From Ischnura elegans (lineage: Eukaryota > Arthropoda > Insecta > Odonata > Coenagrionidae): a DNA stretch of 64,000 bases. The number at the start of each line of letters is the position of its first letter. The first letter of the stretch is position 1. Below the pieces are notes generated by a model. That model searched no databases. It was given only the letters and a program-made list of their open reading frames with translations, and had not been told where the DNA came from. Location of the stretch: positions 49,325,111 through 49,389,110 of the forward strand of contig NC_060247.1 in NCBI RefSeq assembly GCF_921293095.1, read 5' to 3'. Positions 1-64,000 of this stretch are shown in pieces. The position numbers and the translations under genes are program-made.

Positions 1-283
1 ACTAACGCATCGCAGCTTTTCCGCGCTATTACGACACTGAATTTGGAACTTGCCTTTTTTCGCACCACCCTAATGGTGGTGTCCACATATCAAGAGGTTA
101 CCCTACATAATTTACAAAGTAACACATTGACCTATGGTGTGTCTCAAAAACAATTTGACTTACTTTCAAGCATTTTCATGCAAGCCACCTTACCTCAGCA
201 ACAATGTTACACATTTGGGAAACTCTTCAGCTGCATTTCTCTTTGGCATTAGGTCGTTGTTAGTCTTAGTGGAAAGAACCACC
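1..283. other. left flank or 5' part of the mariner-type element
   Basis: No coding sequence is recognised before the transposase start at 284. The frame is open upstream of that ATG to 134, but the protein before 284 resembles nothing I know, and the ATG at 284 has a strong ACCACCATGG context. I searched for a terminal inverted repeat matching the region after 1472 and found none, so the left end of the element is either decayed or outside the window. Confidence 0.4.
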
Positions 284-1472
284 ATGGAGAGCATTACTCC
301 CACAATCAGGGCGGATATAATCGAAACTTACATATTAAATGGAAAGTCCGTTATCGAAACGATACGTAAAAATTTTTTTGAGCATGGTGTTCGCCTTAGA
401 AGAACAGAGGTCCACAGGTTATACGACCAATTTAGGAAGGGAAATTGTTTCAACGTGGAACATCTTAAGAAGAGGAATTGTAAAGGGCGCCAAACAGTCT
501 TATCAAAGCACAAAAACACAGTTGTGGCTTCGGTCTTGGCATCTCCATCAAGATCCATCCGCCGCCGCGCACTTTCATTGGACATTTCCAGATCTGTGTT
601 ACAACGGGCTTTAAAAATTCTTAACTTGAAGCCTTATAAAGTGAGAATGGTACAGGAGCTTTGTGAAGGAGACCATGGCCATCGAACCCATTTCTGCAAC
701 TGGATGATTGAAAAACTCAATGAAAACCCTATGTTCACATTTCAGGTTAGTATCTTATTCATTCTGTTGTTTTATGTTATTTTTCTTTGCTCTTCATGTC
801 TTTTTATAAAGTTATATCAACTTTTCTGATGTATCTAAATTAAAAATGAAATTCATCCACTGCTTTTATGTTTCAGCTTATGTTTTCGGACGAAGCAAAA
901 TTTTTTTTAAATGGTGCAGTGTCTTCAACCCACGCACGATATTGGGCGACAAGTAATCCCAAGGCACGGCGTGAGCGGTCGTTAAACAGAAATGGAGTAA
1001 TGGTGTTCATGGCCATAACAGCTACCCATGTTTTTGGGCAATACTTTTTCGAAAAGAACGTGAGGACAGACACTTATCAGGCTATGCTGGAGAACCTTTT
1101 CCGGGATATGGAGCGAGAAAATTTTGGAAATGCTGAGGAGGTGTGGTTCCAGCAGGATGGAGCCCCTGCTTACCGGTCCAAGGCGGTCCTCAATGTGCTA
1201 AAAGAGAAGTTTGGCAATCGGCTGGTGTCCATGGGGACAGAAGTTGAGTGGCCGCCAAGAACCTCGACCTCACTCCGTGTGATTTCTTTTTGTGGGGATT
1301 TTTGAAGCAGTTAGTGTATAAAAAAACATTTAATAATATTGAAGCGCTAAAAAGAGAGATAATGAGATGTGCCGAGTTTATTACCCCGTTTATGCTTGAG
1401 GACATTTTTACTCGTTCATTTGTCGAGCGAATTCAATTATGCCTGGCACGGGAGGGAGGGCACATTGAATAA
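284..1472 (+). pseudogene. Tc1/mariner-superfamily transposase with one intron, frameshifted
   Basis: Exon 1 (284-745, 154 codons) starts MESITPTIRADI and carries a helix-turn-helix domain of the DUF4817 type found in many insect transposases. A 131-bp intron (746-876, GT-AG, phase 0) separates it from exon 2. Exon 2 holds the first catalytic Asp in FSDEAKF (about 889) and the second in FQQDGAPAY (about 1155). The third Asp, in LDLTPCDFFLWG, lies in a different frame from the first two, so there is one frameshift near 1250. The frame then runs to a stop at 1472. A short gap or change at the WPPR-SPD junction is enough to explain the shift. The two later Asp residues are about 41 apart, as in the DD41D-like families, but the family name is inferred. 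Otherwise the copy is nearly full length (about 350 aa), so it is a young relic. Confidence 0.75.
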
Positions 1473-1767
1473 TGGGTGCTTTATATTTATTTTTTATTTA
1501 TAATAAATATCACTTTGACTTTCTCATTAATATAAACCAAAACTTTACTTTCATTTTAATGCCCAATAAAGTTTGAAATTGACTAAAATCAGCCCATCAT
1601 CCCCTTCTTAATCACTAATTTAGTAACACTGATCTGGGAACGACACTAACCTTTACAACACCTTTAATTTAGCACGGTGTTTACCGCTCCATTGATTTGC
1701 GCATCCTTAAAAACGTTCCGGTTAGCGGGTTGATTTCCTGGATATTTTTGCGCACACCTCCGTGAAT
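1473..1767. other. 3' part of the mariner-type element and flank, no gene seen
   Basis: An AT-rich stretch with AATAAA-type signals follows the transposase stop. No inverted terminal repeat or TA duplication could be matched with the left side. Nothing coding is seen. Confidence 0.4.
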
Positions 1768-2500
1768 GTTGACCACCTTATGACCACAGGAGGTTAACGA
1801 CTAAACAAAATGGATAATATGTGCACTACACACCTCACTTGGCAACCCTTTGGTTGGAGACATTAGTTTCCTTGATATATCAAATCATGCCTTTATGACC
1901 CTTGACCCCCATTGTGACCTTCGGAGGTCAAAAAATCAACAATACTGATAAATGAACTGCAAAAATGACGTAATCACCCTTTAAAACCTATAGTTCGACA
2001 CGTTGGTTGTCACGATGGCCATACGTTTACATCTATGACCCTTGACCCCCATTGTGACCTTCGGAGGTCAAAAAATCAACAATACTGATAAATGAACTGC
2101 AAAAATGACGTAATCACCCTTTAAAACCTATGGTTCGACACGTTGGTTATCACGATGACCCTACGTCTACAGCTATGACCCTTGACCCCCATTGTGACCT
2201 CCAAAGGTCAACAAATCAACAACACTGATAAATGAACTGCAAAACTGACTTAAGCACCCTTTAAAACCTATGGTTCGACACGTTGGTTGTCACGATGGCC
2301 CAACGCTTACCCCTATGACCTTTGACCTCAGTATTACCCTTGGAGGTCAAATAGTGGATAAGACGAGTATTTGGACAATACCAGTGACTTGGGCACCCTT
2401 TAAAACCCATGGACCGACACCTTTGATGGTATGCTATTATTTTTGCCACCCTTATGACCTTGAATGTGACCTTACTGGGTCAACGGTTGAATTTTCGTGA
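1768..2500. repeat. 140-bp tandem repeat array
   Basis: The marker TATGACC recurs at 1894, 2034, 2174, 2314 and 2453, a period of 140 bp (139 for the last). Units 2 and 3 are nearly identical over their whole length. The unit before 1894 and those after 2314 are diverged. Each well-kept unit contains several TGACC words and the arrangement TGACCT-4nt-AGGTCA, an everted pair of nuclear-receptor-type half sites. That resemblance may be coincidental. No coding potential is seen. A satellite-like array is the simplest reading. Confidence 0.85.
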
Positions 2501-2984
2501 ACAAAAGTGTTATTTTCGGTTTCCTCGTGTCTGAAAACCTAAGAAATGACATCTTGGTCAATGAAATTCAGACTTTTTTCTATCTCGATTTTTTTAACAT
2601 TGAAACCCCATAAGGCTAATTCAAAATTTTGGTTTGGGCCCACATTGTGAGGTCAAAAGGTCAAAATTGTAAAATTTTGCTTGCACTCAACAAAACTTAG
2701 GACCTTTCCCCATAAGTATGCCAATTTTCATGAACATAGCTCAACGGAAAGTTACTAAAATTACAGGTCAAAAATGACACACGACACTTGGGACAGTCTG
2801 TATCACAGATATATACAATAGATTGGCAGTGCCTATGTTTTCCTCACGGTGGCGCTGAAGCCGGCCGGCAGAAGAATTTTGCGCAACTAGCCATCTTGCT
2901 TTCACCGACCGTTGCTCATGTGCCATTAACATACGTGTATTTGAGAGGCTACTTTTCCTGCTTTTGGAGCTTTTTAAAAGAAGA

Positions 2985-3077
2985 ATGGTGAACCACTGCG
3001 TTATGTGGGGGTGCACATTTAAGTATACTACGAGGGGAAATTTTCCTGGGGGGGAAAATGTGTCTCTACACGCGTAA
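2985..3077 (+). pseudogene. THAP-like N-terminal exon remnant
   Basis: An ATG just inside the left end of the 2.1-kb element opens a 30-residue frame beginning MVNHCVMWGC, then Thr/Lys/Gly-rich residues and VSLHA before a stop. THAP domains start with a C-x(2-4)-C pair and an FH[RA]FP motif. The spacing CVMWGC and the VSLHA motif fit the first third of such a domain. The second Cys/His pair and everything downstream is missing. This could be chance, because the match is short, but its place at the end of an element with 8-bp duplications strengthens it. Confidence 0.35.
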
Positions 3078-4121
3078 ATAATAGATATAAGGAAAGCATG
3101 GTTTGCGTTCAGTAATGTCTCCGCTTCCATCTCACAGAGCATGAAAATATTTTCCAAAGCCTTTTTTTTGTACGTATCGCCACGAAATTTATATCACGTG
3201 AAGTCCAGGTTATGCTCTACCTTTTTAAATTTATTGTTGGCAAAATTCACATAGTTGTAGAAATAGCATCATGAAACTGTGACACGTTATTTTTGCTGAA
3301 ATGCAAATTGCTCTCCAAAACAAATTCTAAAGGTGTGTGACGGAAGCGGATATTTACCGGAGTTTCTGAAAGCGATATCATTTCAAATGCAGTAGCTTCA
3401 TATCTCTAGGATCGGTAATTAATAACATGTGCATTCTCTGTCTCGGTGTTTTGATGACGGAATCATCATGATGTTTTCAGTTGTGTTTTCTGTGTTTACC
3501 AAGAAAAGACTTTCTCCAGTTTCCATTATGTCATATACTTTCCGCTGTTGCATTATTACATTGTATCGGAATTTTATTTCCGTTGTAGTATTATTATTTA
3601 TTTAGATATGTAGAGCGTGTATTATGCACCTTTAACTCTATCTGGAAACTTAACGAATTTCTTTCAAAAGCATAAGTTTTGACTTTGTTAATATCTATTG
3701 AGTGAAATTCCGAGAAACCGATCGCTTAAATGATGGTTTGCATGTGCTCGCGGTGAAATGACGCGGTCACATTCATTATAATTCAACCTTTCCATGTAGC
3801 ACTTATCAGGTATTTGATCATTTTGTGGCTTCTATATAGAACATGGTGTCTGTTATAATCACTTATCCCGGTAAGATAGAAATTCTAATTAAAAACGTAC
3901 CCCCTCATGATGTAAGATTTATATTATAGTCTGCTTCCCCTTCGAATATTATAACAACATGAAACTGATTATTGATGATCATGGATCAAATCGTTGAGTT
4001 TTTTAAGCCAATAACTTCTTTTCAAGTTCGCTATTGGGTGATCGTGAGGGGAAATCCAAAACACTGCCTATATAAAATAATGTAAATTATATTTCTGATG
4101 CTTAAGGATAGGAATTCAATC
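3078..4121. other. interior of the 2.1-kb element, no gene seen
   Basis: AT-rich sequence without an open frame of note, recognisable domain or tandem repeat. Confidence 0.5.
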
Positions 4122-4208
4122 GCATTGACTCTTTACGACCTCAGAAAAGCATTTTACAGCACCAAGCAGCATGCCTTGCTCAGAAAGTTAGATCATAATG
4201 GGTTTAAA
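4122..4208 (+). pseudogene. LINE reverse-transcriptase fragment
   Basis: A 29-codon open stretch reads ALTLYDLRKAFYSTKQHALL and then RKLDHNGFK. This is the conserved '[24 protein letters not shown]' block of non-LTR retrotransposon reverse transcriptases (CR1/Jockey-like), with the catalytic-site neighbourhood altered (YDLRKAFYS). It ends at a stop and no flanking RT sequence is seen. It is a short degenerate piece inside the 2.1-kb element. Confidence 0.6.
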
Positions 4209-5170
4209 TAGGTTGAATCAAATTTAATTACGTAATATTTTTGGCCCGATTACTTATGGCAGTGAAATGTTAGGTAGCATTGCTTCTACGTTTTTCGTCT
4301 AATTGACAACTCTAACTGAGCAACAACTCTTTGACAACAAAAATACAGTAAGTGGAAGCATCAAACCTTTGGAATTTTCGAATTATTTTGTTTGAATAGT
4401 GTGACAATGTCGCTGGTAAATCTAAGGGTGAACAATACCATGTATTCACGATTGTAGGCTACCTTCCTACACTAGCAGACGACGTAGTTAACCATTTTCC
4501 CCATCTGCTACGCCCCTTCTACATTTGGGACACAATATTTTTTTTTTCGAGATAACTCATGCATATGGATTCCAATTCCATAATATTGAGCAGGAACCGA
4601 ATTAGTATTAATCTTAGCTCAGCTTATATTACCAATTTCATAACTTCGTCACGGTTATGTTCCGCTCAAAGATTGGTTAATTTACCACGTAAGTGTCAAG
4701 ATCGGTCCCTTTCTTTTTAATTGGATACATCTTAAACGAAAATGACAACGTTTTCTATAGTTCATAGCCTTAATCAATGCGCCATTATCTTTCACAATGT
4801 AATTTTCCTCCAGTTCCCTACTTACGTAAACGCATAGGTCGGTGAAAGCAACATGGCCGCCAGCAGAAAGGCATGGCTTCACCCCCCCCCACTCCCATTG
4901 CCAATCTATTGTATATATCTGTGGTCTGTATAGTCGAGTCACCTTCAGAGATAAAGCCGCCATCGTCGTCACTATAAATACGATAAACTAAATGAAGAGG
5001 AAAGCGATCCCATAGCCAATCGAAAAACATTGTTATACAATGTAACACACTTCCCAGCAGATCTATTCAGTGAATCAATTTAAAAACATAAGAATGACGA
5101 TGCGGAACAGAGGAGTGACACGGGATCATGGGAAATTGTTAAGCCTCCCACCCCATTTAGAGTTTTAGAG

Positions 5171-5204
5171 ATTGGAGAGAGGGATAACCTCAGAAAGCAA
5201 CCTG
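5171..5204 (+). repeat. left 34-bp terminal inverted repeat of the MULE
   Basis: Begins ATTGGAGAGAGGGATAACCT and is identical over 34 of 34 bases to the reverse complement of 17781-17814. Confidence 0.8.
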
Positions 5205-6337
5205 ATAACAGCGCCACCTCCGTTTGCCAATCGCCGTTTGCTCTTCAACTGTTTCCCCGCCGATTGTTCTTCAACTATTTTCCCGCGCGCAGTTGCCGAG
5301 TGTTGCTGTTGGTTGAGTGTGCTACAGACCCCGCGGTTGCCGAGTTGGTTGTGTTGTTGTTGCTGCAAACCACGTGCGTCGTGGTACGTTGATAAATCGT
5401 GTAATGAATACATTTCCTCTGTGAATAGATTCGTTGTACTTAAGCTATCTTATTTTTCGCAGCATCGCCCATTCATCATTTGGTCCGTGACTATCTGCTG
5501 ATTTGGTCCGTGACTATTTGCTGATTTTCTGTTCTTGGTAAGTGGTTCCCACTATATTTACTGATTATATGATTTCAAGTCGTCCTTTCCAAAGATTCCG
5601 TTTATTTATCCCTCTACGCTATCTCGTTTCAGATTGGTACCCCAAATTTTATTTTGCCCTGTTTTCCCCTCGATAAGTAGCCGTTTTCTTGGTAAGTAAA
5701 TGCATAATCAAATCTCCTCAAGCGGGGAGCAACAGTATTTTTCCTTTTTATTGCCAGATTTCTCCTCTGATGTTTGGTTCCTGACCCACCGATGGCTAGT
5801 TAAGTAGTAGACTACATCGTGTACAAGCTCTGCTTCGCCTTGAAGCCATTTCATTGATACTTTCTAAGTTATCTCAGTTTTTTACAGTTACGTTTTTTTA
5901 TTTTATCATGCTATCATATCTTGTTTCAGATTTCCATCCCCATTGTCTTCGCCTCTTCGTGTAGCCTTTTGTTCCCGTTTTTCCTTCCGTATTGTATAAT
6001 TTCTTTTGGTAAGTAATTCCACTACATACAAAATATTTGGCTTTGGTGTGTTGACTAAGCATTGCATATTGTTTGGTGTTTTGGGTGAGAACTTTCAGTG
6101 AGTATTGTGTATTTAGGAGATAAATTTCATTCTCAGTGACTATAATTTGCTTAATAATAACTTGCCGCAGGTATATCAGTAGCAGATATATCGTATGATT
6201 AGTTTGTTAATATTAATTATGAATTTAATTATACTCTCGGCACATATTTTCAGTTGTGATTATGAAGTTTTGCCTAAATTGTCACTCATCAATCTTTCAG
6301 TGTAGTACTGATTAAATTTATGACTTCTCTGTGACAG
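5205..6337 (+). promoter_or_regulatory. leader of the MULE gene with repeated non-coding exon modules
   Basis: No ORF of note, but strong splice signals are seen. A donor at 5538 (TTG|GTAAGTGG) is followed by an exon at 5633-5691 (CGTTTCAG| ... TTCTTG|GTAAGT). There is another acceptor at 5757, and an exon at 5930-6008 (TTGTTTCAG| ... TTTTG|GTAAGT). The acceptor at 6337 opens the coding exon. The 5633 and 5930 exons and their splice sites resemble each other, as if one exon-intron module had been duplicated. The promoter probably lies between the inverted repeat and about 5500. The region 5220-5400 is richer in GC. Confidence 0.45.
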
Positions 6338-6344
6338 TTTGACC

Positions 6345-9300
6345 ATGGCTGCACCTGGATTACTAGTAATTAGTGATTCCCAGTGGAAGTATGCCGTTCC
6401 TGAAGTACAGGAGTTTGGTGAATTTGATGTCAGTGTGATACCCGTATCTGGGATGCAAGTTCACCAGGTGGATTCAACAATGTTGTTGGCCACTGAATTT
6501 TTTAATGACACGGTTGTCCATTTGGGCACCAATAATTTGATATGTGGTGAGTTTACCATTGGTATTTGTTTTCTTTGGGTGTATTTCTGTGTTGAGATTA
6601 TTCTGTTAGATTTTACAACAACCCTATGTACAGGTGAGACACCGGAGAGAGTAGTAGAGCACCAGCAGGAACTGTTGACGAGGATTCGCCTGAGGAATCC
6701 AAAGGTGCGGCTTTTCCTCTCTAGTGTGTTGAAGAGGAGGGTGAATTACTTCAAATCGTGGACGTTACAGCGAAACCTGTATATAGAGGAGATGAATTTG
6801 AAGATTGACAAATTAAACATGCTTATGAAGCAACTGGCTTTGAGGTAATTCATACATTTAGTCAGGGCTGTTCTTAAACATGTGTTCCTAACTGTATTGT
6901 TTGTTATACCTAACTTTGCTTTTGGCAGGATGAATGTGGTCTTCATAGACAACTGGCGGGAGTTCGAGGCCCAGAGTCAGGATCCCTTTGAGTTCTTCTT
7001 GGGAAGGGATGGCCTTCACCTGAGTAGGCGTGGTTTAAGGGTGCTCACAGGTAATGTCTATCGTGCTTGCCTCCAAGCGAGGAGGGATTACCCTCGTTCT
7101 CTTGCCTGCCTACCACCTGCACCCTCTCCTGCCTCTTCCCCTGCGCCATCTCCTGCCTCTTCCCCAGCACCCTCCCCTGCCTCTTCCTCTGCTCCCTCTC
7201 CTGGCCACCATCCTTTACCTTCCCCTTCGTTTTCTGATGGCGCTGGCATGAATGCTTCTCTACCTTCTTTTTCTTACTCTGATGCTCTTTGTAGTAACTT
7301 GCCCCTTCATAATGATTTAATGCAAGTCTCCAGTTTTCAGCCTTCTGTAAGACCTCTTCACCTTCCTTCTGTAACTAGAACCAATGCTTCTTCATATTCT
7401 TCTCCGCCTCTTAGTCCTTCATCTTCTACTCCCTCGTGCTTTAAGTTTACCACCGTGACTAGGAGAGGCAATCATCACTGTAATAAACCTAAAATAGTTC
7501 CAAAGCATAGTAGCTCATTCAAAATTCCCTTAAATAACCGGTGGTCTTCTCTGTCCTCTTTGAATGACTCCTTCATGCCTTCTTTTTCTTCAGTAGCAAA
7601 CTGTGCAAAAAAACAGTCTTGTATCAAGAAAAAATCAATCTCTCCTAAAATGTTTCCATCTTCAGCATTCTGCCGCCCATCCTCATTGCCTTTAATATCT
7701 GATGTTCGTAACACCAACAAAGATGGGACTACTAAAGAATTCCCTGCCAGACTTTGCAGGCAAATTGGTTTCAAGTTGAAAAATCCTCTTACTGATAGAT
7801 TAACTATAAAAATTCAAAATGGTGGCTCATCAGAGGGAAAACTTGATATTCATTCAACTTTATATCCAAGAAAGTGTCCTAACTGCAATAAAGTGTATGC
7901 CAATAAATCTTCATTTTGTCACCATAAAGCCACTTGTCTGAGGATTGAGAAAAGTGATAGTAATATTTCCTATCCTAGAGTGTGCCAAATATGCCTGGTG
8001 TCATATTCTAACAAGTGTAACTATAGTAGGCATAAGAAAACCTGTAACGAAAAGTCACAATATATTGTATGTCCTCATGATGGGTGTAATGTTAAATTTC
8101 AAAGCCACTCCATCCTGATTTGTCATTTACAAAGCGTACATCAGGAAGATATTTGTGTTGAAGATCATGAATTCAAAGATATGTTTGATTTTAATGCATG
8201 GAAAACTAGTCAATGTCAGCTAAATTACATGTCCTTGGTCAAACACAATGGGGAGCGTGTGAATCGTGGTAAAAGGTTCATGTATTTCATCTGCAAATTT
8301 AACAATCACCACAAGAATGGCATAGTGAGCAATAAAACAAATAGAAAAAGGAAATTTGGCCGTATGCCTAATAGTGACTGCATAGCACGTATGTTGGTAA
8401 ATGAAAGTGAATCGGGTGTGTCTGTGAAATATGTGAATGCTCACAATCATGACCTGGAATTTAAAAATGTTAAATTTTATCGATGGGACAATGCAACAAA
8501 GTATAAAATAAATTCCCTTCTGGAACAAAGTGTGCCAGCACATAAAATTCAAGAGTATTTGCCTGCTGATCCCAGTTTAAATGAAATGCTACCCCTTAAA
8601 GAACATTTCATCACATCAACTCAAATAAACAAAATGAAGTATGATTTGAATTCTAAAAAGCACCTAAGTGATGATGATGCAGTTGCTGTTGATTTACTTG
8701 TGCACTTAATGAAAGATGAAAGTAAGGATTCGATCTTGGTTTATAAACCTATGGGCTCAGGTACAATAATAGGCAATAAGGGTTTAGATAATTTACCACA
8801 CGCTTCTGAACTTTTTGTTTTGGGTATTCAGCAGAAACTTCAGTTAAAAGAAATGATAGAGGGCTGTGGTAGAATACTATGCATAGACTCTACTCATGGC
8901 ACCAATCAGTACAAATTTCATTTGCTTAACTTGATTGTACCAGATGAGTATGGTGTTGGTTACCCTGTCGCCCATTTCATCACAAGCCATTTAGATGAGG
9001 AGACACTAACTTACTTATTGCAAAGTATTATGGATAGGTCCCCTGATTTGCATGTAAATGCCATCATGACAGATGGTGATGAAGCCTTAGGTAATGCAGT
9101 GAGGCGGGTTTTTGGTCACAAAACTAAACATTTACTTTGTTTGTGGCATGTGAAAAGGAACTGGCATAAAAACCTACACCAAAAAGTTAAAAATAAGGAA
9201 CTGATTACGGAAGTCAACGAAGTTTTGGAAACTTTGATTGAGGAAAAAAATGATACTGTATTCAATGCTATGCTAAACTCTTTCTTAGCCAAATATTCTG

Positions 9301-10961
9301 ATCAAGCTGGTGAATTTACAAAATATTTCAAAGATTACTATTGTAGCAAGAAAGAGAAGTGGGCCATGTGTTACAGAAATTTTCCTCATGCTGCTACAGA
9401 TACCAATATGTTCGTTGAATCATTTCATAATAAGTTGAAAAGCCACTATCTGAACAGAAAAGTAAATAGGCGCCTTGATGATTTAATTCAGGTGCTTCTT
9501 ACCATTCATAAAACTGTCCATTTAGGTTTAGCATATAAAAGAATGAGTAAGAAGCCTCCATTAGGATTTCAAAACTCCTATAATAATGACCACATGAAAG
9601 GATTGAAAATTTCCGATGATGAAATTTTTTCAACATCCGATGAAAATGTCTGGCATGTTAAATCTCAAAATGACCAATCTACAATATACACGGTGGAAAA
9701 TATATCCCAGAATTGTCTCTACCCTGACTTGTGTTTTATAAGGTGTAATGAGTTTTCATGCCAGGACCTTTGTTGCCACTTATATACATGCTCTTGTCCT
9801 AACAACTATGCTCTTTGTAAACATGTACATAAGGTTCATTCATTTGTTGTCCGAAATAGACCTACTCCTGCACCTATGCATGAAACAATCCTAAATTTTC
9901 CTCCAGATAAACTGTTTAAGAGTGTTTCCACCTCTAAGGATTGCAAATTAGAGCACATTAATGTACAACACAGTCATGTCATTGGTCAACACCTGGATAA
10001 ATTGAAAATCTTAAGCCAGCAGTGCTCTCCTGTATTACTTCCCTACATTAGCAAATCATTAAAGCTGCTGGTGGAGACGTGTCAGGGTGCCATTGAATGC
10101 AACCAAAGCAATTCCACTTTGGGGACATTATCAGCACATGATGTACCTCCAAATGCCAAACTCAGCCCTCAGCTGAAGTTACATCCTGCTATTAAGAAGA
10201 GAAGGCCCATGGTTAATCTATTTAAAAGACCTGGTTATGTCCGAAGGAAAGATATAAAAATATCACTTTTATCTAATGAGGTGAGCAGCTTCACTGAGCC
10301 AATTGTAGATGTTGCCAGTCTATCAATGGAAGTTTGCAAGGTTGGTTCATTCTCTGTCAAAATGTATGAATTGAAGTCCTTAGATTTTCTAATACCACCG
10401 GAGGAAGTCAGTGCAATTCGTAAAGTCTTCCCTGATTTTAAGAGAGGTTGGCTGTATGACACGATCATTGCAGCTTTCTTGTGGAAAATTGCTGAGTCTG
10501 TCCCTTCAGTTTTTTCAGTGGATCCAGTTATTTCTCAATATGTCACTGGAAAAATCTCTCAATCCCGGCCAATGGCAATCTTTGGTAAATCTGACCTTTC
10601 CTGTGTTACTAGAATAGTCATTCCCCTCAATGTTTGCAACTCACACTGGATGCTTATTGTTGCTTTGCCATTAGAAAGGAAATTAGAATTCTATGACCCT
10701 GCTGCAGATGTTATTCACCACACTAATAATTTCGCCATTCAAAGATGGATTAAAGTGCTTAGTGTCTCATTTGGATGCACTGAAAGGGATTGGGAAGTGT
10801 CATCGCCAGAGCATTTTAAGCAGAGAGACAGTCATAACTGTGGAGTTTTCATTTGTTGGTATGCTGAAAGAATAATACAGGGAAGGTTGATCAAAGAGCC
10901 ATTTGATGCAGACAAGTATAGGAAGTATATGTTTGACATGATAACAGTACTGGACAATTGA
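6345..10961 (+). CDS. SGNH hydrolase - zinc finger - MULE transposase - SWIM - Ulp1 protease fusion
   Basis: Three exons (6345-6546, 6634-6844, 6929-10961) join in phase to 1481 aa. The ATG at 6345 (GACCATGG) lies just after an acceptor. Residues 1-175 form an SGNH/GDSL esterase domain with all blocks: S12 in SDSQ, G36, N64 in GTNN, and D165/H168 in DGLHLS. A Pro/Ser/Ala repeat (PAPSPASS) follows. Then come C2HC fingers near 454-475 and 490-512, a C2H2 finger near 519-542, and a FLYWCH/WRKY-like zinc domain at about 559-650 ending HNHDLE. The MULE DDE core has D791 (CIDSTHG), D853 (MTDGDEA), CLWH, and E968 (FVESFHNK). A SWIM finger (CSC..CKH) sits at about 1092-1107. The C-terminal Ulp1-type protease has H1377, D1394, Q1436 and C1442 (DSHNCGVF). 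The transposase should cut and integrate the element. The roles of the esterase and the SUMO-type protease are unknown. No frame break is seen, so the copy may be young or active. Confidence 0.88.
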
Positions 10962-12726
10962 TTTATTTACTATGTATATTATTTACCATGAGTTACGTGT
11001 CACTTTGTGTGTTGACTGCATGTTATATTTTTCATTTTCTTCTTCTCTTCAACTTCTCTGTGCCATACTTGTCACTGCTTTTCTGTAAATAAGTCCCTCC
11101 TTTCCACGCTTTCCTATTTCATTTCTGCTGTTATGTTTCTTTGAATTTTTTCTTAAGTTTATATATTTTATAATTGTTATTTGTTATATTTTATTTATGG
11201 TATTTTATAATTGTTATTGGTTATATTTTATTTATTGTATTTATAATTGTTATTGGCTATATTTTATTTATTTTACTATATATAATTGTTATAATACCTC
11301 ATGTTGAAAATTCTCACGTTGTTTTATCAGAGAAATACTCAAATACATAATATATTTGCTAGTAATTTATCCTCCCTCTTAGAGATGCCAAAAAAGTTAG
11401 TGTAAAACTCCATTAATCATTTGTTTGTGAACTTTCTAACCAATTATTTCCTTTTTTCATGATTTTTCCTGCCCGAGTTTACATACGAGAAAGGGGGCTG
11501 TCTTCCGACCTGTCAATGCTATGCTCATCTACCTACCAGAAAGACTTCTATTATGTGAAAGTATTGGGAGAAAGACCATTTAGTTAATGAATTCACAGAC
11601 AGTGATGTAATAGTGACGACTCTCAATCCGACAAGGCTTCACATTGACTATTTTGAATTTGATTGAATATTTTGTGAGCGCAATTTGAGTGCACATATGT
11701 AAATAATAGAATAGTTACTGACGCGTGGCATTTCGCCACCAGAATCACTTTTAAAGCAGCCTTTGGTGGTCCAAAGCCCACATGAAAAATGCTGATGGGA
11801 ATTGATTAAAATAGTTACTGTTAATTGATTACCTTCGGAAAGAATTTGTAATTATGGCTTTTTTTCTCTGATGCAAGTACATAATTATTCAATATTATGT
11901 GTGATGTTTTATTATTGCTATAATAATTTTTTTAGCATGTTGATGATGTGTGAATCAAATGATGTTTTTACAAGGCCGTAATAAATTGTGTATTTTATTG
12001 TACCTGGTGTTCTCATTTTCCTTTGAGGTCTCCATTTAAGCCTAAGCATCCATATCTGTATGCATATTGCATGATTAATTTACCATTTCTTGGATAGGTT
12101 TTGTAAGCAGATTATACATTTCACTTTCAAATTGTTGCGATTGCAGGGTTACCACTGTATAAGATTGGTTGCTGGTGAATAATGACATCATGTCATCATG
12201 GTTATCTCTGTTATAGTAGAAGTTGTGTCATCATTGATTATTGAAACATTACAACTAGTCATTCTGTTAATGCTTCTTACTGGGGCATGCTTTACAGTAT
12301 CATCTTAACAGAATTCTGGGTGTTGTCATCAATGGTGGCATTTAGTAGGTATACATGTATTTCATTCTTAAATTCATGTGCACACCACTAAACCTTAGTA
12401 TATACCTTCAAGGGATTAATTCCTGATCTTTGGGGGATGATTGGTATAATTAGAATTCAGCAGTTCTGTACTTGGGCCGGTACGGACAGGTACGGCGTAC
12501 CCCCTAAAATCCAAACTCGTCATAAGCGTACCGGTTAAACTATCTTTTTAAATCTGTAAAAAATAGACTCACTCTAAATTGTCCAATGGATTTCAGAATA
12601 AGTGATTTTTGGTGAGTACCACCTACATTTTTTCCCAACTACAGCACTGGAATTCAGTATGTGAAAGTGACAGCTAATGTGAGAAGGCAGGTAAGTTATA
12701 AGAGCAATGTTGCCTAGTACCTGTCA
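10962..12726. other. 3' untranslated and spacer region of the MULE
   Basis: No second gene is seen. A degenerate run of about 40-bp repeats (TATAATTGTTATT.. TTATATTTTATTTA) spans about 11165-11290. An AATAAA at 11980-11985 is a candidate polyadenylation signal, which would give a 1-kb 3' UTR. The stretch 12473-12530 has a GTACGG/GTACC-rich patch of unknown meaning. Confidence 0.5.
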
Positions 12727-15109
12727 TATTTTATTCAACCGATGAAGCAACATTTATCTAAAATGAATGGCTCACAAGTATCACGGTAATGAGTTATTAA
12801 ATACGCAGTTCTTTCAATTATTTGACAGTCCTAGGGACTGTTCCCTGTTCTGCCAATAAAGGTTGCTTTTGAGGTTATCACTGTGTATCGGAACAGTGTT
12901 CAAGATTTTGTCCAACTTTATTTCATCTAATCTTTCGTCATTAAACTATTTGTTTACAAAAGACTGTTTCGTTTTAATCCTTAACGCCTTACTGTTATTT
13001 AAGATACCAAATACATATCATATGAATAACACACAAGTTAATGTGTTTAGTAAACATGGGTTGCTCTTGAGGTTATCCCAGTCCATCGAAATGAGTTGTT
13101 GCACTGTGCTTGTGTTTATTTTATTCAACCGATGAAGCAACATTTATCTAAAATGAATGGGTCACAAGTATCACGGTAATGAGTTCTTAAATACGCATTT
13201 CTTTCAAATATTTGAAAGTCGTAGGGTCTGTTCCCTGTTCTGCCAACAAAGGTTGCTTTTGAGGTTATCACTGTGCATCGGAACGCTGTTTAAGGTTTTG
13301 TCCAACTTTATTTCATCTAATCTTTCGTCAATAAACGATTTGTTTACAAAAGACTGTTTCTTTTTCATCCTACATGCCCTACTGTTATTTTAGATACCAA
13401 ATATATATATCATTTAAATAACACATAAGTTAATACGTTTAGTAAACATGGGTTGCTCTTGAGGTTATCCCAGTCCTTCGAAATGAGTTGTTGCACTGTG
13501 CTTGTGTTTATTTTATTCAACCGATGAAGCAACATTTATCTAAAATGAATGGGTCACAAGTATCACGGTAATGAGTTCTTAAATACGCATTTCTTTCAAT
13601 TATTTGACAGTCGTAGGGACTGTTCCCGGTTCTGCCAACAAAGGTTGCTTTTGAGGTTATCATTGTGCATCGGAACGCTGTTCAAGATTTTGTCCAACTT
13701 TATTTCATCTAATCATTCGTCATTAAACTATTTGTTTACAAAAGACTGTTTCGTTTTAATCCTTAACGCCTTACTGTTATTTTAGATACCAAATATATAT
13801 CATATGAATAACACACAAGTTAATGTGTTTAGTAAACATGGGTTGCTCTTGAGGTTATCCCAGTCCTTCGAAATGAGTTGTTGCACTGTGCTTGTGTTTA
13901 TTTTATTCAACCGATGAAGCAACATTTATCTAAAATGAATGGGTCACAAGTATCACGGTAATGAGTTCTTAAATACGCATTTCTTTCAATTATTTGACAG
14001 TCGTAGGGACTGTTCCCGGTTCTGCCAACAAAGGTTGCTTTTGAGGTTATCATTGTGCATCGGAACGCTGTTCAAGATTTTGTCCAACTTTATTTCATCT
14101 AATCATTCGTCATTAAACTATTTGTTTACAAAAGACTGTTTCGTTTTAATCCTTAACGCCTTACTGTTATTTTAGATACCAAATATATATCATATGAATA
14201 ACACATAAGTTAATGTGTTTAGTAAACATGGGTTGCTCTTGAGGTTATCCCAGTCCATCGAAGTGAGTTGTTGCACTACGTTTTTGTTTATTTTATTCAG
14301 CCGATGAAGCAACATTTATCTAAAATGAATGGCTCACAAGTATCACGGTAATGAGTTCTTAAATACGCATTTCTTTCAAATATTTGAAAGTCGTAGGGTC
14401 TGTTCCCTGTTCTGCCAACAAAGGTTGCTTTTGAGGTTATCACTGTGCATCGGAACGCTGTTTAAGGTTTTGTCCAACTTTATTTCATCTAATCTTTCGT
14501 CAATAAACGATTTGTTTACAAAAGACTGTTTCGTTTTCATCCTACATGCCTTACTGTTATTTTAGATACCAAATATATATCATTTAAATAACACATAAGT
14601 TAATACGTTTAGTAAACATGGGTTGCTCTTGAGGTTATCCCAGTCCATCGAAATGAGTTGTTGCACTGTGCTTGTGTTTATTTTATTCAACCGATGAAGC
14701 AACATTTATCTAAAATGAATGGCTCACAAGTATCACGGTAATGAGTTCTTAAATACGCATTTCTTTCAATTATTTGACAGTCGTAGGGACTGTTCCCTGT
14801 TCTGCCAACAAAGGTTGCTTTTGAGGTTATCACTGTGCATCGGAACGCTGTTTAAGGTTTTGTCCAACTTTATTTCATCTAATCTTTCGTCAATAAACTA
14901 TTTGTTTACAAAAGACTGTTTCGTTTTCATCCTACATGCCTTACTGTTATTTTAGATACCAAATATATATCATTTAAATAACACATAAGTTAATACCCCA
15001 GTAAACACAAAATGCTGCAGAGGCGCATCAGATGCGCTTCGCGGCAGCGCTGCAGCTGCGGCGAAGGCGCTGCTGCAGCGCGTCTAGCACTCCCAAACTT
15101 CCCTTTTTT

Positions 15110-15259
15110 GCATGTCATAAGCGCTGCACAAGCATGTCATAAGCGCTGCACAAGCATGTCATAAGCGCTGCACAAGCATGTCATAAGCGCTGCACAAGCA
15201 TGTCATAAGCGCTGCACAAGCATGCCAGGAGCGCTGCAGAAGCATGCCAGGAGCGCTGC
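15110..15259 (+). repeat. 22-bp minisatellite (GCATGTCATAAGCGCTGCAC..)
   Basis: Seven units start at 15110, 15132, 15154, 15176, 15198, 15220 and 15242. The first five are essentially identical and the last two carry GCCAGG in place of GTCATA. Each contains the palindrome AGCGCT and lies in the GC-rich left end of the inserted element, so it may act as a subterminal binding array. Confidence 0.95.
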
Positions 15260-15331
15260 GCTAATGTGCCACGATCGCTTCAAACGCATGTCCGAATCGC
15301 TGAAAATACATTCCTAATGTGCCACTACTAC

Positions 15332-15548
15332 CGCCGCAAAAAAAGGTAGAACGCTGAACTTTAGGCATTTGTATGAAATTCTGCCGAAGCTCCACAGGGT
15401 CGTTTCAGATATCGTTGTACTCGTTGTACTAATGATCCATTGTTGTAGTCAAATAAACAATGAGTTGAACGATATCTGACACGACTGTCGAGCTTCGGCA
15501 GAATTTATACAAATGCTTAACGTTCAGCATTCTACCATTTTTGCGCCG
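15332..15548. repeat. long imperfect hairpin (~95-bp arms)
   Basis: The left arm begins CGCCGCAAAAAAAGGTAGAA and runs through CATTTGTATGAAATTCTGCC and CAGATATCGTT. The right arm is its reverse complement with few mismatches, ending CATTCTACCATTTTTGCGCC. A loop of roughly 30-45 nt separates the arms. It could be a nested MITE or a small-RNA-generating foldback inside the 2-kb element. Confidence 0.85.
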
Positions 15549-15706
15549 ATAATAGCAATCTTCAAGTACTACTTAAGTATGTGAGGGGCAGCAAGAATTA
15601 ATTGAAAACACAGGTTTGCAATAAATGATTTTATTAATGATTACTCTGTTTTAAGTATACATTAGAGTACTGATTAATGATAGACATAATACACGAAGAC
15701 ACTCAC

Positions 15707-16320
15707 CCATAATGACACTGCATATTTTCGTTCCCATAAACTTTTTCTTCTTCATCCCCTCAACTCCAGACTTTCCGGTGAGGCAGAAGTGCTTCGCTGA
15801 GGGTTGCTCCTCATCACCACAAATGCGAGCAAGTTGAGTAACCTGTAAAGAAAAATATTATGTAATCAACGGAATTCTGGTTGAAATTATCATAAAAGAA
15901 TTAAACACAAATGATTGAGGCCTTACCAAATTATTGTGGAGAGATACATCCTCTGACAGTTCCCTCTCAAGCTCCTCTACATCATCCAAAGTTTTAAGAG
16001 GGAATTTCCGGTTGACGGAAATGCTCTCTTCATTCACTACAGGCTTGGACTTTAGCTCTTTCTTTAATTCTGTGAGCATGCTTAAAGCCATGCTCACCTT
16101 CCCATCTAATCTTCTGTATCTCTTTTCCCATATCTTCTCCTGAGCTTGCATGAACCCTAAAATTTTAAATGTGGAAAGGTTAGTTTACAAAGTGACCTTT
16201 ATGTCAGTACTTATATAAATAAATACATGATAAAAATATTACCATACAACTCTTCTGCTGTTGCCGGCCGCTTAGTCTCTCTTTCTTTCCCACCAGGTGC
16301 TTGCGGATCTAGTTGTTTTC
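15707..16320 (-). CDS. DUF4806-like gene carried by the inserted element (partial)
   Basis: Three minus-strand exons join in phase: 16320-16243, 16156-15927 and 15842-15707. All borders are GT-AG (for example TATG|GTAAT, TTTTAG|GG, TTTG|GTAAGG, TTTACAG|GTT). The product runs KQLDPQAPGGKERETKRPAT... then a charged, coiled-coil-like stretch (EKIWEKRYRRLDGKVSMALS). The segment FPLKTLDDVEELERELSED, followed by a VTQLARICG-type helix, matches the start of the DUF4806 domain found in many arthropod transposon-linked proteins. A lysine-rich end follows (GMKKKKFMG). The last exon ends at a further donor (ATGG|GTGAGT) with no clear next exon, and the 5' start is unknown. Function is unknown. It may be a captured host gene or the element's own accessory gene. 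Confidence 0.55.
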
Positions 16321-17010
16321 CTGCTATGAGAAATGTCCATTAATTTTAACTCGTGTACTGCATAATACATCATCGCGTCAGCCCATCTCGTTAGACAATC
16401 TTTTTAATATTTTACTAAAAAGGTTGGCTAACTAAAAAATTTTGAGCTGCGAACTTTTCCTGTGACATGCGGTACACATTTCCTATTTCACTATTAATGG
16501 AAACCTATATAAGCAATATTTAAAAGCTTATATCCAATGGTTCCGAACATAACTACGACCACGTATGTAAACAAAAACACAAAGTCTTAAAATGTGTTTA
16601 TATTCACCATGCTAGAATGCCAATTCTACCTAATTTCAAGGAGAATTGAATTTAAATTAACTAAAATTATACATTTTAAAAGAAGATGATAAATTCTTAT
16701 CTAATAAGAATCCCCAAGGACGATCAACAGTTCCACAACGTTGGCCGCCATAGACTCAGTAAACTTCCCAAGCACCCTGGTAAACAATCGCGTAGCGGAG
16801 GATTGTTGCATTGTTGCACAAACTCGCATTAGCAGCGTACCAGCAGCGTGCTGCAGGCATGCTTTGCGCATGCGCTGTTGATGCGCTGCAATTGCATGTT
16901 TCGCCAGCGGGCTGCGAAAGAGCGCTGCACAAGCGCTGTTACCGCGCTTCATTGAAACGGAAACGAACTTGCAGCTGTGAAACCCCTGTGCAGCGCTGCT
17001 GCAGCTATTC
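16321..17010. other. right part of the inserted element, no clear gene
   Basis: AT-rich to about 16700, then GC-richer with repeated GCGCTG and TGCGCATGCGC words up to the right inverted repeat. On the minus strand this is where the promoter and first exon of the DUF4806-like gene would lie. I could not define an exon. Confidence 0.4.
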
Positions 17011-17780
17011 GTGTTTACTGGGACGTTTAGTAAACATGGGTTGCTCTTGAGGTTATCCCAGTCCTTCGAAATGAGTTGTTGCACTGTGCTTGTGTTTATT
17101 TTATTCAACCGATGAAGCAACATTTATCTAAAATGAATGGCTCACAAGTATCACGGTAATGAGTTCTTAAATACGCATTTCTTTCAATTATTTGACAGTC
17201 GTAGGGACTGTTCCCGGTTCTGCCAACAAAGGTTGCTTTTGAGGTTATCATTGTGCATCGGAACGCTGTTCAAGATTTTGTCCAACTTTATTTCATCTAA
17301 TCTTTCGTCATTAAACTATTTGTTTACAAAAGACTGTTTCGTTTTAATCCTTAACGCCTTGCTGTTATTTTAGATACCAAATATATATCATTTGAATAAC
17401 ACATAAGTTAATGTGTTTAGTAAACATGGGTTGCTCTTGAGGTTATCCCAGTCCATCGAAATGAGTTGTTGCACTACGTTTTTGTTTATTTTATTCAGCC
17501 GATGAAGCAACATTTATCTAAAACGAATGGCTCTCAAGTATCACGGTAATGCTCATTTCATATACAGTAAACATATTAACTTATATTACTTCATATGTAG
17601 TAAACATATTAACTTATATGTATAAATCTATGCAAAGAAATATCCCAATTTTTTTGCGGTTACATATGTCATATATTACAACACTTTCCAATCCTGTTTT
17701 CCTTTAAAACTACATCTCTTCATTTTCACTTAATTTTTAACTTCGCGGCGTTTTGTGCCTCTTTGCGCATTTCGCCATGA

Positions 17781-17814
17781 CAGGTTGCTTTCTGAGGTTA
17801 TCCCTCTCTCCAAT
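17781..17814 (-). repeat. right 34-bp terminal inverted repeat of the MULE
   Basis: Reads CAGGTTGCTTTCTGAGGTTA onward and is the exact reverse complement of 5171-5204. The stretch 17560-17780 between the array and this repeat is AT-rich without features, apart from a short duplicated TAAACATATTAACTTATAT word. Confidence 0.8.
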
Positions 17815-18035
17815 AAGAAGGACTCCCCCATTTACCCTTGTTTTGTGGTTGGTTGTGGTGTGTGGTGGTGTGGCAAGGGTTGCTTGGCGAGTACCGCATG
17901 TCGCTCTGCCCGTGGAAGGAAAAGCGGTACAAGCTGAGGAAAGAATACCATTAGGACTATACTTAATGAGAGATCGGAAATAAGTTGCTGTAGGAACTAC
18001 GGGAAATTACTGAAGCAATTGGAACTTATTGAGAA

Positions 18036-21000
18036 ATGCGTCGCCCAAGAAAGCAAACGCCAAATACCAGAAGGAAAGGATCAATGCGTGATACGGATGG
18101 ACCGAAAGTTACCATGGCAGCCACGGCAGCTGCCCGTCGTCTTCGGGAAGATATGTGGGCGTATGAATTGATTGTTGGAAGTAGTTACGGAAATCAAAGT
18201 TGCAGCGGGGCAGTAAGTTGCTATTGGTGGCTTTGTTGCCGGTGAAGTTTAATGTCTACAGCTTTTTTTGTTGATTAATACAGGGCTCAAGTTATTACCT
18301 CAGTGCGACGTGGCTAATGCAAGAACTATATGCAAGTTGCTACCAAACCGTAAGTATTTAAATTGGTTTAAAACTATTATGTAAATGTGATTTCGTAGTG
18401 AATGCTGCGCTCAAAATTCGAAGCATTATTCTTCCTAAGGAAGCTTGCTTGCGTCACCATTGGCACAATTATTTTGTGGACATATTTTAGTTGAGTGCCG
18501 TGGAGGATGATTTTTCTGTTATAATTTCGCGATCTGGACATTTACCCGCTAAACCAATTTTGTAATTTGGAAGAAACAAAATAAAGTTGTGTTACCAAAT
18601 ACGACATTATGAGTATACATTTAGATCTAATAGATGCTATCTTATGCTAATTTATTTGCACCACGGTTATTGAAGTAAAAATTGTGATATTAAAGTACAG
18701 CATATACTTCCCATTCCCTTGCTTTATCATCTCTCCTTTTCGCTAGGCAGCTCGCATTCATTCTATAATTAAATTACCAATTAATCGTATTTAACGGTCT
18801 ACTTTTATTTCTTTTTATTGTAGTGGGCTCGATGCTTGAAAAGTGAGGGATTTCCAATGGAGAACCCTTCCTCATATTGTCATCAAAGGCCTCATCAGAA
18901 TAACTGCATGAACGTCCCCGTCTTCCAGCCACCTAATGTCCACACACCTGACTCGAAGAACCTTCTCTTACTCTCTACTGTTGCAGATTTGGAACATAGG
19001 TATATATTTGGTTTGATTTTATATTGTGAGAATAATTGAAGCTGAAGGATTATCTTAAACATTCGTTTTGAAGAAAGAATATGTTATCGCATACTTACTT
19101 GAAGTAATGATTCGGTAACTTAATGGGTTGTGTTAGAAGTACTGATCTCCCCCAGTTAAATATTTAAAGTTCTATACTTCAAGAGACTTATAACATGGTT
19201 AAAGAATCCTTCCTTAATTCACCACTGATCAGAGATAAACTTAAATGCTTGTGGAATAGGCACCTGGTTGTCTCATATTGCGTATTCATTCTGTGAAAGT
19301 TCCCAACTTGTTTATGTATTCATGGGCGTACCCAGCGGGGGGCAACTTCAAAACAAAAGTTATGAACAAATTTTCCTTTTTGAAGAAAAATGATATTAAG
19401 ACATGGAACTAAAATAAAAATCATTATTTTTTTCAAGCAAATAGTTATAAAAACTAATAAATTGCTGTCATAATTTCCTTAAAATTGTAGTTTCCTTAAC
19501 CTTTTTTGTGCAAAAAAGTTGCAACTTGAACGACCACAGCTAGTTTTGCCCCACCCCCCCATTTTTGATTCTGAGAAGCCCATGTATGTATTGCAAATAT
19601 ATTTTTCCCAAATCAATCAGAATTTTCCAAAGCCATCAGAATTTTTGTGTCTAACTTTTGAAATTTTGACAAGAAAAACAGTGTTATTTTTTCTTTGATT
19701 CGAGTGATGGCAATGACTGATGGAAATCTCAGTTATAAGTGATCAACCCTAATAAAGGCATTGAATCAATGATTTTTCTGTCCTTCTCTTGGAAAAATTA
19801 CCATCTAGACATTGGTCACTTCTACAAAAGGCAACTGTTTACTTATTACCATAGAAACTGGTATTGGCAGCTTTTGTTAGTTTTTTTTTGTGTAATACAT
19901 ATATCATTGTGAATGGGTGCTTTCCATTCATTGACACAAGTCAACTTGTGTCACGGTTTTCGTGTTCCATACTATTTGTCGACGAATGTTGTGACACAAG
20001 CAGGGACGGCGCTAGCAGGTGCGGGGCTAGGGGCGAACCTTCAGTGCGGGGCCCTTCACTTAAAATATTAAACTCTATACCCCATCTACAAACTCGAGCA
20101 TTTTGAATCCCTACCACTCTCTGGCTAAGTATGTGTTCCCATCCCAAATTCAGACTTCGTAATTACGCCGTTATGATACCATCACGCAGTTGAGTTACAA
20201 TATAAGTTATAGTATAATACAAATAAAATTTATAATTATATTTATTCATAAAATTATAACGTAAGATTAACATTAAAAGCGCGCTTTTTACTTTAAATTA
20301 CTGCATTATTATTCCTTTTTCATGATATTATTTTTTGTCTAGCACGGACTTAACAATACAGTAATAGTTGAAATTGCGTTTTCAAACTATCGTATATTTT
20401 AATTTTTTTTCACGAACGCGGGGCCCCCCAAAGCGCGGGGCCCGGGGCAGTCGCCCCGCCCTAAGGCCGGCTCTGGACACAAGTCAACAAACGATTACTC
20501 GCCGGAATGTGAGAGTTATAAACAGTTTCCATGAATGGACACTAGACGACTCGTGAGTCGCATGAGTGGAAAGCACCCAATCAGAGTACACATTAATAGT
20601 GTTTCTATGAGAGCTGAGGAGAAAAAACTGCGTTTCATAAATAATCTTAGTGCTTTATTTTATATAATTTTCACGTCATAGTTTCATTATGTTCATCCAG
20701 GCAAAGATTCAGCCAGACTAATGCTACACAGTGGATATCTGACGACTTCCTCAGTAGCCAGGCTTCTGTACCCAGATCGGATTCTGGTAAATATTTGAAT
20801 ATTGTAATGAGATGCTGTTTGCAGTCATGACTAGTGTATCCATGCATACTTAGTTATTCTAACTATGTATTTGTAATTGATGTTTTTTATAATTTAGTTC
20901 ATTGTGCCATAATTAATTTGATTTGTATCCATTTCCTCATTTTATCATTACTTAAGTTTGAGAATATATCTCATTATATTTTTAAGATTCATATAATTTT

Positions 21001-21199
21001 CATGACAATTTACAGGCAATGAGCAATATTTGTGTGCTTGAATATTTTTCAGTAGTTTGAGCAAGGTGAGGTATTTTCAAATATTTTCTCTATTTCAGGT
21101 TTTGGAAGGAATTTCATGGCTAATGAGACAAGCTACGATTCAAAAGATATGATGCTTTTCTCAAATGCCGTATTTATCAAAACTGAGCTAGATGAGTAA
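18036..21199 (+). CDS. probable five-exon gene of unknown function
   Basis: Five exons join without a phase error: 18036-18212, 18284-18349, 18824-18999, 20701-20786 and 21099-21199. Every border has GT-AG signals (GGCA|GTAAGT, ATACAG|GG, ATTGTAG|TGG, ATAG|GTATAT, CCAG|GC, CTG|GTAAAT, TTTCAG|GTT). The product is 201 aa. It starts MRRPRKQTPNTRRKG with a TGA three bases upstream in frame, and ends FIKTELDE. The last exon could instead splice on at 21196 (GA|GTAAGT), in which case the protein continues. An AATAAA near 21710 would serve the short form. The protein is basic at its start, then Ser/Asn/Gln-rich. The IKTELDE end resembles a SUMO-acceptor (psi-K-x-E) motif common in transcription factors. 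I recognise no domain. It is transcribed toward ATP7 and starts 220 bp beyond the MULE inverted repeat. Confidence 0.45.
19321..19584. mobile_element. hAT-like MITE with TATGTATT duplication
   Basis: Starts CATGGGCGTACCCAGC and ends GAAGCCCATG. Flanked by TATGTATT on both sides (19313-19320 and 19585-19592), a perfect 8-bp duplication. It is 264 bp and has G- and C-runs near its ends. It lies in intron 3 of the five-exon gene. Confidence 0.85.
19914..20579. mobile_element. TIR element (TGGGTGCTTTCC ends) hosting a nested MITE
   Basis: The left end TGGGTGCTTTCCATTCAT and the right end ATGAGTGGAAAGCACCCA are inverted repeats with one mismatch. A diverged GACACAAGTC/GACGACTCGTGAG zone follows them. 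Without the 475-bp insert and its duplication the element is only about 180 bp. No clear target duplication is seen. Confidence 0.65.
20001..20475. mobile_element. hAT-like MITE with GACACAAG duplication
   Basis: Ends CAGGGACGGCGCTAGC and (reverse complement of right end) CAGAGCCGGCCTTAGG. Flanked by GACACAAG at 19993-20000 and 20476-20483, a perfect 8-bp duplication. It is 475 bp with GC-rich ends (GCGGGGCCC) and an AT-rich core. It is nested in the preceding element. Confidence 0.9.
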
Positions 21200-22127
21200 G
21201 TTTCTTGAAAATTTAAATTAAATTTGTCATGAAAATTGAAATTAACAGCTCTTTGGAGGTTTGTAAATTGTGATATTTCACAAAATATCCCAAAGTTCTA
21301 ATTCTAGCAAGTGAAGCTCATGTCAAATCTTAAGGAACAAGTTATTTTAAAGGGATCTTTTCATTTGATTGGTATCTTTTTTATTTTTTGAGCATTATTT
21401 AAAAAATAATTATGAAGTTGTATGTTTGAATATATTTCTGCAAAGGATTAACACTTCATTGTTACTCAAGATTGGTCATTACCACTGATGACATTCTTGA
21501 GTACATTTTCTAATTTTGGTAACTTCTTCAACAAATGCTTTTAATTATGTATTTGAAACGTATGCCTTCTTGGTGATTTTGAGTCATTTTTGACATGATA
21601 AGTACATGTGTGATCAAGTTTTTAATTTGATTTTAATTTTTGTGCCTAATTTGGAAATATTTATCAAAAGTGTCAATTATTATTTGTTTCACTAAAATAA
21701 TGGATGAAAAAATAAAGAATTTAAGGTTTCTATGTAGTTAATGTGGATTATCACAATTCCATTACCTATCTTGATATGTACTTCCAGTATAATATTGAGG
21801 TACAGCATTTTTAGTCAGTTAATATAATATATTCCTTTGTAAGGGTACATTTAGTGTATGAACTACAAACTTCAGAAATATATTTTATAATAAGACACAA
21901 CGTTAAGCCCTAATCACACAATCATTTTTTCCATCCCCCTTGAGGGATTTCTCCAGTGATTGCTTGAGGATTTTGAAAAATGTTTGATTGGAGAATTTTC
22001 AATGGTGTCGTAGTAATAGGGATTCGAATTTCTATTTCAATCTTAGAGCAAGCCCCATTTTTTACCTGAAAATATCATTTGGGCATCAGACCACGAAGAG
22101 AGATCATAAGAACTTGTTTGATTTTTT
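21200..22127. other. AT-rich stretch, no gene seen
   Basis: No coding pattern is recognised. It would be the 3' UTR of the five-exon gene (AATAAA near 21710) or an intron if that gene continues. Confidence 0.4.
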
Positions 22128-22500
22128 AGGGGTTCAGGTGGGTGTGGTGGCCTCCCATCCAATTGGCCTGGGTTTAAATCCCAGTGATGGTGGAAATTTT
22201 TTCTAAGACTGCCCAATCCCTGCTTGGGTGGTTTGTGGAGGGCACTTCAAGGACAAAACACGGTCCTTCAGACAGGACGCTAAGTCGTGGTCCCCTTGGT
22301 GCCTTTCATTAAGAGGAGGCTAATGCTGATGCCGGGTTTCTCTCCACCCTTCCTTCGCTATGGTGCTAATGACCTAAGCTGTAGGTCACCTCCTTCAAAT
22401 ACCCTACCATACCTTGGTTGTCAAATGAATGACGAGATGTAAATGTTGAGGGGATGGGGCAAAGATGGGTAATGGAATGGCAAAAATGACTGTGTGATTC
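22128..22500 (+). mobile_element. tRNA-related SINE-type repeat
   Basis: The 5' part, GGTGGCCTCCCATCCAATTG, is followed by GGGTTTAAATCCC, a good pol III B box. A long GC-rich body follows (GGTCCCCTTGGTGCC, GGGTTTCTCTCCACCC). Its border is uncertain and no duplication was found. The structure (tRNA-like head plus unrelated body) fits a SINE. Confidence 0.5.
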
Positions 22501-22526
22501 AGAAAATGTTATCTTATAAATGTTAT

Positions 22527-22965
22527 GTTATTCCGGGTTCGAATCCCGGTCAAGGCGAATGATTTTTTCTCTGTGGATTTTTCGCACAATTGTGCATTGC
22601 GGGTGACTCCCGTAAAAGTTATCACCGTGGCTAGTCCCGGTATACTTAAATTCGTCAAAGAGAGAACACCTATATGTGTTCAAAGTTCGGACTTTACTCT
22701 CCGGCTGTGGCGCCGTGCGCACGATTTGGACTGCTCGTCGCATAATATGCTCAGCAGTCCATACCACCGTATAGTCCACAAATTTCCACAGGGATGAATG
22801 ACGCCTCGGTAGCTTAACTGGCTAAAGCACTCGGCCGGAAATCGAGGGATCCGGGTTCGAATCCCGGTCAAGGCGAATGATTTTTTCTCTGTGGATTTTT
22901 CGCACAATTGTGCATTGCGGGTGACTCCCGTAAAAGTTATCACCGTGGCTAGTCCCGGTATACTT
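22527..22965 (+). mobile_element. dimeric tRNA-derived SINE with 9-bp duplication
   Basis: Two near-identical units of about 118 bp (from about 22533 and 22855) are separated by a 150-bp spacer. The second unit has a full tRNA-like head (22803-22877) with A box TAGCTTAACTGG and B box GGTTCGAATCC. Its anticodon loop would read GGA (Ser), but position 33 is C rather than T and the acceptor stem mispairs. It is therefore a SINE head rather than a working tRNA gene. The first unit lacks the 5' half of the head. AAATGTTAT flanks the whole (22518-22526 and 22966-22974), so it inserted as a dimer truncated at its 5' end. Confidence 0.65.
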
Positions 22966-23520
22966 AAATGTTATCTACAGCTTGAGCCAACCTTCGGAGA
23001 GAGTGAAAAAGTGATAATATTTTTGTCTCGGTTCTCAAACTTTCATGCGAATTTCATATTTTCTCAGGCTGCAGAGGTGTGTTTAAAAAGAAACTGTAGT
23101 TTTTGCATTTGTATTCAAAGCAGTTTCCAAATAACAGAAGGCATAAGAGTTTGTTGCTTGTACAATCAGTACATTTCAAATGTCTTAAACTATGAGTTTA
23201 TATACATGCACCAACAAACTCAGTCATATTATTGCAATTTCCCTATTTCCTTGTACTCCAACTTCAGAGTATATAATGTATAATTTAATTTCGTACATTC
23301 ATCGAGGTGCCTATAGTAACATTAAGAAGTCAACACAGAATTGGTAAAATAATTAAAAAATTTAATGTATCATTCAATGCCCTGGTTTTACGTTTTTACA
23401 AAGCTTTGGCATTTGACAATAGGCATTTTTCATTAATATAAAATATATGTACATTTAAGGAAAACAATCAATATGCATTGCACATCTTTTGGAAGGTAAC
23501 ATATCGTAGGCATTTTGACC

Positions 23521-23677
23521 TCAAAGTGGTGCCATTTGATTAAAGCTGTAATGCTTGCTGCCTTTGGTCCTGCTTTTAAATTCTATAACATCCATATCCA
23601 TTTGATCTTCATTATCACATGGTCCCAATAAATGGCCTTCTAATTCTTGTTCAGAGAATTTACCACGTCCAAAAATC
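23521..23677 (-). CDS. ATP7: ATP7 distal last exon
   Basis: After acceptor TTTTTCCTCAG, the first G completes the Arg codon left open by the exon at 33382 (AG|G). The frame then reads [19 protein letters not shown]..., through [15 protein letters not shown], to MAPL and TGA (23523-23521). The tail is 52 residues. It has acidic stretches and a leucine pair (GHLLGP) but not the exact [DE]xxxLL spacing. The intron is 9.7 kb if the proximal last exon is skipped. Confidence 0.7.
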
Positions 23678-26600
23678 CTGAGGAAAAAGCAACAATAATG
23701 TTAAAAGATGAGAATAAATAAACAAATTTGGTTGTTATTGTGTCACACTATTCAAAAGAGTACAATGGGATTTTTTTACATTGCGATTTTCTTTGGTATT
23801 AAACATTTTGAAATGTTGGTTATACTGTTTAATACATAATATGACTTCCACTAAGTATTTCTTTTATTAATCTCTGAGAATATTTAATGGAAAAGAAGTG
23901 TTTATTGACGGAACATAACCTTTGACTCCTTGCATACTAAGAATTTCTACGCACATTATCAAAAAAATACTAAGTAGAGGCCAAAAAAATATCTCAGGCA
24001 TGGGAATAATTTTACTGGGATTTTAATGACAACATAATATTGATGTTGGGAACCAACATTGATGCTTTGAACCAAAAAAATAAATATTCTTTCCACTTTC
24101 CAATTCTTTTTCTGGTTGTAAAATGACACACGGTTTTAATTCAGAGGTAGACTGATTATTTGTTGGCCAAACCACATCTCACAAAGCATAGCACTCCTAA
24201 ATTCAGTAATACATACATAATTCATGCATTCTACTTCTATGTCGGAATCACTGATGTGACAATTACTGATGCAAAATATGCAGGTTGAGAACAGTAGTTG
24301 ACTAATAAAATATTTCAATATCAGAGAAACATAAATATTACACAGGTATAATACACCTACAATACACACACAACTGACTCAAAAGGTATAATAAATTTTA
24401 AAGTACACAAATTTATACCAAAAAGGGAATCAATTATTCGTTAGAAAAGAAAAATAATGATTGCACACTATAAAATTTAAAAATCAAGCAGCAAAATAAA
24501 AAATGCAAAGTTTCAAGCAAGGAACTGTTAGTGGCAATTAAAAAAACTGAATCAGTTGAGATGACATGGAACAACAAAATGGGCCCCCTCAATTTTTCAT
24601 GACAGTTTGTGACCATGGCTAATACAAAGTGACTAAAAAAACAAGCCATCATCGGGTTATTTATTAAGAAATAGAGAAAGGAACAAATATATGTTCAAGG
24701 TACCCTTTGCTGGCAATGATTACTTTGAGTGCCCACGTTTACAGTCAGCTGATTAACGAACAATTGGTTTATGACTCATAGATAGTGATTTAAATGTAAT
24801 ACCATAACTTGAAGCGTAGGCTTTCGTAGCTAGATTAATTGGTATTGGACGCTTTCGAGAGCAGCTGTGTATTGCGCTTTGTCACACGAGCCCTCCTGGC
24901 CGTTGCAGATTGTAGCATCAGGTGATGAAGGGTTTTATACATACATTTTAACCTCTTTCTTGTCTGTGCCTGCGATAGGAAAACAATTTCCGTGCAATGA
25001 GTGGCATAGTAATATTTTAAACCTCTGTACGGAGCTCTTGTTAGGGGAGGAGTATTACTCTGGTATTCTCGTCCCTCTGATTTGGGACCCAACTCAATGG
25101 GGCACCCATCCCTTACCCCGGCTACTGGACTAGACCCTCAAACCCTCCCTTAGCTATGGTCATCTTTATGCGTTACCAGCGTTTTTCAACCAAATTTTGC
25201 ATTTCATTTTCAATAAGTTACTCTTCTAAAAGAATTTATAACATCTATTTTAAGCATTGTGGAATTTTAAATGGATCTCTAGAGTTAATGACAACAAAGT
25301 TAGTTAACGCAGATATTAAGATTGTAACTCAGAAGTCAGTTATTTTTATCACTAAAATTTTGTTTAAAAATTGTTTATGCGCAGAACAAAATGAAAAATT
25401 CAATCATTTCAAAGTACAAAACAATTGTTGTATGCAACAAAATATATCATTGCAAAAACCATTGACGATATAACAACTTTGCAATGGATTCCTGCAGTGA
25501 GGATGATCATAAATGAGAGGAAGGGTCGGGCTTCATTGCCGAGGAGTGGCCCTAAGGTCTCACTAAGTTGGGTCTCAGGCCGGGCCTGAATGCATCTGAC
25601 AATTACTACCTCAGCGGTAACTTCCCTTGTGTCGGCTAGAGCTGACGTCCAGTTGTTTTCGTTGAAAAATCCACGACACCCAACATATGAAAATGCCCAC
25701 ATTCGGCGTGAAAGTGTTAAGTAATATGGCTGCATGGTAAGATCGCCTTCATCGACTGATGATGCGACCTGCAATGGCTGTAAAAGCTTGCATGACAAAG
25801 CTCAATACGCAGTTGCTCCCGAAAGCCTCGGATACCAAGCAATATCACAACTTGCATCTACCTATAAAAGTGGCCACTCTTCCAGAAAGAGAAACAGCAG
25901 TTTTGTTTCATGTAAATTTTTTAACTAAGCAAACATTCTGACATTATATTCTATTACAAATTTCAAAATTGAATCATATCTTAAGTCATACGCATCCGAA
26001 CTTTTTCCAAGCTTTTAATGTCACTCACAGAAAATATGGCAAAATGATTGCATTAAAAACTACGGAAATACTTTGCTTTGTCCTATTTAGCCTTTGCAGC
26101 ATTACTTAGCCCTACAGCGTTAGTTCAGTAATAAGAATAATAGACACACATATGGGTATAGACAGTTGGGATTATTTCGATATGTTTCAGAAAATAGGAT
26201 TTGAGAAGAGGATTTGATTGGGGAAACTCCTAATATGGTTAAAGTGATGTAATCAGCATGGATACTAATCAATTTTCCAATTATCTCCACAACAGCTTGA
26301 AAAGGGGAAAGATGCTGGTCATGGTAAAATTATGCACATAGTTACTTGTAAGCTATAATGTTGTTTATTTTGTCACAGCACACTAAATTTTACAATATAG
26401 TCTTATTGCTAAAATATATGCAAAACCCTTCAAACTACTTGAAGAGTGGCTAGAGTATTGACAAGGGTTGTAGATTCCCTTGGGTGAACATTGGTTTCCA
26501 ATAGGTGTAAACGCGAAATTTAACTTCAGTTAAGTTGATTACATATGTAAATATGGATGGGTTTAAATTTGCCTGAAACTTTGAACTGAAAACCACTAAC

Positions 26601-29600
26601 GGTGACGGCTAATATTATGATGACCGAACTCGAAAGGCATAATTTGAGAATGTCGTATGATTTAGTTCATACAACATACTGTCTGTATAGATTTAATTTC
26701 AAAATTATTTGTTAAAGATAAGGTATGCTTTCAAACGCTAGCTAATTAGTGAGTGTCAATACACCGAGCTGTTGTTTTTCTTTCAAATAGTTTTAAAGAC
26801 AAAGAAGAAGGAATTTGGTGAATGAATAGAAAATAATGGCTCTACTAAAATTATTTGCTGTTTCCTAGAAACCAACTTTGCTTATGTCAACCAATTTCAC
26901 ACTACGTATTGTTTTAATTTAGCAAAACTGAGTTTTGAGTCTCCGCAAAATTTTTCTCCAAGATGATGCATTTTCTATAATTTCCGCAACAGCATACTCA
27001 TTTCCTTGGTCTAGGCAATTATTTGGATAATAAGGACTGGACTCTCATGGAAATAATATAAGTATGGAGTAAATCATTGCATGCATAGGAAATTAATTGG
27101 GAAGATGTGTATTTTTTCCAATGTATTTCCTATTTTTGCGGGAAAAATAAATATCTCATGCTAAATGCTTGGCCTCATTACTGCAGTAATGTCAACCTGG
27201 ATTTCCATACCCAAGTCATTTTACACCTTTCTTTACCCAGGTGGGCATTTCGAACACCCCTATGAATTTTTCAGAGCCACTTGATAAATGAATTATTAAC
27301 AAACTACTTTAGTGTACATATTAATAATATTCCACAACTGGCATGAAAACTGTTCCTGGCCTTCTCGAAAAAAATTTCCCGGCTTCCTTCAAAGGTTGGT
27401 TGTGGGAGGGGGTTCACGAAGTGTTTCTGTCTCTGAAATCATGTTTGGACCTCTTGGTGTGGGTAAAATAGTCAAGTTGCACCATTTGCACAACCTAATC
27501 AAGTCAGATTGACTCCGGATAGACATAGGGCACGAAAGAAATCTATGAAGGTCATCTGCAATCAGTCACAAAACAATTCAAATGGATACACACATTGGTT
27601 TAATAAGGTAGTTTCCTTCATCAAAGAAAATGAAAGCCATTGATTGCAATTTGTTACCCACCATTAGTGTATTCATAATATACAAATTATTTGGTTTAAG
27701 AAATCCCAGTTTAGACGAATGAGCTCAGGGAACCATCTCTTAATAATCACCTATTAAAATTCCCTATGGTCGGAAAATTTCCATCGTTTGATAGGGTATT
27801 AATAATCCTTATTTAAGCCAAGCGCTACCTGCCAGCAGGGTAATCTACGCTACCGCCATGCTCGGCAGCAAGCAGCCTGCATCCTAGCAGCATTCATAGC
27901 CTCGCACCCAGGTGGCCTCTCACAGCAGCACCCAGACATGACACAGGCTTTTCCCAGCATTCATACTTAGCCGTCGCATTTTCGTGTGCTTGAAAATTTT
28001 CACTTTTTATTTGATCGCGAAAAACAGATATCGTCATTTAAAAATCTAAAAGCGTGAAATACATACTCCAGGAGTAATAATCTTTCGATTTAGGCAATAA
28101 AAATAAAATAGGAAACCACCCTATTGGTAAATACTTAAGAAAATTACGAAGACGACTGGGCCTGTCTTGTGGACCAATGTTTGTTAGTGACTGTACCTGT
28201 AAAATTTTGCAGTCATTGATTACAGGCATTATATGCATTGACCAATCATTCTTGAAAGTATGCACTTCCTAGGAACTAATTAATCTGAGGCTGGGGATAT
28301 AAGACAGTGCATGATGACTGCTGATGAACATTGCCATTGACAGAAATAATAAGCCAGCTGATGGAATGTGAGCCCATTTTCACTCAAATTAATAATCTAT
28401 GCTAAAAGTTGACACCAATTTCAAACTGGGTAAACAAAATTTCAATGGATTTGTAGAGAATTTCCACAATAAAATAATTTGAAATTAACAGCAAAAGGAG
28501 CTGATTGGAAGCAATTCACTCAGTTACAAAACAATTCATTCAAACCTATATAAACCATGGTTGAATAGGTAATTACTTTTCTTGTATTTTATCTAACCCT
28601 GGAATAGTCTTGTTTATTTAATATCCCACGAGAAATAGATAATTCATAAGTTTAGCAAGATAAAATCTGAAATGAACTACCCTCGTTCTGAATTCAAATT
28701 TTAGCAAAATAAAATTCAAGCTTGATGATGCATAACCAACAATTGCACTAAAACTCAAAGTGTGAATTATTTGGATGATTATAGGTACTCATTTTTATCA
28801 CATCGTCTAGCAAAGTTCATGTCACTAAAGGTTAATGGTGAAGATATTTGAAAAAATTTCCGCAATTGAGAAAATATGTTAAGCCATTATTCAGCCAAAA
28901 AAAAGGTAAACCATTCTTGGCTCAGGTGTCAAATCTCATACCTTTAAAGAGAGGCAAGAGGCTCTTTATCTAAGGAATAAATAAAATTGCTTGTTGGTGA
29001 GAATGAAGGGTTAGATGAGTGAAAAGGTGGATGAGTCAGAGGAAGAGAGGGGACGGTAGCCCTTAAAGGGAGGAGTGGAAGACGTCTCCTCATCAAACTG
29101 CAGCAATGGTGCCCCCTCAGGTCCGGTTCCGTTGCCTCCTGAGCTACATGGGTCACAGCCCCCAAGGAACCTGAAAGTTTCCAAAATAAGGAGACAAAAA
29201 TGTTTTTCAGCAAGGCAACTCCTTCACGTAGGCTGTATAGGGAAAAAAGCAAATGGCAGGTGAGAGTAATTATGGCTGTGATTGCAGGATGAAGAAGCAT
29301 GTGGCTGGAAGCTCAAAAACTGTCACAGGAGCAGCGATGACGGTTTCCAACAAACAAAACACTGTTGGGATCTAATGATTATCGCATAATAAAGCTCATC
29401 AAGAAAACATTCACAGTAATCATGCACGATCAGCATATTACAGGAGACATTGAGTAAGAAAAAAAGAGAAAAATAACTAAAAGGGTAACATGAGTTTGAC
29501 AAAATTTCACTCTGGACAAACATAAAAAAAAGAAAAAAAATCAATCACCCTCAAGAGCCCCTCCCTTATGTTAAGTGACCCACCCAAATGTTAAACGAAT

Positions 29601-32600
29601 GAAACTTTTAATTTTCAGTAAGAAAGAACGTACAATACAAGAACAGCATATACAGTCAACATGCAAGCATTGCCATAGAAGCTACTACTTTCAGAGCCAA
29701 GCTGAAAAGCTATAAGAATATAAAACACACATGCTATATGCTCTCTAAAAATCTAATTACCTAATATAAACATAAAAGGTAGTAAAGGAAAACTGTCATG
29801 CAGCAGTTAGACACAAAATGTTAAATAATTGGGTTAGAATACTGGAACCACCTTTTTTTATAAATGTAATGTTGAAGAGATATGTATTAAGTACGAAAAT
29901 AAAAAGGTATTCTCACGTGTAAGTTGGTATATACAGATTTATTTATGGTTAAACCTTCAAATTGGATTATTCGACTAAGGATATTAATTTTTTTTTAATT
30001 CCATTGATGCACCTTTGTTTGAATTTCAACCTCAAATCCTAATTCTATAACTCACTTTTAAGATAATAAAATGCCTTGAGCCATAACTAGGTAATTAATT
30101 TAATCTCCATAATTTTTGGTAGGTCCATACACTGTAAACTAAGGATGCAGAGAATATTACAGTGGTCTTTCAAATACTGCATTCATATAAGTACCTACTG
30201 ATAAATATTTGCTTTCATGGAAATATATAAAGGGCTAACATTAAACAGCACCACAGAATCTAACTATAGACAGGGAAATACATCTTCATTTTACACTTAA
30301 TTCCTCATTGCCCTCAAGGGTAGTATGATTTTTAAAACTAAAGTTAGCAAATAAAAGTAGTCCACAAAAATAATCTCATCGTTGCATCCATACATATGTT
30401 CATGATATCATAATTTCAGTGATCATCAAACAGTTGCATTAAGTGAAAAGTTTAAATGGATGAAAACCAAAATTAAGGAAGTACATAGCAAGAAAAAAGC
30501 TGGCTGTAAAACCAAAAATGTACTTCAGCTAAATTATTTGACATAACATATTTAAATAGAAGAAATGGATTGAACACGCTAATAGCATTGCTACGTAACT
30601 AGATGGCTGAATTAGCATTACATACAAACAATATAAGACCATTGATTACCTGCCACCAAAGCATTCTGTTCTTTTATTACATGCTGCACTCAATTTAATA
30701 TCCATCAAAAAGATACATGCTCAAAATATTTGAATGCAATAAAATATGGTCAATAAAAGGTACTTATTTAAAACGGCCTACATAGAAAATAAGTATAAAA
30801 AAATGTAGAAAAACTCACTGATTACATCACACAAAGCAGGCTGTCAAGAAAATACCCACATATTAACATACAGTCATAGGGATCTCAACATTTCACTCAT
30901 GAAGCAAGATACAGTTCATGCCCTCCATGTTGTAAAGAAAAAAATCAATAGCCTTTCAAACACATCATTTTCTCTGAAAGATATATCTTTTTTTGCAAAC
31001 AGGACAAGAATTAATACCAATGTCTTTTTCCAATATTATTTAACAACCACCAAATTAGAAATTAATAGAAATAATCTTTACTGACATCATTGATACATTA
31101 TAAATAAACAACGACAGACCAAAAGATGGAAATAAAAATGTATCGCATTGCATCATTCCAAGTGCAAAACTAAATACACTTATGTATTCTACAGGAATTA
31201 ACAGGGAGGCATGCGCATTTGCAGGGAATGTTCACAACAGATGTATTAAATTGAGACCACACCATTCTTCATGCAAGTAAACACCCAGCACCAAATAAAG
31301 AACTAAATTTTGCAGGAGTTCTTACAAGTATCACAGAATAAGGAATGTATAGTGCACTTCAGTGAATATGCAGGAAGGAATAGATTGTGCTGTGAAATTG
31401 TAGTCCATGAGAAAGACAAAATTATGTGACTGTTCCTCATTTTACTCCTTGCAGTCATAACATGGTGAACTGAAACACTGACACACAAAAATCACAAGTT
31501 AATAAAATACTCCAAGGCAACACGATGTGACTGGAAGCATGCTGGTACTGATGGCATAGCTTGTGACACTAGGGTAGCCAACAGGAGTTCAGAACACTTA
31601 CTCATCACAAGCCCAAACAGTGCCCAATGTTGTCACACTTTCATTGCTGAACTATCTGCATCCAGTCTGAAGGGTAAGAAATTTCAGTCTGATTATGACA
31701 AAAAATTCATGATATTGCAGAGGTACAGGCGTTACAGAAGCCATTTAATGTTGACACTAAAATTACAAATTTGACAAATAACATAGTTAAAATAGAGACC
31801 AAAGCCTAGAGAGGGGAAGTAAAAAACAACACTTCTGTGAACAAAAAAACATAGAAATGGTAAGCAAACATACTTTAAGCTTCCTGCAAAAAAAGGAAAG
31901 CAATGATGATGATATGAAAAATGGCTTAATCATGGATAATTAATGACAAAATAAGTTAGAAACTATTGATAAAAAAGGACTGCTGAGAGGCAAACCAAGC
32001 CCTGGGGCAAAGTTCATATTGATATTTGGATATTCTGTAAACACTATAGGTCCAGGCCCTGGAGATTTTATTCCCATTGTAACCCATGAGGCAGGCCAAA
32101 ATGCATGTTATTAATACTACTTCATCAGTTACTGCCCCTACAGAAACAAATCATCTCCACCATAATGAATTTTCTCCACAAAAAACTACTAATTAGGACA
32201 ACTACTGTTGCTACAATTACAAGCTTTCGCAGTGTGCATGTTATTCATGACTTGGGTCGACTGGAAGAAACTAATTCGTTTAGTTCTTTCTTTCTGGAAT
32301 TCAGTCTTAAATATAGTACTTATTATATTTCTTACTTGAATTGATATGTTTACTGTAGATATTTTCATTCCTCAGGATATCAATAACATTACATAAGAAA
32401 TTAACCTTCTTTGACATGGTGTTTTTCAATTTTCAAGCACCTATACAAGCTGAAAATAGTGAAGCTGAGAAAGTAGATATCTTTATTTAACATTTCAACA
32501 TTCAGGCCCTTGGCTATGATCGTTCCTTGCCCAGCATCAATAAGATTAAACAAAACCTAATTGAAACCAAGGGAATTTTTTAAACCCATTAAAAGGGAAC

Positions 32601-35600
32601 AATATTATTGACTCCTAAGAAAGAAATAGAAGTATACATTTGCACCAGGGAATTCATATTACACATACCCTTTCAATTTCTTACTCCACCACATCTAAAA
32701 TAGGATGGCCTCTTCAGTCATTACAATAAAGCCTAATATCAAACACTTATTTAACATGAAATTAGCCTCAATGATAACATACAAGTTTCAGAGTCTTCCT
32801 GAATTCCACAATGTGTAGTGGTTTTATGCGACTAAACTGTAAATATGTATGACAAAAGAATTAGACCAAATTATTGTCAAAGCTAAGATGGAGAACGTTA
32901 AATAGTAAAAAAGAAGAAGCTGAGTCCTTAGTGCCCTTGTGGGACCTCCACGTATGATTAAATAATAGAAAAATGCTACATTTGACAACTTGATTTTCAA
33001 AATTTGTTACTATTCAACACATTGAATTACACATCAGGATTGCTAATATTTTTTCTTACATCTAGCTTTAAGATTATCCCACAAAAATAGCTTTCAAAAG
33101 GGATAAGGTAGCGAAACTGATCTAATAAATATTTTACCATTTATTTCACCTAATGAATTAGTGATTCAAAATAATTTATTGCTTTCATCATTTAAATTCA
33201 TGCCATAAACACTAATCAAAATTTAATATGCTCCAGAATACAAAATTACTCAGAAACATAGACTATAGGAGCAATCAGATGAATTCTAAATGAAGAGGAA
33301 GTAAGCTTTCTCCTGATAGGTATTTCATGAAGATTCCTCAGAAAGTTTAAGTTAACAATGCAAAAAAACTAAGAAGTTTACCTGCTGAGAGTGCTACCAT
33401 TGGAAACCTTAGCAGCTACACCAGGTCGGAAATCATCATCATCATCCAATCCTCGATGAAGAGAGACAGCAGATACTGTATCATTATTCAGAGCCGCGTT
33501 GTGCGCTTCCATTGCAGATATATACTCGGGTGTTGAAAGTGAAGCTTTGGAAGGCTTGCGATACCTTGGAAAGATTCAGCATGAGAATAGCATTAGGGAA
33601 GCTGAAGTGACACAGTAACACAAAAAAATGCAATTAAAAAAAATATATAAATGACAAGCCGACTTACATTTTGAGATAGAGAGATGATCCAACAACAGAT
33701 ACAGAACTAAGAGCCATTGCAGCCGATGCCATCCATGGCTATCAGGGAAAAAAAGAATAAGTTTAAAAAATCACACGAAGAGATGTAATTTAAGAAAAAA
33801 AAGCATCAATAAAAGAATAGTAAACTATAAAATGCATTACAATTCAAAATAATATTTCTTATGAATGGAATAAATGCAATGGCCAATTTACAATAGGGCC
33901 AAGTTAACCGAGTCTGGGCATTAAATACAGTTGAGGCAAAAGTGAATGGAGAGGTGAGGAATGGGCTATAGCTCTTCAAAACCCCACCAACAAAAGTTTA
34001 AATAAAAAACATATGCACAAAAAACATAACGACCGGTTTCATCATAGTACGACATCATTTGATTGTCCTAAATATATATATATGGGAAATTTACAAAGTT
34101 TTTTCTACCTAAAATGACACAAATTAACTAAACACACATCAAACTATTGATTTTATTATACACCCAACTCCAAAATGTATGGGATATCCAGTTTTATGAG
34201 TGGCCCCAACAAACAACCCCCTGAAATGAAACCCTCCCTCCAAGCCAACCCCGATCAAATCAATAGCCAACTGATGTTAAAATAACATCACTTGGTGGCA
34301 CAATGAAAAAAGAGCTTTGATGGTGAGATGACTGCCTAGATTGAGATAAGAGAGAAAATAGTTTTTCATTGTATTTTTTGATGCTCAGCATTTGTACACT
34401 CAAGTTTCAAAATTTAGCGGCTTTCCCTGATTTTTCAAAGACAATGTCAGATATTTTACTCAATTTTCACAGGTGTACTTTTACCTCTTCACAGAAAATA
34501 AGGAGGAATTTTCTTCAGCAGTCATAATTTAGAGACCAGTTAGAGGGTAGGTGATTCTTAACATAAAACAATTCTGCTACATATTTTGAGAAATTTACAG
34601 GACCTCCAAATTAGTTATTTGCTTTTAATCGATTATGTACTCAAATAATGGATAAAACAAAAGTAAATGTTATAAAATCTACTAACCTGCAGAACTAAGC
34701 CTATTGGACTAAATGCACCTGCTGCAATTGGAATGCCAAGAAGGTTATACATGCTGGCAAACAGGAAGTTGTAACGAATCCTCCTCACAGTTTTTCGTGA
34801 TAAATCCAGGCAACCTATCACATCCAACAGGTCATTCTGTACAAAAGAGGAAGACTAGATAAATAAGTCCCATTCACTTTTGAAATAATAACATTGACAT
34901 TAATGTTAACAGAAGAGTAATCAACCATGCAAAGAAAAGGCAATGCAAAACATTTGAGAAAAATTCTGAAGTGACATACCCTCATTAAGACAACGTCAGC
35001 TGCCTCTACTGCCACATCAGTCCCTGATGATATAGCTATCCCAACATCGGCTTGAGCAAGAGCTGGAGAATCATTGATACCATCGCCAACCATAGCTACA
35101 CGGGCTCCCTTTTCCTGCAATTTTTGTATTTTTGCCACCTTGTGAGAGGGCAAAACTTCCGCAAAAACACGTCCGATTCCCACCTGAAATCAAGGAACAT
35201 GTACATCAAGTCTTAATAAAGTGACAACATTTTTTTGCATAAAATTTTCTCAACAAGAACTAGTTCCAAACCTGTTGAGCGATAGAGGCTGCAGTTTTCC
35301 TGTTATCTCCAGTCAGTAGAATCACTTCCAGCCCCATCCTCTTCAAAGAATACACAGCCAAATGCGCCTCTGGCTTCACTTTATCAGCAACTGCCATGGT
35401 TGCCACTAACAGTCCTGAAAAGGATTAAGAACATAAACTGAGCATTGCCAATAAGTGTGCATTGTGCACAGAAAATTTTCATATTACAAGTAGGGGTGAC
35501 TAAGAATTCCATTATCTCATCCAGAAAGGTAATAACTAAAATCAGGAACTTCCATCATGGGCAACCTTAAATTGTTTCATCTCGCAGCCTTCCATGAAAG

Positions 35601-38600
35601 AGTGAAAACGAACTACTATCTGCCCAGGAATACAATTTCCATTTTAAGATTGTAGAACTTATAAAAAATAAGAATTTCAATGTTTGACATTAAAGTTTCT
35701 ATCTTCGAATGAAGTTCAAGACAAATACTGAGGCCAAATGTAAGTAGGACATTCATTGCGAGTATACACATAATTTCTGTGCTCCAGAATTTTGATAATC
35801 TGCATTGGTGGCACTGTTAAATAGTACCATAGAGTACTGTGTTATGTTATGATATATACTTATGTTAGAGTTATTCTATGATCGTACATAGTAATCCTAC
35901 CAATTTAATGACAAGATATCACATTTTTATAACACACTGTTTGAAAATTAGAATTTCATGTAATGATGGTTCCCTTTGGAAAAAGTAAAAATTCATAAAT
36001 GTAATTTTTTCAAAGAGACATACATAAATATGTAATTAATTCATTTAATAATTAACAATGTTCCAATTACAATAGAAATAAAAATTACAACTCCAAATAT
36101 TTCATTCATGAATCTCTTCCATGTTCCAATGAGAAATATTATTTAGATTGGGAAAAGCAGATACAGAGCATTAACTTAGGGCATGATCATGAAGTGTCGA
36201 AATATCCATATCATTTACTAAGAGGACTTACCATTCACTGCACACAGAACCGCTGTATGACCCATTTCCTCCTCATCAGTCATTATCAAATCAACATCTG
36301 TACTTATATGCACACCATTTCTCTTCATCCATTCTCTATTGCCAATCAGTACCTTAAGTTCAGAAAAGGATATAAATTGGTAAAAGTTAGCAAATGTTAC
36401 GGTTCAGAAAAAGTGTTTAAATACTTATCATTGAAGAGATTAGAGAAAATTATGAAAATAAGAATAAGTTAAGGGTATTGCAAGAATTGGCTAGGAATAA
36501 AAATTGAAAAAATCATATGTACGTAGGAACAAAAAAATCTTAATATTACTCCAAAAATATTTTCAAAATGCCCTTTTAATTATTAAGAATTGTTAGAAAT
36601 ATTCTACATAAATGCAACATATTCTACAACACAAATACTCTACAACATATCTCACACTTTCAAATTCTAAACACAGACAATTAACTATATTTTCCATGTA
36701 CAGAAAAATCGCTGCATATTTAACCTTCATATAGCAAAAATTTGAGAAAATCTCGTCATTAATGAAGCCTTAGATCTAGGTGAAGTCCCAGGCCCTTCCC
36801 TTGAAGATGCAAAGATAAAAGCCTCCTAAAGGAATATCTATAATAACAAAACCTGTTCATAAAGAAGTCGCACATGGGCTGCATTTATAAAAATAGCAAG
36901 CAAAACCTTTCTGTAGCAAAAGTTTTCACTTTACGTTACCTCATCCCACAAAAATGCAACCTGCAAAGCATAGGCGGATCTAGGGGGGGGGGCACGGGGG
37001 CACGTGCCCCTCCCAGATCCTCAAAAATATGCACGATTTTTAATATTGTCATTATCATTGCGTTCGTTTTGTATTACGAGGTATCCTTGTGCCCCACCCA
37101 GAACAAAATCCTGAATACGGCCTTGCTTGTGCCCCTCCCAGAAAAAAATCCTGGATCCGCCCCTGCTGCAAAGTAACCATGAATACTGAACCCCATTGTA
37201 ACAAGGTCCCCATTTTCCCTGTCCCGTCAAATTCGTTCCATGTAGCTTTTACTAAATAATTTTATGTCTTTAGAAAACAGACATGGGAAAAAATTGAAGC
37301 TTGCAGAAGACACAGTACCTCATACTTCATAGAGCTCTCTCCAATCCCATTCCTATCCAGATCTGGAGAGGTGAGTAATAATTGCTGCAGTTCATTGGAT
37401 CTCCTATCTTGCAGCATGGGTTCACATACATTTAATTCAACAGTAACTCCTCCCACTATCACAGATGATCTTGTTGGACCAGGGGGTTTTCCAGCAGAAA
37501 GATTTCTAAAAGACAATTTATAAAGAAAGTAAGCATAAGTAAAAAATATAGTCAACTCTAGAAAATGGGAGGAAAATGACAGTATTATTCATCCTGTAGT
37601 TAAACTCAGGAATACTAGGCTTCATCTGTCTCAGCAAAATTCCATTTTAGATTAAATATGTGCCAAAATAGTCAGAAAAATAACTCAATAACATAAACTA
37701 TCAATTAAACAACTCTTAAACTGGGAGAGTCTCTAAATATAGCATTATGTATATATTTAAGGCTGATTAAAATGTGTCTTTCAAGCACAAAGATAAGAAA
37801 AAGTTACTGACCACAGAAAATCAACAAGTGCAAATACTTGAAATTGATATTTTTTACAAATAATAGACAAGGAACATTCTAAAAAAGGTTTAAGACAACT
37901 AAGCACCTCTCAAGGAGTTTTTCCAGCATATCACTTCAAATCTCGTTTATCACAACACCCCTTTACCAGGAAATAAATTCTCTTCTCTGCTATTACCAAT
38001 CATTTTCATAGTTTAACTACACCAAATCAACTCATGGTTAAGTTATGAGCATCCAACACTCCTGAAGCTAGGATTTGTTAAGCGTGTTCTTGGATAAAAG
38101 AGTGAAAGAGAGGTGCTACTCTGCACTCATTAGGCTGCACCTAAAATATCTGGCAAGCATATGGGATCCTGAGCAGAAAGATCTAATATAGAAAGAAAAT
38201 ACAATAGAAAGTATCATTATTCATGAAAAACTTCTATGGGCGGACTGAGAAAACTGTGAGACAGCTAATAAACGAATTAGACTGGGAGCAACTAGAAAAT
38301 TTGAGGCTAGGCTAAGATTGCTAGAGCAATTAAGAAGAGGTATCTTAAAGTGACAAGGACAGCATCATGCTAGAACCACATACATACATTTCCAGGTCTG
38401 ACAGGAACAATAAAATAAGACAGATATTTTTCCAAACTCAAGGGCCTAGGATTTTGTTTTTTTCCCAAGTACTTTCACGAATGTTATGTCAAACAATGAC
38501 ATTCAAATCTATCACAACACCAAGGTAATTTTTTATCTGTGCTCCTAGATTTTCTTTTAAATAACTGACTAACACCCCCCACCACACACCTGCAGAGGCA

Positions 38601-41600
38601 GCTAGTGGAGTAGTACATACACATATAGATATAGGAGCATAACTACTTATAGGTATACCTCACCTAAGTTGGTTGGTATAGTTGGTCAGCTGCTCAGATT
38701 GCATAGCAGACACCATTAATGGTTCAACATGAGATATTGTGCATTTAATTCCACATCCAGGCACAGCTTGGAAGTTTTCACATTTGGCATTTAGTTCAGA
38801 CCCTATCATCTCTTTAACGTAATGTACGATGGCTAAAAGGAAAAAAGGATCATTACAAAATGTATAGTAAATATCAATAGGTAATTAAAATCTAAATTAT
38901 TATGTACTAACTGGCATAAAAACATTCTCTGTAGAAAAATTAAGAATTTCTGAAATGTCAGTCACAGAATTTAAGAATCATTATGAAAGAAAAACAAAAC
39001 TTACATATTAATACCGTGTATGTACTGGTTAGCATAGATTTAGCTCAATATGTATTAATCTCTAGTAAACACAGTTTAATAAAAAATTTATTTTACACAA
39101 ACCATATGATTAAAAAACAGTTACCAGAAAGATATGTGTTCAAAGCTGCAAAATTTAGGTCACCAAATTCAGAGAAAGCTTGAAATTTGGAATATGTATA
39201 AACTTGATTCACTGCATTGTTTTCCTTATGTTGCTCTCATCTTATCAATAAAACTACTTTTTGGCATTACCCAACTCTTAACTCTAAAATAAACTTCCAG
39301 TTTAGAAATTTCAAAATGAGCACATTACTCTTGCTTCATTCCATCAACTATTTGCCTTAAGACACAAAATTGCATCTGAAATCCTCATCAGTATCAGAAG
39401 ACTAAGGGTATTAGATCATTGACCTAACAAAAATATTATTATAAACATAAATATAAATCATCTATTTCCTTGATGAAATGAAAACAAATCTCATTCATAC
39501 ATATCTCTATTATTATAACCTTAAGTCATGGTAACATCAATATGTTAACATGAAAAATTGGTGATTACAACATTTAAAATCAAGAAGAAATATGGAAAAA
39601 CAGGAGAAATGTAAAAAAAGGATCATTCATTAGTAGAGAATTGAATTATTACTTTTTGTGGAGAGAACCAAATTATTTTCCAGCAAAGACTAGCTAAATA
39701 GGAATTTATTGCCATTAAAAATTTTCATACCAGCAAAAGTACATGCACATAGTAGCTTAAGAACATGGTGTGGCTTGCTTAACCAAACGGATTTAAAACT
39801 GAACTCTTAGAAAAATGAGATGCTATCAGCCTACTTTACCTGAGGCAATGGGATGTTCACTGGAAGCTTCTGCAGTACCAACAAGACAAAGAAATAGAGC
39901 CAGTGAAGTGGTCTGCTCCTCAACAAAAACACAAATACGAGAAACCATGGGAACTCCATGAGTAATAGTACCAGTTTTATCAAACACAACGTATTTGACC
40001 TGTAAAAAAAAGCAAAGTCAATTTCTCTTAAATCAGTTGAGCCATGAAACGAACATATTTGGAAATATGTAATTAAGATATGCATACCTGCTATTAGCTA
40101 TAAAAACAAAGGGTGCCTATGAAACGTATATGTTATTAGGGCACCAAATAGCACTGGTAAATATGCAACAAGAACTCCACACAAAAAATGGCCAATTGAT
40201 AAATACTCAAACACATTAAGAAATAATTAAGAAATGTAAATCTGCTGTTAGCCATAACAAAAGGGTGCCAATGACATGTATACGTCATTAAGGCACCAAA
40301 AAGTACTGGGAAATAACAAGAACTCCAGACAAAAAAATGCTCAGTTGATTAATACTGAATGATTCACACATTTCATGCAATTCTATGTGGAGATCAGTAT
40401 GTATTTATAAAAATAATTTGAACAGGGATTGAGGAAATTTTAATTGATACATAATGTTACTTGTGAAAAAATACGCATGCCAGCTCATTTAAATTACTCA
40501 AATCACAAATAAAAAATTAATCAGAATATTCAAATCAAAGTATTAAAGTAAAATATTTATGTACAGCAAACTAATATGAATTTTTGTAATGTCTCTCGCA
40601 TTTTGCGCCAGGTTAATACCTCCATATCTCCTGATGTTATCATCTGATATCCTAACTCACTATCCATTCTCTGGAAATCACTGAGAAGCCAAAACATCAC
40701 ACGACATGGACCCATTAATCTGGCTTGAAAACTGACAGAGTTTCTTCAGCATTACACACCATAAAATCATCAAATAATAATTCAAACTCAAATCCTCACT
40801 GCTTAGGAAAAATTAACCTTACAAAGATATATACATCTAATACACAATAAATATGGGATGATCCATAAATTAAATTAATAAGACTGAAAGAGTGAACAAT
40901 GGAGTACCTTATGGGCATTTTCAAGAGGTTCGGCTCCCTTAATGAGAATTCCATTCATGGCCCCGACTCCAGTCCCAACCATCACTGCAGTAGGAGTGGC
41001 CAAACCAAGGGCACATGGGCAAGCAATTGCAAGAACACTAAGAGCACAACGGAATGCATACTGAAAGATGATTTCCTCACGGTTGAAACCATGCTTCTCT
41101 TCTTCCTGTGAACAAAAAAAAATTAAAAATAGCAAAATTCCACTTACTCTGACACATAAATTAGCCAACTAAGCAAACAAAATCAAAAGAAAGCAAACAC
41201 TTACGCTGATTGGGATATGGGCGATATCAACATAACCACTGATAATCCAGCCAATTAGGGTCACCGATGACACAGCAATTACAAAAGGAACAAAATATCC
41301 GGCAACTTTATCAGCCAGCTGCTGAATTGGTGCCTTAGATGTTTGTGCTTCCTCAACTAGTTTCACTATCTGGGCAAGAGTTGTTGCCTCTCCAGTATGA
41401 GTAGCTTCCATCAATAATAATCCATTTTGATTTATTGATCCACCAATAACAACCGATCCTGGATTTTTAAAAAATCAGAGGAATGCAAAATTACTTAATA
41501 GTACTTACTTAAAGCAAACATTGAAATGTATCATGAAGATAAAAAGAAGAGTTAACAAACCAATTTTCTTTGGTACAGGCATTGACTCTCCAGTTATTAA

Positions 41601-44600
41601 GGACTCATCACACATAGATCTTCCATAAATAACTTTTCCATCCACAGGTACTTTGGCTCCAGGAACAACCTGGAAAGGGGAATAATAACTGGTTTTCAGA
41701 ACACAGACATTAAATGGAGATAAAAGATAAGATACATAAGTAATGGGTGGAGAGAACCAAATTATTTAATAAGTTATTATAAATATTATTTAATATAAAT
41801 ATCTCCAAAGTCTACATCCTAAATTTTTTATGATAACATAAGCAAAGAAGTTGTGTAACGTGGAAACATGGTATGTGTACTATAAAAGCATAGAATCTAT
41901 GAAAACATAACTATTTACATCGTTGCAAAGAATAACTTGAATTGTATTAATATAAATGTCTTCAATAAAATTAATATAATTGTATTAAAATAAACAAAAA
42001 ATGTAAATCTTATGTAATTCTAGCAGTTAAAAAATATGCATTGGCATTGTTTAATTCATCCATGAACTGAAGGAGACAGTGGGAATTAATTAAGGAAAGA
42101 CATGAAGTTCTCATATCAAAAGTGAATCACAATAGATTCACTGAAATAGGCTTACCTTTAAGAAGTCGCCTCGTTGAACAAAGTCAACACTAATTGGCTT
42201 TTCTGACTGGATTTGAAAATCATGGCCTAGTTTTACTAGAACAGCTTCCGTTGGCTTCAGGGAAAGCAGCTTTGAAAGTGCCTCCGATGTTTTCCCCTGT
42301 AGCATACAAATATTGGCAAAATTAAAAATTAAATGAAGATGACAATCATAGCTAATAGCATATTAGACTCGACATTCTTTGTCAAACCTTTGCAATATGT
42401 TCCATCCACCGTCCAAGGGAAACAAAAATCAGGAGCATAGGAGGAGTTTCAAAAAATGTAAGAGGGCTGTTTTTGTGCTCCATCACCATTGCACCAAGAA
42501 CAACACCAATGGAGTATATGTAAGCTATGGTGGTAGACATTGTTATCAGGACATCCATATTTGTCGTCCGATGTTTTAAGGCCCGCCATGACTGCTTATA
42601 GAAGTGCCAGCCACCAAAAAACTAGAACGAGAAAATTTGCAGTCAGAGATACAATTGCAAAAAAGCAAAAAAATGCTATACATATACATATTTGGAAATG
42701 CATTATATTTTTTTAAAAAATGATGACAGCACAGAGGAAAGACAGGGAGCTCAGTGCTTGAGCAAGAAACTAATTATTGTATCAAATTATAATTTTACCA
42801 CTTAATATGTAGAATGAAGTTTAACCCTTAAATAAGTTTTATTTTTTAATTATAATTTATAATCTTTCAAATGATTTCCTATACGTAGGTACTGAAACAT
42901 TTGTCAAACTAACGTTTTTCAAGAGTTTAATTAAAGAGGCTTGGGCAACATACCCCCACACCACTTTTTTGACTGGGGAATAAGAAGTATATTATTATTA
43001 TATTCATTCATTAATTGTCCTATAATGGCCCATGCGTTTTATTCTCTGGCAAGCTTAGTTGTATCTCTTCAGAGGAAAGAATACAATAATTTTCCATGAC
43101 TTCCACTTCAGCCAATAACATGCTTTCTCTTCATTTTATTTTATTTCGCTAGATAGCTTCACAAAGGATTGCACAAAAAAGAAGTAAAACTGGAAAGCAA
43201 ATAAAACCCAATTTGATTTGAAAATGTAAATTATCAGCGGAACAAAAAAGTAAGATGCTACTGACATCATAAAAGTTTTAGACAAGAGTTTGCTTGCATT
43301 CATTGGATTTATTTTGGTCCATATAATGTGAAATGAGAGGAATAGATAAGTGCTTGCACACCATTTTATTGTTATATAGAGTTTCAGGCACAGAGTTATA
43401 AGTTTTACGCCAAAATTTGTTTATCCCCAAATCTTTATTCTGACCTAACAAAAAAAGCATTCGAAGGTGACTCAGAGGAGTCTTGGTTTAAAAGTATGAG
43501 ATGAACAGCACAGAAAGGCAGACAAAAATCCATGAAATTAAACAATTTGTATAATATCCGGACATTTATCCTGTTCAGAAGATATCAAACTATTTGAATA
43601 TTTTTATTAAAAACTTTAATCACGACTATTTATAACTATACTGAACCAAAAAAATTATTTCCAACTTTTCACATCACATATCTGAACACCACAAATCCTA
43701 TGGATTACGTTAAATAAATGATATCACTGACCTGAACTGGTGTTGAGAACAAGAAAAGTAGAAAATTCTCCCAAGATAGCCCAGGTAACAGCATACAGCA
43801 CACTTCTTCATGAGATCCATGTCCTGGCATTATGTACATAAAATAAATCATGACAGCCATGCATGGCAGTCCAAAAATCAAGGATATTAAAAATGCATTT
43901 CGCCATCGACTTATTTCTTCACGCTGATCCAAATACCTATGCCCATTCTCCCACCTGAAGGAATTAAAACCCTGATTACATTTCCAGTTCAAAAATTTTA
44001 ATCTGTTATATCTTAATTATAAACTAAATTAAATCATGTGTACCACCCACCATAATAAAAATCTTAATCATCAATACTATAAATTTACAGATGAAACTTA
44101 CTTGTCCCTTGAAGACATGGGAGATGCTTCAAACCCCATACCAACTATGGCTTCAATAATATCTCTGATACCAGTCACCTCTGTATCAAAACGGAAGACG
44201 CCCTTTTGAGTAGTGAGTGCAACACTCGCATGTGTCACTCCAGGCAAACGGGATACTTCCCGTTCAATTTTATTAACACAGGAAGCACACGTCATTCCAC
44301 CTATCTGCAATTAAAAAAATATAAAAATGATAACCTTAAATTTAGTCCAAAACGGTAGGGCACATAGATCCTCATTTTAATGGAGAGAGGAAGGAACCCC
44401 TTGCCTCCCACCCCTTTACACATCCCAGGTAGAAATCCATTGATCTTACTACAGTGCCTTTACATTCTACAAGATTTATTTTTTTATTACCACCAATTGA
44501 GTCACAATGAGTGAGTGAGAGCATGAATCAGAGCTTCCAAGATAAAGACATGACTTGAAACACAATACATTTCACGTTTCCTCCTCAAAAGAGTCAAGGC

Positions 44601-47600
44601 ATCATCACATCCAATTTCACCGATAAACTTCTGGTATTTGTCTAGGAAGAGAGCTTAAAAAAAATTGGCCATTACAGTTACTCAAGCAATTCTGATTTTA
44701 TGTTCAAAGTCTACAAAAATATCAAAAGGTAGGTAACACTGCTCCTAAGTCATAGCAATCAAAATTTTTGTTTTTCACTACTGCATCAATAATTGGTGCG
44801 ATCAGAGGTGGAAAAAATAACCCTCATACCATGCCCGCGGAAGAACAAATTTGCATTTCTTTGCTTTTATTCAAGAGAGAGGTAAAAGGCCATGCATAGA
44901 CTGAGAGACTTACCCTAAGTTCAACCTCTCCCTCTCCCGTTCCTGGTTCAAGTACAACTTGTGCAGGAAAACCAAGATCGGTAATTGAAGCAGCAATATC
45001 AGTTGGTGTAATCACTGATGCATCATATTTTACTTCTGCTTTCGCTGCCAACAATGCAACCAAAACTTCATGTATTCCTGTGAATAATAATTTTCAGTCA
45101 GTATGAGAAAATTTTGGCAATCTGGAATCTGAAAGTTATAACATATCCACCCAAAATTATTACTGAGAAATAATGTGATGATGATACATAAGTATATGCA
45201 CATTAGGAATTAAAAAGACTCACCATAAATCTTCTTGCAGTGTTTTTCAATTGCCGCAACACATGAAGCGCATGTCATTCCTTTTACTTGTAAGAAACAT
45301 TTGGAAAGGTTTTTTTGGGATGTTGAATTGGCCTCATCCATTTTTGAAGATTTCTTAAAGAATCCACCAACTACACCTAGTAATCATTAGAAAATGAGTG
45401 AATAATAGTACATTGTGGGACCATTTCAAATATTAATGCATACAAAAGGTAAAAATATAGTCTAATCTAATGATTAACAAGCAGTCTGACAATTTTTGTG
45501 ATCTAATGACCCTTCAGTCAACCTGAAAACTATTTTAAACCTAAGAGTATCAAATTAGGAAACAACTGAAGCCAACAACTCAATGGAATTAAGCAATCCA
45601 CTTTATTTCCAACAGCCACAGCAAACTTTTGACCTAACTACCAAGCTGTTTGGATCAATATAATTGGGGTCCACAGCTGGAGGGAGTGTAGGTGATATCT
45701 GATATAAATTTGTGGACTCATTAGTCAGATGGTCGGTTTTTCCAGACTATCCAATTGCAGACCTCTCCAATCCCATTATTTTTGCATCATAATATCCATA
45801 GTATTGTTAGTTGACTCTCAATTCTGACTTGATTTACTCTATGCATTAATTACCAAGTAGATTGGTAGTTGCAATTACATTAGTTGATTATTTGTAGAGC
45901 TGGCCCCAACTAGGGTCAAGGAGTTCAATCACACGGGACAATAGGGTACTTTCCTTCATTAAAGAAAACGAAAGACACTGATTGTGATTCCTTACCCACC
46001 ATTATTGTATTCATAATATACAAATTATTTGGTTATAGAAATCCCAGTTTAGACGAATGCTAATGGTCAATTTTAACAGTAAGAACAGAATCATTCACAC
46101 TTTTAAATTCAAGACACAAAAATTCAAGTAAGTTTCAATTCATGAAACTAGTATATGTACTCTATGAAATTATGATAATACAAGTACCACTAGAAAAGAG
46201 AAAAAGTATGGACCTAAAAAGGAGAACAAATAAAATAATACTCACCATTTGTAATATCAGGTACATCTTTGAGACTAGCTGCATATCCTATTGGTTTTAC
46301 ACAGGCATCAACATCTTTAGACAATACATGAAAACCTGACTTTACATTGATTGAAGCATCTCCTTCATTGTAATTTGAATCATTCCATGCTAATCTAACA
46401 TCCAAAACTCCATTTAAAGATGACAATGCTGATTTCAGATCACCACTAACTGAATCATAGCCTTCAATTAAAACACTAGTCTGAAGAAAAGAAAAAAATA
46501 ATTACAATAATGAATTGCCTAGAGCAAAAAATGCATAAGGATATTGGAAACCAATATTATTCATTTGCAGAATGAGACCAAAATATGTATCTTAATTTGA
46601 AAATTATATGAGGAAAGGTAAACATCATCAGAAACAAATTCAAAGCCCTAACAGTGAACTGAAAAAAAATTTGAAGTATGTAGAGTGAATAAGTTTTAGC
46701 AGCCCCTAGTGATTTTATGTGAGGTTTATCGGGACTTTTTAAAATATGAAACACCTTACCTTTCCTCTTGAATAGCCACAGCCACAATACCCAAATGCAT
46801 ATATAATTATGTAGCTACAATGATACAAGAACACTTCACTAAATACAGGAAATGGCACCAAAAACACAATGAACTCACAGAAAAGCTGTCCCTCCTCTTC
46901 AATTTCACTTTAATGACAGAGTCTTGTGCAGTCTTCCCATCAGTATTGTCTGATCTTTGGTCTGACTGATGCAACGAAGCTTGAAATCCAGCATTATCAA
47001 TCACAATGCACAAAGCTTCGGGTGATGTTTCAGCTGGGTCATAACGAACTGTGGCCATTCTTTCTTCCAGCGAAACTGATGCTGAAAGAACACCTTTAGT
47101 TTCCATAAGGCGTCCCTCTATACTCCGTACACAGCTGCCACAGGTCATGCCTTCTATACTTATTCTTACATCCAACGGTTGATTGGCAACTGAGGGCAAA
47201 ATTGCTTCAAATCCCATGTCTTCTATGGCTTCTCTCAGTTTTTCCGGAGTTGTTACCGATGGATCATAACTGATTGTAGCATTCTTCTCTGACAAGCTGA
47301 CCTGGAATTCATTTTCGAATTTAGAAGTTCACTGCATTGAATGTCGGACTGAAGAGACGTAAAAGAAATGTATGTCCTCTAAGATTTGAAATTTAACAAA
47401 AAATTAATGAATCACTATTATTCTTGCAGGCATTACCAATAGTTGAAAGTATGAAATACCACAAAATTAGCCAGCTAAAAAGAAATAACAAAATTATGCA
47501 AAATTGGGCACAAAAATTATAGTTGTCAATACAGCAATAATTCTACTGGTTTCCTTATCAAGGAGAGAGGTAAGGGTGACCACTTCACCTTAAGCCTTCA

Positions 47601-50600
47601 TTGAAAACAAAAAAATCACCTTGCTTATCAGTTCAATTTTACACAAAGCGATCTTCCTTATATTCAAAAACTTTGCACTGCATTTTCTCACCCTATTTTC
47701 CACTCTTACCACACACATAATTTATCTGATCATTTCCTGAAACAATGCTGCACTTAAGAAATCATGAACAAATTACAACAGTCTGCCTTTTACCTTCAAT
47801 TTCATTACCCGAAATTACCTACTTCAGATGACATTAGAATATACATAAATGTGAGAGATGCAAGTTTTCAAGAATGAGCAGCAATAAGGTAAGCCATGAA
47901 AATATTTTAAATGCAATGAGAAAAGTAAATAATTAAACTTTATCTTGAACAAAAAAAAGCTAGTTGGGTACATTTGAAATGAGTTTGGGAGATTTCTCTC
48001 CCAAGACCTTGTCCAACTCCTAATATGGTAGGGAGAATGTAGGAAATAATAAGAAATACTATCAACAACTCCACTGTGGAGAGCTTAAGTTAAATATTAA
48101 GGATAAATTTAAAAGTTTCCATGAAAATAAATCCACTTCTCCATATTCACTCTTTGATTTTATTCCCATGAGTCTTGTAGATCGAATTCAAATGTACATG
48201 TAAAATGAATTCATAATGGCTTACTATATGATGCCCAAAAATAACTAATCAAGATCTTTAAAAACTCCTGTTTTCTTTGGTTCTTAATAAGGTACTTGTA
48301 TCAGTTTCCCGGAAATTAATGCAGAAAATCATGACAGTACCTATGTCTACATATCACCATTTTTTCTCTCTGAACTATTCATTCTGGCAGACCTGAAATT
48401 TTTTGGGTATTAATTTGAAGAGTCTTAATGAGCCAACCACATCATAAGGAATTATGCAAAACAAGAGGCTATGCTGACCAATTGGTAAAAATTTTGTTCT
48501 TACTTTGCTTTAAAGGTCTTAATTAAAACAAATTATTAAAGCTGTTATCCAGGATGAGGAATTCAGGCAAGGTACTCACTCTGCCTTCTGCACAACATGG
48601 TCATTGTCTGTCGGTGCTTTGTATCTTACAAGTATACCACGGCCATTGTTATACATTTCATAAGTTTTTCCAAAGTTACAACAGTATAAATGAAACAATA
48701 GTGGTTTCAGGCCACAGAGTGTGAGTTCTTATAGAAAATCACGCAGTCAAAAAATTGGTATGATCAGGAATTAAGAATACAACACTCATATTACCGTGAC
48801 TCATATAGTTTCCATACAATAAGACAGTAATCATCAGTTGATATTCCAAAGGTGTTTTATCGAAAACAAGGTCAATGGCTGATTGCTTATATGTGGCTTC
48901 ACAAGATCATCTTAGGAAAAATGAAATGTTTAGCATCACATCTGGCGCCTACAGCTTACTAGTGTGGTACAACCATGGACCAACTGCTAGCTAGTTAGGG
49001 GTTTTCACTAGCTACTAATACAACCCCTAGCCATTGCTGCAGAAAAGAAACGGAATTTAAATTGCTTACAAAGGAAATATTTTAGGTTCCAGACACAAGC
49101 AGTCACGAACAAAGGTGAACGCTTTATAGAGGTAGCTGTTTGGGCAGGTTTCACATTACTTTTACAAAATATGCTGAAATTTGCACAAACAAGACAGCTT
49201 AGGTAATTCATCTCACCTTAATGCTTTGCACTCCAGTTTCATCTTTAATTTTTCCCTCTATACTTTGAACACATGAATTGCAGGTCATGCCATGAACTCC
49301 TAATATCACAGTAGCTGCATCCAAACTGTCTGTTTCATCCTGCAGGACTTTGTACCTGGTGTTGCTCGCCATTAAACTGTAATGAAGGAAACATTTGCAT
49401 TAAAAATAAATCAGAGGAAAAATGCAAAAGCATTCAATAATTTCCCCAGCAATACATGCATTTATATCTCCTAAATCTGTATTGCAAGCAAGATATGATA
49501 AAATAAAAATCTGTGCTTAGTTGATGAACTGGATAAAAACCTATACAAGTGAGCAATTTTAGAGAATTAAAATTTTTTAATTTGTAAGTCATTGACATAA
49601 CCAGATCAAAATTTCCCTGCTGCTCCCATACTTAACCCCTAGAAGTCACATAATAAATGGCTTCATCAATTTCATAGAATCAAAACTCTACTCTCACATT
49701 ACAATTTTAAAATAATAAGTATCTATAGAGTAAAATTCCAAAGAATACAGGATAATACCTCCAAAGACATGCCAAGCAGAGAGATTCTAAGGATTCTAAT
49801 CCACCACAGAATTTTAGGGATTCAGCCTGAAGTGCATCCAATTCCCCAAATATGTATCCCCTCAGCGAATAAAATATATTTTAGTTAAGGCCATGGCTTA
49901 TCCTACTTGCACTTAGCATAAGATATAGACAGTGATCAAGTAAGAGTTATTAGATCCCTATCAACAGTTACTTAATGAGTAATTCTTCCTTTTTGGAAAA
50001 AGTTATTTTATCAGTAATGCACAACTCAACCACTTTCACTGATTGTTCCATTTAAGTCATCATTATTTGCATTAGGAACATTGGAAAAATGCTTCTTATT
50101 TTTTGACTCATAATCCTTAAGTTAGGCATTGGTGTATTTGTTATTTGGAGATTTTAAATCCAACCGAAATGATATCAATTCCATCTGCAGGAAGTCGAAG
50201 TTTTAAAACACCTAGACATATACCTAGATTTTGAATTGAGAGATGGAATATTGAATTCTTCTCGGGTATGCAACTGGGTCAGGTCTTCTGCTGCCAACAT
50301 TTCAATGGCTAACTCTGCCATCATCCTCAGGGTACCGATGTCAGTTTGGATTTTCTTGCCTTTATATATGTTTCCGAACAGTCAATGACTAAGCTATTGA
50401 AGCTAGAGTGAAAGAATATAACCTGGGTATTAGGCTAAGTTATCCTGAAAAATCAGTCATCGCTGAGCATAGCCAAACACAATACCTCCATATATGGATG
50501 TATATGGTTTGACAAGATGGAATTGATCTGTAGTGTAGACGGATATTGATATAGATAGGCAAAAGAAGCCATTGGGATCCAAATGAAGGAAAAGAAATTC

Positions 50601-51742
50601 AATATAGATTCTGGATACACACTCAGCCAATCGTAGAAGCCTATCCTTCAGAAAATTAGAGAAGCAAAGAGGGAGAGTGACACCAGCCAATCAGGAGCCA
50701 CCTGACTCAGAACTGGCGGTTTGGATTCATATATATAGGTAAGAAAATGCAACCTGGCATCAATGCCTTGTGGACAATGACAGACAAACCCATTTAAATG
50801 TTGGCAACAGAAGACCTGACCCAGTCTGAAACACATTAAGAAAACATCTCGTTTGTTTGCCAGGAAAGAACTAAATTCTTTATCAACGGGATACATTTTT
50901 TTGAAAGAAATTTGTAGCTAAAATTCTATGCTTCTCTTAACCCTTAAAGTGTGGGAACGTTTTTATACGTTTTGCACACTGACTGCAGCATTTACCCAAA
51001 ATGCTTATTGCTACTTGGAATTCTTACACTTTGGCACATTCCCTCACCAAAAGGAATCGCTAAGGGGCTTAACTCTACCCGACCAGCCCTTGTGGAAGGG
51101 GGTGCCTCCTGCACAGGGGGTCTTTTCTGCACTGACTTGCAGCTACAATCGTGTACTTCCGCAGCCCAAGGGTTAAATATTATCGGACATTAAGCCTCCT
51201 ATTACTTTTTCAGCTATCACTTCAATCATCACCCCAAGTTACCGAAGAATAATTAGCTAAAAAGCAACGTAAATGCAGCAACACTTAGTTATGAATGCAG
51301 CTTTTTCTGTCAATAAAAGTTTGCATAATGATTATTAAACGATCAAAAATAAGGAAATATAAACTTTATCAAAATTATTTTCACTCCTAAAATTAGATTA
51401 CCCTTCACTATGTCAAGAACTGTGCAAAAAAACATCAAAAGCTGCAATTATACCATGACTTGAATTGAAAATGTACTGCTCCATAAAATACACTTAGGTA
51501 GAACTTCATTACTGGAATTTTAAAAAGGGTAAGACTCAAACAAACTACGTGCAAGAATTTTGGATTTTTCACAATCCCATATTTTAAACATTGAAATAAA
51601 AGTTTCAACGTTTCATTCAATCACCAGATATTTAAATAGGTGACCAGAGAGATTGAAGATTTATAATGTAACCAAGCAGATACATTGCATATTAATTAAA
51701 TTCGCCATTCACAATATCAGAATAAGAAATAGATTACCTCAT
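23521..51742 (-). CDS. ATP7: copper-transporting P1B-ATPase, ATP7 family
   Basis: Pumps Cu(I) into the secretory pathway or out of the cell at the cost of ATP. Coding exons (descending): 51742-51738, 49376-49217, 47301-46879, 46480-46246, 45376-45224, 45077-44914, 44304-44102, 43954-43732, 42621-42388, 42296-42156, 41669-41561, 41458-41205, 41105-40908, 39999-39840, 38832-38664, 37505-37319, 36352-36232, 35414-35272, 35183-34980, 34836-34687, 33738-33668, 33564-33382, 23677-23521. All borders are GT-AG and all phases agree, giving 1348 aa from ATG 51742. Seen motifs: four GMTCxSC metal-binding domains (first at C34/C37), TGE 673-675, CPC 797-799, phosphorylated D841 in DKTGT, SEHP 881-884, TGDN 1081-1084, and GDGIND 1127-1132. 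Size and order match animal ATP7 proteins. The ends appear variable (see separate entries). An ATTAAA on the minus strand at 23366-23361 is a candidate polyadenylation signal. No stop or frame break is seen. Confidence 0.95.
24838..24945 (-). repeat. dispersed repeat copy 1 (inverted relative to copy 2)
   Basis: On the minus strand this reads like 25736-25856 on the plus strand: CTTCATC-x-CTGATG-x-TGCAATG, GTGACAAAGC, then CAATACACAGCTGCTCTCGA-type and AAAGCGTCCAATACCAAT-type blocks. The pair could fold back on itself in the pre-mRNA. The family is unknown. Confidence 0.55.
25736..25856 (+). repeat. dispersed repeat copy 2
   Basis: Contains CGCCTTCATCGACTGATGAT, TGCATGACAAAGCTCAATAC and GCTCCCGAAAGCCTCGGATA, matching the reverse complement of 24838-24945 at roughly three-quarters identity by eye. 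Confidence 0.55.
27606..27722 (+). repeat. 117-bp dispersed repeat, copy A
   Basis: Shares GTATTCATAATATACAAATT and ATCCCAGTTTAGACGAATG with 45944-46060 in the same orientation, at about 85-90% identity over its length. Both copies are in ATP7 introns. Confidence 0.85.
29011..29170 (-). CDS. ATP7: ATP7 proximal alternative last exon
   Basis: The acceptor GGAAACTTTCAG is followed by G, which completes the AG|G Arg codon from exon 33564-33382. The frame then reads [20 protein letters not shown]..., with [21 protein letters not shown] and SSTFSLI before TAA (29013-29011). This 52-residue tail has an ExxxLL signal (EGAPLL) and a YxxPhi signal (YRPL), the classes that route ATP7 proteins to endosome or plasma membrane. 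Codon use and lack of stops support coding in this frame. The longer open frame across the same DNA is out of phase with the splice site. Transcripts ending here would encode 1349 aa in the distal-start form. Confidence 0.6.
29171..33381. other. ATP7 intron, no feature recognised
   Basis: AT-rich, with A-runs and no strong repeats or coding signals found by eye. Confidence 0.5.
36969..37165. mobile_element. hAT-like MITE in an ATP7 intron
   Basis: Ends CATAGGCGGATCTAGG and (reverse complement) CAGGGGCGGATCCAGG. CTGCAAAG flanks both sides (36961-36968 and 37166-37173), a perfect 8-bp duplication. It is 197 bp and includes G- and C-runs. Confidence 0.9.
38102..38440 (+). pseudogene. LINE 3' fragment in an ATP7 intron
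   Basis: The translation [20 protein letters not shown] followed by WDPEQKDLI, then further on [15 protein letters not shown], matches the C-terminal part of CR1/Jockey-type reverse transcriptases ('...LVRPKLEYASTVWDP...', '...LGWETLEERR...'). Stops and shifts interrupt it. It lies antisense to ATP7. Confidence 0.7.
40087..40375 (+). repeat. two-copy tandem repeat (~150 bp) in an ATP7 intron
   Basis: Blocks CTGCTATTAGC/CTGCTGTTAGC, AAAGGGTGCC, AGGCACCAAA and AACAAGAACTCCA recur once at a spacing of about 150 bp (copies start near 40087 and 40242). A local duplication of no obvious function. Confidence 0.8.
45944..46060 (+). repeat. 117-bp dispersed repeat, copy B
   Basis: Second copy of the repeat at 27606-27722 in the same orientation, also in an ATP7 intron. 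The family is unknown. Confidence 0.85.
46246..46480 (-). CDS. ATP7: ATP7 exon with a degenerate metal-binding domain
   Basis: The exon encodes [20 protein letters not shown] and then [14 protein letters not shown]. This follows the HMA-domain pattern of neighbouring exons (…I.GMTCxSC…IE..L…GV…) but has GYDSVSGD where GMTCxxC should be. Neither copper-binding Cys is present. The frame is intact and both splice phases fit, so the domain is kept as structure or spacer rather than broken by accident. Confidence 0.8.
47302..49216. other. ATP7 intron, no feature recognised
   Basis: AT-rich intron between the first and second HMA-domain exons. No repeat or RNA gene is recognised. Confidence 0.5.
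50224..50324 (-). CDS. ATP7: ATP7 proximal alternative first exon
   Basis: Reads [20 protein letters not shown] and then [13 protein letters not shown] up to AG|GTATAT. Its phase-2 end joins the exon at 49376 in frame to give ...[13 protein letters not shown]. The isoform would be 1380 aa (1381 with the proximal last exon). An in-frame TGA upstream (near 50385) fixes the start at one of the paired ATGs. A TATATAAA 37 bp upstream suggests its own promoter, although that leaves a 5' UTR of only about 10 nt. Confidence 0.5.
50361..50368 (-). promoter_or_regulatory. TATA box candidate before the ATP7 proximal first exon
   Basis: TATATAAA on the minus strand, 37 bp before the first ATG of the proximal exon. 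Placement suits initiation near 50333. Judged by sequence only. Confidence 0.4.
50941..51172. mobile_element. piggyBac-like MITE
   Basis: CCCTT...AAGGG ends flanked on both sides by TTAA (50937-50940 and 51173-51176), the piggyBac signature. It is 232 bp. Inverted similarity beyond the first five bases is poor, so confidence is moderate. It lies between the two ATP7 first exons. Confidence 0.5.
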
Positions 51743-52150
51743 GACGGCCAAAATAGTTTTCGGTGCTAGTAATCCTAGGCAATCATTTCACCTAAACTGA
51801 CAGAGATGCTATGGAACCGGGAAAGAAGCCAACTTCAAAGAAGAGCAGAGCACATTATAGGTGTCTATATCCATAAACCAATAATCACTTTATCACAAAT
51901 AATTCCTCGCGGAGATAATTTTCCGGGGCAAACTCGCACAAAACAGTCGGTCTATATATCCTTCCCACACGTACACGGCCAAGGTTTGCGATCCACTGAA
52001 TGCACAAGGAACACTTCAATGCTTTCACTTCATGCGAGAGGAAGGGCAGTGAACCAACAAGAAGTGGAAATCACTGGGCTGGGCGGATACCGGAGACGCC
52101 ACAACGTCCCTTCAAGACGCGACAGCTTAACAGCCGTGACGGCCGGACAC
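51738..52150 (-). promoter_or_regulatory. ATP7 distal first exon and CpG-rich promoter region
   Basis: On the minus strand a TATA-like GAGCTATATAGCTG near 52190 is followed by an initiator-like ATCAGTG near 52150. A GC/CpG-rich leader then ends GCCGTCATGAG|GTAATC at 51738. ATG AG joins the T of the exon at 49376 to give [11 protein letters not shown], in frame. The leader contains short upstream ORFs. The CpG-rich zone reaches about 52500. This is the most likely main promoter of ATP7. Confidence 0.55.
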
Positions 52151-52995
52151 TGATAAAAGCAAGCGCTCGCGCCGCGGGGAAGCTCACAGCTATATAGCTC
52201 TTGATTCGGCGACGAAATTGCCCCCTTAGTTGGCCGCCGACAGGAGTACGTATGCAATTGCAGGACATGCATCCGCGCGGGTTGGTAACGAGGGAAGGGC
52301 ACACCACGGGCGGTTGTTGCTGACGATCAAAGGTAGTGGAGCGGGTCCGTCGCGTCGGCTGACCTGTTGGCGACTGCCTTCGATATAAAAGCCTTTCACT
52401 CGCTCTCGTTTCCCCGCCTCAAAACCTCTCACTTCCCACATTCGAAGCCCCGCGCTCCCCTTCACTTCCCAAGGGCGATTCTCGACGGACGCCATTCCCA
52501 AGTCTCCTAAACATTATCCGTTACGTAGAGCGGAACTAAAACGCCACACGCCTAGATAATATTGCAGTATGAGAAGATTAGCTGATCGGAAAATTGAGCG
52601 GAGAGCTGCGTCAAACCAATCTTATGATTGTTGACTAATGATGATGATAAAAATGTCATCAGAAATTAGGCTTAATTTAAGTTCTGAAAAGGCTTAATAT
52701 AAGAAACTTGCTTAGGGGCAGTAATACTCGAGATTCGGACTTTCAATTTTAGGATTTAATGGTCAATAAAGATATAGTACCTGCTGATGATTGTGTAACA
52801 ATCGAAACACTTCGAGAAATCTGTTAAAATAAAATTGTGGGCAATACGACATCACTGTTGAACATTGTGATATGTTGTTCCACGACATCTCTCCGCAAAA
52901 AGTTGACTTCAACCTGAGGATTGTAAACCAGTTATGATGAATATGGCAGGTCAGTGGGAGGAAAGCTCTCGTTATAGAATTTGTATGGAGACGGA

Positions 52996-53234
52996 CAGTG
53001 GGTATTTCGTTCGGGGGGTCCAAAACCAGGGGGGTAAATTTTTAAAACACGGTACTAAGTAATGGACTTTAAAGCAATTTTAACACTATTCACAATCGAA
53101 AAAACTTCATTTGTTAAAGAAATATTTAGTAAATTCATGAATTTTCAATATTTTGTTTTCTTTTATGAAGGAAAATGATTGTGTTTTTATATTTCGGGGG
53201 GAGAGTCCGGACCCCCACCCTGGCTACGCCACTG
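52996..53234. mobile_element. hAT-like MITE with GAGACGGA duplication
   Basis: Ends CAGTGGGTATTTCG and (reverse complement) CAGTGGCGTAGCCAGG. GAGACGGA flanks both sides (52988-52995 and 53235-53242). It is 239 bp with G-runs near both ends. Confidence 0.88.
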
Positions 53235-53242
53235 GAGACGGA

Positions 53243-54496
53243 CACGAATCCTAAACTGTTTCCAGAAGGGGAGGGCACCTAGCCAAGGGGGAGGGGGTTA
53301 TTTGGGGGCTTCAGTCGTCCTCCGAAATTTTTTTCCTTGTGGCGATCATCCACGATATATCTGATGAGGAGACCACTAATCCAGGAGCACCTATTGTTTG
53401 ACATCCATTTTTAGATACAGTCGCATTTCATAATGTCTGCTGATAACAAACGACGACTTTACTAGGAGAAATTTGGGGGGACCTGCGTACGTACCTGACT
53501 AGAGAGAAATGCTCGTGAAAACTACGTAACACGTATTGTTACATAGATGCGAGATATATACAATAAGGAAAGCGGAAAGAACGATGGTAGAGGCGATGGA
53601 AATGAGGGCATGGATGAAAACAATAGCAACCAGCTGAGAAGAACGAAAAAGTAGGAAAAGACATAAAAACATATGACATGTCACAAAAGCCAGAACTAGC
53701 CTTAAAGATAGAACTATAATAGATTAAGGATCGTGAAGGGGACTTAGTATTACTTAACCCTTAGAGCGCCGGGGAGCGCTATCGCGCTCCTATCTCTCGC
53801 GAAAACTGCCAGGAGCGCGAAAGCGCTCTTCCTGCTATGTCTCTCTTAGATGCTGATAGTTCACTAATAATTCAATAGTCAGTATTCATTTGGTTTTAAT
53901 ATTAACTATTTTCTCCTAATTATAAAAAATTAACTCATATTACCAAAAATTCGTCAAATAATACATTAAAAAGGTGATACCACATATAATAGAGATTTCT
54001 TAAAGTTTTTGAATATATAGGTACCTTTAGTTGTTTTTGAAACCTAATTTTTTTCCTGACCTACTGCAAAAACAGTAAAAATGCCTCGGCAGTTTTAGCT
54101 GGAAAATTCCTGTCTTTCCTGCATTTTAGCTTGCCGAGGGAGGTCTGCCGATATCCCGTTTCGCGATAAAAGATTGCATACCTCCTCAGGCACCACGAAA
54201 AGCAGTGAACTCCATCTAAAAGCATCAACCATAAACCGCATCTAATGAAAGTACACCACTGTTGAAAGAATTTGAAGAGGGAGAAACGAAACAATTTGTT
54301 ATATTGTGCATAATGGATCCTCGTAAAAAACATTCCAGATCTAAAAGGTAGGGAAAAAACTATGGGGCAGACTCATAATGGCATACTTAAAAAACAATAA
54401 GCATGGTATGAGTTTGGTTATGACATCATATGCTCCAAATAAAGCATCGGAAATGAACAAGGATACGCGGTTATTGTAGCAAGACACTTACCTTTA
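53243..54496. other. no gene seen
   Basis: Mixed sequence. A short GC-rich inverted segment (GAGCGCTATCGCGCTC near 53774) follows TTAACCCTTAGAGCGCC and may be the end of another TTAA-type MITE whose partner end I could not find. Confidence 0.4.
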
Positions 54497-54731
54497 AGGC
54501 CTGTTTACATGGTAAATTAACACGTACGGGTCAATGTCTGAATGTATGAACGCGAAAATGAACACCAAAATGCACCGTGTAACCACCCAACTTGTGCGAA
54601 TGCATGCACAGAAAATAGAACCTGTTCTAATTTGGTTCATGCATTCGTACATGTTCCGTTCCGGTCCACCAAAATCATTCACGCAAACAGACATTAACTC
54701 GTAGGTGTTAATGTATCGTGTAAACAGGCCT
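54497..54731. mobile_element. PIF/Harbinger (Tourist)-like MITE
   Basis: Inverted ends start AGGCCTGTTTACA and remain similar for about 48 bp (ATTAACAC, TACG, GTCAATGTCTG / GTTAATGTCTG). TTA flanks both sides (54494-54496 and 54732-54734). It is 235 bp. The 3-bp TTA duplication is the Harbinger signature. Confidence 0.85.
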
Positions 54732-57158
54732 TTAGAACAAGAACGATGGTTAGGAAGAAAACCTGAATTTATCATATGTAAAGGCGCATCAAGTATTCCA
54801 CGAATTCCGTTCGGTGAAAATAAGAAGGAGTGCAATGAACTCTCTCACGTCTGCTTTGGCAAATATTTCCACAGGAATTGGGAATGTAATTCAAGACCCC
54901 AATGTAGAAAGACTAGAGCTCATACATCACACTATCCAGGCATCTTTTCTGCCCAGGAGTAACGGAATGTTGAAAGCTTCACACGGAACGTCGAAAAGAT
55001 AATGGCATGGCCATCTCCTCTAGTAGCCTTCCTCTAGATTTCCAAGGCAGATACCACAAAGGAGTGGCAGATTTATCTAATCTGAGACTGAGAGATTATG
55101 GTGGTACACGGTAGAACTGACATCAAACTTCACTTCAAACATCTAATCCAACAGCCGTAACGGATCATTCCTCGGTAAAAGACAGGAGCGATGGGACATT
55201 CGGGGAACAATAAGCCTAGGATCTGATTTGAATCCAGGCGAAGCGGATTATCTCCATCTTAATTTTCGCAAATCTGCGAATTTCATTAACGCCTAATTTC
55301 GTTCTACATAGTTCCTGACGCATTGGCTAGTCAAACAAATCTTAATTAGTAGCTCGCAAACCAGGTATTTTAAAAATATCAGCCAGTGAAATTGCGCGTC
55401 AAGAGCAAGTTCTAATTTTTAATTAAATCTTAGTCACAAAATTCCACGCATGATAGTAATGTTAAGTTAAATAATGTAGCTAATAACCTTTTCATTTTGA
55501 AATTGCCAAAAAGATTGTGTGATTATGCTCTTTTTTCCCAAAATTTCGTTACTGCAGTATTCATACATCTCCAAGACACAAGCAAAAGCTTTTCCTGCCC
55601 CAGTTGCGCTATCATTAATGGTCAAACAGTGTCAATATGGATTGCAGCCATAACATCCACTCAATCAGCACAAAGAGCGAATATAAACAATCGATTTAAC
55701 AATTATAACCAAATCACTTCTAGAAGCCAAATTGATATACGAAGAGAACAGGAAATCCACAATTTCGATCCGAAGCAGTGAAGGGGTACGTTCACAGCTA
55801 TTCATTCAAATACTGTAAGAGCACTTCTTTTAACGATTAATCCCATGCATACTTTAAAGGTAGATTTCAGGTTAGCACTACCGGTTCAAAGTTTCACAAA
55901 ATGAGCATGATAATTTAACAACTTTCGGTATAAGTCCCAATTCGACAGTTGGGCAACTATTGAATAAGGAATTTTCAACCGCGTCACTAACAAACTCATA
56001 AATATGATATAACTGGTCTGACTTTACTCAAAAGCAAAATATTCGAAAATGGATATATTGGTATCTCACACCACGGACAGCTGTTTGATTTAAGGAAGCA
56101 TGCTACATAAACTGGATTACGAAACTTGAACTTGCAAGATAAGGATGGAAACAAAGATCGTCTATCGCAGCTAGAACTGCCATTCGATATAATTATGAGG
56201 CAAAACTCCGCACAAACATTGGAATTAATACAAAAATTTCATTCACCACCAACGTAGATGAAATGCAGTACAAATTGAATTGATGACGGCTGGATCGGCG
56301 AAGTAATTCTAAAATGTAGATTGATTGTTAGTTTCCCTCTGAATGTTCAAATGTAAATATCAATTTTAATATAACTACAACCCCATCCCAGATAACACGG
56401 TATTGTTACTAACAATAAACGCGAGAGTCGGTTTCATCAAACCCTCGAATTCCAACTTGTAGAAGAGATATCTATGTAGCTCATATTCTTTACGAGATAG
56501 TTACCAGGACCTTCTCTTCCCCCAACTAAGAGAGAATCGCCTTGACCCCCTCTTCCCCTCCAAACGCCACACGTAATTAATGAATGACCCCTTACCGCCA
56601 AAAAAGTACGTGTTTTGAAGTTACCTTAGTATGTAGAGCAATTTCGATGGAAATCTGAACAACAATCACTAGTATCTCCTAGATGAGGGATGAGTACTAA
56701 ATTAGGACAGTGAGGGATCATTACGGAGAGGACGAAGGATGTGAGATGGCACCACTCCAACAAAAGCCACTACTGGGTCATCAATCTGCTCCCCTCCTCG
56801 GGTCAAGCTAAGCTACTAATGCATCTGCAGCGGAAGGGTGAACCAAGACATTTCTGTCTGAAGTACAAACAAGTCAATGATTCCTGAAACTATGATAATA
56901 GCTAAGCAAACGCACCACTCCTGCTCAAACGGCCCTTTTCAATGTCGAATTACTTGTTTGAAACTTAGAATATAATATAATTAAATGAACGTTCTACGGC
57001 CGTTAAACAGTTGAAAGAAAACGAATTCCCAAAGGTCGTAATCTTCACCGAGCGACAAAGGAAGGGGGAGGAAAGGGAAGAAAAGTGCGTTAGAAAGTTA
57101 GTAAGAACGTCAATGAGGTGAAATAGAGAAACTTTAACTAAAAACACAATGACAGACG
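54732..57158. other. no gene or repeat recognised
   Basis: Intergenic or intronic sequence. Short open frames here have no recognisable protein features and no matching splice structure. Confidence 0.45.
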
Positions 57159-57224
57159 CGTACGTACAAGCTCACACACTCATCTAGTATATTAGCTACG
57201 TGAGTGAGTGAGCTTGTACGTGTA
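57159..57224. repeat. hairpin of GTGAGTGAG/CTCAC words
   Basis: CGTACGTACAAGCTCACACA and its near-reverse-complement GAGTGAGTGAGCTTGTACGT form a stem of about 27 bp with a loop of about 8 nt. GTGAGTGAG recurs at about 57262, so this is part of a short local repeat. Confidence 0.8.
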
Positions 57225-57644
57225 TATGTCCCCTCACCAAATCTCCTAGGTGAGTGAGTGAGGTTGAACGTATACGCGTGTTTTGATGTTTTAAGTTTAA
57301 ATTGCTGCATTTCACCCCCCTGGCGTCCTTCCAAACTTCGCAACGCCCTATCCTTTCCTGCTCCCCCTCTTTTTCGTCCAGTCAAGAGTGCAGTCTTGGG
57401 GAATTCACTTTCTTACGTTTTAATCTTGAAAATTTAACGATAAATGCACAAAGAAAACCCTTGTGAACATTTGCCCGATTCTAAATTGACATTTTTATCT
57501 CCATAATTCTCGGCTTTAAGATTTTCCTATTTGAGACACACGGGTATGTTGACAAAATTCTACTTTGTTCACACTGAAAATTTCAAGATCACAACGTTAA
57601 TTTTAAGCGATTAAATCATCGCGAAAAATTACATTATACCAACG

Positions 57645-57907
57645 CAGTAGCGGACAGAGAAAAAACTCATGGGGGAGGACGCTAAAGATACCTTGAGCTA
57701 CCTTTACTTTTATCGTTATAAAAAGATAATCAAGTAACATGCAAACTTGAAGAAAGTTTTATTTAGGTTGATTATACACGTATAAAAGAAAATACCATGC
57801 CATCTTATGAGGTAAAAAAAGTTATTACTGTGGTTATGCAATGTACGGCAATGTGGGCGGCCCTGCAAGGGGGGGGGGCGTGCGCCCCCCATATGCATCC
57901 GCCACTG
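57645..57907. mobile_element. hAT-like MITE with near-perfect duplication
   Basis: Ends CAGTAGCGGACAG and (reverse complement) CAGTGGCGGATGC. Flanks TACCAACG (57637-57644) and TACAAACG (57908-57915) match at 7 of 8 bases. It is 263 bp with a G-run/C-run palindrome near the right end. Confidence 0.75.
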
Positions 57908-58743
57908 TACAAACGGTCGATACAGAATACGTCCCTTTAAAGAGCATAATCAATCCCTAGCGATTGCTGCGGCTATCGCTCTGATTACCCCCATCAAATA
58001 AAAACAAGCGTCATGTAACAACGAAATGCGTAATACAAGTTCTTAGTAGTTTATCTTCCGTTTCATTCCCACGTATTAAATATTTTTATCGAAGACTATT
58101 GCAAACGTTCAGCCTTCACTCTTGGCATTTTATTTCATTATTTATTTGAAGGAGTTGCTAGATAAGAGAACTACTTCGAGTTCACCACCACCACAGTACT
58201 TGACAAAACTTGAGGGGTTACTCCGTTCTAACTCACTGGCTCCTCTTAAGTCGTACTGAAATTCGGGATTGCAATTTCACAGTCTTCTCGATGCTGGAAA
58301 TTGTGAAATATTGAGTGTAAAATAATAAATTAAAGAAAAATAATCCTAAATAAAATTCTAGGCTTAGGCATTGCAGGAGAAATAATATCACAGGTTTTGA
58401 ATAAAAAAACAAGATATCTCAAAGGTTGGATCCAGGATTGCCAGTAACAAGTAGTTGCAATGCAAAGCCCGCACTCCCCGAAGTAAATTCTCGAAATTTT
58501 CTTGCCTTCTCAATGATAGCAGCCATAATATTGAGACTCAGTATTTACAGAGTGTACAAAGTAATTTTTGACTGAAGTTGTGGACTTATAAAAAAAGTAA
58601 TATTTATATTTTCAAGGTTTTAATTACCCTTCATAATGGGATTACTACAAATCTGACATACAATTTGATTTCTGCAGAAAATTATCCATCGCTATGGAAA
58701 TATTCACACCTTTCCTACAATCACTTTAGGATAAATTAAACAA

Positions 58744-58850
58744 GGTAAAAAAAGTTATAACTGTGGTTATGAAATGTACGGCAATGTGGGCGGCCCTGCA
58801 AGGGGGGGGGGCGTGCGCCCCCCATATGCATCCGCCACTGTACAAACGGT
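58744..58850 (+). repeat. duplicate of the right half of the MITE plus its flank
   Basis: 107 bp nearly identical to 57811-57917 in the same orientation. It includes the right MITE end and the ten bases TACAAACGGT that lie outside the MITE at 57908. The left half is absent. Copying after the MITE had inserted explains this better than a second insertion. Confidence 0.85.
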
Positions 58851-58875
58851 ACTTGATTATTGTCAGGTCGCCTGA

Positions 58876-58918
58876 AAGGCGCGACTGACAATACGGGCCT
58901 TATTGTCAGTCGCGCCTT
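58876..58918. repeat. perfect 18-bp hairpin
   Basis: AAGGCGCGACTGACAATA and its exact reverse complement are separated by 7 nt. Related words (TTGTCAGGTCGCCTG, ATCGTCAGGTTCACCT) extend the symmetry loosely on both sides, so this may be the core of a small foldback element. Confidence 0.9.
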
Positions 58919-59789
58919 CTATCGTCAGGTTCACCTGGGTGACCTTCACCTTAAAGGAAGCCAGTCAGGTACCAACTGAATTCGTGACAGCCGCGGATGC
59001 ATTTTTTTATTTTAGGCTGAAAATAAGGATTGATCGCGTTCTGTAACGGCTCAAGATAACGGCCAGAAATATATAATATCCGATATATTTGTATAACATA
59101 TATGTAAGCTAACTATGCGTACCAAACTGCACGCAAATCCAAATTGGTGGGTTTCACTTTGCCATCTTAAAAGATATCAACTTCTGCAAAAATTAAAACG
59201 AATATGTACGATTCTACAATCGCTGAATGAGCGAGAAAGATACTAACCCAATGAATAGGCAAAAAATAGTGATTTCCGGAATAACAAGTGACGAAATTAT
59301 CAGTTCCCGCTCGGGGTCATTTTCTGACCGAAGAGGAGAGAGCGAAAAGCGGACAGACGCCAACTTACGATAACGTGGATCGAAAAAACTGCACGTGCAG
59401 TGGCTTGATTCAAAATTCTCTCCAAAACTTCGAAGCAGAGGCAATCTAAAATATTTTCAACATCGCCATTCACCGCAAAAATGATACGTATAATTCCTCA
59501 AATTAATTGCAACGCATTCGCTTGGAATATCTAATAGAAGAATATCTTAAGCATCTTCTCCCATTTCTTACCAGCGAATTTATTTTCATAAAACTAACGA
59601 AGTTGGTGACTGGGATTGTAAATCAAGCAATTACAAATTTCATTGTATTCATCGATTATGATATTAAGTCAGGAAAAACAACAAACTTTGCTTTCTACAA
59701 CTTAAATTTTAATCGTTGACTAATATCGATGCACTGTATCATTATCAAGAATTAATTATAAATTCCGCCATAAAATATTCTATTCTGGA

Positions 59790-59889
59790 TTTCACCGCGT
59801 GAGATTTTTTGGTTAAGACAGTTTCGCCGTCACTCCAATTGGCGTCCTCAGGTGAAACTGTTGTCAACGATAAATCTCACGCGGTGAAA
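59790..59889. repeat. 100-bp foldback with perfect 18-bp outer stem
   Basis: TTTCACCGCGTGAGATTT at 59790-59807 pairs exactly with 59872-59889. The ends extend to CTGGATTTCACC / GGTGAAACCCAG. An inner pair, ACAGTTTCGCCG / GGTGAAACTGT, continues the fold. No target duplication is seen. Probably a small MITE. Confidence 0.85.
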
Positions 59890-62588
59890 CCCAGAAGCCA
59901 CAGAGACATCTGAATAAACGCCGTGGAAAGCTACGAGACAAATTATAAGGATCATTTCAGGCATGAATCATCCATTCATTGCTACTTTCCCAATAATAAT
60001 CCAAGTAACTAAAGAGATCAAAATTCCAGGTACTTAAGAGCCAAACTTCCTGGATGCGCAATGTCATTGATTAATTACGAAGGGAATCATAAGAAAAATC
60101 CCCGATGACAAAAAAACAAAGCATTCATATCCACACTATCTACACCGAGCTTTCTCAATCATCTCTAAATACGTACTTATCAGATGCGCGATACAAAATA
60201 AAACTCAACCCGATACCTGCTAATAGTTCCACATTCACCCTCTGATAAACGAGAGCTACTGAAGTGAGGTATGTAAAAACTCAATGGTGATCACGCCCAA
60301 AGGACCTATTCAAACCCTAAATATTTGATAACCTAATAATCTATACAGTGAGACGTAGTTATATTGATATTCCTTCCCTTTTCGCGAAAGACAACCCAAT
60401 GTTTGCTGTGATTTACGTAATTTAGTGGCATATATATCTAATGTTATATATTCTAGCATTGAATAATAATTTAAATAATACATATTTATAGTCTATTTTG
60501 ACGAGAGAAACAACATATTATCACCAAAATGAAGGAGCTGAGCCAATGAATGCATTCCTTAGGAGGAAAAATATCAGTTTTAAGGTGCTCTAAAACTAGA
60601 TACCTCAGCATAATGCGAAAAAGATGAAATAAAGGACAAGCGCCATTGACTAAAAAATAGTGGAAATCCACAAAGCCAAATTAGATTGGGGAAAACAAAT
60701 AAAATTGTTCCCCTTGCCAGAGAATGAATGTATGAATGGGAAAAGTTGAAGAAAGTTCAGATTTGTTCACACGCTTTGTATCTGGGGCAACGAGCGCTAA
60801 AATGTTTGAAATCTCGCGTGAAAATGGCACCACAGATGTTCCGAGGTGATTTATGAATGGGGACTCACACCAAAATTCAGTGAAAATGTTTTCCATTCAT
60901 TCTCGAAAAATGCCAAGAAACTACTTCCTCTGTAAGACAGTCAAACCGTGAACGCAAATTGAAATGACACTCTAAACTTGAGCGTCACCTCCGCGGAGAG
61001 GATTTACGTATAAGCAACATGGGTACGTGCCACCCGAGGGGCCAACACAGAAAAAAACGTTCATGGCGAGAATATTAAGAGGACACTTATTTCCCTCTCA
61101 ACAGGTCGAATTTTGTCTTCTACAATGATACGTTACTCATATAAAACATGAGCTATCATTGCAATTTTCTGGGTACATTGAGTAGACCACTGCCAGTATT
61201 CCCCCGTTTCTTAAACACAATAAATTACGCAAATAATTTATTTTTACAATAAATACACATGAGAAATTACCGAGGAAAATTTTCAAATTTGAGGATCTTT
61301 AAATTTGAGATGGGGACCAGGTGGGGACCAGGGTCTATTTTAGATATATGCTCAAAACTGCAAGGTGATAGCAAAGCTTTGAGCGAGTAATGTAAAAGTA
61401 AGGAGAAAGCCCAAAAATACCGCCCAAGTCATAGGGATAAGACCCCTATATTGAACTGCTTATTTCAAAATAAGAAAAGCTGACAGAAGTGCAGACATTC
61501 CGCATCGCATTTTCACTATGACAGTTTTCGACAAGGCTAACGATAATATCTTATATTAGTACTGACTCTAATTAGTTAAAATCTCATCATCATTAAAGAC
61601 TGAAACGCTGAAGTTACCATAGTTTACATTGACGTCAATAAGCGTCTGTAGTAAAGAAGACATTTTCAGAAACGGCTAAGTACCCCAGAATTTAAATGCC
61701 TGTCGAAATTATTGAAATTTTCTTTGCCCATTGAGTGACTCATTGTTTGAAAATAAAAAAATGGAAGAAAGTAATTTTCATTATCTGTAGTTTTTTTGTA
61801 GTAGTTGTCAAAAGTGCTGAGTCAGCTGAATTTAAGGAAGCAAAATGACACTCCCAACCTTGATTCCGTAATTTAAGGTCACTGCTCCATGTATAATACA
61901 CGCAGATTCGAACTAACTTGAACATAGGTACGCTGTTACTGTCTCCACTTATAGTCACTATTGGAAGATAAAGAACATGCCACCATTTTTAAACCAGAAT
62001 AAAAATGGCCAAGTTATTCAAGAATGATACATATTTACACTACAGAAGTCTTAATCATAACAGGAGTCACAACTGTATTCTGAAAATAGAAAGTAAAATT
62101 ATCCCCACGTATGACCAGTTACCAGGTAAGGTTATAAAAAAAGTTGAAAGATATAATATTCACTTAATCCAGCTGTCCAAAGGCAAAGCATGAAATGAAT
62201 ATAGCAGATAGATAAATGCAATGAAACCTGGCTGCGCTTAATATGACGCATACCTCCTGCTCGTCCGGTATTTTTATGGTGACGGATAACTCAAACCCTT
62301 TAAACTTCTGCTATCGTCTTGAACTTTTCAGGGTATAAAAAATTGAGAATTGTCAACATTTGCCTGTACATTAAATTTGATGGTTTTCTCTTTATATTAC
62401 TTTCTCAGCTGTATATGTTTTCATTTTTGAGGTAAAATAAAATGTTGAACAGGGTCTACTCAGCTTACGCCGAAACCTTCAAGATGATAGCATAAATTTT
62501 ACACGTGTAATCCGAACGACCAGTCGGGCAGGAGATATGCGCTTAAGCACTACCAAACATGATAGTATTCATTGATATACCACCAGTA
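59890..62588. other. no gene or repeat recognised
   Basis: AT-rich sequence without recognisable coding, RNA-gene or mobile-element features, apart from a doubled GGGGACCAGG word near 61315. Confidence 0.4.
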
Positions 62589-63185
62589 GGTCACCCGGCG
62601 TTGCTCGGGAAGCATAGTGCCAAAAGAAGTAGGAAACTAAGAACTTGAAATTCATAGTAGGATTTCTAGGCAAAAGGACAAAGCAGGTACGGTGACGGTA
62701 TATATGATAACCACCACTCCTTCCCCCCTAAATGTATTCCACAGTTTACTCAAAATTGAAATAAAACCCCGAGCGCAAGACATTGAATGGCAAGATATGG
62801 GAAAAACGACCACGCACGAGATCAGTTTTTACTCCACTCCGTTACGTGATTCCGTACGTGCGAAGACCAAAATAGACATGCAAAAAGGTTAGCACCGAGA
62901 CAATTAATACATAGTTAAGTATAGTATCCTTGGAACTTTCCCTTGGATAATGTCCAGTGGTGTGCCTACCAGGCAGGATGTACAACCGCAGAAGTTGTAT
63001 GACATCCCTTAACAAACGGTAATGAGAAAACGACGCACGCGTCTGACGCAAGCGAAAGTAACATTATGGGGTTCGATAGCATGAGATGCACCTATGTACT
63101 AACTTTGGTCAAAATCCGTGCAGACGTATGGATACGCATACAGGACAGACGTGCAGACACCCTCTTTTTACATATAGATATTCGT
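62589..63185 (+). repeat. degenerate interspersed repeat, retroposon-like tail
   Basis: A CCGGCGTTGCTCGGGA word and, later, TGGTCAAAATCCGTGCAGAC followed by ATACAGGACAGACGTGCAGA and TTTTTACATATAGATA look like the paired 5' and 3' signatures of repeats common in arthropod genomes. Recognition is from general familiarity and the borders are uncertain. Confidence 0.3.
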
Positions 63186-64000
63186 GTCCTGCTTTGCCTC
63201 AGGGTAGCTGGTTAACATGCCATTTGAATTATTTTTTTAAACTGTGGCATGTGACATTTTGATACACCATAACAAAGAACAGGCAATAAAGGGAAACAAA
63301 ATGATCAACATGGATACAGATTAAACTGGGACGTTCAATTGGTTAAACATGAAAGAACTTGGACTCGTGAAAGCAGGCCGTCCGAAAAATGACAGCATTC
63401 CAAAGGTGTTTGGTTTGAATTGAAAGATGCGAATTAACTATTTAAAAACCGTTCGCACTGGGACCGGAAAGCATTAGGGCAAACATTTTCAAAACAAAGA
63501 ATTAAAGAACAAACTTGTTTTTCCCCACAAAGCCTCAGTTCTTCTTCGTGCACCGGAGGCTTCTCAGCAGTTAGTTCAGCTGCTAGCCTTTAGGTACGGG
63601 GTGAGACGCACGGGCTATGCAAATATCGCAAGGTGATACGTCGTTTAAACAAACGGCACACACAGAAATATCCTATAATAGACTGGTTCAAAATAACATC
63701 TCTCAAGTGAGTGATATCCAAAAAGAAATTCGACGAGGCTATTACCAACACGGTACCACGTTTATAATTGAACTTGATCAGAGACATCGTAGTTAAAAGA
63801 GACGGCAGTTGGTCTACGTGCTAAAATGGGATCGCACATACACTACGTTGGCAACCTGAATTTAAACTCATCAATAATTGAAGCTATAAATTCCAAAGCT
63901 CCCATAAGTCCACCTGACAGGTATTGTACAGTTGGCGAGTATATTTTTGGGGCTCCTGGAGCTGTTGCTTCGATATTATTCCACGAATGGATGCAACTTA
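63186..64000. other. window end, no gene seen
   Basis: No coding or repeat structure recognised. Confidence 0.4.

Follow-up and report, generated by a model that had tools for sequence, protein, structure and literature searches.

A probable autonomous Mutator-like transposon whose single detected gene joins SGNH hydrolase, DDE transposase and Ulp1 protease domains

SGNH esterases occur on unrelated mobile elements. Their presence in the ORF1 proteins of CR1 and L2 LINEs, mentioned in the initial annotation of this locus, is well described, but they reach further: to RTEX and Penelope (PMC3905857), to bdelloid LTR elements, which carry the esterase as GDSL ORF3 (PMC5408684), and to Texim, an SGNH gene associated with fish Helitrons (PMC4021074). 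Independent capture is apparent for some of them, as between LINEs and bdelloid elements (PMC5408684). Among the roles proposed for the esterase are helping RNA particles to assemble at membranes (PMC3905857) and getting elements across cell membranes (PMC6431247). All of these place an SGNH hydrolase on a mobile element, as here. By their descriptions, however, the LINE and Penelope esterases belong to retroelement proteins without a transposase, and Texim and the bdelloid GDSL protein are a mobilised gene or a separate ORF rather than part of a DDE-transposase fusion.

Ulp1 proteases are already known on DDE transposases. The initial annotation placed them in plant MULEs, which is correct but too narrow, as the Ginger paper also cites Mutator transposases with Ulp1 from hydra and lancelet; in Ginger1 the protease is C-terminal, as in the protein reported here (PMC2836005). 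The account of these transposases in that paper mentions no SGNH domain. Arthropod MULEs (Phantom, Ghost, Spectre, Muta), as described in PMC6446971, PMC13359780 and PMC5225508, share with the present element a MULE DDE transposase, a 9-bp target-site duplication and inverted repeats of the usual length range. In a survey from 2026 that covered 4,268 arthropod genomes, complete elements reached 9,972 bp and ORFs 1,136 aa (PMC13359780), compared with 12,666 bp and 1,481 aa here. The terms SGNH, GDSL and Ulp1 were not found in the main text of that survey, nor were Ulp1 or hydrolase in the main text of PMC6446971. Among the literature matches listed, most judged by title and the start of the abstract, there was no SGNH-DDE transposase fusion, in agreement with the earlier statement that no described element is known to join SGNH and Ulp1 domains to such a transposase.

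Within the window, the whole 64-kb stretch of DNA analysed, we identified what is probably an intact, autonomous Mutator-like (MULE) DNA transposon. Its single detected gene of its own joins an SGNH domain, zinc-finger motifs, a DDE transposase, a SWIM-like motif and a Ulp1 protease. We hold this reading, together with the mechanism proposed below, with good confidence, and the element and its domain order with higher confidence still. The interval first annotated, 6345-10961, covered the gene and missed the element itself, which spans 5160-17825 (12,666 bp, or 10,640 bp minus a nested 2-kb element) and has the following features.

5151-5159, no strand: left target-site duplicate of 9 bp, CCCCATTTA; identical to 17826-17834 and set 11 bp outward of the perfect arm
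5160-5204, plus strand: left terminal inverted repeat, made up of an outer 11 bp followed by the perfect 34 bp (5171-5204)
5205-6344, plus strand: 5' leader; three GGTAAGT donor-like sites (5537, 5691, 6008); a 31-nt segment that occurs twice (5605, 5902) resembles an acceptor
6345-6546, plus strand: coding exon 1; has the start, with context GACCATGG, and SGNH blocks I-III (S12, G36, N63)
6634-6844, plus strand: coding exon 2; central part of the SGNH domain
6929-10961, plus strand: coding exon 3; SGNH block V (D165, H168), Pro/Ser-rich linker, C2HC/C2H2-like motifs, DDE transposase (D791, D853, E968), SWIM-like motif, Ulp1 protease (H1377, D1394, Q1436, C1442)
12727-14996, plus strand: satellite array with 5.8 copies of a unit of about 390 bp; identity to the first unit 92-96%
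14997-17022, no strand: nested insertion of 2,026 bp with CCCAGTAAACAC inverted termini; splits the array and is foreign to the original element
17023-17551, plus strand: array continuation, about 1.35 units of 390 bp
17781-17825, minus strand: right terminal inverted repeat; 34-bp perfect arm at 17781-17814
17826-17834, no strand: right copy of the target-site duplication, CCCCATTTA; exact match to 5151-5159, 11 bp outside the perfect arm

The 34-bp pair is one of only two perfect separate-arm inverted repeats of at least 20 bp in the window. The outer 11 bp match between the ends at 5 of 11 bases, GAGT coming first. When 60 symmetric outward offsets were tried, offset 11 alone gave a 9/9 duplication (next best 6/9); in a random control, an exact symmetric 9-bp repeat was found within 30 offsets in 4 of 19,384 position pairs. 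A duplication of 9 bp is typical of MULEs (PMC6446971, Table 1). The locus combines a MULE-type DDE transposase, a duplication within the 8-11 bp (typically 9) of MULEs, here a perfect 9, and inverted repeats with 34 bp perfect within 45 bp. A find_repeats scan of 3500-13000 gave no short inverted repeats that convincingly flank the gene; the true right end lies outside that range.

A host SGNH gene adjoining a MULE was considered and rejected, because the SGNH exons are enclosed by the inverted repeats and the duplication, and because the last SGNH block lies in one uninterrupted frame with the transposase and protease. The presence of SGNH, Ulp1 and DDE transposase domains in one gene is supported, and so is the location of that gene within a transposon that has inverted repeats and is flanked by a target-site duplication. 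Only one copy of the element was present in the 64-kb window. The single copy and the long, fully open frame would also suit a domesticated host gene of MULE origin that had lost its mobility, but the perfect 34-bp arms and perfect 9-bp duplication persist, a state that fits a young insertion and would be surprising in an old host gene, and domestication is very unlikely. An assembly or annotation chimera of unrelated pieces is improbable in the extreme: the coding introns keep frame where the pieces meet, exon 3 has no stop along its whole length, and matching ends and a duplication 12.7 kb apart bracket all parts. A mobile MULE remains the preferred reading.

The gene is real, with three exons that join, as first annotated, into a single phase-consistent frame of 1,481 aa without a stop. 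Its two introns (6547-6633 and 6845-6928) are GT-AG and frame-keeping. Intron 2 had a single GT/AG solution within the range tried; for intron 1, further GT/AG pairs nearby also keep the frame, which makes the precise borders a matter of choice. Exon 3 has 1,343 codons and 0 stops; its two alternative forward frames contain 84 and 157. At its own base composition it would be open by chance with a probability of about 10^-38.6. The RNY codon pattern ranged from 0.25 to 0.34 by segment and alone does not mark the frame as coding. Upstream, the donor- and acceptor-like sites of the leader suggest several untranslated exons. Judged by ORF length, signs of a second gene were absent from 10962-12726, with no stop-to-stop ORF above 72 aa wholly inside, and from 17552-17780, where overlapping stop-to-stop ORFs are only 55-89 aa. 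Rfam at gathering thresholds gave only a tRNA at 22803 over the window.

Pfam recovered the SGNH, MULE and Ulp1 domains named in the initial annotation, each above its curated cut-off: PF13472 Lipase_GDSL_2 (7.3e-12; residues 57-174, profile positions 67-176 of 178), PF10551 MULE transposase (5.5e-16; residues 787-882, the full 99-position profile) and PF02902 Peptidase_C48 (8.6e-8; residues 1355-1475). ZSWIM1-3 RNaseH-like also passed its curated cut-off (4.8e-9); three other Pfam matches on the protein fell below theirs, as did NCBIfam IS256 (residues 830-991 of the full protein, 6.4e-9). The catalytic residues of the transposase and the protease stood at the positions first given. The D-D separation of 61 residues fits the 60-76 of most arthropod MULE clades, and the D-E separation of 114 is slightly under the 120-135, gaps counted, of most of these clades (PMC13359780). 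The Ulp1 region aligned with yeast Ulp1 (1euv) at 1.1e-5; its profile match and H-D-Q-C set identify it as Ulp1/SENP (C48), with SUMO cleavage itself predicted. The zinc modules fared less well: the zf-C2H2 match was weak (E=0.014, below cut-off), SWIM was a motif match only (CSCPNNYALCKH, residues 1092-1103) with no Pfam family match for the piece bearing it even at E up to 10, and the FLYWCH-like module had no FLYWCH family match in Pfam (whole protein at E up to 1, SWIM-bearing piece at E up to 10). The transposase region had 0 PDB sequence matches at E up to 1, and a PHROGs search with exon 3 (best E=0.019) was not used. Single-sequence AlphaFold models of the Ulp1 and transposase parts were too poor (mean pLDDT 35.3 and 37.8), leaving the domains without fold support.

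The profile match places the first domain in the SGNH/GDSL family, with its flavodoxin-like fold and esterase activity predicted. The catalytic Asn is N63, not N64 as first annotated, and lies opposite the GTND Asn of the zebrafish L2 esterase 4c1b (N195; PMC3905857). D165 and H168 are likewise aligned residues; S12 and G36 fall outside the Pfam-aligned stretch and are placed by motif and spacing only. The putative S-G-N-D-H set and its order are those described for the CR1/L2/RTEX ORF1 and Penelope esterases, with S143/G165/N195/D279/H282 there (gaps 22-30-84-3) and S12/G36/N63/D165/H168 here (gaps 24-27-102-3; PMC3905857). The match of the region to 4c1b was weak (E=0.053, best stretch 0.76), and it was closer to bacterial lysophospholipase L1 (1e-4).

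Composition also set this part of the gene apart. Fourfold sites ended in G or C at 38/73 in residues 1-190 versus 130/445 in residues 241-1481 (Fisher p = 2e-4), a comparison that omits the repeat-rich linker of residues 191-240 (15/43). This difference, and the location of both coding introns in the SGNH part, indicate that it may have a separate history, although proximity to the 5' end could also account for the shift in G/C. The domain may have been a later capture at the DNA level, introns included. The same difference would also fit an SGNH segment that lies outside the transposase protein in life, with transcription starting at or after exon 3 and the upstream exons being a remnant or a separate short product. 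An ATG begins at the second base of exon 3 (6930, M139), and an in-frame stop in intron 2 would leave an unspliced product of 138 residues that lacks the SGNH D/H block. However, block V and the transposase share a single frame of exon 3 that has no stop, the SGNH catalytic set appears intact, the context of the start at 6345 is good and canonical frame-keeping intron borders exist. We consider a separate SGNH product distinctly unlikely, and favour a single protein that includes the domain.

The sequence itself shows the ends, target-site duplication, open frame, domain matches, catalytic residues (S12 and G36 by motif and spacing) and the satellite with its repeated inverted-repeat cores. 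In the proposed mechanism, the zinc modules of the protein would bind the inverted-repeat core, and the protein would move the element by cut and paste, producing the 9-bp duplication; transposition by the 1,481-aa protein is likely. The Ulp1 domain may remove SUMO carried by the transposase or by host proteins of repair or silencing, and we judge the chances of such SUMO action to be even. The SGNH domain may be an acyl hydrolase or a lipid-binding module; a membrane or lipid role is put forward tentatively. A cut-and-paste DNA transposon lacks the RNA particles whose assembly on membranes is one proposed role of such esterases, so an esterase fused to its transposase would set that role apart from alternatives, for example deacylation of host proteins or intercellular transfer. 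With defined ends, a duplication and an open frame, the element is a candidate for the yeast excision assay used for Muta1 (PMC5225508).

Relatives were sought in phage, plasmid, viral, bacterial and archaeal collections, which are expected to be nearly free of animal DNA. Tblastn found no match in phage sequences with the SGNH and transposase pieces, or in plasmids with the transposase piece only. Two protein scans of viral contigs gave 3 and 1 pattern matches, and one scan of bacterial and archaeal genomes gave 16, none confirmed; one motif pattern had 0 matches in those genomes. Viral contig L001, the sole match to a degenerate motif pattern, had ORFs that were phage-like by eye and was taken as chance.

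Each full satellite unit carries two motifs resembling the inverted-repeat core, all oriented as the right end, for a total of 14 in a single orientation; 0 of 2,000 dinucleotide shuffles of one unit reached either of its two motif scores. With end sequence in its units, the array looks as if a transposon had seeded it. The satellite would have arisen from a copy of the right end within the element, and it may supply extra transposase-binding sites. Repeats are also described for mosquito Muta, as subterminal tandem repeats, and for aphid Phantom; here the repeat is a 390-bp satellite. The array stops at 17551, 230 bp before the right inverted repeat at 17781, the position stated for the minisatellite of Rehavkus, a MULE sister group in which it precedes the 3' inverted repeat, and the 9-bp duplication and the inverted repeats of 26-400 bp given for that group fit as well (PMC6446971). 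However, the transposase of Rehavkus is described with a PHD finger, and none was found here (Pfam, E up to 1), where a SWIM-like motif stands instead; the aphid Phantom clade likewise has a mini-satellite after the transposase ORF (PMC6446971). Membership in Rehavkus is unlikely, and we favour a MULE clade proper. A bolder and doubtful reading is a new MULE lineage in which one protein would cut DNA, edit SUMO and act on lipids or membranes, its SGNH lipid hydrolase and its SUMO protease both being functional, and the element would amplify its own transposase-binding end into satellite. Such a lineage would bring to a DDE transposon the membrane-linked esterase tied until now to retroelements and to a Helitron-mobilised gene, and would offer a handle on how these elements move within or between hosts. 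The copy is not pristine, as the nested 2-kb insertion shows.

The initial annotation had proposed a single 1,481-residue frame joining an SGNH hydrolase, a Mutator-like (MULE) transposase and a Ulp1 protease. This frame was recovered on the forward strand from three exons, whose combined coding capacity is 1,481 aa.

6345-6546, + strand, coding exon 1 of the SGNH-MULE-Ulp1 gene
6634-6844, + strand, coding exon 2 of the SGNH-MULE-Ulp1 gene
6929-10961, + strand, coding exon 3 of the SGNH-MULE-Ulp1 gene

Exon 3 by itself is a 1,343-codon open frame, and the other two forward frames contain 84 and 157 stops. The RNY codon count, a simple measure (0.25-0.34 across segments), gave no added support for coding in exon 3. 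Alternative borders of intron 1 also keep the frame, with GTGAGT...CAG being the canonical choice. Retention of intron 1 would introduce no in-frame stop; retained intron 2 contains one. In the 5' leader, three donor-like GGTAAGT sites were seen at 5537, 5691 and 6008, together with a 31-nt acceptor-like segment repeated at 5605 and 5902, a pattern resembling a duplicated leader exon.

Pfam matches above cut-off were obtained for Lipase_GDSL_2 (residues 57-174, 7.3e-12), MULE (residues 787-882, 5.5e-16) and Peptidase_C48 (residues 1355-1475, 8.6e-8). The catalytic residues initially listed are in place, S12 and G36 as judged by motif and spacing, except that the oxyanion asparagine is N63 rather than N64: a weak phmmer match (E=0.053) aligned GTNN of the SGNH part to GTND of the zebrafish L2 esterase 4c1b. 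The residues of that esterase are S143, G165, N195, D279 and H282 (PMC3905857). The proposed zinc modules stand at the level of motifs: the zf-C2H2 match fell below the Pfam cut-off, the SWIM-like piece had zero Pfam matches and no FLYWCH family match was found in the protein. AlphaFold prediction of the transposase and Ulp1 parts gave no usable model.

Comparison of the flanks of the gene by blastn revealed a perfect 34-bp inverted repeat (5171-5204 and 17781-17814); in the whole window, only one other inverted repeat with separate arms is perfect over at least 20 bp. Exactly 11 bp outward of each arm lies a perfect 9-bp direct repeat, CCCCATTTA. Among 60 symmetric offsets tried around the arms, this was the single one with a 9/9 match, and only 4 of 19,384 random position pairs had an exact symmetric 9-bp repeat within 30 offsets. 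Because the inverted repeat and the 9-bp duplication mark its ends, we place the element at 5160-17825 (12,666 bp). Both ends begin with GAGT, and the outer 11 bases match at 5/11. The SGNH exons start 1.2 kb inward of the left end and are therefore part of the transposon. All MULE features that could be tested were found in the element. The intron-bearing genes point to a eukaryotic host. It occurs once in the window; no relatives were found in phage, plasmid, viral and bacterial/archaeal collections, which presumably contain almost no animal DNA.

The right half of the element contains a satellite of about 390-bp units, interrupted by a nested insertion.

12727-14996, satellite, ~390-bp units, first stretch
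14997-17022, nested insertion of 2,026 bp with inverted termini CCCAGTAAACAC
17023-17551, satellite, ~390-bp units, resumed stretch

Units are 92-99% alike among the longer pairs listed. Within each full unit the inverted-repeat core, GATAACCTCA-A(A/G)AGCAACC, occurs twice. The core copies (14 in total) share a common 1-base deletion, and 14/14 are oriented as the right element end. None of 2,000 dinucleotide shuffles of one unit reached either core-motif score. The simplest reading of these sequences is that the satellite arose by tandem amplification of an internal copy of the right end. The core copies may be transposase-binding sites. Among mosquito MULEs, Muta1 and its relatives carry short subterminal tandem repeats (PMC5225508). 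Inside the nested insertion are tandem repeats of 22/44 bp (15110-15292) and a stretch at 15325-15555 that is self-complementary (79%). An ORF on its minus strand (15858-16184) shows a weak, below-cut-off likeness to DUF4806 (E=8e-4).

Both coding introns are located within the SGNH region. Fourfold sites ended in G/C at 38/73 in residues 1-190 and at 130/445 in residues 241-1481 (p = 2e-4), a comparison that leaves out residues 191-240 (15/43). This shift may be a 5'-end composition effect. Because of the introns and the shift together, capture of genomic DNA, introns included, appears to fit the SGNH part better than a retro-copy of LINE ORF1.

As the initial annotation had claimed, we could not find a description of SGNH, MULE transposase and Ulp1 combined in the literature covered: among the matches listed in open-licence literature there was no SGNH-transposase fusion, and SGNH carriers were retroelements and a Helitron. 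A precedent may exist elsewhere. In PMC6446971, MULE groups are tabulated with extra motifs, and the rows covered include an ovarian-tumour gene, SET, FAR1, DUF and a domain abbreviated PMD; SGNH is absent from those rows, and 'Ulp1' and 'hydrolase' from the main text. A survey of 4,268 arthropod genomes reports complete elements of up to 9,972 bp and ORFs of up to 1,136 aa, and, by a term search, its main text uses none of the words Ulp1, SGNH, GDSL, lipase, peptidase and satellite (PMC13359780). As described there, the survey added 5 kb on each side of its matches. The right end here lies 8.4 kb past the DDE core, or 6.3 kb once the nested insertion is subtracted, so such an extension would fall short of it. 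The D-D separation (61 residues) is inside the reported range, whereas the D-E separation (114 residues) is slightly lower than the 120-135, gaps counted, of most survey clades. The original observation stands, strengthened by the MULE features and by a satellite bearing the element's end sequence. Each accessory domain has precedent on some mobile element; the SGNH-transposase fusion, with a function predicted from sequence, would surprise a specialist.

By family resemblance, the DDE core would cut out and reinsert the element, leaving 9-bp duplications, and the zinc modules would recognise the inverted-repeat core. To our knowledge, DNA transposons make no RNA particle of the LINE type, and therefore host-protein deacylation or aid to between-cell transfer would be just as possible for this SGNH domain as retroelement-type roles. 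The LINE enzyme binds lipid and has weak esterase activity, with membrane targeting of RNA particles its favoured role (PMC3905857), and GDSL enzymes of rotifer retroelements have been suggested to help across cell membranes (PMC6431247). Hydra, lancelet and plant Mutator elements carry Ulp1 domains, for which a role in transposition was previously suggested (PMC2836005).

Directly left of the MULE, a near-perfect inverted repeat (2804-2831 and 4896-4923; 28 nt, 96%, 25 bp perfect) brackets about 2.1 kb, possibly another short element. Further left are a tandem repeat at 1894-2327 (140-bp unit, 3.1 copies, 92% matches) and two ORFs at 131-1305 like a mariner-type transposase remnant, the second with DDE_3 (E=2.7e-4, below cut-off). 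To the right, a tRNA gene was found at 22803-22875 (Rfam RF00005, 55 bits). On the minus strand within 34818-47295, two pieces resemble exons of a copper-transporting ATPase: one matches HAD hydrolase (34818-35183, 4.2e-9), and the other has two heavy-metal-associated domains (46807-47295, HMA 4.5e-22).
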